From Agarophyton chilense (Eukaryota; Rhodophyta; Florideophyceae; Gracilariales; Gracilariaceae), in assembly GCA_030374765.1 (NCBI GenBank), contig JARGXX010000034.1:434001-498000 (forward strand): DNA of 64,000 nt. Reading direction: 5' to 3'. Numbering within the stretch: the stretch's first letter is position 1; each line of letters begins with the position of its first letter. Positions 1 to 64,000 of this stretch are shown here, in pieces. The translations under genes and the position numbers were made by a program. The notes below the pieces were generated by a model. It was not told the origin of the DNA. It was given only the letters and a program-made list of their open reading frames with translations, and did no database searches.

Positions 1-3000
1 TTTGACGTATCGAAAAATGTGGCGCAGCAAGAGTGGGTGATGGTGTTTGACAGTCCCCGGTTGGTGCGGCACATTTTGAACTTGGTGCTGGTCTGATGTG
101 TAGGGTATCTCGGAGATGTTTGAAGCGGTCGCTATTGAGAGGTTTGGTGAAGATGTCGGCTTGCATGTCGTCGGTCGGTATTCTGTGCAGCTGGATCATG
201 TTGGCTCTTACGTGGTGTTGCAGGAAATGATGTCGGATATCTATATATTTGCGTTGTTTTGCTGGAGCTTGGTTTGCGGATATGAGAATGGCGGATCGGT
301 TGTCTATGAAGTGAGGTGTGGGTTGTGGTGATTCTCCCGTCGCGTCTCGCATAAGTTTGTACAGCCATGTTGTGTGTCTGGTGATGTCTGTGGCCGCTAT
401 GTACTCGGCTTCTGTCGTTGACAACGCGACGATGTTCTGCTTTCGAGATGTCCACGATATTGGAGTGTCGTTTATACAATGTACCGTTCCGGTAATGGAC
501 TTCCTGTTGTTCTCGTTGGCAAAATCCGCATCGCTGTATGCCTTGAGTAGGTGGTCAGTGCTTCTATTTTTCTTCTTGGAGGGGAACCACAGGCCGTGCG
601 TGCGTGTACCTTTGAGGTAGCGGAGTAAGCATTTGAGTGCTTGTGCGTGGTGTTTTTGCGGGTTGGTCATGTGTTGGGAAAGTCGGTTGGTGGCGTACGC
701 GATGTCGGGGAGGGTGCTGTCGGTAATACACCGGATTTCTCCTAGTGTTTGTCGGTATCTTGATGCGTCCGCTGATGACAGTAGCTGCGAGGTTGGTTGT
801 TGATCTAGGGCTTTGAGGTTGTTGTAGGGTGTCTTCGTGGGGTTACAGTGCTTCATGTTCGTTTATTGTAAGACTGCGTCGATTGCATCCGGGTGGGAGA
901 CGTGGATTCCTGTCGGTCCTCTCGTGATTGTCCAGTTCAGAAATCTGGTTGGTGGGCCGAGTCGTTTGACTTTGTATTTCCTAAGAAGCTGTTGATATAG
1001 GTCGTCGATATGCTCCTGATCGGATGCTAATACGAGAAAGTCGTCAATGGTTGTACTGACTATCGTGTAGCCGGTGTTGGTGCGGCGTGTGTAGAGGCAT
1101 GGGTCATGCTCGGAGCTTTGAAAGCCTAGAGAGGTGAGAAAATTTTGAAGTCCATGGTTGTAATAGTATGCTGCGGGTGGAGAGCCATAGAGATTTCCGA
1201 CTAGTTGTCCGTAGGTGCTTGGGTGTCGAAATGTGCCGTTGAATTTTGGTATCTGTTTAACATAGATGGGCCGTGTGTTCTGATAATTTTCGTGAAGATA
1301 TGCCGATTTGATGTCAAAGTGCTCCATTGGCATATTGTGAGTGGAGTGAAGAGCAAGAAGTATGCGTTGTGTGGTTCTGTCAGCAGTGTATGTTGTGGTG
1401 TGCTTTGCGTCGTAGCGGAGTCCTGGTTTCATCAAGTCTCCTCGGAGGTGACAACGTGCTTTTCTTTGAATAATGTGACCCTCTGCGGATCTCTTGTATC
1501 GGTAAAGCATCATGAGGGGGATGACCGATTCGGATGGTGGTTTGAACTCGTTGGGTAGCCATTTGATGCTTTGATGGTTGTCGAGATTTTGAAGTTCCTG
1601 ATCATGTGCGTGTTGCCATAGATCTGCGTCTGGGTATTTTCTGGCTTGGGGAAGGTTGGCGGGTGGAGGCGTGTTGATGATTATTGTTGTGGGTGTGGGC
1701 TGTTGGTGTGCCGATCTGGTTTTGAATGCTGTGGACGTGGTGGAAGTGGGGTCTGTTTTCGCATGGTATGGGTGGAAATCCATTGCCCTGATTGGGTGGT
1801 ATGTCTTGGTTCTAAGGTTGAGGATCATGATGTGGTCTAGCGACAGGGCGTACATGTATCGCACTGCTTCTGCTCTTGTCTCGAGCTTCTTTTTGGGTGC
1901 GTAAGCCGGTATTGTCCCGAGTTGACCGAATGTAAATATGCGCTGGAGTGTGGCTGTTGTGTTGTACCACAATTTGTAAGGTGATGTATTGGTCGTTGTG
2001 TGATGTAGTAGGTTGTACTTGAAGATGGTGTCTCTGGCTGCGTCGTCCCAGTAGGCTTCGTCTAGGTCTGCTGTTTTCAGTAGTGCTCTGACTGACTCCA
2101 TGATGGTTTTGTTGAGGCGTTCGGCGATGCCGTTTTCTTGTGGTTGATGCGGTGTTCGGAGGTGGTGTCGTACTTTGTGTTTCGCGTAGATGGTTTGCAT
2201 CTTGTTTGAAATGTATTCTTTGGCATTGTCGATGCGAAAGTCTTGGAGTGGGTGACCCATATGTGTACGGATATGCTGAAGCGTTGAGTCGATGTGCTGA
2301 GGTATGTCCTTTCGGTCTCTAATGAAGTGGGCGATGGTAAACTTGCTGGCTGCGCAAACAATTAAGAGCAAATGATTATTACCATGTACGGAGGTGGGTT
2401 TGATAGGGCCGCATGTGTCCGAGCTGACATAAGCGCCTGTGGGGTAATTGTGCTGCTTGGGTTTGTGCGGGGCTGGTTGGCGTTTGGCATGGGCACATGC
2501 AGTACATGTGAGGGGGATGTCTGACGGTATTTTTGACGGCATGGTTGGTATGAGGCGGTGTAGTGCTGTGAGTGCCAGTTTCTGTGGGTGTGCATGATTA
2601 AGGCGTATATGCCAGTTATGCGTTTGCAGCTGTATGGTGGAGGGAGTTCGGAAGTAACCGGGATTACTGAGTTTTCGTAGAGAGTTCGTGGACTCGGCTT
2701 TGTGTGGTTTGCTAGTCAGGGGGGGTGCGGAGGGTGATGGGGTTTTTGTTTTCGGGGGAGGATCTGCTGGTTTGACTAGAGGCTTTGGTGAGGTCTTCTT
2801 GGCACGTTTGGTCTTAGAGTGTTTAAATTGTATGGCACGGGCGGTGCTCGCTTGAGCTGTGTTTACAGTGGCTGCTTCGAATGTGTCCTGATCATTTTTC
2901 CATGGTGCCGTTGCGAGTGTTGCGGGAGGGTTGTGTGATGTATCCATTATAGAGCCGTTGTGTGGTGTGAATACTACAAGGCCGTATCGGCTTGCTAAAT

Positions 3001-4196
3001 CCTTGACTGAGAGAAGATTGTGACGGATGTCTGGATGTGTAACGGCGTGAGTTTTGAATGTCCTATTGGTGTTCGTCTTCAGTTGAAGCGTTCCACTGTG
3101 CGTGCATCGGGTCTGATGATGGGTGGCAGATTGGGTTAGGAGGGGGTTGGTCAGGGGATTCATATGGAGAAGGGAATAGCGGATGTGGGTGGGGTGCGCG
3201 CCGCTGTCAAGGACAAACGTACCAACTGTGTCTGCTCCGGGATCGGGTGCTGCGTCAGCTGTGTGGTCTGATTGGTGTTGGGATGCGGGAATGCCGGTGT
3301 ACATGTGATGTGTAAGTGGTTGGGGCTGATGCTGATAGGGGTACGGGGGAGGCGCCGCTCTCGCGTGTATGTAGTTTGCTTGCGGTTTGGCGACACGGAA
3401 TTTGGGGTGACCTTGGTCCCTGCATTGAGAGTCTGTGTGGTTGCATCGGATACCGAGTGCTTTGTGGTACGAGCATAGTTGGTTTGGGGGAACTCGGTGT
3501 ATGGGGTAGGGGAGTCGTCTGTTGAGTGTGCGTTGGTGATATTGCGTGCGTGGGACTCCGTAGTCCCCGGTGAATCTAGAGGTGGTCTGCATTGTTGCTG
3601 GTCCTGCTTGCGCGGGTTGATATAAGTTGTTGAGGGATTTGAAAATCCTGATAAAGTTTCGCACCGTGCTGGGTTTGTTGGAGAGTATATGACCTAGGAT
3701 AGGGGTCAGCGTCGTCTGTTTCTTCAGGCCATGTATGATGAAGTCGATTGTGGTGTCTTTTTCGGCTATGTTGGGGTATCGGGCTGCAACCATCTTCTTG
3801 CGTACCGCCAAGTGTTTTTTGAAGTAGGCTTCTACGTTCGTGATGTCTTGCAGCTCGATGCTCTTTGCTTCGGTTTTTAGAAATTGGTGATCCTCCTTTG
3901 TAGTTTGGTGGATGTGCTTGATGATATCTTGAATTAGGTCATGTGGCGTTGGCTCCTCGTTGGGTACTAGGAGGAGTCCTAGAATTTCGATGGATACGCT
4001 GCTGAGAACAGCTGAAAGGAGGCGATTCTTTTTCATCTCAAAGTTTTTGAGTTGTGTCGGTCCATGGGTGGTAGTGGATTGCCTTGCAGATGTGGTAGGC
4101 GTCTACCGTTGCTGCGTAGGTTTTCAATGCCAGAAACCATAAGGCATAGTCAGAAGTGTCCAGATCGGGGATTTTGTGAGGTTTATCGTGGGCCAT
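1..4196 (-). pseudogene. Ty1/copia gag-pol polyprotein (partial, decayed)
   Basis: One polyprotein in copia order (PR-IN-RT-RNase H). The long open part is 4036-863 (1,057 codons). It has a protease active site DSGA near residue 275, an integrase HHCC finger near residues 475-515, and an integrase core with D (SSDTCG), D (RIDNAKEY) and E (NGIAERLNK). The RT catalytic motif reads TIDDF. After an in-frame TAA at 863-865 the same frame continues to the left edge and encodes the end of RT plus copia RNase H (STTEAEYIAA, then DIFTKPL). Gag probably starts at the ATG at 4196: the encoded SDYALWFLALK is typical of copia Gag, but that frame ends in TGA near 4042 and the main frame resumes at 4036, so the Gag start is broken. 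No ATG-started intact product remains. The copia assignment is firm; the left part lies outside the window. Confidence 0.93.
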
Positions 4197-4384
4197 TGTG
4201 ATTGGGGATGAAGTGATGAATTGTGTTGTGTCGACGGGTGTGTGGTTGTCTTGGGATGTATTGATGGCGTTGGTGTATAGTTCTTGTATTTATGGATCTC
4301 GGCGGAGTTCACGGCCGAGGCGGCGTGCCAGGCAGAGTTGGTGGGGATCCGTGTTGGAGCGGGGTGTGGTGAATATTCAGGTTT

Positions 4385-4414
4385 GCGGCAGTGGCAGCGA
4401 ATGGGACCATAACC
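4385..4414 (-). other. Copia primer-binding site, initiator tRNA-Met half-molecule type
   Basis: On the plus strand this stretch reads like the D-arm to anticodon-loop part of initiator tRNA-Met, with the core TGGGACCATAACC around a CAT anticodon preceded by GGCAGTGGCAGCG. On the element-sense strand it follows directly after the LTR end CTCACA. Drosophila copia is known to prime from an internal fragment of initiator tRNA-Met at the equivalent place. The match is by eye. Confidence 0.6.
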
Positions 4415-4531
4415 TGTGAGTGGAAGGCACTGCCTCTCTCTCTCTGTTTACTTCGCTATCGTCGTCGTATCTCTTATGTACTGTTCTCCTGACTGTAATG
4501 CTGTTTGACAGTAGTCGCAAAAAAACAACAT
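4415..4531 (-). repeat. 5' LTR of the copia element (outer end uncertain)
   Basis: The inner boundary is set by the primer-binding site at 4414: on the element strand the LTR ends CTCACA. The outer boundary is a guess. A TGTT start near 4528-4531 would give an unusually short LTR of about 117 bp. The partner LTR is outside the window, so the end cannot be confirmed by comparison. Confidence 0.4.
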
Positions 4532-4699
4532 CTAAATATTTTGGCCTCAAACTATCCAAAAAAAACATGTTGAAAGGAAATATCTCGTTCAAGCATCTAG
4601 TAATGCATACTTCAAATGTTGAGGCCGTGAAAGGAAGAGTGTTTGGCAATATGTTTCAGTTATGCAGAGCTTGTAGATTGCATTTATTGCTTAATTACA

Positions 4700-6120
4700 A
4701 AGAAATAAAAAATGGCCTCATATGGGGCAAATTAACCTCACGTAAGGTCATCGGTTGTATAGACACTAGCTACTGTAGAAAGCAAAAATCGGGGAAGCTT
4801 CTGTGCCTATTCAGCTTCCTAAGCTGTTCACGGAGGCATATGAACTTGTCTCGATCTTGTTCAGCGCATCATTATACTCCTCCGTCTCGGACGTGACATT
4901 GGGTACTGTGGCAAGTTCAGGGAACAAAGAAAGGGAAAGTTACCTACTGTAAAAATGCATCATCGGTTACAGGTACTCTGTTACTCCGTCCATTTGGCCG
5001 TCTGCATTGGTCTCCCCTGTGAAGTCATCGTTCTGTATCGTATTCATACCAAAGAACGTGAGTCTTCCTGGACCTCTGTTGATCACTACGAATTTAAACT
5101 TTTCGATAAAATCTACAAGGAAGTGTTCTGCTCTGTTGCCTTCACCTGCAACTTTCAGATCATCACCGATCTTGGCTACTGTAAGCACCAGTTTTCCATA
5201 CTGCTTTTTGTACAATAACTGCGGGACATATGCGGATAGAATTAAATCAATCTGCCGCATCACACCGTCTGACACATTCTGTCATTTGGCATTTGCATTC
5301 ACAAACCCATATATTGCCGTCCAAAGTAGCCACACATCCGTAGCTTTCAATCCAATTTTTTTGTGCAGGCGTACGTATACGTCTCTTTGGGCTTGTCCTG
5401 TTCGCAGCAATGCTGCTGTGACATCTGCTCTATGCAGTGTTCATCTGTGCAGTGACACGATATTTTCTAGTATCCTCAATCCTGTCGGGGGGGGGGGGGG
5501 GGGGGGGGGCATGTTGAGCAGTCTTTGCTCAACACATCTTTGAGGTCATCTTCATTTCTATGATGAGGCGCTCTGCGCTCTTTCAGTTTCAAACTTCCAT
5601 CGTCTTTATGCTCAATTTTATAGAGCGTGTGGCTGCTGATAGTATTTGCACCAGATGGCACCAGTCTGCGGAGCACGGGCTTCGCCGTCTCTAAGAAGCG
5701 CTCGTTCTCCTTCTTGTAAGAATTCTCTGTGGGACATTGCTCGAAACCTTGGGCGTTGTGCTAAAACGGCTTATTGCCTAAATGTCCCAGTAATCACTGC
5801 GACACTGTAGCCTCTTGGCTTTGCAATTCCAGTCTTTCTTGGATCTTTCATGAGCTTGTGCGGAGGCTTTGCGACAAAGTGTAGGTATAATTACGGACTT
5901 CTTTAGTCATGTTTAGGGCTTCTTTACCGCCATCGCCATAATGGACGCTCTTTTGTTCGCCGTCTTTAGCAAATTGAATATCCCAAGGGTAGAACTGTTC
6001 ATCAAGTGGCCAGTACATTTCTAGGCGATCTCTGACATTCGCATCACTGGCGAAAATCAGCATCTTTGTCGATCTTTTCACCAACATTGTAGTCAGAAGA
6101 TGTCGACATATTAGTGCCAT
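4700..6120 (-). pseudogene. Old copia-like reverse transcriptase remnant
   Basis: Read on the minus strand, pieces in changing frames encode one degraded RT. 6120-5848 contains a small tudor-like stretch (WPLDEQFYPWDIQFAKDG). 5676-5510 contains LVPSGANTISSHTLYKI and EDDLKDVLSKDCSTCPP. 5486-5285 contains ADVTAALLRTGQAQRDVYV followed by AIYGFVNANAK and a TGA at 5282-5284. The same frame then runs 5275-4967 with VAKIGDDLKVAGEG, the catalytic DD, and GPGRLTFFGMN. 4890-4750 continues with a connection-like segment (ASVNSLGS, FAFYSS). A 23-base poly-G tract interrupts the RT. It belongs to a different, much older copia-type lineage than the element at the left edge. It is cut on the right by chromovirus A at 6419. 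No intact product. Confidence 0.72.
5487..5509. repeat. Poly-G tract, 23 bases
   Basis: Uninterrupted run of 23 G on the plus strand, inside the old RT relic, where the neighbouring minus-strand frame encodes a proline run. It could be slippage expansion of a short G run or an assembly artefact. Confidence 0.95.
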
Positions 6121-6418
6121 AACTCTGTGGAATCATTTTGTCAGTGCCAGCATCTTCGCTGATTGCATATAACCCATGTTACCAAAGCTTGTAAAAGCTA
6201 TTGTCTGGTAGTGACATGAGAGTATCTTCAAATGAGGCTGTCATGAGCCTGCCTTTCTTTCCTGGTACAATGAAGATCATACCATCTTCATTTAAAGAGG
6301 TCACTTTCTTTAGCATTGACCATTTACTTCGTATTTCTTTCTCAAGCCTTACCTATACTTCGACAAGTCCTCTGAATGAGAAAAGACACACTTTAATCAC
6401 CTTTGTTTTGAAAATTAG

Positions 6419-7036
6419 TATAGTACCCGCTCTACAGAGAGATTAGACATCTGCCACAGTGTTCGGGACTGCCGAATGGGTGTTTGCGGCTAAGGGGAAG
6501 GTGTGGTAGGGCAAAACACTAGCGAGCTAGAATGGGGGTTGTAAGGCCCCACTCGCTAATGAGGGTGATTGGTACTATGGAACGGAAAACTACTTGTTGT
6601 AGCTTGTCTGGATCTCCGGTTAAGTAATCCTGAACAAGGAACAAATGAAATGTGAACCCGTTTGTTGTCTCCTTTACTTTGGAGTTGGCGCTCCCCTCTG
6701 TGGCTTAAGTACAGTGCACAGGGGTAAGTGCCGCACATAATACTATCTAGATATAAACTTGGCTAGACGATTAACCCCTCTACAGTAGGAGATAATGGTT
6801 GCCACGTGGCTACTCAATGCAGTATATGCACCGTTGTCAATCCGGTATTTACCTACAAAGGGTCGCATCGCATGCGCCGTGGCAGACCGAGATCCCACGT
6901 GTAACATACTACCTCACGGACCATCTGCGGGGTGCTACTTCATAACTTCATCCTAGCCGTTGCACTCACTTATGAGTATCATTATACTTAGCCAAAAAAA
7001 ATTTCCATCGGCATTCCGACAGTGCAGAATACTACA
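6419..7036 (-). repeat. 3' LTR of chromovirus A
   Basis: 618 bp, matching 16609-17226 along its whole length; shared landmarks include GTTCGGGACT near the outer end and AGTGCAGAATACTACA at the inner end. The first 80 bp are the most diverged part. Confidence 0.92.
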
Positions 7037-7173
7037 CATCCCCCCGTTAAGCGCGAAGCGCCGGCGACGCAAGACTTCATCATATACCGGAGCTTGCATC
7101 GGCGTTTCGAAAGTTCCTCGTTTCCACGAAAGTACTATCTGTTCCAAATTGCTCAGCGATTAATCCCTATGCG

Positions 7174-8729
7174 CCGCACAACTCCAAAAACGGTGACGTA
7201 CCATCCGAGGGTCCTTACGCCAGCAGTGGCTTCGATTCGCATGATACGGTGCCTTCGGTCTTCCGGTGAATGCGGTCTCCTCGCGTGGGTTTCCAGTCCT
7301 TGGCCTTACAGCCTTCGGCTTCAGGAGTGATTTCGAATGCGGCTTACGTATCCTCCGCTGGGATCATTCGAGCGCCGTTTCGTCAGGCTCAACGCAACCA
7401 TCCACATCCCGCAGACTTGGTGGGACGAAGCCCTCTCGACGATGCTGACCTCTTCGCGCAGGCTCCCTGGTTTGACCAAGTCGCTCTTCGCGATGACACG
7501 TTGATCAACCCATACTTCTTCAGCGTTTACCTTCCCGACGGCCTTCCGTATGCGGCTATACGCAGTCACGATTGGCTTACTCGCTGTATTTTGCCAGATA
7601 ACGCGATTGACCGGTATACCAACGAAAGTATGGACGAAGCCCGAACTCAGTTCACCAAGCTGATGTACCAGCGTCTGCACTGCTTCATTAGCACGGTCGT
7701 TTTCACTGGAGATTGGAATCTAGATCCCTGAATGGCTCGCACGAATGGCGAAGGATATTCTTACATCGAGACCTTACGAATTCGACGTCGACGAATGGCG
7801 CGGCTTACGAGATGAACGCAACGTGAGAATCTGGGTTCTCCGGCCCTTGCCCAGTGCGGACTTCCGCTTCCTCCACAAGAGACACATTCACTACTGGGAT
7901 TATCCTCGTTGGGAACGACGTACGAGATCCCACTTGGGGTACCTGGTTCCATACCAAATGATCGAGATTGATTGAATTAGATAGACTGCTCGTTTCGGAC
8001 GCTATGTCGCGCTGCCAGAACACTAGACTCAAGGTCCCTCGTGGGAGTCCAGTGGAGCTTCCTCCTGCCATAACCTTTATCGGTTTCGCGTTGAGCAACG
8101 ACCCGTTCTCGGGATACTGGACGGTGACGTTCTCCGAGTTCATTGCCAAGATGGCAGCGTGAATCCCCTGGGATGCATATGATACCTGTCGGGTTTGGTA
8201 CATGTCACCAACAGCACGGGGATATGCGAGACCACTCCATCTTACCCTTGTGTTGGGGTCCCGTGCCAATTATGACGAATTCCTACTCTTGGTAGACTTG
8301 ATTGACAGTATCGAATGGCATGGGGTTCCATTGGAGCAATCAGCTAGAGGTACAAGTGTGCCCCATCGAGATCATTCACCTGGACGCACAGCAAATGCTG
8401 GAGATTTTGTATGGTTCATTCCCTGGACCAGCCAGATAATCACGCCTGATCAGGCTCGTGACCTTCGTGCGAATCCTAGGAAGTGCCATTCAAATCAGCG
8501 TACTGGATATAGGAACGAGTCCATACCTTCTGAGTTTGCAGATCAGGAGTATGAAGAAGCTCCAGGTGCTGATGCAGAACTCGATCTCGAGGATGAACCC
8601 GAACTATCCGGTACTGCGCCTGTGTCGGCTGCTTCGCGCCCAACGGCTAAAACATCGGGTGTCAACCCGTCGATGGGATACTATTATGGGTTCGCCGAAC
8701 AAACGAGCGATGCGGAGGACCCCTTTTAG
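7174..8729 (+). pseudogene. Convergent accessory ORF of chromovirus A (broken)
   Basis: Plus-strand counterpart of the intact ORF at 52194-54020, lying just inside the 3' LTR and pointing towards the pol 3' end. Recognisable blocks in order: ISNAAYVSSAGIIRAP, DLFAQAPWFDQVALRDD, KLMYQRLHCFIS (to 7731), a TGA where element C has Trp, then DFRFLHKRHIHYWDYPRWER (7745-7975). Two further stops follow, then VPRGSPVELPPAI, SNDPFSGYW, a TGA at about 8161, DAYDTCRVWYMSP, and DHSPGRTANAGDFVW (8202-8729). Identity with C is high over these blocks, and the nucleotide differences in the best block fall largely at third codon positions. Function unknown; no family recognised. Several stops and frameshifts make this copy dead. 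Confidence 0.8.
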
Positions 8730-8919
8730 GTACCGTTGAGACAATTCCCCTTGGACGCGGGTTTCTCCGAGACACAGCGGCAAGGCGATTGGGCTGATCT
8801 TACCGCCATGCTGAATAATCATATCTGCCGGTTAAGTACGTTGACTGTTAGATGTCTTCGACACCCTTGAGGTGATAAAATAAACCAAAATCTTCTGTCA
8901 CCGTGTCTTCACGTTTCTC

Positions 8920-9010
8920 TAAGTACTTCTTCTTCTTCTCGAGTCTTCTCGTATTCTTTTCTCACATCCTTCTGTCTTCTATTCTTCTTCTCGCACATCG
9001 TTCTTCGGAA
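8920..9010. repeat. Pyrimidine-rich tract between accessory ORF and pol (A)
   Basis: Plus strand is dominated by CTT/TCT runs (acttcttcttcttctcgagt and similar); the element-sense strand is therefore purine-rich. The same kind of tract sits at the equivalent place in elements B and C. Confidence 0.75.
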
Positions 9011-9100
9011 GGGAAAGGTGTAACGCAATGACTGTTGGGTCAGCGTACTGTTCTCGACCGGTGGTAGCGTGGTAATCCTTGACGGCGGCACTCCCAGAAT

Positions 9101-9444
9101 ACTTGGTGCAAAGGGCTGGCGTTTACGGCGTAGTCATACATGTTGGAGCTACGGTAACGATGGCTTGAAGACCAAAGGGTAAAACTAATATATCAAAAGG
9201 GGTTATTTAGTATTCTAACGGTACCTACCGTACTCTAAGGGGGAAGCGTCACTCGAGCCAAGTAAATAGTACTGGCGAGGCGCTGGGTTCTCCGTGGAAC
9301 TGTAATGCTATTCTAGTACACTAATTAATATAAAATAATAATCTACATGAGTCCACCTGAGGTCGACCCATCCACGTGTCGCTAGAAAGATACTTCAAGG
9401 CCCGTCGGCTTACAGGGCTCAACCGTTGTCATCGCTCCTTCACA
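9101..9444 (-). repeat. 344-bp repeat R1, copy a
   Basis: Reverse complement of 18960-19303; both copies are 344 bp and aligned end to end by eye. One end reads TGTGAAGGAGCG, the other GCACCAAGT. It lies directly beyond the pol stop codon of element A and is absent from that place in elements B and C, so it was probably inserted there. A solo LTR or a small non-autonomous element are both possible; no coding content. Confidence 0.75.
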
Positions 9445-9452
9445 AAAGGGGA

Positions 9453-12400
9453 TTAGCAGTCGCTCCGCGAAATCGCGTCTAGAAAGACCATCATCGCGGT
9501 GTGGATCTCTACAAGGAGTGGTAGTCGAATGCGACGATGATAACGCACAAGCGGCGAGTGCGGGATATGAGTTATTGGCTCCCACGTATCCGCTTCCGGA
9601 GGAAAACCGTACCAAAGGATACGACACAGTAATCTGTGGGTGTCTTCGTCTTCGCCGTGATCGATGATGCGATCCATGGCGTATTCCTTGGCATTTGCCC
9701 ACGTTTCGTCGGATGGCGCGAGGTTCCGGTTCACCGGCTTATACCGTCTGACAAACGAATGCGTTGAATCCTGACGGAATATGAAAACGTTGTCGTTTCC
9801 TTGAACCTCCCGAGAGGGCGCTTGAGAACTCCCTATATCTTCAGGTAGAACCTGCGTAGTCTGTTCGGACAGCTGAGAGCCTTTTTGTGCATCTGTAGCG
9901 TCGTTCTCGGCTTCTGACTGCACAGTCGTCGGGTCTACGGTTATCCGTTTTTCTTCACGTTTCTTGTTTTGTTTGTCCTTCTTAGGGTTCTTAACCAAAC
10001 TGGGCATCTTCCCCGAGGGTTCGGCCGGAGGTGCATTCACATCTAATAGAGATTTAGCTTTATCTTCGCCTTCTTCTCTTTGGTCGACTTGCAAGCGCGA
10101 TCGCTCAGCGAGTGGCGTTCAACTTGACGGTTCAACCTGAACAGGTAATCGCGTGTGTGCATCCACTTCTGGACCGGATCTAATTAGACCAAAATTAAAA
10201 ATATCATTCCTGTCTTCAGGTACTGTGGTCGTACCAGAGTGCTGGATCTTTCCACGGGGCTTATTCAGATTTTTGGGAGAGTTTCCGTGGGATGCCCTTG
10301 TACTCCCACGCAGCGGGAGATCACGATCCATGTCAGCGCCGTTTGCCACGGGTGGCAGATCGTCTGATTCGAGGGATAGCTCTTGTTCCTGCTGATGAAT
10401 AGCGCTTTCTTTCTCAGTTTCCTGGGGTTCCGGGTTGTCTGGTGCAGTTTCAACACGATCGCGCGGAAATCGTTCAACGTCCTCTCCTGTCTTCAGGACT
10501 ACCTTGTCATCGGTGAGCTCCATTACCTTGAAAGGTCCGGATGCTATCGGTAGCAATTCGGGACGTGGTTCAGACTCCTTCTCAAGTTGTTCCACGCGAA
10601 CAAACGCGTATCCTCCTACCCTGAGATCTGAAAACTGTCTTCGACGTTGGGCGTCCGAATTACGTTTGTAACGGGCTTGCGTTTTAGCCAATTCTCGAGC
10701 CGCCTGCTCTGTCATTAACTTCAGATGGTTTCTCCACCTCAGATGATTCTTCGCCGGTATCGGTTTTTCTTCCTCGACTTTATCCAACCTCATAGGCAGT
10801 GACGGTGGGCTACGTGATATCACGAGATCAAAAGGAGCGGCCTTGGTAGACGTTTGAACTTGCGTGTTGTACGCATAACAGAGTATGCCTGTGTACATAT
10901 CCCACTCCTTGGGGTGATCCGCGATATAATGCCGAAGAGCGGCTAATAACGTACGGTTGTATCGTTCCACCTGATCATTACGCTATGGATGATAGGTCGT
11001 GGTAACCACGTTCTTGATGCCTATTATTCTGCATACGTTCTGAAAGAACTTAGCAACGAATTGTTTTCCATTATCTGATAGCAGCACTTCAACCGGTCCA
11101 TAAACATACACCCAGTGTTTGATGAAATCCTGAGGTATTACCGAGTCGTTTATCCTCTTCAACGGTACAGTCCGTACAAGTTTTGAAAATCGGTCCGTAA
11201 TTACCAGTAGGTAGCGATATCTTTGATTGGAACGAATTAGCTCTCCGTGTATGTCGATGCTGACGAATTGTAGAGACGCCTTCGCCGGGAATAGGGTCAT
11301 CTTTTTCCTCTTCTTACATAGTTTCACGGGATTCATCGCACACATTCTGCATATATTTACCGTAGCATGGCATTTCATTGCCAACGTTGGCCAAAAGAAG
11401 TCCCTTCTTAGTGTCATAAACAACTTTGTTTCTCCTGGTTGTCCAGATAGTTTCGCATAATGAGCCAAGTAGAGTACGAGACTCTTCAAAGCGTGCGGAA
11501 CCACGATCTTATCATGTTTTTCGAGATGTCTGAGCAATATACCTCGTGAATCAAGCGAAAAGGGCAACTCCTCTCCCCCGGTAAGACGAGAGCGTATCGT
11601 TGTACAGTATTTATCTGTGAGTGGCTCATTGAAGAGCTCCGTGATCGAGATACGCTCGAGATGATTAGGAGATTCAGCTCCGTAGGTTGCCATGAGACAG
11701 TCCAATTGGGATTAATCTCCTTCATCTTCTTGGTCTTCAATTTTCGTTTCATCTTTGTTCATCTCCATTGAAAAACACGGTAAATCGTCATCCATTTCTC
11801 CTTCGGTTTCCCCTAAAGTTTCCAATCGCGATAAGGCGTCAGCCTGTATGTTAGCCATTCCCTTCTTATATTTAACTTCGAAATCGAATTCAGATACTCG
11901 TAAGCGCCAACGTGTTAATCTCTCGAAGGGGTCCGTTATTGATAATAACCATCGTAGGGACGAATGATCCGTATGAATGTTAAATGTTTCTCAGTGGAGA
12001 TAGGGTCGTAAAGTAGTCAGCTCCCACACTACTGCAAGGAATTTCTCTCTGACACGGAGTAATTTTTCTCTGCAACGTCCAGCGTTCGTGACCAGTAACC
12101 AATTGGTTTCCTTTGACCGTTCGGATGGGTTTGAAAAATGGCGCACCCTACCTGATACTCACTGGAGTCGGTATCCAAATAATAGGGTAGGTTAGGTTTT
12201 GGCAAGGCCAAGAGTGGTGCTGTGACGAGTTTTGTGTTCAAAGTCTTGAAGGCTTTGTGTTCGGCGGGTCCGAGTTCCTCGAGATTAACAGGCTGTCCTT
12301 TACGCAATAACGAAGTCAATGGAGCTGCAATGTGCGAGTAGCGTGGTATGAATTGTCTGTAGACCTTAAATAATCCCAGGAAGGACCTAGACCGAGTCTA

Positions 12401-14312
12401 TGTGGACTTTGGTTGCGATTCGCGGACTGCCGCTGTCTGAGCTTCATGAATTGCAAGCTGATAAGGCCTAATTATGCGGGCCAAATACTTCCCAGTATTA
12501 GCGAACCATTCGCAATTCTTGAACTTCAAGGTTATACCTGCTGTCTGCAACGCTTTGAGGATCTCCTCCACATGTCGCATGTGTCTTTCAATATCTTGAG
12601 AGAAGACAATGACATCGCCCAAAAAGACTAGATATGTTTTCCATTTATGTTTCGAGATTAATATGTTCAAGGCGCGCTGGAACGTTGCCGGAGCATTGGT
12701 GAGTCCAGATAACATCCGCTTGAAACGGTATAGTTCGCCGTGTGACACAAATGCGGTCTTATCCTCATCTTTTCCAGCTACAGGAACCTGCCAATAACCA
12801 TTGTTGGCGTCAAGCACGGTGAACACGTTCGCATTGCCTAATCTGTCTATAAACTGTTCCGTACGAGGCAGTGGATAGGTATCCCATAGCGTAACTGCGT
12901 TTTGTTTTCGGTAGTCGACACAGAATCGTAAAGAACCATCAGGTTTTGAGACTAACACCACAGGTGAAGCCCAAGCCAATTGTGCTGCGTCTATTACTCC
13001 TGCTTCGAGCATCTTGGCAAAATTGCCCTCCTCGATCTGACGAGTTCGCGGTCCTGCTCTGTAAGGTGGGTGAATAAGGGGACGAGATCCCGGAATAACA
13101 TCAATATGATGTTCTGTAGCGGAGATCTCTCCTAGTTTTCCAGTCTACATAAAGGCATACTTTTCAACATTTTTCTGGTTCTTTACTTATATCCTTTAGG
13201 AACATTCTCGAGAACTAGTTCTTCTACCAGCTTATCTGGGACTTTCTGTTCTTCTTTCGGTTGCGAATGCTCTCTGGGGCCTTAATGTGCACCAGTTGAT
13301 TCGTATGACACATCAGTGAACCCTAGCACTTCTGAGGTAGAGACATGAGTCGAAACTACTGCTATTGGGTGCGGGAGAGCAGCTGCAACGATCTTTTTCT
13401 TCTGTAGATGAAAATCATTATCGGTAAAGCTAAAAATGAGTATTCGGAAGTGTTTGTCCGGTTCAACTGAAACAATTTCATTCGCTGCGAGAAGTCCTCG
13501 ATGCTCGTAAATAGCTGCATTAGGATTTATTACCGGGACCGTGTCGTTGTGTTATGACTTGTACCCAGGTTTGGGATTGAGTCTTTAACACTGTAGGTTT
13601 CGACACACGAATCTTCGGTGATGTTCGACCACGAGCCAACTCGTATTCAATTGAGGGTGGAAGTGGTGCAGCTGTAGGGACTCTTCGTAGAGGTCTTCTC
13701 ACTATAGGCACTGTCGAGCCATCGTCTAACATAATTATTTGACTCCGAGGGCGGATTGCTTCGACAAATCTGTCAAAATAATCACACCCCAGAACAACTG
13801 GTGCGGCCAGTGACTTGAAGACAATTAACTTCACCTTCACTAAAAATTGTCCGAGTCGAACGAGCAACTTCACTGTTCCATGTGTTCTCACTGCATTTCT
13901 ATTAGCATCTCAGATATCCGGCAACGGACCGTAACGAATTTGTTCCTGATCGGTGGATCCTAGTTCGGATATTAGAATAAGGTTCGGTCTAGCGCCTGTA
14001 TAAAGATCTGTCAGGCGGCAGGTCAATAAATCCTTATCCAAGCCGATGTTGGCATAAACTTTATATTTTCTCTTCTGCATTATCATATAAAGTGTTCCCG
14101 TTTCGCCGGACAAATACAACGTCTCCATGGACGTTTGACTTCACAGTCAAACTTTACTCGCTTTCCAACGGACGGCTTCAATCTGCTCGACGGAATATGG
14201 TGAGTCCTCATCAGGACCTTGGGACTCCAAGCACGGGAACAAGGAGGCGAGTACTCCCTGGTCGCCTCTATGCGATAGAGTAGGGCCGACCCCCTAGAGG
14301 TACCCTCACTTA
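9453..14312 (-). pseudogene. Pol of chromovirus A (PR-RT-RNase H-IN-chromodomain, broken)
   Basis: Pol read in several frames on the minus strand. The -1 frame opens at the slippery site (14313-14319) and runs to about 14090, where it meets stops. 14128-13520 carries the retropepsin domain. 13012-12398 is RT, but the catalytic motif reads VFLGDVIVFS where the other elements have YLDD. 12319-12029 is RNase H (YYLDTDSSEYQVG). 11705-10983 has the integrase finger and core (VSIDIHGE, LLSDNGKQF). 10970-10119 continues after ERYNRT. 10094-9453 ends with a chromodomain (LLCRILWYGFPPEADTWEPI). The order PR-RT-RH-IN-chromodomain places it in the chromovirus branch of Ty3/gypsy. The frame breaks and the lost RT Asp make it inactive. 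Confidence 0.9.
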
Positions 14313-14319
14313 GTTTCCC
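14310..14319 (-). promoter_or_regulatory. -1 ribosomal frameshift site, gag/pol of A
   Basis: The element strand reads GGGAAAC followed at once by the gag stop TAA. In the gag frame this is G GGA AAC, a canonical X XXY YYZ slippery heptamer. After a -1 slip the reading frame enters pol directly (LSEGTSRGSA). Elements B and C have GAAAAAC and GGAAAAC at the same place. No downstream pseudoknot was evaluated. Confidence 0.75.
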
Positions 14320-16410
14320 GACTGAGGCGGTTCGTTCGCCCTTGGGGCGTTGCTTCCAACTTGCGAATTAGCCTGTGGTGTTTAAGTGTTCTGAATCACT
14401 GGAGCTCCATATTGACGTTCAGGATGGTAGCTAAGCCATGCTTTGACCTTCCAGTAGGTACCAGTCAGCACTCGGATTCTTTCCTCCTCTGAGAGGGTCT
14501 CGTAATTTGTAAGGACGTGAACCAAATCCTTTGCAGGAAGGGTACAATCTGAAAACAGATGATGACCGCCATAGCACAGATAGCATAGTAACGCTTCACA
14601 GCGTGCTGCCGACCTCAATTGTGATCGAGACGCTATTCGCGTGTCCACCCATCCAGGTTTTCCATTTTTTAATCCTCCTTCCGGGGGTTTCATGTATGCA
14701 AGGGGTACTGGGCGTCTGCCCTCCATAGCCTCTAGAGCTTCTTCCTCCTGGGATTCTGAGTGAGGTAGACCCTCTGTGGGCACCGACCACTGCCAATAGT
14801 CTATAAGGTGAATAGAATCGTGTTACGATTGGGTATCGTGTCTAACAAACGACGACCCTCGAGGGTGAACTCGAGATTCCAGGTGGAACACCTTTCGACT
14901 AGGTTTCGCGGCTTGTTTGCGTTTTTTCTCTGCTTTGGATGCGCCAAGCGTTGTGGTTTTCCGCGTAACTACGCGAGATCTAACCGCGTCACCATCAGCT
15001 TGCGCAAACTGAACCAACTCCTGAAATGGGGTTCTTTCATGCTTTTCTCGAAATCGAGCCACTAGAGATTTGATGTTGGGATCGATTCCATCGATGAACA
15101 AGTTAGTCTTGTCCTCCATTAATTGAACGTTTCCACAGCGCGTGGCCATTCTGTTAAGCCTCGAGCTGTACTCTGCTTCTCCCTCACCAGGTTTCTGGGT
15201 CACATCACGAAGATCCAGGATAGCCTGTCGGATTGCGTTCGATGTCTCCTAGCTGCGCAGTAAGTACTGCACTGCCTCCGGTCAGGATGTTACATCTACT
15301 TCTTCGGCGGTCAGGGATCTGCAAACGGAACGATATTGCTCGGACGCAAAACCCGTCAAGAAATGGGGTAATGAAACCCAAGCTTGAGGTTCACTCCTTT
15401 CTGAGGTCTCCGCCTCGTCAACAAAACGAGTAAGGAACTCGATAACGAGAATGGGCGTTTTACCATCTAAGAATAGATCATTTAGTCAAATCTTTAACCG
15501 CCTAGTGTGGTCCTTAACCTTTGAGATTTCGCGACCCGATCGCTTCTTTCCTCCTCTCTTCAGGCGATAATACCGGTAGTCCAGTACTTTCCGATACAAC
15601 GGATTCGTACAAGGAAGTGGCCTGAGACGCTTGTACTTAGGACCGTTCTTTTTTAATAGCCAAGAAGACTTGTTCCTATTCCTAGAACGGGAACTACGAT
15701 AATCATCATCACTGGCGTCGTCACTGTACGTATCCGACGAGTCAGACTCGTCAGCACTGAAGTCCTCATTCTCCGATGCTGATGAGTTATCACTTGTGTC
15801 CGGCTGGGACTTTCCCTTCTTGCGACGTCTTGAATTCGATTTCCTCGATCGCTCTTCCCTCAAGAGGACTTCATTTCCGTCTTTCACGACTTGGGTAGCA
15901 GTAATCTGCGCATACACCACTGCCGCCAGGCGTTCAAGAAGAGGTTCAACTCGAGTGAGGATTTCCTCCACGTCAACGGTCAGGCCCGGTAAAACCTCCG
16001 AAGCATTACCATGCCTTTCCATTACTTGGGTCAAATCCTCTCGCAGGGTTCTCACAACCGCGGGTATCGGGTCCCTTTCTTCTCGACGAGCTAGTTCGAT
16101 TTGTTCTCGGCGCAAGCGCTCGACTTCTTCGGTACTGATCGCCATCTGCGATTCCAATCCAATGATTCGCTCACGATAGACGTTTGACTCCGATTTGAGA
16201 CGAAGCACCTGAGCGGGTTAATTATTTTCTCCAACAGGGGTTACGACCTGTTGGTCTCTAGGTTCATTATGGGAACCATTGGCCTTCGTGGCCGTCTCAA
16301 TAGACAACTCCACGGGCATGGGTACATCCGAGAGATCTCATTTATCGGTCACCGAACAAGTCTGAAGGACCCGGGGCACAAGTACTAGACTGGGTCTTCT
16401 TTTTCGGCAT
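14310..16410 (-). pseudogene. Gag of chromovirus A (broken)
   Basis: The start is the ATG at 16410 (MPKKKTQSS), matching MPKTRSQSS of element C; an early TAA follows within 25 codons. 16208-15486 encodes a charged coiled-coil-like region (LESQMAISTEEVERLRREQ) followed by an acidic/serine tract and the conserved PLYRKVLDYRYYRLK block. 15203-14823 encodes the capsid-like part (GEGEAEYSS, DGIDPNIKSLVARFREKH). 14783-14382 has the zinc knuckle CYLCYGGHHLFSDC (CX2CX4HX4C), then a premature TAA at 14382-14384. The frame continues to the proper stop at 14310-14312. Structural protein of the virus-like particle; several stops and shifts make it non-functional. Confidence 0.85.
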
Positions 16411-16588
16411 TCCAAACAAATCCAATGTTCGCCGACGAAATTATTGAGGTCTTCAATTGAATAAGACAGCGTAGTTAACTAAGGATCTCCGTAATAGATG
16501 GACGTGGTCGGAAACCGCTCCCGAGATCGTATTCAATTCAAATTAAGGATCGGTATTGCGAAATATTTGGAGTAGCCAACCACAGTGT

Positions 16589-16606
16589 TTCTAATTCGGG
16601 AGACCA
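16589..16606 (-). other. PBS of chromovirus A
   Basis: 18 nt, plus strand TTCTAATTCGGGAGACCA, separated by CT from the LTR start at 16609. It differs by one base from the PBS of B and C. The plus strand corresponds to tRNA positions 59-76 ending CCA, with G72 and A73; a C1-G72 pair with A73 is typical of eukaryotic tRNA-Tyr (inference). Confidence 0.8.
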
Positions 16607-16608
16607 CT

Positions 16609-17226
16609 TGTAGTATTCGCTTTTTGGAGAGAGCAGACACCTGCAAAAGTGTTCGGGACTTCCGAATGGGTGCTTGCAGCTTAGGGGAAGGTGTGGTAGA
16701 GCACAACACTAGCAAGGTAAAATGGGGGTTGTAAGGTCCCACTCGCCAATGAGGGTGGTTGGTACTATGCAAGTGACAACTAATTGTTGTAGCCTGTCCG
16801 GATCTCCGGTTAAGAAATCCTGAACAAGGAACAAGTGAGTTGTGAACTCGTTTGTTGTCTCCTTTACTTTGAAGTTGGCGCTCCCCTCTGTGCCTTAAGT
16901 ACAGTGCACAGGGGTGAGCGCCGCACATAATAATACCTAGATATAAACTTGGCTAGCCGATTAACCCCTCTGCAGTGGGGGGTAATGGTTGCCACGTGGC
17001 TACTCACTACAGTATATGCACCGTTGCCAATCCGGTATTTCACTACAAAGGGTCGAATCGGATGCGCCGTGGCAGACCAAGATCCCACGTGTAACATACC
17101 ACCTCACGGACCATCTGCAGGGTGCCGCTCCATAACTTCATCCTAGCCGTTGCACTCACTTATGAGTATCATTATACTTAGCCAAAAAAATCATCCATCG
17201 GCATTCCGACAGTGCAGAATACTACA
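16609..17226 (-). repeat. 5' LTR of chromovirus A
   Basis: 618 bp, TGTAGTATTC to GAATACTACA. The partner of 6419-7036. The next base to the right belongs to the relic at 17.2-18.1 kb. Confidence 0.93.
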
Positions 17227-18067
17227 CAATGGCCTTCGGATAATAGTCGGGCACAAGACGCCTCAGGATCTCCGATGGTTGATTCCTCAAAGGCTTGGCG
17301 GGATAGGCACGAGTGTCGTCCCGATCCTGCGGATGTAGCGGAATCGGCGTGGATGAGTCGGTATCGTGGTCATACCAAAGGAACCCGGGAGTCTTGCCCC
17401 ACTCCATCTGTAAGGCATGATCCAAAAGGTCCTCGGTCTCCTCGACGTCGAACTGGGTCCCAAGGACGATATTCAGGATGCCCAGGGTCCTTAAAAAATG
17501 GATCATGATGTCCGGGAGCGGGACTAGGCGATCTCGAGGACCGGGTATGTTCTCGTCGTACCATACCCTCCAATCCTCCGAACGGACATTACCACGGATT
17601 CCGTACTTCGCGGTATCCAGGAAGGCCATAAGGGACATCACGCCGAACTCAACGAAGAGTACTTGCCAGAACAGCAACGGCCTTCTGTCATTGGCATCGC
17701 CCATGAGTTGGGACGAGTGGTACGCCACCATAAACGGCGTGGGAACAAAAAGGAGCGGCGAGACTCTCCAATACGTGGCCCGTTGGTTCTCATCCTCGTG
17801 GGGAAGCGAAAGATATAACGGAAGAAGATTGTCTGCGCTGATGTCGTGAAACTCCACTTGGTGCCGACAAAAGAAGAACCCTAATGATTGACTCAAACGA
17901 CCATCGGGCTCGTGCATATCGTTCCAATCGACCCTATTGGACACCGAAAACAGGCGGTCATACGACGGCCGAAAGCACATAAGCGCCCAGAGGTTTTGAC
18001 CCGCGGGAGGAAATCGCACATGAGGCGAGAGGAAGTCCGTGTTTAGGTCCAAAAAGAGTTTGTTCAC
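17222..18067 (-). pseudogene. Divergent relative of the chromovirus accessory ORF
   Basis: 281-codon open frame on the minus strand. It shares with the accessory proteins of B and C the segment around FWQVLFVEFGVMSLMAFLDTA (compare YTEFIAKMAVFFLWDAYDT), a following WRVWY, an LDHALQMEWGKTPG-like block (compare VDVIDGVDWSGVP) and a proline-rich tail. Overall identity looks low, so the homology is an inference. It is on the opposite strand to the accessory ORFs of A, B and C, so its parent element had the other orientation. No pol of that element is present; its C-terminal end overlaps the last bases of the LTR of A, which suggests A inserted here or the junction was rearranged. 18068-18670 holds shifted fragments that may be its N-terminal part. 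Confidence 0.5.
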
Positions 18068-18670
18068 CCTGAACTAGTATTCGGCTTCCTCCTCGCAGCG
18101 GACGTAAGGCATGTATGCTTGGATGAGGGTGCGACATCGTGTCGCTGAACGTGAAACCACAAGACAATGCAACCATCGGTTATAACACGAGTTACTGCGC
18201 GAGTTCTTGCTGCCCCTTCGGAAATCGTGTATCTTGGCAAACCTTCGGGCATCGAGATACATATGACAGAACCTTTGGAATTCTTTCACAGAGGACGGAA
18301 TAACGGCATGACGCACCGCCCGCGGATTCCGTTCGATGGTATTTGTCATAGCGGTCCCCGGGACGTTCGTAAGCCACTTGGTATCCCGAGAAGCTCGCCG
18401 CTTGGTTTTTCGAAGCCATGGTACTGCTGCGGACCGGTTGGTCCGCCGGAAAATGGATGGGGAAGCCGACGGAGGAGACAGAGTCCGAAGGGAGAACAAC
18501 GTATCCAACAGGCTTATAAGGCGAGTTCGGCTTCGCGCACGACCATTGGAAAAGTACCACGATGGGAGGGCAAGGTGACGGAATTGACCCGAACGGGCTG
18601 ACAGGCGTGAACCAAGGTGGACGAAGCGCGGAGGGTCGCCAAAGGAAGAGGAAACTAAGGAAGGCCCCAA

Positions 18671-18959
18671 CGACCGTTAGAGTAGAAGAAGCTCAAGGAC
18701 TGTCTCGGCAACGCTACGCGAGGAATATGCCGGCGATGAACCTATGGCCAGCGCTCACGGCGCGTGACAGTTTCAGTCTTTAGGCAAATTACTTGCCCTC
18801 CGACGCCAATGGTCAGCTGACGCTTCCCCGCAGGCGATGAAGCCTTGACGTCCCGGCGCGCCCAATGGTCCTGGAAGCGACTAAGCGCTCATGTCCCCTG
18901 GGTCAATCATGAGGAAATCTGGACGTCGCCGTGACGGCCGAATCCTAAGGAGGGAGATA
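18671..18959. other. Spacer of relic DNA, nothing recognised
   Basis: Nothing recognisable as a gene or known repeat. It may be the decayed far end of the relic to its left. Confidence 0.5.
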
Positions 18960-19303
18960 TGTGAAGGAGCGATGACAACGGTCGAGCCTTGTAAGCCGCC
19001 AGGCCCTGAGGTATCTTACAAACGACACGTGTACGGGGCGACCTCAGGTGGACTCATGTAGATTATTAATTCGTTTTAATTAGTGTAATAGATTAGCATT
19101 ACAGTGCCAGGGAGATCCCAGCGCCTAGCCAGTACTATTTACTTGGCTCGAGTTACGCTTCTCCCTTAGAGTAAGGCAGGCACCGTTAGGATCCTAAATA
19201 ACCCCCTTTGGTATATTAGTTTCACCAATTGGTCTTCGAGCCATCGTTTCCGTAGCTCCAACCTGTAGGACTACGCAGTAAACGCCAGCCCATTGCACCA
19301 AGT
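18960..19303 (+). repeat. 344-bp repeat R1, copy b
   Basis: Inverted copy of 9101-9444, same length. Its last part (cgcagtaaacgccagcccat and onward to CACCAAGT) occurs again, imperfectly, at 19406-19441, so the right end is partly duplicated. Confidence 0.75.
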
Positions 19304-19599
19304 GGAGCATCTTTTTAATCAAATCCTTCAGGAACGGAAGGGGTGTTTGCGAGGACCACGAATGGTCATCTTAGGACGATGAGTCGGAGGATCCTGATAC
19401 TGTAGAAATACGCAGTAAACACCAGCCCATTGCACCAAGTACTCTAGTAGTTCCGCAGTCAACGATACGAACCTTAGGACCCTGTGACTGCTCCCGTTGA
19501 AACGGATTCATCGACCCCCTCGGAAATAAAATTACCTACGCATTCGCTCGGTAATAAAACATTTCGGTTCAATAACCTTCTTTACCGCCGGTATAAAGC

Positions 19600-19876
19600 C
19601 GTAATTTGACGCCTTAACTACGCTTTCGGTTCATCCCGCATCGCCAGCGATGTACGCGGACTTGACCACGGTGAGACGTAAGAGATGGATGTGGGGGTGG
19701 TGCTCGTGGAGGGAAAGTGTTTCTGGGCGGTGACATCTTACACAGCCGCCGAAAGGGAAATACCATGGCAGTGAATATTGAAAAGAGAAAAATGCAACAA
19801 ATCTTCACGACGGTGCTTCCTCTTCCAAGAGATATTCCAACACGTGGATGACCAACCCAAAAGTCCGAGAACGGGT
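19600..19876 (-). pseudogene. Gag start and 5' leader fragment of a B-like chromovirus
   Basis: 19797-19876 matches the leader of element B (32125-32204) with a few mismatches, from ACAAATCTTCACGACGGTG to CCGAGAACGG. The match stops exactly where the PBS of B would begin. To its left on the same strand an ATG at 19736 opens MSPPRNTFPPRAPPPHP, resembling the B Gag start MSPPTRGSRTGS, and the frame soon ends near 19614. This is an orphan piece without LTR or pol. Confidence 0.6.
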
Positions 19877-20145
19877 GTTTTTTGCGAAAGGAAGGCTTTA
19901 GAAAACAATAAAGCTGCAAGATGTTGATAGCGTGGTCGCGGGAGGCGATAATCCCTGGGATACACAAACCTCACACATCATCGCATCGAGCTCCTCCCTG
20001 ACTCGAAGCCGGATAGAAGAGTGCGGTACTTGTTCCCATTTAGGCTTAAAAAGTGCACTAGCTATTTTCCAGTGTGCTCTGGACATTTTGTCGCGTCTGT
20101 GAGTGATCAGGAAACATCTGATGATGTTGAAACTGCTCTGAGAGT

Positions 20146-20200
20146 GCCGCCGCCAAGGATTCGAACCTTAGAACCCGTTCTACCAGGCTACCACCGGTCG
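20146..20200 (-). other. tRNA-like fragment with B-box
   Basis: The minus strand contains GGTTCGAATCC preceded by a short TAGCCTGGTAGAACG stretch that resembles a tRNA D-arm. There is not enough room for an anticodon arm and no pairing acceptor stem was found. A weaker look-alike (GGTTCGTATCG) is at about 19465-19480. Pseudo-tRNA or SINE head is possible; not a functional tRNA as seen. Confidence 0.25.
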
Positions 20201-21378
20201 ATACTCGTAGGCTGACCCACCCACCATTGAGTTACAGTAAATGAAATAAATGCAAATGCAAGTGTGAACGGGCGTCAGATTGCAGGAGTCCTCACTTAGA
20301 TGCACTAAATATAAATGCAAGACTGATCGGGCGTCAGACAGCGGGAGTACTCGCGTGCCCACTACATGGTGTCATGTCGCTAACTATCGACATTCATACA
20401 GAACCTACATCCGACAATCACCAAGTAATTCGGGGAAAGTTTTAATAAAGCTACATATCTATTTCAACTCGCATTTTCAGGTTCCCAACTGTTTACCTTC
20501 CTTCAATAAAGCTTTTGGATACAACACGTACATTTTCATCACCAGCTCGCTACAATCGTGACTCACAAAGAAAAAGGCAGTCATCTACTACGTTTTGTTT
20601 CGCAAGTTGATGGCTGTTCTGGCTCAAGACTAGCTGTTCTTTGTTGTGGCGAACTATAGGTCCTACGATATTTTGGAATGCCATCGACTCGCATATAGGC
20701 CTGGGGAGGTGTTCATGCTACAAGTCGAAAGGCTATTGGTCACGCGCTGCACGAACCTACTGCCGAAATTGCAACAAAGGTTTTTTGGCCTCTTTTTCAG
20801 TACCGAGCAACAAAGACGGTTAACCACTAGAATCAAACTTCGGCCAACGATGCGGCACGCACGAGACGTCTTCCTTGCCGGGAAGCTACGTTGCTTTTAG
20901 AACGACACCAAGGACCCGTTGGACTGATATCGATTGCAATGAATCCGTAGAGCACGAAGTTGGAGCTATCCTTGCGCGCGAAGCGAATCCGCCTTTTTGT
21001 TTGAGCTTTTTGAAGAATGTGGAAAAAAGCGAGAAGCAAATGGAATGGTGGAATATTTTATTTGATAATCCTTACATCTGCGTGTGCAGAATGGGAAACG
21101 CTTACATGCAGCAAGGACGATTCCGCATTTAGGAGACATCTATGATCAAGTCACTACATCCTCAAGGTTTCTTGAGAATATTCTGAAAGTACGTCTTGCG
21201 TTTCTGTCCCGTATGATATTCTAAGCGTATTAGATACTTTAGACATAGAATTGGATGATGAATTGGAAATTATTTAACTGCATTTTAAAAACATACAAAG
21301 ACAGGCACAAAGCAGACTCTGGTGGTCGACTCAGAAGTCAGCTTTAACGTTTACAATTTGCATAATTTGCGTGAAACG
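20201..21378. other. Stretch without recognised gene
   Basis: Two overlapping short plus-strand frames (20646-20900, 84 codons; 20875-21132, 85 codons) could be pieces of one decayed gene, but I recognise no domain. The remainder is AT-rich up to the LTR of element B. Confidence 0.5.
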
Positions 21379-22288
21379 TGTGGAGCAAAACCCGGCGACG
21401 GGAAGTGCTCTCAAGGTGTTCGAAGCCTTGCTCCCTGGGGGAGGCAGACTCAGAGACAGAGCCCTCCGTTCCACCCGTAGTGTGGGGTGTAACTCCCACG
21501 GGGGATTCCGGCAGTACCGACGGAGGTGAGGGGTAGAAACCGTTGGATCGGGAATGGGTATGGGTATCCCAAAGAATGGGGGAAAATCCGGCGAAGAGTA
21601 AAAACGGGGCGAGGGTCGGGCACTAACAGGCACCGGACCCGAGAACCAGAAAAGGGGCGAAACAACAAAAGAAACCCAATACAAGGGCGAAAACCTGTCC
21701 TCGAAAGGAAACACAAAAAGCACGCAACAAGTAAGCAGAACCACCACGGGGTATCGTGCACGCAGGTCGTCTGAGCGGTCCCAAGGGGGTGGTTGCACGG
21801 AACCCAAACGTGGGCACTCTCCAAGTGGAGTCGTGTCCCTACGCAGGCGTTGCTAACCAGAGCCCGTTCCGGGTTGTAAGGCCGCAACGATGGCGACGAA
21901 GAACCTCTAAAGGTATCGAAGACCAACCTTGGTTCCCCTTTACTTTGAGCTTCGGACTGTCAGATCTCGTCTCCCTAAGTAGGGCCCACTTACTAAACTC
22001 TACAGTAGTGCACACCTGCTCAGGGCCATACACGTGGAGATCCCACTGCCAGGTCCCAAAAATCCAACGTTCTAACAAATATCCGAAAAATCGGTGCCAA
22101 AATTAAGCCACGTGTATCACGGGGCCAATCCAACCATGGGCCATCCGAATTTTCACTTCATAGGCGAATTCTAACCAGAAAACAGTGCCACCTCGGCACA
22201 CCTTAGAGGGGATCATAGTCATAACCCTCGGAGGGTTCAATCTATGAGTTGCATCTTCAAGTATCGCCTAACTGGGCGTTGCTCTACA
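21379..22288 (-). repeat. 3' LTR of chromovirus B
   Basis: 910 bp; nearly identical to 32225-33141. Confidence 0.95.
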
Positions 22289-22302
22289 TCTCCCCCTCCT
22301 TA
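22289..22302 (-). other. Polypurine tract of chromovirus B
   Basis: On the element strand the 3' LTR is preceded by AAGGAGGGGGAGA, a typical plus-strand primer. Elements A (7037-7046) and C (52170-52179) have shorter G-rich tracts at the same place. Confidence 0.75.
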
Positions 22303-22369
22303 AGACGAGGAAGAACATTCCGAGCCGCGGGTGTCTCGCGTTCCGGTCGCTATATATACTGCTCTCCCA

Positions 22370-24226
22370 ATGGGGTCTTTTACCACTTCTGGGGATCGCC
22401 ACAAAACCGTCACATCGGTACAACTTTCTCCTACTCCTCAGACTTTCGGCGATAAGCAACTTCTCGCAACAGCAGTCTCAACCAACCTTCTCAAGGGAAT
22501 GAACCCATACGTCACCAACCCACGCTCGGGGCCGTCGGCCTCCGCGCCGGCGGACAACGAAGCTCCCCAGCAGGGTGGATATTTCTCCGGTTTGGATGCG
22601 GCTCCGTCAGGTACCGAACCTTCCGCCTCGGCGAGCAATCGACATCCTCAGGAGGACTTGGACATTAATGCGGTGGCGTGGAACTCCGCTCATGCGATGC
22701 CCTTGGTAGCAAACTCCAGAGGTTGGATCTCAAACGAATCCTTTCGAAGGTAATGTCCCCTTACCGATCCGGTGATATATTCCCGCGCTCCGTGGTTCCA
22801 TCCGACAGCGGTTCGCGACGATGAGCTCATCGACTCCTACGTGGAGGACGGCTTATTGCCGGGTGGCCTACCTGTCGAGGTTGTACGTTCTCCCGATTGG
22901 AGGGCGCGGGTAGCCATAGAGCCTCAGTATCTATACCGCGTTCGCGGGGAGTCCCTGGACAAGGCGCGCGCAGCGATGGCGGCTCTGGCCTACCAGCGAT
23001 TGGAGAGGTCACGCTTTGACCATCTGGTTCCCCCGGAGTACGGGTTCGATGTCGCCTATTACCGCACGTACGGTGAGGTCTCCTACGGGGATAACCTGGC
23101 AGCCTTTCCCGAAGCCGAGTTCCGCGGACCGGGTTTTCCTCTCCGAGAAGATATGCTCCAATGGAGTCGTCCCATCCTTTGGGCTGACTTCAGGTACCTT
23201 CAACGGCAGTTTACCCAGTATGGGTTCGATCGACGCGTGCGCTTCGAGCGCCGCTCGCGCTCCCGTTTCGGGTTCCTTTTCCCGTATCCTCACGTGGAAC
23301 TGGAGCGCATCCGTAACACGGCGAAGGTTGGGCGATTCGTGCCCCTTCCAGCTTGGTGCAGTAAGGTCGAGGTCCCCCGAGGGTGCTTTGCTGAACTGCC
23401 CCCATGCATCTACTATATCGGGTCTCGTTTGATGCACGACCCGAACTCGGGATACTGGGCCCTCGTTGCAGCCGAGTGGGCAGCCTGCGTAGCGGCGCAC
23501 CTCCTCTGGGATGCTCATGACCATTTCCGTATCTGGTATATTCCTCCGATGCTACGGACCATCATGCGTCAGATCGACCTTGTCCCAGCGTTCGGTTCGG
23601 CCAGCAGCGTGCAGGACCTGTATCCAATCTTGGACGTGATCGACAACACCCAATGGGATCGAGTTCCAGTGGAAAATCAGCCCGCAGGGGAAGGATCCGC
23701 GCGAGACAAGTCTCCTGGCCGGTACGATCCGGGCTCCGGTAACTGGATCTATTACAATCCCTTCGAAGGGGTTCGCATCAGCGCGGCGCAAGCACGGGCG
23801 CTGATGGACTCGCCTCGACCGATGCCGGTGGGACACCCGAGGGGGTTCATTTATACCGACGATTACGAGTACGAGCCTCCAGTAGACCTGGACGATCCAG
23901 CGTTGGATAACGACATGCCAGCTCCTAGTGGAGTACTCCCTGTGGAGCCATCTGTACCCTTCCAACCAGTGGGAACGATATCAGCTGCGGCGGCGAATGC
24001 ATCCGGTGGCGGTCCATCTGTTCCCCCCGGGTGGGGTGTGAACACCCTTGCGCAGGCGCCGGTTGCCACTCCGCAAGCGGATAGTGTGCGACAAGGCCTC
24101 GTGAACGCGGGCATTCCAATTCCCCCGGGTATGACGGATGTGAGCCAGATGTTGGCTTTCGCCTCGGCGTACCATCAGGGTCAGAATCCTAACGGTGGGG
24201 CGGGTCCCTCCTCGGGCTTTCCGTAG
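22370..24226 (+). pseudogene. Convergent accessory ORF of chromovirus B (one internal stop)
   Basis: Plus-strand frame starting at an ATG 82 bp inside the 3' LTR and ending 390 bp before the end of pol. About 618 codons with a single in-frame TAA at 22751-22753; 22772-24226 is open for 484 codons. Conserved with element C (about 35-40% by eye) in ordered blocks: APWF and RDDELIDSY, LAYQRLE, ADFRYLQ, FERRSRSRFGFLFPY, ELPPCIYYIGS, DPNSGYW, HLLWDAHDHFRIWY, SPGR, PRGFIY. The N-terminal 125 residues are low-complexity (Ser, Pro, Ala); the C-terminal part is acidic and then Gly/Pro-rich. No signal peptide, membrane span, zinc finger or nuclease motif was noticed. Function unknown. A TATA-like tatatata at 22350 lies too close to the ATG to be its promoter with confidence. 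Confidence 0.85.
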
Positions 24227-24279
24227 TTCCGCCTTCGGGCAATTGGAGAGTCCATAGCTTGGCGACAATAGTAAACTTC

Positions 24280-24450
24280 TGATATTTGCATAACTTCTTT
24301 TCTTTTTCCTTCCTAGGATCTTAACTTCTACTTCATCTTCTTCATTCCTTCTTAGGATCTTCTTCATCTTCTTCCCTTCCTAGGGTCCAATCTTCTTCTT
24401 AAGCTTCTTCTCCACTTCGTGGGTCTTCTTTTCCTTTTTCATCATAAACT
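24280..24450. repeat. Pyrimidine-rich tract between accessory ORF and pol (B)
   Basis: CTT/TTC-rich on the plus strand (cttctttt, cttcatcttcttc repeated), purine-rich on the element strand; positional equivalent of 8920-9010 and 54100-54250. Confidence 0.75.
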
Positions 24451-24615
24451 GTCCCGATAACCGGTGTTGTGTTCCCCGGTTAACGGCGCTAGGCCGAGGG
24501 CCAGTAGACATTCTCTATCAATACGTGTTCTTCGGGATACTCTCCTCAATTCCTCTTCAGAGGTCCAACATCTTCCTCACTTCGAGGTCGCATCCACACC
24601 AGTTCCCGTGGTGGC

Positions 24616-27600
24616 TTACCCGACTTGGGCACGATCCAGATTTGGAGACAAGGTTACCCGAGCGCTTCGGTGATAGGATAAAACCTTAGACCTCGGAAGG
24701 TGCTCAATGAGTTCCACTGTATCCTCATCAGGCGATAATCCGTACCATCGGACTTGGTAGCGAACATCTCCCTCGGGGGTGTAGATGTGACTCACAATGC
24801 GATCGATAACGAATTCCTGCGGGTACACTTTTCCCTTTTCGGGCTTCTCTTCCATCTTGGAACGTTCTAGTTCCGTTGAGGATGTCAACGTAGGGTCTAG
24901 ACACACCCCGGTGGGTTCTTTTCCGTGTTGCGAGCGGGTCTCAGCACTTCGTCCAAACGGCGCCGAGTGGCCTGTGGGCTACGTTGTAACTTCCGTCTAC
25001 GGAGTCAAAACGGCCCAATTCTAGGTTCTTCTTAAAGCGGAAATCTTCCCGATAACAACGGTGTTCTTAGATTTCGTGACGGTTGAGAAACCGCGACGCG
25101 GTAGCGTCTCCAATCTCAGGGGGGTAAGACTTCAATGTCAACCCGAGCTACGGGGACGAAGGTTGCTCTTGTGCAACGCGCCGTGCGACGGAGGCGGTTT
25201 GCGCGACGGTTGGTGGTCAGAGCCTTTTGATTGGCTCGGTGCCATTCGACGTGTGCCACACAAATGCGCGGGCGCCCCGTGTGGGGTGACCGTTCTTTGT
25301 GCGGGAAAATCTGCATATGCAGATGTGAGGTGGTGCTTTCGACACGCGCTAGCACTCTCCTGAGCTGTCCCCGACGGGTCTCACTCATTTCTTTCCCATT
25401 CCTGAGGGTTCCAGTTTCTCCATAGGAGTTCCTATTCCCATTCCATAACGGAGAGCCAAATTTGGTCAACCTCGTTGTCGAGATCTTCCCCGTGCGGGTC
25501 CGCTGACACAGCTCGTTCCCGAGAAAGCGGGATTTGAGTGTGCGACACCTCAGTGTCTCGTCCGCGGCGGCGGGTGATCGTCGGCTCTGTAGGCGTTTCG
25601 GGTGCGGAGTTCTCCACACGACTCTCCCTAGGCGGGGTTTCGTCATCTTTTCTGACGTCGTGCTCGGCTGGGTCGGCGGTGATGTCGCTACCCATACGCT
25701 GGGGTTGTGACTTCTCTGTCGCCGGCTCGGTCGGGCTCGCCGTCTCACTGTGAGAACTAGATTCCCTGTTAGGGCGACTGGCTGACGCCGAAACATCGTC
25801 CTGCGAAGGAACTAAGTCCTCCTCCCCCTCCTTAGGCGGAGAGCCAGGAGGCTTGATTACCTCCGGTGGGGGAGTAACTCTGTAAGAGTTCGTTGACTGG
25901 GCCCTTGAGGGAGCGGGCCCAGGTTCGGGAGTATCCGAAGTTTCTGGTAGGTCGGTTAAACCACGTTCCGGGTGCGGAAGTATAACGGGGCGGGTGTTCG
26001 AATCTCCGCCTGACGGGTTAACTTCCGTTGAATCATCCCCTGTGGAGGGCGTTGGTGTCGACACCACTTCCACAGTTGGGTTGGGCGCTCGTGTGATGCG
26101 GTCCCTGGAGATCCGTTCGTGGCGGTTAGCGATATCCAATACCACCGTGTCCGGGTCTACAGAAACCACACGATAGGGTCCGTCCACAATTGGCGAAAAC
26201 TTGTGCCTACGTTCCTTTTCAGGATTGTAGTATTCCTTTCGAAGGAAGACGAAGTCGTCGGGCTCCACCTGAGGTAGAGGTTTGCGAACCCGATTGTCAA
26301 AGTCCTTCTTGTAGGCGCGTTGAGCTTTGTCCATTGCTTTCCGGGCTATCGGCACCATCTTCGTAAGCCACTCCTTCCAGGCTTCTCGGTACAATCCCGG
26401 TGACGGGTACGTCGACAGCGTCGGTTGAGCCTCAATGGCGACCGGCGGCGGTGTCCTCGACAGTACCAGTTCGAATGGGGATAAAGATGTAACCCGATGT
26501 ACCTGGGTGTTGTATGCATACGTGATAGCGTCTGTGTACAAGTCCCAATTTTTGGGGTGATCCGCAACATACGATCTCAAAGCGTTGAGTATCGTGCGGT
26601 TAAACCTCTCCACCTGGCCATTCCCCTGAGGGTGATACGTAGTAACAAATAAATTCCTTACATCAAGGATTCGACATACATCCTGAAAGAACTTTGATGC
26701 GAATTGCCCTCCGTTGTCGGATAACAACTGCACCGGCGGTCCATATACGAACACCGAATGGGTCACGAACGCTTGCGCGACGGTAGCGGCGGTGATCCGC
26801 TTCAGCGGCACAGTTCTCGTTAGCTTAGAGAATCTGTCAGAAATGACAAGCAGATACCGATGACCTCGGGGCGTCCTGATAAACTCCCCTAGGATGTCTA
26901 TGGCCACGAATTCGAGTGGAGCCCGTGCCGGGAACAGCGTCAACTTCTTAGAGTGCTTCCGAAGTTTGACGTCATTCTTGGCGCAATTGGCGCAGGCCCT
27001 TCTGACGGCGTAACAATCGAATGCCATTGCGGGCTAGTAAAAGTCCCTTCTCAACGTGAGGTACAGTTTTCTTCCCCCGGGGTGGGCGCCAACCTTCACA
27101 TAGTCAGTGAGGTGTAATACCCTCTGTTGTAGGGTGTGCGGCACCACTATCCTCGGGCGAGGTCCAACGGTCCTGATTAGGTAACCCTGATCGTCGTCCT
27201 CGAAAGGTAACTGAAATCCTCAGTTGAGGCTAGCCCGAATCCGTGTACAGAATGGGTCGAGCTGTTGCTCGCGTATCATCTCCTCTGGAGAGATAGGTAT
27301 AAAAGAGCCGATCGGCGAATCCAGACTCTCGTTGACGAGTATATCGTCACAAACATCATCCGTCAGAGGTTGAGCTCCTCCCTCGAGGTCCGATACCATA
27401 AAACATGGGATGTCATCGTCCTCGTAGGGTTCCGTCTCTGCTGTGGTTCCCAAGCGGGATAGTGCATCAGCCTGAGTGTTCAGCTTCCCTTTCTTGTACA
27501 GGATCTCAAAGTCGAATTCCGACAGTCGGAGGCGCCAGCGCGTAAGGCGGCCCGAGGGTTCGGAGATCTCCAGGAGCCAACGCAAGCATGCGTGGTCCGT

Positions 27601-29976
27601 ATGGACTTTGAAACGAGTACCCATCAGATAGGGGCGAATTGTAGCTAAGGCCCACACAACGGCTAAACATTCTTTCTTGGAGACCGAGTAGTTCCTTTCA
27701 TGGACATTCAGGGAACGTGACCAGTACCAAATAGGGTGACGTTCACCATCCTCAGAGGATTGGAACAGTGCACACCCTACTTGGTTTGCACTAGCATCGG
27801 TGTCCACTTCGTAAGGGAGCCCAGGATTGGGTAGAGCCAAGATTGGTGGTGATGTTACGGCATTCACCAGTGCCGTGAAGGCAGACGCTTCCGCGTCGCC
27901 AAAAGGTTCCAGTTCAACTGGTTGTCCCTTCGTCAGGAGCCTGTTGAGGGGGGTGGCAATATCCGCAAACTTCGGGACGAATCGGCGATACACGTTACAC
28001 AGACCTAAGAAGGATCGCAACTCCGTTTGAGTTTTCGGGTGTTTTGCTTCCTTCAAGGATTTCACTCGTACTTCATCGATTGAAAGCTGTCCGGGACGGA
28101 TGATATGACCCAGATACTTAACCGAATCGGTGAAAAACTCGCACTTCTTGAGTTTCAAGGTGATTCCCGCGTCGCGGAGTATCTTCATTACGTCCCTGAC
28201 GTGTTCGAGGTGGTCATCCAGGTTGTTGGAGAAGACAATAATGTCGTCTAAATACACTAGACACGTCCTCCACTTGAAGGGAGCCAACAGAATGTCTATC
28301 GCCCGTTGAAACGTTGCGGGGGCAATTGTCAACCCAAAAGGCATCCTCCGGAATCGGAAAAGTCCTTGATGACACACGAAAGCCGTTTTGTCTCGATCTT
28401 CCTCCCTAATAGGGACTTTCCAGTAGCCCGAATTGGCGTCGAGGGTAGAGAAAACAGTAGCGCTCCCAAGGGAGTCGATGTATTCGTCCATCCGAGGGAT
28501 CGGGTACACATCCTTAATGGTTACCTCGTTCAGGCGTCTGTAATCGATGCAGAAACGCCACGATCCATCCGGTTTCGGAACTAACACCCCTGGTGAGGCC
28601 CAAGCGGACTGGGCAGGTTCAATCGCGCCCGCTTTAAGCATCTTCTCCACCTGAGATTTTTCCTCTTCCCGAGCTTTCGGTCCAGCCCTGTAAGGGTGTT
28701 GGGCAATAGGGAGAGTGTTCGGTAACAAGTCGATGCGGTGTTCTGTAATCCCAATAGTTCCAAGGGAACCATCCCCCATGGGGGTAAATTCACGAAGCAT
28801 GTGCCTCAGCTTCTCCCGATGAGATGCCGGTACATGGTTGAGATCCCATTTATCCAATTCCTGAACAGGATCCGTCTGGTCTGCTCCTGTGATAGGGGCC
28901 GTAACCTCCTGAGGTTTAAAGTGTTCAGCGTGTGGAGCTGCAGTCGTATGCTCACCGTCTTCCGCGATTTCGGCAGTGTCCTCCCCCTTCTTAGGGTCCG
29001 CCACACCAAGGACCTCTGCGATAGAGATCTTTGTAGGTACGACCGCATGCGGGTGTGGAAGAACAGAACCCAGGATCTGGTGTTTGACCAAATGCTGCGT
29101 TGTCTTTCCAAAGTTGGCTACCAAAACCTTGAAAGGTTTATCCGGTTCCTCGGAGACAACCCCATTCGCAAGGGCGAGTTGACGCCGCGTATACAGAGAC
29201 GGGTTCGGTTGTACCACATGCACACCAATTTGCTTGGTAACAACTGTGACCCAAACCTGGGTTTCTGGCGGGATAGCCACTGACTTCGCAACCTTTACCC
29301 GTGTAGACACCGGGTCCTTCTTCACAGATTCCTGCGCGACAGGGAGAGGAACGCGTGTTCGCGCTGCTCCCTGTAAGGGTTTACGAACGATTGGGATCGT
29401 AGACCCGTCTTCGAGTTCCACAGTTCTATTCCGAGGACGGATGGCTTCCACGAAGCGGTCGCAAAAGTCACAACCCAGTATGACTGGTGCTGCAAGTGAC
29501 TTGCATACAATAAACTCTAGCTGAACGAGATAGGAGCCTAACCTCACCATGAGGGAAATTGTACCCAGTGTCCGTAGCGGGTTGTTGTTCGCATCGGCGA
29601 TATCCAAACGTGGACCGGTACGAACTTGAGCCCGGAGCAGCGGGGGTAACAATTCAACATGAATTAAGTTAGGAGCGGCTCCTGTATCCAGGACAGATAT
29701 TTGACGAACCATAAACTGGTTGGACAGGCCGAAGTCGGCGAATACTTTATAATTCCGCTTGGCCATTACCATAACTCGATCAGGAATATGGAGATTACGG
29801 GACCGTATCCACGGGCGACGGAGGACACTAAAGTATCCCGAGTTAACGTCGGAGTCAGCCGTTCTCCTTGAAAGGATAGTCACAGCTGGGGAGCGAAGCT
29901 GGAGCGCCTCGGGCGTCTTCAACTCCGGCTTAGAAGACGCCCCTCCCGCAGGGGAGACTCCCAAGTTTAGTTTTTC
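24616..29976 (-). pseudogene. Pol of chromovirus B (nearly intact frame, several stops)
   Basis: One minus-strand frame. It opens in the -1 frame at the gag stop and has no ATG near its start. 29964-27220 (914 codons) contains a protease (VLDTGAAPNLI), an RT with RFCIDYRRLNEVT, FGLTIAPATFQ and YLDDIIVFS, and an RNase H (VDTDASANQVGCALFQ, SVSKKECLAVVWAL, HTDHACLRWL). A TGA at 27220-27222 and a TAG at 27034-27036 (replacing the Trp of RDFYWP) interrupt the integrase finger. 27027-25432 has the integrase core with AIDILGEF, LLSDNGGQF and GQVERFNRT, then a long Ser/Pro/Glu tail to TAG at 25432-25434. After a region with further stops, 24906-24616 encodes a chromodomain (YQVRWYGLSPDEDTVELIEHL). 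All catalytic residues I looked for are present, so the loss of function is due to stops only. Confidence 0.93.
29967..29976 (-). promoter_or_regulatory. -1 frameshift-type site, gag/pol of B
   Basis: The element strand reads GAAAAAC directly before the gag TAA. In the gag frame this is G AAA AAC: the A-site codon can re-pair perfectly after a -1 slip, the P-site less well. The -1 frame is open from here through protease, RT and RNase H. Confidence 0.6.
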
Positions 29977-31997
29977 GAAGCGGACCCCACCGAATTCGGT
30001 GCAGCTGCCTCGAAGGGGACCGTTTGTTCCCCGTTCGTGGGTACAAGTTCTGTATCCCTGTCAGCAAGGTGAGCTCGGAGTATCCTTTGTTCCTCATAGG
30101 ACCTACTCGGGACTCGAGCTTTCTCCTCAGGGGTCAGAGCCTCGTACTGAGCGATTATTCGTGAACCCTCCCGCAGGGGAAATGTGCAGTCTGGTGCGTT
30201 GTGACCACGGAGGTAACACAAATAGCAAATCAGCTCTGCCGGGTTCGGTTGTGGACGTGAATCCACGCGACGTGGTGCTGTATCCCTCCATCCGGGGCGA
30301 GAGAACCGAGCAGCGGTATTCGCAAAAGGTAGCGATGCGGCTGGCACCCTCCGTCCTTGGATATAGAGCGCAGGGTCTTCATCCGTAGTCGGAGCGGATA
30401 TCGACGGCAACTCAGACGTACCCATAGATTCGGGGTTACTTCCCATGAAGTGAATGTTATCATTGACCCCCACAGGGGCAGGGCCTCCTGCGAGTGATAA
30501 AGACGAGTTACCTCCATCGGCGAGGAGTGCACGTGTCGGCCGACTCTTTCGGTTCTGCCGGGCACGGAGAGTATCCCCCTCAGCCTGGTCGTACTGAACC
30601 AGTTCCAAGTAGGTCAGCTTGCGCTTCTCTTCCCGATGTCGGGCAACCAATGCCCTTATCGAGGGGTCCAAACCATCCACAAACATGGAGCATCTCTCGT
30701 AGGCGGGTAATACATTCCCGCATCGGTGAAACGCTTTATTCAAGCGAGTTGAATACACCGTTTCGGTTTCCATCGGCTTCTGCCGCGTATCTCTTAATGC
30801 AAGGATTGCTTCCTGGATTGCATTTCCAGTAGCGTACGACCTCAAGAGGTACTGCACCGCTTCGGGCCAGCACGTGACTCCCCCTTCCGAGGCTCGGGAT
30901 GATCCACGGACGGAGTTGAACTGGTCTTCAGCCATCCCCTTTAAGAAATAGGGTAATGCAAGATACGCTTACGCTTCACTCATACCGAGGATGTCAGCCT
31001 CCTGGACGAACCTCGCAAGGAAATCGAGCACCAGAATTGGGTCTGTTCCTGTGAACTCCCTCTTCTGTAGGGTGATGCTCAGCCTTTTGATGTAGTCCTT
31101 GACCTTACCCGTTCCGCGGGATGTTCGATCTCCCGAAGGGTTATCCAACCGGTAATAGCGGTACGATAGCAGCTTCCGATAGAGAGGATTCGTCGGCTTC
31201 AGCTCCCTTAATCCAAGGTGTTTCCTACCCTTCTTCCGGGTACGGATTGCCCCATGAGAGGTGTAAGTAGCCTTCGACCGAGTCGCCCGGGATGACCGGC
31301 GTCCATCTTCACTATCCGAAAATTCGGAGGACGAACTCGATGACGAGCGATTGGGATCGGAATCCGATAAATCCTCTTGGAGGTGAACCCTCTTCTTGGA
31401 CTTGCGGCGGTCCCGTTTAGCGGAGCGGTGTTCTTCGTCTTCCGAAACGTCGGGTTTATCCTTCGAGGCTTCTGTGTTTCCGTCCATACGGATAATGGCC
31501 TCGAGGGTGTGCAGCCGAGCTCGGAAGCGTTCCGCTTGCACGCGGTGTTCCTCCACGAGGCTCCGGTACTCCTGGATAAATACCCCAGGGGTACCAAAGC
31601 TTTCCAAAAGGGAGTTCACCTCCCTCGTCAGGGTACGAAGGTCATCGGCGACTCCCCGCTCCTGGGCGTCCTCCACGTTGAGGCGGAGGGTAGTAACCTC
31701 CTGAAGGAGCTCGACGTGAGCCGCGTTGGCGATATCGATTCGAGTTTCCAGGCGCTGTACTTCAGGGTCGGCCCGACTTCGGGGTGCTGCTGAGGGGGTC
31801 TCCACCACTTGAGCTGGGCCCACAGCCACGACCTCTCGAGGACCTGAAACCACTGAGGGTGCTCTCCGAGTGTCCGGATCGATACCGGAATCGTTCCGAC
31901 CTTCGGGAATTGAGCTCCTCGGCCTAGGCGGGGCCGGGGCCACTGAATCCGCTTGACGGTTCGATCCAGTCCTGGAACCACGGGTAGGCGGCGACAT
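29967..31997 (-). pseudogene. Gag of chromovirus B (one in-frame stop)
   Basis: The start chosen is the ATG at 31997 (MSPPTRGSRTGS), which aligns with the Gag starts of A and C; an ATG at 32030 is also in frame. Region order: Pro/Arg-rich head, coiled-coil-like EVQRLETRIDIANAAHVELL, acidic Ser/Asp tract, PLYRKLLSYRYYRLD block, capsid-like part (VVARF..., FVDGLDPSIRALVARHRE), and the zinc knuckle CYLCYLRGHNAPDC (CX2CX4HX4C). A TAA at 30969-30971 interrupts the capsid region, where C encodes SEPQAF, so it probably arose from a Gln codon. Frame otherwise open to the stop at 29967-29969. Structural protein of the particle. Confidence 0.9.
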
Positions 31998-32204
31998 GCT
32001 GCAGACACGACACCGACGATTCGGGGTCACGATGAAATTCGATCACGAGATTCCCGGAGAACGGATGACGTAACACAAAACAAAAATAAAAACCAATTCC
32101 ACCCTTTCCAAAGGGGACCACTACAACAAATCTTCACGACGGTGGTTCCTCTTCCAAGAGATATTCCAACACGTCGATGACCAACCCAATAATCCGAGAA
32201 CGGA

Positions 32205-32222
32205 TTCTAAGTCGGGAGACCA
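32205..32222 (-). other. PBS of chromovirus B
   Basis: 18 nt, plus strand TTCTAAGTCGGGAGACCA, two bases from the LTR start at 32225. Identical to the PBS of element C. Confidence 0.85.
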
Positions 32223-32224
32223 CT

Positions 32225-33141
32225 TGTGGAGCAAAACCCAGCGACGGGAAGTGCTCTCAAGGTGTTCGAAGCCTTGCTCCCTGGGGGAGGCAGACTCAGA
32301 GACAGAGCCCTCCGTTCCACCCGTAGTGTGGGGTGTAACTCCCACGGGGGATTCCGGCAGTACCGACGGAGGTGAGGGGTAGAAACCGTTGGATCGGGAA
32401 TGGGTATGGGTATCCCAAAGAATGGGGGAAAATCCGGCGAAGAGGAAAAACGGGGCGAGGGTCGGGCACTAACAGGCACCGGACCCGAGAACCAGAAAAG
32501 GGGCGAAACAACAAAAGAAACCCAATACAAGGGCGAAAACCTGTCCTCGAAAGGAAACACAAAAAGCACGCAACAAGTAAGCAGAACCACCACGGGGTAT
32601 CGTGCACGCAGGTCGTCTGAGCGGTCCCAAGGGGGTGGTTGCACGGAACCCAAACGTGGGCACTCTCCAAGTGGAGTCGTGTCCCTACGCAGGCGTTGCT
32701 AACCAGAGCCCGTTCCGGGTTGTAAGGCCGAAACGATGGCGACGAAGAACCTCTAAAGGTATCGAAGACCAACCTTGGTTCCCCTTTACTTTGAGCTTCG
32801 GACTGTCAGATCTCGTCTCCCTAAGTAGGGCCCACTTACTAAACTCTACAGTAGTGCACACCTGCTCAGGGCCATACACGTGGAGATCCCACTGCCAGGT
32901 CCCAAAAATCCAACGTTCTAACAAATATCCGAAAAATCGGTGCCAAAAGTAAGCCACGTGTATCACGGGGCCAATCCAACCATGGGCCATCCGAGTTTTC
33001 ACTTCATAGGCGAATTCTAACCAGAAAACAGTGCCACCTCAGCACACCTTAGAAGGGATCATAGTCATAACCCTCGGAGGGTTCAATCCTCATTCTATGA
33101 GTTGCATCTTCAAGTATCGCCTAACTGGGCGTCGCTCTACA
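32225..33141 (-). repeat. 5' LTR of chromovirus B
   Basis: 917 bp, TGTGGAGCAA to TCGCTCTACA; differs from the left copy mainly by a 7-bp insertion near 33090. Confidence 0.95.
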
Positions 33142-33161
33142 AAATGATTCATGAAGTACAT

Positions 33162-34359
33162 ACAGTGCGTTTCATAAATATATCCCTTGACAACAACTGC
33201 GCCAAAAAGACATTTCATGTACTGTAGAGCACATTTCACACAAAATAAAAACCACCAAGTCCGTAAGTCTGTTTCAAAAGTGAATCTTTTATACAATGAT
33301 TAGCTCAATTATGGCTCTTGCCCCGCTTCTTACTTGTTCTGAACAGCTGCGAATAATGGACCTAGTAGGTCAGGGTATGATTCGAGCAGATGTATCTCGA
33401 AAACCCAAGACCAGCTCAAAACTTATCAACCAATTCATCAAAACCCAGCTATATACAAAAAAGAGTTCAACTGAACCACCTACGTCACTTTTTCTAGCCG
33501 ATAAACTTAGAATTAAGCGATAACTCTTCCTTAACACTTCAATTTGCGAACAAATGGCAAGAAATATAAGTTTTCTTATTTCAAAATCTACTTTATGACG
33601 TTAAATTAACCGTCAAATTTTTTTTCAAATTTACAAAAACAAGGAAAACGTTTTTGAAAGGGACTATAACAAAATTAACCGTGTAGAATGGTGTGTTGAA
33701 AAGGTTTATTCGAAAATCAAATAGAATAGCGTGATCTTTTGTGAGGAAAACATTTAAACCTAAACCTTGGCGGTCTAGATTTGTTTAAATTTTATTAGCA
33801 TGATCTACGAAAGTAAAAGAAAGAATTCCTTAAAAGGCATTCAGGAAAGATATCAGTTATGGTGTGGGATATAATCTCTTAAAACGGAGCAACACAAATA
33901 GCTCTTCTCGAAATTAGTTTTAAACCTGAGAAGAATGCTGAAATTCTAGAAATCTGTCTGCTAATTTTAGCATACTCTATGCATAGAGAAGAATTCATTT
34001 TTCAGCAAGATATGCACCTGTGCATAATTTTAATTCTTTGTAACAGTGGTTCAATAGTCGCAATATGTCGGTTATGAAATGGTTTGAGGGCTCTCTAGAC
34101 CTTAACTTTATCGAAAACATTTGAGGAACGTTGGCCCGAATGGTTTATGGTCAAGGAAGGCAAATTGATACAGTGTTTGGTTTGAAAAATTGTATCAAAT
34201 ATTTCTGGGAAAAGATCGACAGTAATAGTATCAATATTTTTAATGAATCAATTCTGAAGCGTTTTATAAGCATTATACAGGCTTAAGGAGCTAAAATATA
34301 CTACTGAACTCGCATTAGAGTAAAAGGAATGCAATAAAGGTTATGTTATTGAAACAGTA
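33162..34359 (+). mobile_element. Tc1/mariner-type DNA transposon relic
   Basis: About 1.2 kb, the usual size. The left end (CAGTGCGTTTCATAAATAT after TA) is partly mirrored at the right end (TTATTGAAACAGTA), giving decayed terminal inverted repeats next to TA. It begins only about 20 bp beyond the LTR of element B. Confidence 0.7.
33296..34285 (+). pseudogene. Tc1/mariner transposase (broken)
   Basis: 33296-33523 is open (75 codons) and resembles the N-terminal helix-turn-helix of Tc1-like transposases. The middle is shifted and AT-rich. From about 33860 the frame gives SVMVWDIISKNGATQIALLE and EFIFQQDMH, matching the second catalytic region (FQQD), then LDLNFIEN and TLARMVYGQGRQIDTVFGLK, matching the C-terminal region with the usual NPIEN motif changed to NFIEN. 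Multiple stops; no activity expected. Confidence 0.8.
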
Positions 34360-34746
34360 TTTTTACTTCATTTTTTTCACACTGATTTTTTTACTTTTAC
34401 TGTAGCCGAAACGTCGATTTTCGGAAATTTTCGGCGAAGGATATGATTTTGAAACAGCTTTATCTACGTGATATTTTTATTCTTGCTCGCAACACAAATT
34501 TAATTAGTTTATGCTCCAAGTGAATATTGCAAGGGTCCAATTTACTAGCCCAACTAATAGGGTACCGAAGGCAACACAAGAGACACTGGATTTATGTACC
34601 AGTGGGATTTGATGCACAGGTCATGAAGTTTTGCAATTATTTTCAAGTGTGTGCGCCCATGACTTGCGAAGCACTCAGAAGCGATAATCAACTTTATATA
34701 ACTGTATTCGTCACATTACATGAAATGAACAATTCTCAGAGAGCTT
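34360..34746. other. Intergenic, nothing recognised
   Basis: AT-rich stretch between the transposon relic and the 3' end of the secreted-protein gene. A 79-codon plus-strand frame at 34527-34766 has no recognisable feature. Confidence 0.5.
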
Positions 34747-35409
34747 CTAGGCACGTTCAAGAGTAACTCTGGTATGAAGGCTACCGCGGATTACCTTCAC
34801 TTCAGCCACGTTATCATCAGAACAACCGCTGCCAACACCTGGTTGAATGCGAGTGGACAAGGTGGCGCCTCCTGCAACGCCCCCATCTGACTTTCTTCGG
34901 AGAGAGACCTTCATTTGAGCCGAGCCTTGGTTTTCGGACCTAAACCATTGAGCATTGGATGTGATGGAGGTGGTAGCATCCCACAACCCATCTTGGCGTG
35001 CCTGCTCTACATCGATCACGACGACTTCAGATCCGCCGTTGCTAGTATTATCGCCACCGAACTCGACGTAAGAGGCAGGGTTGTTGCAAAACGCTCCAAC
35101 GTTGGCTTCCAAGAACCTCGTGCTGGTATCCAGATCACGCTGTTGTGGGGACCAGGTGTATTCGACGACCATTTCGAGGAGAGGAAGCTGAATGTTGGGG
35201 ATCAAGAAAGTGTTCTCGGGAAGGGAGCACGAGAAACCGTTGTCGCATTCCTTCACTTCGCAGAGAGTGCGGGCAGCGGGCTGGTTGCATTCTCCGAGAG
35301 ACAGAGTGCGATCGGCGTTACAGCGATTTGGGCAAATGTGGTTGCTCACGTGCTGTGCGAAGGCCGGCACGAAAACGGCCATCAAGCAAACAGTGTAGAA
35401 GAATTTCAT
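34747..35409 (-). CDS. Secreted cysteine-rich protein, copy 1
   Basis: 220 codons, intronless. The first 18 or so residues form a signal peptide (MKFFYTVCLMAVFVPAFA), so the product is probably secreted. The mature part has eight cysteines besides the one in the signal peptide: ICPNRC, GEC, TLC, KEC, SC, FC and SGC, which would allow four disulfides. It shares with the two palindrome copies HICPNRCN/DICPNRCN, LDTSTRFL, FGGDNTSNGG and SLRRKSDG, with about 45% identity overall by eye. A TATA box lies about 106 bp upstream. It lies outside the inverted duplication and is head-to-head with the left-arm copy. Family and function not recognised; an extracellular or cell-wall role is only a guess. 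Confidence 0.85.
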   Translation of the reverse strand: MKFFYTVCLMAVFVPAFAQHVSNHICPNRCNADRTLSLGECNQPAARTLCEVKECDNGFSCSLPENTFLIPNIQLPLLEMVVEYTWSPQQRDLDTSTRFLEANVGAFCNNPASYVEFGGDNTSNGGSEVVVIDVEQARQDGLWDATTSITSNAQWFRSENQGSAQMKVSLRRKSDGGVAGGATLSTRIQPGVGSGCSDDNVAEVKVIRGSLHTRVTLERA

Positions 35410-35514
35410 TATGATGGGCAGAGATGTGAAAAGTAGGCTGAAGAGAGCACAACAATTTTCAAACGAGAGTTATAAAGAGAGGTCAAGAGACGTAAAATGT
35501 TCTGCTTTTCTTTC

Positions 35515-35522
35515 CTTATATA
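35515..35522 (-). promoter_or_regulatory. TATA box of secreted-protein gene copy 1
   Basis: Minus strand TATATAAG, about 106 bp upstream of the ATG at 35409. The same octamer lies about 95 bp upstream of the other two family members. Confidence 0.65.
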
Positions 35523-36029
35523 GGTTCCGCACCAACTCATTGGCATGCTATCGATGATGCGGCCTCGCAGCGAGAATGTTGTTCGAGAAGGATGAGAATC
35601 TATGAAAGTTGGACGTCAGTCATTCCCACTGTGCGACATACAATGAAGACAGCAAGTATATACAGCGTCTCACTCATCCACAGAAAGAGTCTGGGGTATT
35701 TCTGCTTCATGTCGATATGTCAGTCGACGGTCTTTGGAATGGAATGACGCCCATGGCAGACAATGCGTCGTGATAATTTTATAACCAATAAGCTCAAATC
35801 ATACATGTTCCGTGATGATTCACCAGCATGACTGAGAGATTAAAACTCTCCAAAAAAGGTTGAGAGGGCATGAATTAAACAAAAATTGTTAACCCTCATA
35901 CCATGCTGAAGACACCGGCCGGGGTGTAAAGGGCTTGTCTCAGGCGGTGTCCAACGCCAGGTAGACGAAGTGCAATGAAAAGATCTTGAGCGGGTGTGTT
36001 TTCCTGGTAGGCATCGCCACACGACAAAA
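35523..36029. other. Intergenic, nothing recognised
   Basis: Upstream DNA of the secreted-protein gene up to the start of the inverted duplication. No gene seen. Confidence 0.5.
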
Positions 36030-36030
36030 C

Positions 36031-37470
36031 GACGAACTGCTTAAAAGGTCTGCCTGTCCTTTCCCATTAAGACAGGGTAAAGCATTCTAGGAGAAGCCTT
36101 GCAGTCCTATCCTCCCTTTCATCATCAGGGCGGCCGTAAAGTTTTACACCAATAGTAAGACGCGCTTATTGTCACAGAGGCCGCTACACACGTAGGGTTT
36201 GGGCTCCGGGTACTTCTCCTTGAGATGAAGCCTTCCTATCATCATACACTTACTGGCACTACCCTCACGACAACAAGAAACAACTGAGCCGGTTCTTGTA
36301 TCAACAGTCGGGGAAAACAGTGTAATAGGTAGCGCATTAAATAAATTATTTGTAGGTGAAAGGGCAACCCCGCCGCGCTACTGATAATAGTCGACACCGC
36401 TGGACATCTACCGATGCCGCATTTGTAAAGAGTGTATCCGCGCCTCGAACTCAAGTCACTCGTCGGGTCTTTTCTGCCCCGACTCTTCCCCGCTAAAGGC
36501 CATCGCCTGTTCTTGATGCTGGAAGATCTGGTGCTACATCATAAAGCGCCGAGCAGAAGCTCTCTGTAGTCCTGCCGGTGCCAGCAGAGCACAAAGATCT
36601 GCTTGGTGAAACCGTAAAAATAGTAACCAGTACACAAGAGGAGGTGCTCGGAAAGTACTGCTGGGACGTAAACGAGCTGCTGATTGCCCGGCATACACAA
36701 AGACATCCGTACTGGTGAAAACGTTGCCCACCAGGATATCTGGCGAGGACTGCGTTGGATGTTGCTGATACTGGCTTGTGCGTGAAAAATGTTTCGAGTG
36801 CTTTTCAATAGATACGACGAGCATTAGTGTTGTTCCATAGTGGGGATCCTTCGTTGTACTACCGACAATGCCCAAAGTGTGTGGCGCACACTTCATATCT
36901 CCAACAGCTTGCTCTGGTTACATGAAAGACAATCTATGTACATTGCAACGCACAAGGTGATGTGGACAGTGGTCGATATTTGTCTTGAGTGCAAAACAGG
37001 TGGTTTGCTCTGCTTTTATAACGCAGTGTTCTATTAAAAGTCCGAGCTGCGAAGTACAGTAGGAATACAACGTTACAATGTCAAAAAGATACGGGCTTGA
37101 GACATCAAAGAGCACACGTCCCACAAAAGTTTTGTTTTAACTTTTCAGTTATCCCAAAGATAGGCCAATGAAGAAATAAATATGAATGTCCGGAACGATC
37201 GTTCGTCAGTACGGGTAGTAAGGGTGCCGGGTTGACCAGAGATCAGGTAGAGTTCAAATTGACCCAACAAAACCCAACCAAGCATCGTCACTGTTATGAA
37301 AGATTTAAATGCGTTCCTACATACCCGCTTCACATTGCTGCCCCCTTGGCTCTCCAACGCAACCACATTTGTTGTCGTGCTCCGGAATGCTTCGCTTCCT
37401 CCAACTCTGTTTTTAGTATCATGGATCTGAGAAACAGTATCCTTCATGTGGGACCCATTACCCGAACAGA
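36031..37470. other. Arm segment without recognised gene
   Basis: The longest frame, a 120-codon minus-strand frame at 36534-36896 (mirror 48469-48831), has no recognisable feature. The same applies to the mirror segment 47895-49334. Confidence 0.5.
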
Positions 37471-37475
37471 AACGG

Positions 37476-37483
37476 TATATAAG
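37476..37483 (+). promoter_or_regulatory. TATA box of secreted-protein gene copy 2
   Basis: TATATAAG about 95-100 bp upstream of the ATG at 37578. Mirror copy at 47880-47887 on the minus strand. Confidence 0.65.
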
Positions 37484-37577
37484 AGCCCCGTCACAGTGAA
37501 ATACAGCTTCTCATGTTATCCCATCACCCAAGTCGCCAAATCGTTCCCCAAAACACCCAGTTCTTCGAGCACTCACA

Positions 37578-38246
37578 ATGAAATCTTTCTTCGCTTCCAC
37601 CGTTCTCTTGTCTTTGGCCGCTTGGGCCATGGCGCAAAACACTGTTGACATATGCCCCAATCGATGCAACCCCAACCGTGCCACATCCGTGCGTGAATGC
37701 AACAACCCAGTCACTCGCGCCGTCTGCGCCGTCTCCTCATGCTCAGTCCCCCAGAATGGATTTGCCTGTGAGCTGCCCGAAGATTCGTTCATGATCCCCA
37801 ACGTTCATCTGCCGCTGGTTGAACTCGTCTTGGAGTACTCATGGAGTGAGAGCCAGTCCGATCTGGATACGAGCACCCGGTTCCTGACTGGAAATGTTGG
37901 ATTTTCTTGTAGCCCGGATACTGCCTATCTTGACTTCGGTGGAGATGACACAAGCTATGGAGGTAAGGAAACTGTCGTCGTGGACATTGCCGGTGCTCTT
38001 GCCGATGGTAAGTGGTCTGGATCCACTGCTGTCGCTGCTCTCGCCGGATGGCATGGAAGTGAAGACGAAGGAAATGTGACTCTCAAGGCCTCTTTGAGAA
38101 GGAAGTCTGATGGCGCAGCTGTCCCTGGCGCCCTATTGTCCTCAACCGTCAGCCCTGCGACCCAATCTGGCTGCGCTGCGACAGAAGTTGGAACTGTTGA
38201 GATTGTCAGCGCTCAGCACCACACCAGATTCACTCTTCAAGCTTAA
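37578..38246 (+). CDS. Secreted cysteine-rich protein, copy 2 (left arm)
   Basis: 222 codons, intronless, with a signal peptide ending near AMAQ (residues 1-20). Eight cysteines in the mature part: ICPNRC, REC, AVC, SSC, FAC, FSC and SGC. Conserved blocks with copy 1 are LDTSTRFL, LDFGGDDTSYGG and SLRRKSDG. The central part is rich in small and acidic residues; there is no membrane anchor or obvious GPI signal. The start is supported by the TATA box and by the signal peptide. Protein identical to the right-arm copy. It faces the kinase gene 1.36 kb downstream. Function unknown. Confidence 0.88.
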   Translation: MKSFFASTVLLSLAAWAMAQNTVDICPNRCNPNRATSVRECNNPVTRAVCAVSSCSVPQNGFACELPEDSFMIPNVHLPLVELVLEYSWSESQSDLDTSTRFLTGNVGFSCSPDTAYLDFGGDDTSYGGKETVVVDIAGALADGKWSGSTAVAALAGWHGSEDEGNVTLKASLRRKSDGAAVPGALLSSTVSPATQSGCAATEVGTVEIVSAQHHTRFTLQA

Positions 38247-39602
38247 ATTTGTGCCTGATGGGAAAACGGGGCAGAAAGGAAATGCAAATGCCTGTCTGAA
38301 AAATGTTAGTCCCTACGAGATCAACTTTTGCGTACCATCCTTTAAATATCTAGATGACTTTCCATATTTATGAACATGATTTATGTTGCACTACGATAAA
38401 AGAGAGGCTTTGCGCCATAAAGCATACGTGTATGCGCACAAATGCACAGATGAGCGGATCGGAGGGGAGGAAGATTTCGAAAGAGAGGAACAGAATCCGG
38501 GTGGTCGACGCCTGCCCGCCCGAGTCGGGAGGTAAGCTGGTTATCCTTTTACTTTGGTAGTAGTCTGTAGGCTAGACGTTTATAGAAACCGCAGGAGCTG
38601 TTATGCCACACCGAACTACTGTACTCCAGACGGTGGTTCGGTTTAAACTGTCATCTGGTTTTGTGTTCTAACAGTTGTCTCTGTTGCTCGCAAACGCTAC
38701 GGCGCACGAGAGCCTACGCGTGCTGTTGAGAAAGGCGCAAAGAACAGGCACGAAAATTCCTTGGCAGGCTGCTTCCCAAGCTGCATCTCTCTTTTCCAGG
38801 GCTTCTCAGAAGAGCGGGGCTTTTATTGTGTAGCTCCCGCAGTTCGGGGAGCGTTGAATTCAACAGCGTGGGTTGGGTTCCACAAGACTGCGTTTGGTCA
38901 ACATATTATTTGAAAACCTAGATTGCTACCTAAAACTTCGTGGGTGGCACAGTTGCGCTCCATACGTCGTCTAGAATTGCTGGCATAAGTAAAAATATCT
39001 ACGTTGCGCACTCTTATGGTCTTTAACGAGTAGTCGAACAGCTAGACGAGCTACGTTACACTAATTACGTTACACTTCGCTTCTGTGCAGCCCGTGCAAA
39101 CAACACTTCTTCGGATTTGGTTCGTTAAGATGTTCAACACTTTGGCAAACGCAGTGAGTTCATAATGCTCTACCGATGCAAAAAGTTGTTTTGTAGGACC
39201 AAGCGAATCGTGACGCAGAGTCAGATACGTCTACGTTCTATTGAATCCAGGGGATGACGTGAAAAGTTTGGGAAGTTTTGCAACGAGTGAGAGGTCGACT
39301 AGTTCATTCAAAGCTAAATATCATCTCTGTTACAGCACCAAGTATACAGCTGAATGGAAAGCAACGCGCAACGATCTTGGATTTATCGGAGCGAGAGTGA
39401 CGAGAGACCTTTCACTAAGATTTACGCTAAAAAAGAATTGTTTTAATACAAGGATTTTTCAGATTGTAAGCTACGTAACAGCTTTACAAACGGCTTTGAC
39501 GACTACTAAGTTAGACTAGAAACTAGACTACATTAAAAATCCCGACTCGCCTTGCCCTCCGTATCGGGCGGAAAGCGACCACCCGAACGGTCTTAAACTC
39601 TC
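38247..39602. other. Region between secreted-protein and kinase genes (left arm)
   Basis: A 92-codon plus-strand frame at 39241-39519 (mirror 45844-46122, minus) is identical in both arms but has no recognisable domain and is weakly supported. Otherwise probably the 3' untranslated regions of two convergent genes. The mirror segment is 45761-47116. Confidence 0.45.
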
Positions 39603-40457
39603 TTACACAAAAACTTTCTCACTGGGGTCTGTCCGGGCTATTGCTTGTTGCAGCCGCAGGCTCATTCTTTCGTAATCTGGAGGTGATTGCCCGAGGGACT
39701 CGTGAAATAAGGCCTGAATTTCGGAGGGTATCGGTGCCCCTATTGCATTTCGAGCATCTACAGCCTTCTGAAAGTTATTCAACACTGTTCGATACTGTTT
39801 TTTGCTTAATCCATTCCAATTATACTCACCAATCTGATCAGTTGGCACAAGGCCTTCCTCGCTATTTCGATAGAGCCGAACCATCAATTGAAACCAGTCC
39901 CCCACGTCATTGGATGGATCAAATGCACGCTTTGAAGACTGTCCAAAGTCAATGAGAAAAAAATTATCCTTTTGCTCCCCGAGACCTCTGACAATATTAG
40001 ATTCTTTGATGTCTCCGTGGCTAACGTTCAGACCGTGAAGGGCTCTCATGATATTAAATATCTGTTTGATGACAACCAGAATTTCTTTGTTGAAAAAGGG
40101 AGAGTCTGACTTTTCGTGAAGATCATCTAAAGATTCTCCAAATTTTGTCATAATCAAAAACGGAATACCTTCATGTATTCCACTTTCAATCACTTCTGGC
40201 ACGGAAAGAGTTGGAGCTCTACTTTTCAAGTCTAATAAAATTTTTCGTTCGTTGTCCAAGTCATCCTTGGCATCTTCCTGCGCATCATATTCATCGTCCG
40301 AATCTACTTCTAAATTACAAGCCACACCAAATTTTACAACGGCCTCTTCTTCGTTATTCGTGCTATCAGTTACCAAGTAGACAGCTCCAGCCCCTCCAGA
40401 ACCTATAAGAGTTCCAACAGTCCATCTGTTGTTTAAGACATTCCCAGTGAGATTCAT
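39603..40457 (-). CDS. VRK/CK1-like protein kinase (left arm)
   Basis: 284 codons, intronless, a compact kinase domain with little else. Glycine loop GSGGAGAVY near residues 19-27, the ATP-binding Lys in AVVKFG near 42, the catalytic loop HGDIKESNIV near 146-155, and the Mg-binding DFG (LIDFGQS) near 170. HGDIKESN is the form seen in the VRK/casein-kinase-1 group, where Ser/Thr specificity is usual. All key residues are kept, so it is probably active. An acidic insertion (DSDDEYDAQEDAKDD) lies between the N-lobe Lys and the next helix. The APE motif is not obvious. A TATA-like tatatata at 40522-40530 lies about 65 bp upstream. Identical protein in the right arm. Confidence 0.85.
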   Translation of the reverse strand: MNLTGNVLNNRWTVGTLIGSGGAGAVYLVTDSTNNEEEAVVKFGVACNLEVDSDDEYDAQEDAKDDLDNERKILLDLKSRAPTLSVPEVIESGIHEGIPFLIMTKFGESLDDLHEKSDSPFFNKEILVVIKQIFNIMRALHGLNVSHGDIKESNIVRGLGEQKDNFFLIDFGQSSKRAFDPSNDVGDWFQLMVRLYRNSEEGLVPTDQIGEYNWNGLSKKQYRTVLNNFQKAVDARNAIGAPIPSEIQALFHESLGQSPPDYERMSLRLQQAIARTDPSEKVFV

Positions 40458-40530
40458 TATGGTTCTGAGCTATGTTCTAGCGCATGGTCTTTCTAGCACG
40501 CAACGGAGCTAAAGTGCATTTGATATATAA

Positions 40531-41871
40531 TACCGCATTTCGTGAACACAGAACAAGAAATATGTCTTCTTTTAAAGCACTTGAGTCCGGCTTGGAAAAA
40601 AACTGCTGGAGAGAAATTGTAACAGGCAATGCTCATAGAAATGAATTATTTTAGAGATTGCAGTGTCTCCTATTATGATTTGAAAGAATATATATATGGT
40701 AGATGTTCAGAATGAAAGTCACATCAGCACAAGCTTTTAGAACCCATTCTATGTCATCGGTTTATCTCAAATATATTTGATTTCAATGCAGTTTTTCATT
40801 TCTATAAAGCCTAAAAGTTGACTTGAATAAATTATTCGCTCGCTTGGGAAAGCTACATCATAATGCTTGAATGGTAAGTTTCAGTCACACTGTTCCAGAA
40901 CGTTGACGTTTAGAGTCTCGTATTAAAGCACTTTTGTATCTGGTACGGCTAGAATGTTCAATTAATAGTGTAGTAAAAATGAAGGATATAAAGGGTGCTG
41001 GAGAGTGGACTCGAAGGTCCAAACAACTGACAAATCCTACGAAGAAGAACAGTGATTTACCTACAGCTGCTCGCACCACGGTACCTCAGATTGCACCGTC
41101 TCAGGTATTTTCATGACTGCGGTGGCTGGTATCTACAGCTCATAGCATCCCAGAAAGAAATGTTCAATTCACCAATGGCACGAGTTTGAATTTTCTTTGA
41201 AAGTGATCACGGAATCAGGCAATTGCATGAATGGCTTTTCAAGGGGCGAAGAAGATGTTTTCTCTTGCTGTGCGCATGATGACGTTTTGGGAAAGCAGTA
41301 CGGCCGACACAAAGATCTCAGTGTCACGATGACATTGACTGAGCATATGCACTAACATTGAATCAGGCACACGTATACAAATCCACGAGAAGACAGGATT
41401 GCAACCGAAACAGCACAGTGTCGGTTTAATTAGATCTATCGGTCCGATCTATGAATTCTCCGTCACACTCTGAATTCAAGAGACGTTGTACCCTGTCTAA
41501 ACCTAATAATCCATCCTCTTGAACACGATGCTGTGTTGGAAGTTACATCGCCTTCCGTGTGCCGTATTATCCCTGGTTTACACGTATCGTACCTCTCATC
41601 ATGCTTTTCTGATCGTTCCCCTTTACACACTTTCTTTAAGGTACAGTGGCTTGCAAGGCAACATTTGCTTTCTGCGGTGTGATCTGAGTATATCCACCTG
41701 CTTTCGAGTACAATATAGTCTTTAGTAAAATACCACTTAAACTGGTCTCCCGACTTAGAAAGAAGTACATTTGTGTAGAACAATTCGTCAACGGTACAAG
41801 AACTTTCGTGTTCAAGACATTAAATATCGTCTGCGAACGACAAAAGCTAAAATAGAGATTAATTGCAGGCA
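40531..41871. other. Inner part of left arm, no gene recognised
   Basis: Minus-strand frames of 64 (40885-41079), 106 (41463-41783) and 104 codons (41636-41950) have no known domain; a small, unknown protein cannot be excluded. It contains the PBS-like 18-mer at 41743-41760. The mirror segment is 43492-44830. Confidence 0.45.
41743..41760 (+). other. PBS-like 18-mer in left arm
   Basis: TGGTCTCCCGACTTAGAA, identical to the PBS of chromoviruses B and C, here without any recognisable LTR or gag. Mirror copy at 43603-43620. Confidence 0.7.
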
Positions 41872-43491
41872 CCTGCACGCCTTCGAGCACCAGCATTCCA
41901 ACTAATCTTGCTTTTTGCGAGACTTTTCGAAAAAGATGACAGATTCCCATTAAACTAAAGAGATGTTCGATGGATATCCAAGAGTTCTTGGATCTGCTTG
42001 AGTTTGACCCGTTAAGCTTGAGATTTGGGGGGTCTATAAGATGCGCGAAATATGTTCATTGGATCTACATCAGATAGACGTAGACGATATATAAAAGCTA
42101 CGATGTAGGTGTTCGCTCAATGCACACTAGACGTGCACTAATACGTTCCACAGATGTCTCGTACTATAAGAATTTTAAGAATTTTAAAAGTTAGAAAGAT
42201 GTTTTCAAGATGTACGGTAGTCAAGTGTAACAACTTTTTGAGGGGATGCTTGGCATTTGGTTCTTTTTCAAAAGGTTTGGTCTTGCAGACGACAAATGAG
42301 TAGTGCTGCGCCCACTGAGGTGGATTGGACACGTGGGACAGCAGAGTTAGTGGAAGTTGGCACTGTATTAAAACTAACATTAATGAATTACATTAATTAT
42401 ATGTAGCGAGCGATAGTGCTTAGCGCACCAGCGACATCGCCGTCGCGCCCAGTGAGGCTCGGGCGACGAGGATTTAGGCTCTAGACATTATCGCCGACAA
42501 AGACTATTCTACTCGTTTTTCGAGCAATAATGCGCTGCCTACGAGTAGTCAATCTACCTTGCACATCCGAAGCGACCCAATACTTAGTGTTCTACCAGAT
42601 ATTGTAGTTTTGCCTTTTATACATATATGTTTATCGTTTGCTTGTGCTTCAGATGGTGCCAGGAATATAGCAAAGAACGCAATAGGACCTTTAATGCATA
42701 GTTTGGATCACAGAAGCCTCTTCAGGCGTCGCAGCACTGCTAAGCGTTGACTCTGAAGAGGCGGGGGCCAAGAATATCAGTATCTCAGCTGGTCTGACGG
42801 TGCAAGAAAGCACGTCCAGTTGGCAAGCAGCACCCCAAGAGAGTGGTTGTTAGGGTTTTCGAAAGATCAAGTCCGACGATCGGTGTCGTGATCGCGCACA
42901 GACCTGGTTGAAAAGCTTCCGGAGCCGCCTAGAAAAAGGTCGGGTGATTGACGTGGCAAAGGAGTTTTTCATGCGCCTGGACTCGTTTGAACATATTCAA
43001 AAGAAACAACATCAGTTTCGGTTGGATACACATCAAAACGACTCGAGTGTCAGTTACACAGGCGATAGAGACCTTTTTAGCCACCCGAATAGAACAATGC
43101 CAAGCGCTGTGAGCCTGATGTCGGTGCAGCCATTGTTTCGAATGATTCACTTTCGTGTTGATGAAGCCTGTGGCGATGCGTAGACGTTTGGCGTTTTGAC
43201 GTCATCAAGTGGTGTTGCCAGATAAATATTATTCTTCTTTCCTTGAAAGAGTCATGTTTTATATATTTACCTCTTTTTGTCTACTCTCGTAGAATTCTTT
43301 TTCTGTTTTTACTTTCAGGGTGGTCTGCTGTTTTTGAAAGTACTGATTATCACATCTGCGCTCGCAAATATCTTGGACTTTTTAAATGTTTTGGGAACGC
43401 ATACAAACCTTGATGATAGCCAATATACTCTTTATTTGTAAACTACTCTTGGAAAACTGATTTTGGTCTTACATCAGACTCTATCGTATCT
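41872..43491. other. 1.62-kb spacer of the inverted duplication
   Basis: Single-copy DNA between the arms. The longest frames are 80 codons (42138-42380, minus) and 91 codons (42908-43183, plus); neither has a recognised domain. No transposon ends or retroelement parts were identified. Confidence 0.6.
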
Positions 43492-43602
43492 TGCCTGCAA
43501 TTAATCTCTATTTTAGCTTTTGTCGTTCGCAGACGATATTTAATGTCTTGAACACGAAAGTTCTTGTACCGTTGACGAATTGTTCTACACAAATGTACTT
43601 CT

Positions 43603-43620
43603 TTCTAAGTCGGGAGACCA
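43603..43620 (-). other. PBS-like 18-mer in right arm
   Basis: TTCTAAGTCGGGAGACCA on the plus strand; mirror of 41743-41760. Confidence 0.7.
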
Positions 43621-44905
43621 GTTTAAGTGGTATTTTACTAAAGACTATATTGTACTCGAAAGCAGGTGGATATACTCAGATCACACCGCAGAAAGCAAAT
43701 GTTGCCTTGCAAGCCACTGTACCTTAAAGAAAGTGTGTAAAGGGGAACGATCAGAAAAGCATGATGAGAGGTACGATACGTGTAAACCAGGGATAATACG
43801 GCACACGGAAGGCGATGTAACTTCCAACACAGCATCGTGTTCAAGAGGATGGATTATTAGGTTTAGACAGGGTACAACGTCTCTTGAATTCAGAGTGTGA
43901 CGGAGAATTCATAGATCGGACCGATAGATCTAATTAAACCGACACTGTGCTGTTTCGGTTGCAATCCTGTCTTCTCGTGGATTTGTATACGTGTGCCTGA
44001 TTCAATGTTAGTGCATATGCTCAGTCAATGTCATCGTGACACTGAGATCTTTGTGTCGGCCGTACTGCTTTCCCAAAACGTCATCATGCGCACAGCAAGA
44101 GAAAACATCTTCTTCGCCCCTTGAAAAGCCATTCATGCAATTGCCTGATTCCGTGATCACTTTCAAAGAAAATTCAAACTCGTGCCATTGGTGAATTGAA
44201 CATTTCTTTCTGGGATGCTATGAGCTGTAGATACCAGCCACCGCAGTCATGAAAATACCTGAGACGGTGCAATCTGAGGTACCGTGGTGCGAGCAGCTGT
44301 AGGTAAATCACTGTTCTCCTTCGTAGGATTTGTCAGTTGTTTGGACCTTCGAGTCCACTCTCCAGCACCCTTTATATCCTTCATTTTTACTACACTATTA
44401 ATTGAACATTCTAGCCGTACCAGATACAAAAGTGCTTTAATACGAGACTCTAAACGTCAACGTTCTGGAACAGTGTGACTGAAACTTACCATTCAAGCAT
44501 TATGATGTAGCTTTCCCAAGCGAGCGAATAATTTATTCAAGTCAACTTTTAGGCTTTATAGAAATGAAAAACTGCATTGAAATCAAATATATTTGAGATA
44601 AACCGATGACATAGAATGGGTTCTAAAAGCTTGTGCTGATGTGACTTTCATTCTGAACATCTACCATATATATATTCTTTCAAATCATAATAGGAGACAC
44701 TGCAATCTCTAAAATAATTCATTTCTATGAGCATTGCCTGTTACAATTTCTCTCCAGCAGTTTTTTTCCAAGCCGGACTCAAGTGCTTTAAAAGAAGACA
44801 TATTTCTTGTTCTGTGTTCACGAAATGCGGTATTATATATCAAATGCACTTTAGCTCCGTTGCGTGCTAGAAAGACCATGCGCTAGAACATAGCTCAGAA
44901 CCATA

Positions 44906-45760
44906 ATGAATCTCACTGGGAATGTCTTAAACAACAGATGGACTGTTGGAACTCTTATAGGTTCTGGAGGGGCTGGAGCTGTCTACTTGGTAACTGATAG
45001 CACGAATAACGAAGAAGAGGCCGTTGTAAAATTTGGTGTGGCTTGTAATTTAGAAGTAGATTCGGACGATGAATATGATGCGCAGGAAGATGCCAAGGAT
45101 GACTTGGACAACGAACGAAAAATTTTATTAGACTTGAAAAGTAGAGCTCCAACTCTTTCCGTGCCAGAAGTGATTGAAAGTGGAATACATGAAGGTATTC
45201 CGTTTTTGATTATGACAAAATTTGGAGAATCTTTAGATGATCTTCACGAAAAGTCAGACTCTCCCTTTTTCAACAAAGAAATTCTGGTTGTCATCAAACA
45301 GATATTTAATATCATGAGAGCCCTTCACGGTCTGAACGTTAGCCACGGAGACATCAAAGAATCTAATATTGTCAGAGGTCTCGGGGAGCAAAAGGATAAT
45401 TTTTTTCTCATTGACTTTGGACAGTCTTCAAAGCGTGCATTTGATCCATCCAATGACGTGGGGGACTGGTTTCAATTGATGGTTCGGCTCTATCGAAATA
45501 GCGAGGAAGGCCTTGTGCCAACTGATCAGATTGGTGAGTATAATTGGAATGGATTAAGCAAAAAACAGTATCGAACAGTGTTGAATAACTTTCAGAAGGC
45601 TGTAGATGCTCGAAATGCAATAGGGGCACCGATACCCTCCGAAATTCAGGCCTTATTTCACGAGTCCCTCGGGCAATCACCTCCAGATTACGAAAGAATG
45701 AGCCTGCGGCTGCAACAAGCAATAGCCCGGACAGACCCCAGTGAGAAAGTTTTTGTGTAA
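44906..45760 (+). CDS. VRK/CK1-like protein kinase (right arm)
   Basis: Mirror copy of the gene at 39603-40457 with an identical 284-residue product: GSGGAGAVY, AVVKFG, HGDIKESNIV and LIDFGQS are all present. The upstream region, including the TATA-like stretch at about 44833-44841, is also duplicated, so both copies are probably expressed alike. Together with the secreted-protein gene it forms a convergent pair in each arm. Confidence 0.85.
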   Translation: MNLTGNVLNNRWTVGTLIGSGGAGAVYLVTDSTNNEEEAVVKFGVACNLEVDSDDEYDAQEDAKDDLDNERKILLDLKSRAPTLSVPEVIESGIHEGIPFLIMTKFGESLDDLHEKSDSPFFNKEILVVIKQIFNIMRALHGLNVSHGDIKESNIVRGLGEQKDNFFLIDFGQSSKRAFDPSNDVGDWFQLMVRLYRNSEEGLVPTDQIGEYNWNGLSKKQYRTVLNNFQKAVDARNAIGAPIPSEIQALFHESLGQSPPDYERMSLRLQQAIARTDPSEKVFV

Positions 45761-47116
45761 GAGAGTTTAAGACCGTTCGGGTGGTCGCTTTCCGCCCGAT
45801 ACGGAGGGCAAGGCGAGTCGGGATTTTTAATGTAGTCTAGTTTCTAGTCTAACTTAGTAGTCGTCAAAGCCGTTTGTAAAGCTGTTACGTAGCTTACAAT
45901 CTGAAAAATCCTTGTATTAAAACAATTCTTTTTTAGCGTAAATCTTAGTGAAAGGTCTCTCGTCACTCTCGCTCCGATAAATCCAAGATCGTTGCGCGTT
46001 GCTTTCCATTCAGCTGTATACTTGGTGCTGTAACAGAGATGATATTTAGCTTTGAATGAACTAGTCGACCTCTCACTCGTTGCAAAACTTCCCAAACTTT
46101 TCACGTCATCCCCTGGATTCAATAGAACGTAGACGTATCTGACTCTGCGTCACGATTCGCTTGGTCCTACAAAACAACTTTTTGCATCGGTAGAGCATTA
46201 TGAACTCACTGCGTTTGCCAAAGTGTTGAACATCTTAACGAACCAAATCCGAAGAAGTGTTGTTTGCACGGGCTGCACAGAAGCGAAGTGTAACGTAATT
46301 AGTGTAACGTAGCTCGTCTAGCTGTTCGACTACTCGTTAAAGACCATAAGAGTGCGCAACGTAGATATTTTTACTTATGCCAGCAATTCTAGACGACGTA
46401 TGGAGCGCAACTGTGCCACCCACGAAGTTTTAGGTAGCAATCTAGGTTTTCAAATAATATGTTGACCAAACGCAGTCTTGTGGAACCCAACCCACGCTGT
46501 TGAATTCAACGCTCCCCGAACTGCGGGAGCTACACAATAAAAGCCCCGCTCTTCTGAGAAGCCCTGGAAAAGAGAGATGCAGCTTGGGAAGCAGCCTGCC
46601 AAGGAATTTTCGTGCCTGTTCTTTGCGCCTTTCTCAACAGCACGCGTAGGCTCTCGTGCGCCGTAGCGTTTGCGAGCAACAGAGACAACTGTTAGAACAC
46701 AAAACCAGATGACAGTTTAAACCGAACCACCGTCTGGAGTACAGTAGTTCGGTGTGGCATAACAGCTCCTGCGGTTTCTATAAACGTCTAGCCTACAGAC
46801 TACTACCAAAGTAAAAGGATAACCAGCTTACCTCCCGACTCGGGCGGGCAGGCGTCGACCACCCGGATTCTGTTCCTCTCTTTCGAAATCTTCCTCCCCT
46901 CCGATCCGCTCATCTGTGCATTTGTGCGCATACACGTATGCTTTATGGCGCAAAGCCTCTCTTTTATCGTAGTGCAACATAAATCATGTTCATAAATATG
47001 GAAAGTCATCTAGATATTTAAAGGATGGTACGCAAAAGTTGATCTCGTAGGGACTAACATTTTTCAGACAGGCATTTGCATTTCCTTTCTGCCCCGTTTT
47101 CCCATCAGGCACAAAT

Positions 47117-47785
47117 TTAAGCTTGAAGAGTGAATCTGGTGTGGTGCTGAGCGCTGACAATCTCAACAGTTCCAACTTCTGTCGCAGCGCAGCCAGATTG
47201 GGTCGCAGGGCTGACGGTTGAGGACAATAGGGCGCCAGGGACAGCTGCGCCATCAGACTTCCTTCTCAAAGAGGCCTTGAGAGTCACATTTCCTTCGTCT
47301 TCACTTCCATGCCATCCGGCGAGAGCAGCGACAGCAGTGGATCCAGACCACTTACCATCGGCAAGAGCACCGGCAATGTCCACGACGACAGTTTCCTTAC
47401 CTCCATAGCTTGTGTCATCTCCACCGAAGTCAAGATAGGCAGTATCCGGGCTACAAGAAAATCCAACATTTCCAGTCAGGAACCGGGTGCTCGTATCCAG
47501 ATCGGACTGGCTCTCACTCCATGAGTACTCCAAGACGAGTTCAACCAGCGGCAGATGAACGTTGGGGATCATGAACGAATCTTCGGGCAGCTCACAGGCA
47601 AATCCATTCTGGGGGACTGAGCATGAGGAGACGGCGCAGACGGCGCGAGTGACGGGGTTGTTGCATTCACGCACGGATGTGGCACGGTTGGGGTTGCATC
47701 GATTGGGGCATATGTCAACAGTGTTTTGCGCCATGGCCCAAGCGGCCAAAGACAAGAGAACGGTGGAAGCGAAGAAAGATTTCAT
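47117..47785 (-). CDS. Secreted cysteine-rich protein, copy 3 (right arm)
   Basis: Mirror copy of 37578-38246, identical 222-residue product with signal peptide and eight mature cysteines. The TATA box TATATAAG at 47880-47887 (minus) lies about 95 bp upstream. The sequence upstream of it, near 48031 and 48060, holds two of the few differences between the arms. Confidence 0.88.
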   Translation of the reverse strand: MKSFFASTVLLSLAAWAMAQNTVDICPNRCNPNRATSVRECNNPVTRAVCAVSSCSVPQNGFACELPEDSFMIPNVHLPLVELVLEYSWSESQSDLDTSTRFLTGNVGFSCSPDTAYLDFGGDDTSYGGKETVVVDIAGALADGKWSGSTAVAALAGWHGSEDEGNVTLKASLRRKSDGAAVPGALLSSTVSPATQSGCAATEVGTVEIVSAQHHTRFTLQA

Positions 47786-49335
47786 TGTGAGTGCTCGAAG
47801 AACTGGGTGTTTTGGGGAACGATTTGGCGACTTGGGTGATGGGATAACATGAGAAGCTGTATTTCACTGTGACGGGGCTCTTATATACCGTTTCTGTTCG
47901 GGTAATGGGTCCCACATGAAGGATACTGTTTCTCAGATCCATGATACTAAAAACAGAGTTGGAGGAAGCGAAGCATTCCGGAGCACGACAACAAATGTGG
48001 TTGCGTTGGAGAGCCAAGGGGGCAGCAATGAGAAGCGGGTATGTAGGAACGCATTAAATGGTCTTTCATAACAGTGACGATGCTTGGTTGGGTTTTGTTG
48101 GGTCAATTTGAACTCTACCTGATCTCTGGTCAACCCGGCACCCTTACTACCCGTACTGACGAACGATCGTTCCGGACATTCATATTTATTTCTTCATTGG
48201 CCTATCTTTGGGATAACTGAAAAGTTAAAACAAAACTTTTGTGGGACGTGTGCTCTTTGATGTCTCAAGCCCGTATCTTTTTGACATTGTAACGTTGTAT
48301 TCCTACTGTACTTCGCAGCTCGGACTTTTAATAGAACACTGCGTTATAAAAGCAGAGCAAACCACCTGTTTTGCACTCAAGACAAATATCGACCACTGTC
48401 CACATCACCTTGTGCGTTGCAATGTACATAGATTGTCTTTCATGTAACCAGAGCAAGCTGTTGGAGATATGAAGTGTGCGCCACACACTTTGGGCATTGT
48501 CGGTAGTACAACGAAGGATCCCCACTATGGAACAACACTAATGCTCGTCGTATCTATTGAAAAGCACTCGAAACATTTTTCACGCACAAGCCAGTATCAG
48601 CAACATCCAACGCAGTCCTCGCCAGATATCCTGGTGGGCAACGTTTTCACCAGTACGGATGTCTTTGTGTATGCCGGGCAATCAGCAGCTCGTTTACGTC
48701 CCAGCAGTACTTTCCGAGCACCTCCTCTTGTGTACTGGTTACTATTTTTACGGTTTCACCAAGCAGATCTTTGTGCTCTGCTGGCACCGGCAGGACTACA
48801 GAGAGCTTCTGCTCGGCGCTTTATGATGTAGCACCAGATCTTCCAGCATCAAGAACAGGCGATGGCCTTTAGCGGGGAAGAGTTGGGGCAGAAAAGACCC
48901 GACGAGTGACTTGAGTTCGAGGCGCGGATACACTCTTTACAAATGCGGCATCGGTAGATGTCCAGCGGTGTCGACTATTATCAGTAGCGCGGCGGGGTTG
49001 CCCTTTCACCTACAAATAATTTATTTAATGCGCTACCTATTACACTGTTTTCCCCGACTGTTGATACAAGAACCGGCTCAGTTGTTTCTTGTTGTCGTGA
49101 GGGTAGTGCCAGTAAGTGTATGATGATAGGAAGGCTTCATCTCAAGGAGAAGTACCCGGAGCCCAAACCCTACGTGTGTAGCGGCCTCTGTGACAATAAG
49201 CGCGTCTTACTATTGGTGTAAAACTTTACGGCCGCCCTGATGATGAAAGGGAGGATAGGACTGCAAGGCTTCTCCTAGAATGCTTTACCCTGTCTTAATG
49301 GGAAAGGACAGGCAGACCTTTTAAGCAGTTCGTCG

Positions 49336-49769
49336 CTTTGGTGGCAACTTAATCGTTTGGGAAATACGCTATTGCAAGGAGAAGTTTGTAGAACAATCTA
49401 CCGCCCCCCGCTTGGAAAGAAACAAGGACGCAACAGATAAATGGCTAACATTCACACCACTCGAGGCATGATTCATGCGCCAAGTTCTGCACACCGACTC
49501 ACAGCACCACTTTGCAACCACGGCACAGGCGAAAATCGCTTTGACTAGCCCATGCACTTCTGTAATTTGCGGCCTAGGCGATCCCCATCATCTGGCCGCT
49601 AGCAAGATGATCCTAGAAAGAAGAACATGGATAAAAGAACCGCAAAGTCGTTTACTGATCAGGTCTACCTAACCCTAAGCGGCAAGCAGCGGATGATACT
49701 GAACCACTCCGTCAATTCGCCAAATTGAAAGCCTTCTTCGACAACGAGAGTGATTTAGAAATCCCACGT
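49336..49769. other. Unique flank right of the inverted duplication
   Basis: Two short frames (49369-49557 minus, 49475-49672 plus) without known domains. No gene recognised. Confidence 0.5.
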
Positions 49770-49795
49770 CCCCCCCCCCCCCCCCCCCCCCCCCC
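49770..49795. repeat. Poly-C tract, 26 bases
   Basis: Uninterrupted run of 26 C on the plus strand between the inverted duplication and chromovirus E; an artefact of assembly is possible. Confidence 0.95.
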
Positions 49796-50227
49796 GGCAC
49801 GGTAGAAGGTGAGGCGACGGCCTCGCCCAAGGGCTCCAAGGAGGTGCCCCCTCACGTACGTAATTACACCACCTCCAGGCTGGAAAACGCTTGCGGAAGC
49901 CCCCAAATATGCCAGTGCTGTCAGAGTAACTCCTCCGACTCTTATTAGAGTGGACCCTGCTATCTTCTCAACGGCATGAAAACCCATAGACAAGGGCGTG
50001 CTGGCGCTACCACCTACGTCACCGATAGGCCCCCGGCTCTTACTAAACGTTAATTCACTTTTAATACTTTTGAGGCTAGCTCTCTTCTTTGGTTGAACGT
50101 TCTACCGGTCCTACCCTTATATACTCGTAGAGCTAGTATTTGAATGTTTGAACCTGGTTCGAACATTCTCTCGTGGGTATTTGTTCAATACAAATACGAA
50201 AGGTTGCCATGATATAGTTCTATTACA
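49796..50227 (-). repeat. Probable 3' LTR of chromovirus E (outer end unknown)
   Basis: The inner end is TGTAATAGAAC on the element strand, directly after the purine-rich AAGAGAGGG. A TATA box (GTATATAAGGG, element strand) lies at about 50115-50126, as expected for an LTR promoter. The 5' LTR is outside the window, so the left end given here is only a limit. Confidence 0.5.
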
Positions 50228-50228
50228 T

Positions 50229-51500
50229 TCACCCTCTCTTAGAACTTGACGACCGCGGCAAATTTTCAAAGTCTTTGATGAGCTCGGCACAATTTGCCAA
50301 CTCGTTCTTGTTCACCCAGATTGCCTCCTCTTGTGCATTACCTTCGAACTGTACCAAATACTGTCTTCTGCGATTGAATTTTCCAGTGTCCAAGATAGGA
50401 ATCACTTCTTGTTCCACTGTACCTTTCGCATCAATAACTATAGATAGTGACTCGGTATTACCCTCTAGTCGTTTAAACATCCGTAATCGAGATACATGAA
50501 AAATATTATGTGCTTTCTTCATTGCGGGTGGTAGTTCAATCTTGTAGGTGACCGGTCCCATGACTTGCTTTACCGAAAACGGTCCCATAAACTTTGGTTG
50601 CCATTTCCTTGCAAGTCCAACTTGCGTGAACGCATTTGTGCTCTCGGTCTTGAGCAACACCAAATCTCTTACCTCAAACTCCACATGGTTCCGTTTCTGA
50701 TTTGCATAAAAAGTTGGACGTGCAATAGCGATGGTCAAATTATTCTTGGCCAACGTACAAAAAGCTTGTCGTCTTTCCAAATAGTTCACGGCCGCTGGAA
50801 AGATAGTATCTGTTCTCGAAAACTTTCTTGAGAGTTCTGACTCTGGTACCCGTCCTATGTCTACTTCGAACTGCGTTACCCCTGTACTCTTGTTTGGTGC
50901 TGAGTTGTAAAAAAATTCCAGTTCAGTCAACATAGAGTCCCACTGTTCGGGATTCTTCTGTACCCTACCTCGGATCATTTCTGAGAGAGTCCTGACCATG
51001 TTTTCGGACTGACCATCTGTTTGGGGATGTCCCTTTGTAGCCATATTGAGATCGACACTCAACATCTTCGTGATGTCTTTGCAGTAATGTGACTTGAATA
51101 GTTTGTCCCTATCCAAGATGATGGTCTTCGGACCTCCTTGTTTAGAAAAAACGTGATCAAACCACAATTGTACAACATCCATTGAATTTAGAGTCTTCTT
51201 TGTAGGTATAAATATTGCTCTCTTTGAAAGTTTCTCGACTACAACCAGCACTGAGTCGTTCCCTGTGCGAGACATCGGAAATTCTGAAAGAAAATCCATT
51301 GAGATGACATCCTAACTTGCTTCTGGAACTTGATGTGGCTGGAGGTTTCCATTCTGTAGTGTTCTTGACTCTTTCTTGAACTGGCACGCTTCACAATGTC
51401 TGACAAACTCCTGAATGTCTCCGAACATGCGCTTCCAGAAAACAATGTTATGAGCAAAGCAAATATGTCTTTTCCCACCCGAAATGTCCAAGTAGATGGA
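50229..51500 (-). pseudogene. Integrase and chromodomain of chromovirus E (left half)
   Basis: From 51500 the frame gives the end of the integrase zinc finger (FVRHCEACQFKK). The piece 51299-50229 (356 codons) has the core (MDFLSEFPMS, ILDRDKLF, DGQSENMVRTL) and then a chromodomain-like tail (RRQYLVQFEGNAQEEAIWV). A TAG-type stop near 51312 separates the two. The stop codon TGA at 50229-50231 lies inside the purine-rich tract, one base from the 3' LTR. It belongs to a lineage different from A-C; no convergent accessory ORF is present. The upstream half is interrupted by element C. Confidence 0.88.
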
Positions 51501-51502
51501 AA

Positions 51503-52169
51503 TGTAGTATCCGCTCTAACGGAGAGAGAAGACACCTGCGACAGCGTTCGGACTGCCGATGGGTCGCTTGCGGCGAAGTTAAAGCGGTGGTAGAGCTACA
51601 ACACCAGCGAGCTGGAAGTGGGGTGTAAGGCCACTACTCGCCAGCGAGGGTGAACAGTGCAACTGTAAAATGTTGATGGAACGTAGGTACGAGACGGCTC
51701 GTGAAGTGGTTGGGGGCTGACTATCTATTATGGCTCTTCCGGATCTCCAGTTAAGGAATCCTAAGCGAGGAACAGAATAGTCATGATGCCCATGTTGTCT
51801 CCTTTACTTGGAGTCGGTGCTCACCTCTGGTGCACTATATACTGTGTGCCAGGGTGAGTGCCCAAATAAATATATAAATAATACACAGTGGTCAGCCACT
51901 TAGCCAAACCACAGTATGGGTATGGTCCCTAATGGACGTCTAGCTACAAAGGGTAGTAAAACCAGCCACGTGGATCGCCACTACATGCGCCGTTGCAAGC
52001 CAATCCACTCGTGATGCCACGTGTTCCACTAATGTACCCTGCCTCCTGGCATTCTACGCGGTGTGCCGTTTCATATCACAAGTTTGATGACATCACTCAC
52101 TTATGAGTTCCAACCGCGATTTCGCGAAAAATCATCCTATCGGATTCCCCGACATAGTAGAATACTACA
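51503..52169 (-). repeat. 3' LTR of chromovirus C
   Basis: 667 bp, TGTAGTATCC to GAATACTACA. On its inner side follows TACCCCCCTCG, the complement of a short G-rich polypurine tract. Confidence 0.93.
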
Positions 52170-52193
52170 TACCCCCCTCGTTAAGCGCAAACC

Positions 52194-54020
52194 ATGGGGG
52201 ACGCAAGAAGCGTTTATACGCAGTCGGACCGGTGTTCCGGGTACTCATCGTCATCACGAATTCCTCGCCGCACGACCAACTCCTACAGTTCTCAACAGCA
52301 TTCTGTTCCTCACCGCTCTTCAGCTCGATCTTTCCCGATGGATCCGAACGCCGGGTACAACCCGTTTCAGCCCTCCTCTGAGGATGTGCCTTCTGGGGCT
52401 CCGTCAAACACTGCTGGTTCTGCGTCGCAGCCTACTGCTCAACTCGGTCCATACCGTTCGTTCCCCACCCCGTACACCGGATTCCGGTCGGTACCGTTAC
52501 CTCAGCCAACCGTGGCTCGGATGCCGAACGCGGCTTACGTCGCCTCTGCGGGTGTGATTCGAGCTCCTTCTCGTCGTGCTCAGCGGAGCTACCCGCACCG
52601 TGCGGAATTCTATGGACGAGATCCTCTCGACAACGTTGAACTTTTCGCGCAAGCGCCCTGGTTTGATACAGTTGCTATCCGCGATGACGCGTTGATACAA
52701 CAGTATGTACACGGTGGGTACTTCCCTGACGGTATTCCGGAACACCCGATTCATAGCGACGACTGGGCGAGCCATATTGCTTTGCCAGACAACGCGATTG
52801 CGCGATATTCAACGGAAACCTTATCCGAAGCCCGTACGCGGTTCACCAAGCTGATTTACCAGCGTCTTCACGGATTCATCAGTACGGTTCTCCTCCCGCA
52901 GGACTGGGAACTGGATACCTGGAAAGCCCGTACTGACGGTGAAGGTTACTCGTATATCGAGACACTCGTTGAAGTCGATGTTAGCGGTTGGCGCGGTGTG
53001 CGCGGTGGGCGTGATCCAGCTCTCTGCTTTCAGCAACCTCTTCTCCGTGCGGAGTTTCGCTTCCTTCGAAAGAGTGACATTCCCTATTGGGATTATCCCC
53101 GTTGGGAACGTCGTACTCGATCACGTTTGGGCTATTTGGTGCCGTATCACATGATCGAGATTGACTGCATCCGGCGGAACGCGCGCTTCGGGCCCTACGT
53201 CGGTATTCCGGAGCATTCGGTGGCGATGGAGAGTCCTCGTGGTTGCCCTGTGGAGCTCCCACCGGCGATCTCCTACATCGGGTCCGCGTTGGTTAACGAC
53301 CCGTTCTCGGGATATTGGACGGTGGTTTATACCGAGTTTATCGCCAAGATGGCCGTGTTCTTCCTGTGGGATGCTTATGATACCTTTAGAGTTTGGTACA
53401 TGTCGCCCACAGGGCGAAAGTATGCGAGAGAATTCGATCTTTCCCTTGTCCTGGGATCCTGTGCGAACCATGCCGACTTCCTCCATCTTGTGGATGTAAT
53501 CGACGGTGTCGACTGGTCTGGAGTGCCAGCTGATCAATCCGCTCGCGGAACCCGTGCAAGACACTACGACCATTCTCCTGGACGAGCAGCAAGTGCTGGA
53601 GATTTCGTTTGGTACGACCCCTGGACGCGCCAGTTGATCACCTCCGAGCAGGCTCGCTTTCTTCGGGAGAACCCGCGTGACATGCCACCGAACCAGCTTA
53701 CTGGATACGTGTACGATGCTACTCCATCCGAGAACGGAGAGGAACCATGTGAGGAAGCGCCGGGAGCTGAGGCTGAACTCGGTTACGAGGACGAGCAAGA
53801 GCTGGCAGGCGTATCGACTTCCGTCGATCAATCCGCAGCGGCGGGAGTAGCTCAAGAGTACTCTCATGGGTTTACCCAACAACCAAGTGCAGTGCCGGTC
53901 GAAGATCCAGGCTTGGATCCGCTGAGGCAGTTCTTCTTAGATGCGGGCTTTCCCGTGGACCAAGTTGAGGGTGATCGCGCACAACTTCTTGCGAACCTGT
54001 GTGCTCGCACGTCTCTTTGA
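52194..54020 (+). CDS. Convergent accessory ORF of chromovirus C (intact)
   Basis: 608 codons, uninterrupted, on the strand opposite to gag-pol. It starts 25 bp inside the 3' LTR at accATGg; a second in-frame ATG (MDPNAGYNPF) is codon 49 and may be the true start. Residues 1-110 are Ser/Pro-rich and probably disordered. The conserved core runs from about 110 to 520: NAAYVASAGVIRAP, FAQAPWF and RDDALIQQY, LIYQRLHGF, EFRFLRKSDIPYWDYPRWER, SRLGYLVPY, ELPPAISYIGS, DPFSGYW, FLWDAYDTFRVWY, DHSPGR, AGDFVWYDPW, LTGYVYD. An acidic Glu-rich stretch follows. Aromatic residues are frequent. No signal peptide, membrane helix, nuclease or protease motif was recognised. Relatives are at 7.2-8.7, 22.4-24.2 and 17.2-18.1 kb. 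It ends 336 bp before the pol stop. Expression would need an antisense promoter in the LTR. An env-like role is not supported; function unknown. Confidence 0.88.
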   Translation: MGDARSVYTQSDRCSGYSSSSRIPRRTTNSYSSQQHSVPHRSSARSFPMDPNAGYNPFQPSSEDVPSGAPSNTAGSASQPTAQLGPYRSFPTPYTGFRSVPLPQPTVARMPNAAYVASAGVIRAPSRRAQRSYPHRAEFYGRDPLDNVELFAQAPWFDTVAIRDDALIQQYVHGGYFPDGIPEHPIHSDDWASHIALPDNAIARYSTETLSEARTRFTKLIYQRLHGFISTVLLPQDWELDTWKARTDGEGYSYIETLVEVDVSGWRGVRGGRDPALCFQQPLLRAEFRFLRKSDIPYWDYPRWERRTRSRLGYLVPYHMIEIDCIRRNARFGPYVGIPEHSVAMESPRGCPVELPPAISYIGSALVNDPFSGYWTVVYTEFIAKMAVFFLWDAYDTFRVWYMSPTGRKYAREFDLSLVLGSCANHADFLHLVDVIDGVDWSGVPADQSARGTRARHYDHSPGRAASAGDFVWYDPWTRQLITSEQARFLRENPRDMPPNQLTGYVYDATPSENGEEPCEEAPGAEAELGYEDEQELAGVSTSVDQSAAAGVAQEYSHGFTQQPSAVPVEDPGLDPLRQFFLDAGFPVDQVEGDRAQLLANLCARTSL

Positions 54021-54099
54021 TAATCCTAGAAAAGACTCCTAGTCAACACACTTGCCGTGATATCTTGATGCCAATAAAACTCAGATGACTTCGTGTCTT

Positions 54100-54250
54100 C
54101 AGATTCCCTTCTTATCTTCTAGTCTTCATCTCTTCTCGCTTCTCGAGTTCTTCAATCATCTTTTCTCGCTTCTCGAGTTCTTCAATCCTTCTTTTCTCGC
54201 TTCTCGAGTTCTTCAATCCTTCTTCTCTCGCTTCTCGAGTTCTTCCTAGG
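54100..54250. repeat. Pyrimidine-rich minisatellite between accessory ORF and pol (C)
   Basis: About four copies of a roughly 30-bp unit around TTCTCGCTTCTCGAGTTCTT between 54132 and 54246, purine-rich on the element strand. Equivalent tracts in A and B lack the regular repeats. Confidence 0.8.
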
Positions 54251-54355
54251 TGATGATCAGTAAATGTCCTGTGCTTGCGTGTTTTCAATTTTCTTCCATA
54301 TGATTTCTTGTATTCTTCTTGCCTTTCGAGTTTTTACTATTTTGGTAGCCCATAC

Positions 54356-57300
54356 TTAGAAATGGGATGTGCCCATGAGCCGTACTATCGAGGAGTCGAT
54401 CTCCCTGGGGAGTGGTAATCGCATGCGTCGATGATATCGCACGAGTTGCGAACGGGGGATATGAGCTATAGGTTCCCACGTATCCGCTTCCGGAGGAAAA
54501 CCGTACCAACGGACTCGATACAGTAATTTTCTGGTATCTTCATGCTCGTCATGTTCACATATGCGATCCACAACATATTCCTGGGCGTTTCCCAATGCTT
54601 TCGCTGTTGGCGCGAGACTCCTGTTAACAGGTTTGAAATGCCTTAGGGCTGACCCAAGCATCTCTGTGTTAGCAGTCTCCGCGTCTCTAAGCGTTCGCTC
54701 GTCGACTAACTGTCGTTCTGCCCGCAGGGGCAGTGTACTCATTCCTTGAGAACCTTTCTCAGATAAAGAGCAATCCTGTTTTCCAGGTTCCATAGAAGCG
54801 TACTTCTTGCTACTTCTCAATTCCATTCGTGGATGAACTTCCTTCGGTTTATCCGATTCTGACCGCTGTTGGGTGGACGATGGTGCTTGCAACACGACAG
54901 GAGGTGATAATTCTTCTTCTTCCTGCCCACGAGGGATGGGAGCCGATATCGGCGGAACAGCGAGTGGCGCTTCACCTGACGGTTCAGCCTGAAGCGGCAA
55001 CAGCGCGTTTTCGCGTGCACTCGTTTCCAAGTCTTTGGGGCCAAATTCCAAAACATCTTTCCTGCTTTCAGGTTCCATTTCTGTACTTACGGGTGTGTGC
55101 GTGCCACGGGGCATATTCCGATATTTCGGAAGCTGTCCGTGATTGGCGTACGCAACCGCCGGCGGTGGCAGATCAGCAGCTTTCTCCTCCGCTCGAGCCA
55201 TTGGTGGCGGTTCACTCTCCTCAGAATCACTTGGGCTTTTGCCTTGACGTTCCGTCGCAATTGCCTCCTTAGTTCTACCAGATACCTGGACTTCCACTTG
55301 AGGGTCAGGTGCGAATTCAACGCGATCGCGCGATACACGTTCGACGTCCTCACCTATCTTGATGACCACTGTTTCTTCATCAAGGTCCACAACTTTGAAG
55401 GGTCCAGCCGCTATCGGCAACAACTTATGACGAGATTCTTCCTGTTTGTCCGGTCTTTCAACTCGCACGAAGACGTGACCTCCTACTCGAATTGCCGGAT
55501 TTCCTCTTCGCCTTCTGACGTCATAGTTTCGCTTATAGCGAGCTTGCGTTTTCGATAACTCTTTAGCGGCTTCTTCCGCTCTGGCCTTCAGGTCATTCCT
55601 CCATTTCAGATGGTACTTAGCCGGGATCGGCGCGTCCAATTCTGTCTCGTCGTCGAGCGCAACCGGTAAAGCCGGAGGGTTACGTGAGAGCACGAGGTCG
55701 AACGGTGCCGTCTTTGTAGAGGTATGCATTTGCGTATTGTACGCGTAGCACAGAGTATCAGTAAACATGTCCCATTCTTTAGGGTGGTCCGCGATGTAGT
55801 GTCGTAATGCTGCTATCAGCGTGCGGTTGAAACGCTCCACCTGACCGTTGCATGGCGGATGATAGGTCATCGTAAACAAGTTTCGAACGCCCATAATGCG
55901 GCAAACATTCTGAAAGAACTTCGCAACGAATTGCTTCCCATTATCTGATAACAGAACTTCTGGTGGTCCGTATATAAATACCCAGTGTTTGATAAACGCA
56001 TGTGCGATTACGGTTGCGGTTATCCGCTTCAGCGGCACAGTCCGCACTAGCTTCGAGAAGCGGTCGGTGATTACCAATAGGTAGCGATCACCTCGCCTTG
56101 AGCGAATCAATTCCCCTAGGATGTCGATACTGACGTATTGTAAAGGCGCTTTCGCCTGGAATAACTTCATCGGTTTCCGCTTCCTGTAAAGCTTCACGCG
56201 ATTCTTCGCACATGTTGTGCACAACCTCACTGTAGCATGGCATTCCATTGCCAAAGTAGGCCAGTAAAATCTCTTCTTGGACGCATGAACAACTTCGTTC
56301 CTCCTGGATGACCAGACAGCCTGCTGTAGTGTGTCAGATGCAGTACTCGACTCTTCAAGACCTGTGGAATCACGATTTGATCATGCTTTTCCACATGTCT
56401 TAACAGTATTCCTCGTGAATCGAGTGAAAAGGGGAGCTCCTCCCCCCCGTTACGACGAGAGCGTATCGACGCACAAAACGTATCGGCGTGTTGCTCATTG
56501 AGGAGCTCAGTGCACGAGATTCGCTCGAGTTGAACTTAAGGGTCAGTGTCTGCTAATGCAAGAAACGGGTCTGCATCCGAATAATCATCAAGGGTCTCTT
56601 GTTCCTCTTCTTCAAAAGATAGTGAATGGGTCTCCATGTAGAAGCAAGGTATCTCTTCATCGATTTCGCCTTGGGTTTCGCCCAGTGTTTTGAGTCGCGA
56701 TAGCGCGTCAGCTTGGACATTGGCCAATCCCTTCTTATACTTCACTTCGAAATCGAATTCAGAAAGGCGTAAGCGCCATCGTGTGAGACGACCAGACGGG
56801 TCTGTAATGGACAGTAACCATCGTAGAGACGAATGATCCGTGTTGATGGTAAAACGTTCTCCTTGGAGATACGGTCGCAATGTGGTTAGAACCCAAACGA
56901 CTGCAAGGCATTCCTTTTCTGAAACTGAATACTTCTTCTCAGCTGCGTTCAGCGATCTTGACCAGTAACCGATGGGTTTGCGTTCACCATCAGGGTGTGT
57001 TTGAAAAAGGGCACACCCTACTTGGTACTAGCTAGAGTCGGTATCCACTGAGTATGGCAGGTTGGGGATGGGCAGCACCAAGACTGGGGCTGTAATAATC
57101 TTTGTCTTCAGCGTGTCGAACGCTTCCACTTCAGCTTGTCTGAATTGTTCCAGCTGTACTGGTTGTCCTTTACGCAGCTTTGCGTTGAGCGGTGCCGCTA
57201 TATGCGAGTATCGCGGCACGAATCGTCGGTAGACGTTGCACAAGCTGAGGAAAGAACGCAATTGCTTCTGTGTCGACGGAGGTTGTACTTCGCGGAGAGC

Positions 57301-59184
57301 CGCTGTCTGTGCCTCTTGAATGGCAAGCTGTCCTGGCTTGATCACGTGTCCTAAGTACCGGACGGTGCCAGCGAACCATTCGCATTTCTTGAACTTCAAG
57401 GTGATACCTGCGCTCTGTAGTGCTTTGAGGATCTCCTCGACATGCCGTAAATGGCTTTCCACATCCTGGGAAAAGATGATCACATCGTCCAAATAGACTA
57501 AACAAGTCTTCCACTTGTATCTTGAGAGCAAGATGTCCAGAGTACGCTGGAAAGTAGCCGGTGCATTCGTTAAGCCAAAGGGCATCCTTTCGAAACGGTA
57601 GAGACCGGCGTGACAAGCAAATGCGGTTTTGTCTTGGTCTTCTTCCGCTACAGGCACCTGCCAATAGCCAGAGTTGGCGTCCAACGTGGTGAACACTTTC
57701 GCTTCTCCTAAGCTGTCCATACATTCGTCCATTCGAGGCAACGGGTATGTATCCCGAACTGTAACTGCGTTCAGTTTTCGATATTCGATACAGAATCATA
57801 AAGAACCGTCAGGTTTTGGAACCAGCACCACTGGTGGGGCCCAAGCAGATTGAGCTGCTTCGATTACTCCTTCTTCCAGCATTTTTCTGACATTCTCCTC
57901 CTCTATTTGGCGAGTTCGCGGTCCCGCGCTGTAGGGTGGTTGGGAGATGGGTCGTGACCCTGGGACCAAATCAATGTGGTGTTCCGTAGCGGAGATCTCT
58001 CCTAGTTTTCCACTCCACATGGATTTATACTTCTTCAGCATAGACCTGATCTTCGTTCTGTAGTGTTCCAGCACATGTGCTAAGTCTATCTCATCGACCA
58101 GGCTCTCTGGATCCTTTGCCGTTTGCAATTGATCTCCAGACGGAGTTTGCGGTTCTTCGTCTGTGTCACCGACATGGGTTAATCCCAATACTTCTGCAGT
58201 AGAAATATGAGTAGGGACCACCACTGTGGGATGACGCAAAGCTGTTGCAACAACCTGATTCTTCGGTATCTGATAATCGTTATCGGTGAAGTTACTCACT
58301 AGTATCCAAAAGGGGCTACCAGGATCAACCTGAACAATGCCGTTAGCGACTAGCAATTGACGAGATTCGTACATCCGAGTATTCGGTTGAATTACCACGA
58401 GTCCGTGTCGTTCTGTTCTTACTTGAACCCAAGTTTGGGTTTGTGCCTTCGGCATGGCAATCTTCGCTACTCGAATCCTCGGCGAGACACGTCCTCGGGA
58501 TTTCCCGTATTCCACAGATGGTGGAAGTGGAGGTGCTTCGGGGCAACGACGCATTGGCTCGCGAACAATTGGTACCATTGACCCATCATATAGTTCCACT
58601 AGTTTTCTTCGCGGGCGAATGGCTTCGACAAACTTGTCGCAATAATCACATCCCAGTACCACTGGTGCAGCTAATGTCTTACAGACAATGAAGTCGACTA
58701 GGACTACAAAGCGTCCCAAACGCACCACAAGTCGGACTGTTCCCAGTGTCTTCACAACATTTTTGTTAGCATCCCGGATGTCCGGTAAAGGACCGTATCG
58801 AATACGTTCTAAGTCAGCAGGAGCGAGCTCCGATTCCCGTATAAAGTTCGGACCAGCATTTGTATCCAGGATATTCAATCGACGAGATAACGGATTCCTG
58901 TCGGAGCCGATGTCGGCATAGACCTTATACTTTCTTTTAGATACTACCATGAGGTAACTTTCCCGTTTTGACGGACAAGTATAACGTCTCCAAGAACGAT
59001 GTGACTCACAGTCAAACTGTACTCGCTTTCCGTCCGGCGGATTGATTCCGTACGTCGGAAATTTGGGAAGCCTCAAGAGAATCTTGGGCTTCCCAGCGCG
59101 GGAGCAGGGAGGCGAGCTCTCCCTGGTCAGCACTACGAGATCGACTAGTGCCGACCCCCTAGGGGCTCCCTCACTTAGTTTTCC
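54356..59184 (-). pseudogene. Pol of chromovirus C (PR-RT-RNase H-IN-chromodomain, broken)
   Basis: The -1 frame opens at the gag stop and is read without an ATG. 59133-57796 contains the protease (NILDTNAGPNFI, the usual Gly after DT replaced by Asn) and the start of RT. TGA at 57796-57798 replaces the Arg codon of SLRFC. 57741-57028 holds RT with YLDDVIIFS and the start of RNase H, cut by TAG at 57028-57030 (DTDSS). The same frame continues through 56880-56536 (NTDHSSLRWL) to TAA. A one-base loss near 56262, in a T run before the Trp of RDFYWP, shifts the frame. 56254-54356 (632 codons) then has the integrase with VSIDILGEL, LLSDNGKQF and QVERFNRTL, and ends with a chromodomain (YRVRWYGFPPEADTWEPI). 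Three stops and one shift make it inactive. Confidence 0.92.
59175..59184 (-). promoter_or_regulatory. -1 frameshift-type site, gag/pol of C
   Basis: The element strand reads GGAAAAC directly before the gag TAA; the -1 frame is open into pol (LSEGAPRGSAL). Position and sequence match the sites in A (GGGAAAC) and B (GAAAAAC). Confidence 0.65.
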
Positions 59185-61328
59185 GGTTGCACCGGCTGCT
59201 TCGCCTCAAAGGCGCCTCTTCCTACCGCGGTTCCGGGTTGTAACACTTCAGCATTCTGAGCAACCGGCTTGTCCGTCCGGCGCATTGGTGTCCGAGAAAA
59301 CCAACTTTTGGCTTTCAAATACATGCCCGCCGGTACGCGGCTCCTTTCCTCTTCTGAGAGTGCTTCATAATTCGTCATGATACGACTCAGATCCTTTGCA
59401 GGAAGCGTGCATTCTGCACTCAAATGGTTTTTTCCATAACATGAATAACATATCAAACCGTCACGACGGTTGGTCAACATATGTTGTGAACGGTATGCCG
59501 TGCGAGTATCCACCCATCCGGGCTTCCCGTTCTTAAAACCTCCTTGTGGTGGCACCGTGTAGGGACGGTACATAGGGCGACGGCCCTCCATAGCCATTAG
59601 GGCTTCCTCTTCCTAAGACTTCGAGTGTGGGAGATCCACTGTAGGTACAGAAGAGTCCGTATATTCCATTAAATGGACCGCCTCCTCATGCGAGTCACTT
59701 CCTTTGGGTGCCAACGACAAATCTCACGAGTCAACTGGAGATTCCAAATGTAGCAGTTTGCTGCGCTGATTAACTCTTGCGGAGATCTTCTACTTACCCA
59801 TTGAGGTTCCAAAAGCCACTGAACGACGGGGGCTACCACGCGCTCTGGCCGCGTCTCCTTCAGCTTTCGCAAACTGAACTAACTCCAAAAAGAAGACTCT
59901 TCCATGCTTCTCTCGATATTGAGCTACCAACGACTTCATGCTCGGGTCCAGCCCGTCGATGTACAAGGTAATCTTCTCCTCCGTCGAGTGGACGTTTCCA
60001 CAGCGAACTGAAGCTTTGGTAAGCATTGAGCTGTACTCAGCTTCGCCCTCCTAAGGCCTTTGGGTCACATGCCTTAGGTCTAGAATCGCCTGACGTATCG
60101 CTTTTGAAGTCGCGTAACTGCGCACCAAATACTGCACCGCCTCTGGCCATGAGGTAACGCCGCCTTCATCGGCTGTCAATGATCCGCAAACGGGACGATA
60201 TTGCTCTAAAGCAAAACCCTTCAGGAAGTGTGGTAAAGACACAAATGCCTGTGGTTCACTCATCTCTAGAGTGTCTGCTTCGGCAACGAATCGAGTGAGA
60301 AACTCGACAACGAGAATGGGGGGTTTTCCCATCAAATGTTAAATCATTAAGGCCGATCTTCAATCGTTTGATGTGATCCTTCACCTCCGCGGTTTCGCGT
60401 CCTGAGCGCTTCTTGCTCTTCACCTTCAGACGGTAGTACCTGTAATTCAAGAGCTTCCGATGAAGCGGATTCGTGCACGGGAGCACCTTCAATCCTCTGT
60501 AAGGTGAGCCTTTTTTCTCATTAACCATGAAGACGTGTTCTTCTTCCGAGATAGGGACCTTCGATGACCATCATCACTGTCGTCGTCATCTGACGTATCT
60601 GAATCATCAGAATCATCAGTACTAAAACTGAAGTGCTCCGTACTTGACGATTCATCACTCGAATCACGTGCGGACTTCCGCTTGTTACGTCGTGACTTCG
60701 ACTTCTTCGAACGAGCTTCCTTCAAAGGAGCTCCTTCCTCTTCCAGCACGACTGGTTTAGCAGCAGTCTGCGCATAAACTGCCGCCCCCAGGCGTTCTAA
60801 ACGAGGTTGAACTCGAGTGAGGACTTCCTCTACATCCACGGTTAAGCCGGGTAGCGCATCGGGCGTATTCCCATACCTCTCCAGTAGAGGATTCAAATCC
60901 TCACGTATTGTTTTCACTGATTCAGAGACCTGCTTCCCATCGTTTTGACGAACGAGTGCTTGATGTGCACTGCGTAATCGTTCTACATCAGCGATAAGAG
61001 CAGCGATCTGCGATTCCAACGCAACCATGCGCACACGCGAAGCGCTTGACTCAGACTTAAGACGATGCACTTCCCTGCGCAAATCATCCTCTTCTTGAGG
61101 TCCGACGACCTCAGGGTCAACTACGGCTTCTGTGGTGGGCGTGACTGCCGCTGCCATAGGGGCCGGTACATCCAAGAGATCTCGTTCATCATTCACCGAG
61201 CGTGAGCGCGACATCGCTAAACGATACAGCCGCTCTCCGGCTTCAACAGGTGAGGTGAGCCTCGGTTTCGGGGGTGGTCCCGCAGGACCGGGGCGACCAG
61301 TACTCGACTGGCTTCGGGTCTTCGGCAT
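59175..61328 (-). pseudogene. Gag of chromovirus C (broken)
   Basis: Start ATG at 61328 (MPKTRSQSSTGRPG); the frame is also open upstream to 61394. 61328-60489 encodes the Pro-rich head, a coiled-coil-like region (LESQIAALIADVERL) and an acidic Ser/Asp tract. Shifts lead to 60528-60256 (PLHRKLLNYRYYRLK) and 60335-60051 (VEFLTRFVAEADTLEM, SLPHFLKGFALEQY). A TAG at 60051-60053 follows, and the same frame continues 60026-59790 (DGLDPSMKSLVAQYREKH). 59597-59175 carries the zinc knuckle CYSCYGKNHLSAEC (CX2CX4HX4C). Structural protein of the particle; broken by shifts and stops. Confidence 0.88.
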
Positions 61329-61523
61329 CCTAGACCAAACCTGAGTCCAGGTGCGAACTAAATGTTGTCTTCGACTTCTCGACCACGTGTTCAACCACTA
61401 TTAATTCCGCAATTGCCGGAGGTGGTTTGATAAACCAGAACTGTAGTGATTCCACTTCTTCCAAGTATCGATATTGATGCCACGTTCCAGGAGCGAATTG
61501 TTCAGTGCAGCTGACCACAGTGG

Positions 61524-61541
61524 TTCTAAGTCGGGAGACCA
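61524..61541 (-). other. PBS of chromovirus C
   Basis: Plus strand TTCTAAGTCGGGAGACCA, two bases from the LTR start at 61544. Identical to element B. Confidence 0.85.
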
Positions 61542-61543
61542 CT

Positions 61544-62259
61544 TGTAGTATCCGCTCTAACGGAGAGAGCAGACACCTGCGACAACGTTCGGACTGCCGA
61601 TAGGTCGCTTGTGGCGAAGGAAAAGGGGTGGTAGAGCTACAACACCAGCGAGCTGGAAGTGGGGTGTAAGGCCACTACTCGCCATCGAAGGTGAACAGTG
61701 CAACTGTAAAACGTTGATGGAACGTAGGTACGAGACGGCTCGTGAAGTGGTTGGGGGCTGACTATCTATTATGGCTCTTCCGGATCTCCAGTTAAGGAAT
61801 CCTAAGCGAGGAACAGAATAGTCATGATGCCCATGTGGTCTCCTTTACTTGGAGTCGGTGCTCACCTCTGGTGCACTATATACTGTGTCCCAGGGTGAGT
61901 GCCCAAATTAATATATAAATAGTACCCAGTGGTCAGCCACTTAGCCAAACCACAGTATGGGTATCGTCCCTAATGGACGTCTAGCTACAAAGGGTAGTAA
62001 AACCTGCCACGTGGATCGCCACTACATGCGCCGTTGCCAATATGGCATTCCCTTAGGTAGGGTCGCAACTATGCGCGCGCCGTGGTAAGCCACTCGACCC
62101 ATGACGCCACGTGTTCCACTAAGACATTCTGCCTCTAGGCATCCTATGCGGGATACCTTTTCATATCAAAATTCTGATGATAACACACACTTATGAGTTC
62201 AAACCGCGACTTCGCGAAAAACCAACCTATCGGATTCCCCGACATAGTAGAATACTTCA
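61544..62259 (-). repeat. 5' LTR of chromovirus C
   Basis: 716 bp. It carries about 50 bp (around 62038-62090) not present in the left LTR. Confidence 0.92.
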
Positions 62260-64000
62260 CAAACATTACATCCGATGATGGATGCCGTAGAACTGGTGCA
62301 GTTGTCAGCCTGTGTTTCAACTCTTTAAATGCGATCTTCTGTTCTCCTTCCCATTGGAAGTTCTTGGAACGAAGAAGATCAGTTATTGGGCGTGCCAATT
62401 GTGCAAAACCTCTTTTGAACCTTCGATAGAAGTTTGCCAGTCCTAAAAACCTTTGCAACTCCTTCAGTGATTTTGGCGATGGCCACTTTTTTACACATTC
62501 TACCAGCCTTTGCTGCGTGTGAACGCCTTCTGCATTTATCTTAAAGCCAAGGTAGTCCACCTCTGTAACCCCAAAGCTGCTCTTGCTCGGTATGATGTAC
62601 AGCTTATGTTCTCTTAAGATCTTGAAGAGTTTTCGTAAATGCCGTCTGTGTTCTTCTTCGTTGCTACTGTAGATGAGGATATCATCTAAGTAAAGAACCA
62701 TGCATTCTCCATGAAGCTCACGAAGCAAATGTGCTAATAGACGCGAAAACGCTGCCGGTGCGTTAGTCAATCCAAAACACAAGACTCTCCACTCGAACGA
62801 TCCATATCTAGTTCGTATTGCGGTTTTGTGACAGTCTTTTTCATTGAGCCTTCTTTGTTGGTAACCCCAAATTAGGTCAATCTGTGAGAAGAGTTGGGCT
62901 CCTGCTACTTGATCAATAGTCTCATTGATCAACGGAATAGGACTTGCATCTGGAATGGTAATCTTATTCAATGCTCTGTAGTCACAAACCATTCGAAGAT
63001 CTCCATTTTTCTTCTTAATGAAGAAGACTGGAGCTCCGTGCGGCGAAGACGAAGGTCTGAGAAGTCCTTTTTTCTAGTATTTCTGCAATTGGCGCTTGCG
63101 TTCCTGCAACTCACGAGGTGAAAGTCTGATTACAGGCCGAACAGGAGGTTGGGTGCCTGGTATGAGTTTGATTTCGATTTCCATCCCGCGTGGCGGGGGT
63201 AACTCATCAGGTAATTCTTCCTTAAAAACATCTTCGAACTCAGATCACGCCTCTCGAAATTTAGGCGTGCACTTTGCTTCAGACACTACGGACTATTTAT
63301 TCCTAGATACTCGGACTGCGAACAGTTCGCATTCTCCCTTCTTGAATTCTCTACACATCTTTTTTAGCGATATCTGTTTGAAACAAATTTTCTTTGATAC
63401 AGAGTCCTTCTTGGTTCTTGGAGCTATCGTTACCACAGTACCATTACTGCGTTTGACTTTGAGTACATTGGTTTGCCAATCAATGTGAGGGTTGTGCTCT
63501 CGTAGCCATGGTCTTCCCAATATGAGAATCGGAACCCCACTGTCTTCCTTCATGTTGATGACCAAGATTTGTTCCTTGCCCAAAAACCCCTTGATGTTCA
63601 ACATCGCCTGGGCTTCACCAAGTACTCTCGTCTTCGATGAGTCTCCAAGTTCAACTTCCACACCTGTGATGTCATTCAGCAACAAGTTCAATCTCCTCGC
63701 GTGCTGTACTGACATAAAGTTGTGCGATGCGTAGGAATCAACCACTGTCTTCACTGGATGCCCTGCTATAATTCCATCGTACATCCAGTTGTCTTGTTCT
63801 GCATACCTTAATGCAGAAAGGTAAGGCAACTCACCCAACAAATTGCCTTCGGAAGCCGCACCTGAGTGATCACTATTTTTTTGAGTGATCGTAGCTCTTG
63901 TCCTCAGCCCTTTCTTTTCTGCAAGAGTGGCCTGGATCACTACATCTCTTCATTCCGCACTTAAAGAATCTATCATTCATTCTTCCTGTATAAAACAACC
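62260..64000 (-). pseudogene. Protease and reverse transcriptase of chromovirus E (right half)
   Basis: 63940-63293 encodes a retropepsin domain with VVDSYASHNF in place of the usual DSGA or DTGA motif, and ends with a TAA at 63293-63295. The same frame continues through a TAG at 63074-63076 into RT: APVFFIKKKNGDLRMVCDYRALN, CFGLTNAPAAFSRLL, LYLDDILIYSS, FLGLANFYRRF. It breaks off at the very start of RNase H (HPSSDVMFV), at the LTR of element C. The left half of the same kind of element (integrase on) resumes at 51500. Most of RNase H is therefore missing. The region right of 63940 should be the end of gag, but I see no clear zinc knuckle in the same frame. Confidence 0.88.

Follow-up and report, generated by a model that had tools for sequence, protein, structure and literature searches.

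The window analysed here, a stretch of 64,000 nucleotides that forms part of contig C34 of Agarophyton chilense, contains three LTR retrotransposons (A, B, and C), each with a long open reading frame (ORF) that runs antisense to gag-pol in the space separating pol from the 3′ LTR. This raises the question of whether a red-algal retrotransposon lineage has an additional gene read in antisense, or whether the frame arose in some other way. We consider it likely that the antisense ORF is a third, accessory gene of a large red-algal Ty3/gypsy (chromovirus) lineage, located between pol and the 3′ LTR, with an antisense mRNA of its own, and serving the element. The genome searched comprises 80 Mb in 135 contigs.

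Host elements and position of the antisense ORF

Element C lies on the minus strand and contains, between two LTRs, a gag-like frame, a 5′ pol frame, reverse transcriptase (RT), integrase, and chromodomain, in this order. Its parts, and the antisense ORF with its surroundings, are as follows.

51503–52169, minus strand: 3′ LTR of C, the presumed source of the antisense promoter
52170–52180, minus strand: polypurine tract of C, recognised from sequence and lying between the antisense ORF and the 3′ LTR; its minus-strand sequence is CGAGGGGGGTA
52194–52337, plus strand: in-frame stretch upstream of the likely start, with the alternative ATG 52194; probably a 5′ leader
52338–54020, plus strand: antisense ORF of C from its probable true start (conserved M(N/D)P); 560 amino acids, intact
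54073–54078, plus strand: AATAAA, a polyadenylation-type signal, 55 nt past the first base of the antisense stop codon
54356–56254, minus strand: pol of C with the integrase core plus the chromodomain, converging on the antisense ORF
57028–57741, minus strand: pol of C, reverse transcriptase
57796–59133, minus strand: 5′ part of pol of C, without a Pfam match, aligning to the pol frame of B
60489–61394, minus strand: gag-like frame of C, assigned by its position and coiled-coil-like look, with no family above the cut-off
61544–62259, minus strand: 5′ LTR of C

Elements A and B share the plan of C; the LTRs differ, and the primer-binding region is nearly identical.

21379–22288, minus strand: 3′ LTR of B (5′ LTR at 32225–33141)
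22499–24226, plus strand: antisense ORF of B, with a single stop at 22751–22753
25432–29964, minus strand: pol of B (RT, RNase H, integrase)
6419–7036, minus strand: 3′ LTR of A (5′ LTR at 16609–17226)
7270–8726, plus strand: antisense ORF of A, decayed, in four open pieces
9453–13012, minus strand: pol of A, in pieces (chromodomain, integrase, RT)

RVT_1 and rve matched in A, B, and C, with RT preceding integrase by position, and by these domains all three are Ty3/gypsy elements. The earlier note had assigned them to a chromovirus family. The assignment stands for C and A, where an integrase core is accompanied, at the integrase C-terminus, by a chromodomain (PF00385; E 4e-10 in C and 4.7e-7 in A), but is weak for B, with no chromodomain in the window frame 25432–27027 and just a sub-cut-off score of 0.0024 in a second copy (L010). 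The sequences flanking B (AAACG/AAATG) were read as a decayed 5-bp duplication, and no clean target-site duplication was seen by eye at the flanks of C. Pieces of another Ty3/gypsy element, recognised by eye, flank C at 50229–51299 and 62144–63940, with an integrase-like frame on one side and RT-like and protease-like frames on the other; C seems to have been inserted into this element.

In C, the plus-strand frame runs without interruption from 52185 to 54017. Counted from the ATG at 52194, 24 bp from the 3′ LTR (51503–52169), to the stop codon at 54018–54020, it has 608 codons. Pol ends at 54356, 335 bp from this stop; the two genes thus face each other without overlap. The frame of B (22304–24223) is interrupted solely at 22751–22753, and the open pieces of A are located at 7270–7728, 7724–7972, 7962–8159, and 8163–8726; these frame checks bear out the earlier description of an ORF intact in C, with one stop in B, and in pieces in A. 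In one open copy each of C, B, and two further families described below (D and E), the five other frames contain 6–26 stops and the antisense frame none.

The location of the ORF between the 3′ LTR and pol, convergent to the latter, was likewise confirmed in all three elements; what has to be revised is the start, previously placed at 52194. Inward of that ATG, the open copies of families C, B, D, and E have a start in common, M(N/D)P or MSN, which lies at 52338 in C and at 22499 in B. Among 30 B copies, omega is near neutral upstream of the conserved ATG (~0.97 and 0.99, on small counts), and is ~0.56 for shared and ~0.69 for single-copy changes downstream of it. Since the upstream stretch in B looks neutral and the downstream stretch does not, the coding part probably starts at the conserved M(N/D)P, i.e., at ATG 52338 rather than 52194 in C, where the substitution counts upstream of 52338 are too small to tell neutral from constrained.

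Between the antisense ORF and pol of C lie short tandem repeats (54129–54245) with a unit of about 60 bp, rich in CTTCTCGAG. Tandem repeats in the corresponding region are reported for plant Retand elements in the description given by PMC11963269.

Copies and families

Searches of the genome scored, near full-length, at least 72 places with the C protein and at least 88 with the B protein. These are the best-scoring places, found with the ORF itself as the query, and both numbers are lower bounds because each query had about 1800 first-look candidates. Stop-free among the scored places, as counted from the tables, were 17 C-like ones (four of them identical) and 57 B-like ones. An LTR and the end of pol adjoin the ORF in 29 of the 30 B loci and 23 of the 25 C loci fetched; the 30th B locus has an integrase by Pfam, and the two remaining C loci were fetched too short. 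Two more queries, P0005 and P0007, revealed the further families E and D. A profile search of a 5.8-billion-protein set yielded 19 proteins: 10 from Agarophyton chilense, one from Gracilariopsis chorda (BWQ96_08668), and 8 from lgn/ena assemblies. A lack of homologues outside the window would, according to the earlier note, have counted against the family; such homologues were found in the same genome, in G. chorda, and in other assemblies.

Three copies of the C ORF (C114:2872–4695, C115:2606–4429, and C115:49186–51009) encode a protein 100% identical to that of the window copy, and their DNA is 99.98–100% identical, including the 30 bp outside the LTR that set the limit of the comparison. 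Two of the three are near contig ends. This suggests that the identical copies on C114 and C115 may be segmental or assembly duplications, not new insertions.

Selection on the antisense ORF

Between families, dN/dS of the antisense ORF is 0.124 and 0.145 for C–D (two C copies), 0.130 and 0.145 for C–E, and 0.206, 0.120, 0.171, and 0.149 for the four pieces of A compared with C; these omegas are rough, because between-family dS is near saturation (1.2–3.4 in these comparisons, for the most part 1.5–3.4), and it is saturated or undefined for pairs with B and some others. The corresponding A–C values for pol are 0.126 (integrase), 0.134 (RT), 0.119 (mid-pol), and 0.227 (the chromodomain piece). 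Third codon positions of the antisense ORF differ by 0.53–0.62 between families, and first and second positions by 0.18–0.36; in pairs with saturated dS, the third positions are still far more changed than the first and second ones. By this substitution pattern, the antisense ORF is under purifying selection between families, about as strong as that on pol. Since between-family dN/dS matches that of pol and the other five frames are closed, the ORF, as judged from its codons, is a real gene of the element on a par with pol. Constraint approximately equal to that on integrase and RT, between families of one genome, is evidence that the antisense ORF serves the element. A simple chance ORF is ruled out by dN/dS.

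For the recent history of C alone, there is no measurable constraint on the antisense ORF. Among 24 C copies, omega for changes seen in a single copy is 1.06 in the ORF, 1.03 in integrase, and 1.18 in the LTR read as coding. For shared changes it is ~1.03 in the ORF (126 non-synonymous, 52 synonymous), 0.66 in minus frame 0, and 0.64 in integrase, and the pairwise values are 0.77, 0.70, and 0.59, respectively. Openness was one ground for choosing the copies, and site counts follow the window coordinates, which hides insertions present in other copies. The sets exclude L057 (internal duplication), L002–L004 (equal or almost equal in sequence to the copy in the window), and L007/L008 (the same places as L039/L052).

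We considered the near-neutral C copies as evidence against function and rejected it, since changes confined to one copy mainly reflect post-insertion decay (singletons of integrase, too, are at ~1.03). The earlier note had named dN/dS near 1 between copies as an argument against its proposal. Such values are approached among the young C copies (0.77 pairwise, ~1.0 for shared changes), whereas between families dN/dS is ~0.15; the young copies do not refute the proposal, because values near 1 are expected after insertion and the between-family value is that low.

The antisense protein and its origin

The protein had been reported as belonging to no recognised family, and this holds: there was no credible Pfam match at default or relaxed thresholds and no sequence match in PDB. 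Structure prediction, suggested earlier as a check, gave AlphaFold models (17 and 15 sequences) of modest confidence, with pLDDT 60.9 and pTM 0.50, and 67.2 and 0.58 for the core alone; with models of this confidence, no credible fold match came out. A mostly helical conserved core, spanning roughly residues 83–460, is predicted, together with an acidic linker and a small helical motif at the C-terminus, each with a pI of 4.1. The Pro/Ser-rich N-terminus (pI 10.1), modelled with very low confidence, is probably disordered. Conserved blocks of the core are APWF, ERRxRSRxGYLVPY, PRGC.ELPP, SGYW, LWDAYD..R.WY, SPGR, and GDFVWYDPW. Among nine members, E3_binding scored weakly in four (best E 0.029) and Ish1 in one (0.092); with C-terminal pieces alone, Ish1 scored 0.17, likewise weak, in one of four. 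These weak scores hint at a C-terminal motif of the helix-extended-helix type (HeH/SAP/LEM/E3-binding-like).

It is improbable that the ORF began as a host gene which an ancestral element took up and has since carried along as a passenger or a host-derived modulator. Gene transduction is one of the discussed origins of extra ORFs, although the review in question argues, in its treatment of antisense ones, against it (PMC7264820). The relative in G. chorda is entered at NCBI as an ordinary hypothetical protein on a 145-kb contig, which fits a host gene. On the other hand, the ORF is part of an element at 29 of 30 B loci and at 23 of 25 C loci, it evolves like pol between families, and neither a Pfam family nor a recognisable host protein turned up among the matches. 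For the captured fragment that the earlier note had allowed for, the searches gave no host gene as a source.

We regard as less probable still, and decidedly unlikely, that the protein is a diverged form of the angiosperm antisense protein TRP28 (Transposase_28, PF04195), the antisense gene then being ancestral to plants and red algae. Position and orientation are the same, and, to the eye, conserved G, P, L, P/N, and F positions follow one another in roughly the way described for TRP28 in PMC11963269. However, PF04195 was not listed at E ≤ 10 for any member scanned (hmmscan of 9 + 7 proteins, in which HMMER filters drop most matches above 0.1), and in the genome it was listed just once, below the cut-off and in a stretch that has no relation to the antisense ORF. 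Moreover, TRP28 is reported from flowering plants only, in the account of its distribution in PMC11963269.

Candidate transcription and polyadenylation signals

The AATAAA that follows the antisense stop of C is present in 24 of 24 aligned C copies. The same signal lies 36 nt downstream of the stop in one D copy and 82 nt downstream in one F copy (family F is described below); it is absent from 400 nt downstream in one B copy and 288 nt downstream in one E copy. Since AATAAA occurs just past the stop in C, D, and F copies, the ORF may, by its position and these signals, have a separate antisense mRNA that ends before pol. Upstream, a TATA-like sequence of the TATATATA type precedes the start by 148 nt in the B copy L010, and the pattern fits just 18 of 30 B copies. 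Near the start, the copies of C, D, E, and F showed no TATA-like box, and in C, such a box is confined to the LTR. Because the TATA-like pattern fits only part of the B copies and is LTR-confined in C, an antisense promoter is something that we infer: transcription would begin in or beside the U3 part of the 3′ LTR and run inward through the ORF.

Such a transcript could itself be the functional product, e.g., in small-RNA control of the element, with the reading frame incidental, but we think this very unlikely. Non-coding antisense LTR transcripts are reported for other elements in the relevant part of PMC7264820, and within C the antisense frame shows no excess constraint; against this, the between-family codon-position pattern and dN/dS of ~0.12–0.21 fit the antisense frame, the other five frames are closed, and the frame is constrained within B.

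Least credible of all, and already refuted by stops, is a reading in which pol shares its strand with an env-like sense gene and the antisense ORF is the shadow of that gene. A 253-codon minus-strand ORF does overlap the antisense ORF at 53121–53882; of the frames compared within C, the one it uses, minus 0, gives the lowest omega for shared changes (0.66), and minus 1 shows pN below pS between families. But minus 0 is interrupted by 6 stops in the C copy, 8 in the B copy, 9 in the D copy, and 16 in the E copy; within C, 7 of its shared changes are stops, and its pN exceeds its pS when families are compared (C–D 0.43/0.38). Minus 1 contains 19–26 stops and a signal weaker than that of the antisense frame (C–D 0.34/0.64 vs 0.32/0.74), its low pN/pS arising because third positions are shared with the antisense frame.

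If the ORF is an accessory gene of the element, as we prefer, its protein would act in trans in the element's own cycle, in replication or regulation. It might be a regulator or adaptor, likened in role and not in ancestry to Grande gene23, the Retand TRP28 proteins, and HBZ, the antisense gene of HTLV. A nuclear or regulatory role is a guess by analogy with these.

A distant family

The window contains one more sequence related to the antisense ORF.

17222–18067, minus strand: 281-codon ORF with the F fragment (17227–18067), which ends at the LTR of A and is putatively a distant homologue of the antisense ORF

With F as the query, 138 places were scored in the genome. In L066, the one F copy fetched with context, a 748-codon frame lies on the strand opposite to a convergent integrase; no chromodomain was found at E ≤ 0.01 in the two F pieces tested. 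An hhalign comparison of F (two sequences) with the A–E-type alignment gave E 1.4e-7 at probability 94, and a second run 2.4e-6 at probability 89; the window fragment alone gave E 4e-4 at probability 35. In controls, the best of 60 column shuffles reached 0.07, the reversed comparison 0.11, and nine unrelated window proteins 0.06–0.8. The HMMER profile alone placed F at E 0.26. On these profile scores, F is taken as a true distant homologue of the A–E antisense ORFs, the two sequences being the weak point.

If this relationship holds, the antisense arrangement is old and stable. Tentatively, and with considerable doubt, we put forward a wider proposal, namely that the antisense protein represents a superfamily whose antisense orientation predates the deep split between two Ty3/gypsy lineages of red algae, A–E and F, and that it has been passed on together with pol from then on. 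On this view, the coding plan of these elements would long have included antisense accessory genes that selection requires, rather than acquiring them through late and local captures; their red-algal origin would be independent of, or, less likely, common with, the angiosperm and fungal ones.

An inverted repeat (9101–9444 and 18960–19303; 88% complementary over 344 nt) joins the spacer between the antisense ORF and pol of A with the region past the F fragment.

Comparison with known antisense ORFs

Additional ORFs that lie in antisense between pol and the 3′ LTR form a known class (aORF-3R/eORF-3′R), which includes those of maize Grande, rice RIRE2, Retand, PvRetro13, and the fungal Boty; as characterised in the pertinent sections of PMC7264820, they are kept in most copies and are mostly without a known protein family. 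The red-algal ORF has the orientation, location, and length of the class, being antisense to gag-pol, located between pol and the 3′ LTR, and at least 250 codons long. It resembles Grande gene23, RIRE2, PvRetro13, and Boty in belonging to a Ty3/gypsy element, in orientation, and in location, as these are outlined in PMC7264820; it differs from the class in its red-algal host and chromodomain element, and the likeness to gene23, RIRE2, PvRetro13, and Boty is one of description. That antisense ORFs are known in plant elements had been stated in the earlier note, and the cases of Grande, RIRE2, Retand, and PvRetro13 agree with this (PMC7264820, where it lists them); therefore the kind is known and only the family is new. 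Grande gene23 is reported to be transcribed and nuclear, according to its entry in PMC7264820, whereas the red-algal ORF is known here from sequence alone.

In Retand, 97% of clusters encode TRP28, by the count cited from PMC11963269. Retand is, however, a non-chromovirus lineage of eudicots and Liliopsida, and its PF04195 has no match here. Tekay of sunflower and grasses, in the portion of PMC11728184 that deals with it, is likewise a chromovirus with a conserved extra ORF, but the Tekay 5′aORF (in sunflower, ORF(+)) sits 5′ of gag-pol, whereas the red-algal ORF is 3′ and antisense. In HTLV, according to a citation in PMC7264820, the 3′ LTR harbours a promoter for antisense transcription; HTLV is an infectious retrovirus, and no sequence relation is claimed. 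A survey of plant elements from 2019 describes eORF proteins as highly divergent and of doubtful function, and its main text, as far as accessible, makes no mention of Rhodophyta or Chondrus (PMC6317226).

Searches of openly licensed PMC full text turned up no description of the protein family, of a red-algal gene of this sort, or of its pairing with a chromodomain element. The architecture is already known, and the protein family, by its sequence, appears to be new. The high copy number and the many open copies make the function of antisense retrotransposon genes testable, and Agarophyton can be cultured.

Other features of the window

A minus-strand frame at 2–4036 was recognised, by motifs alone, as a copia-type polyprotein. 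Between B and C lies a very large inverted repeat (36025–41871 and 43492–49340), whose arms are 100% complementary (4567 + 1279 nt); it is either a recent palindrome or an assembly artefact. Each arm contains one protein kinase gene and one gene for a small, probably secreted protein.
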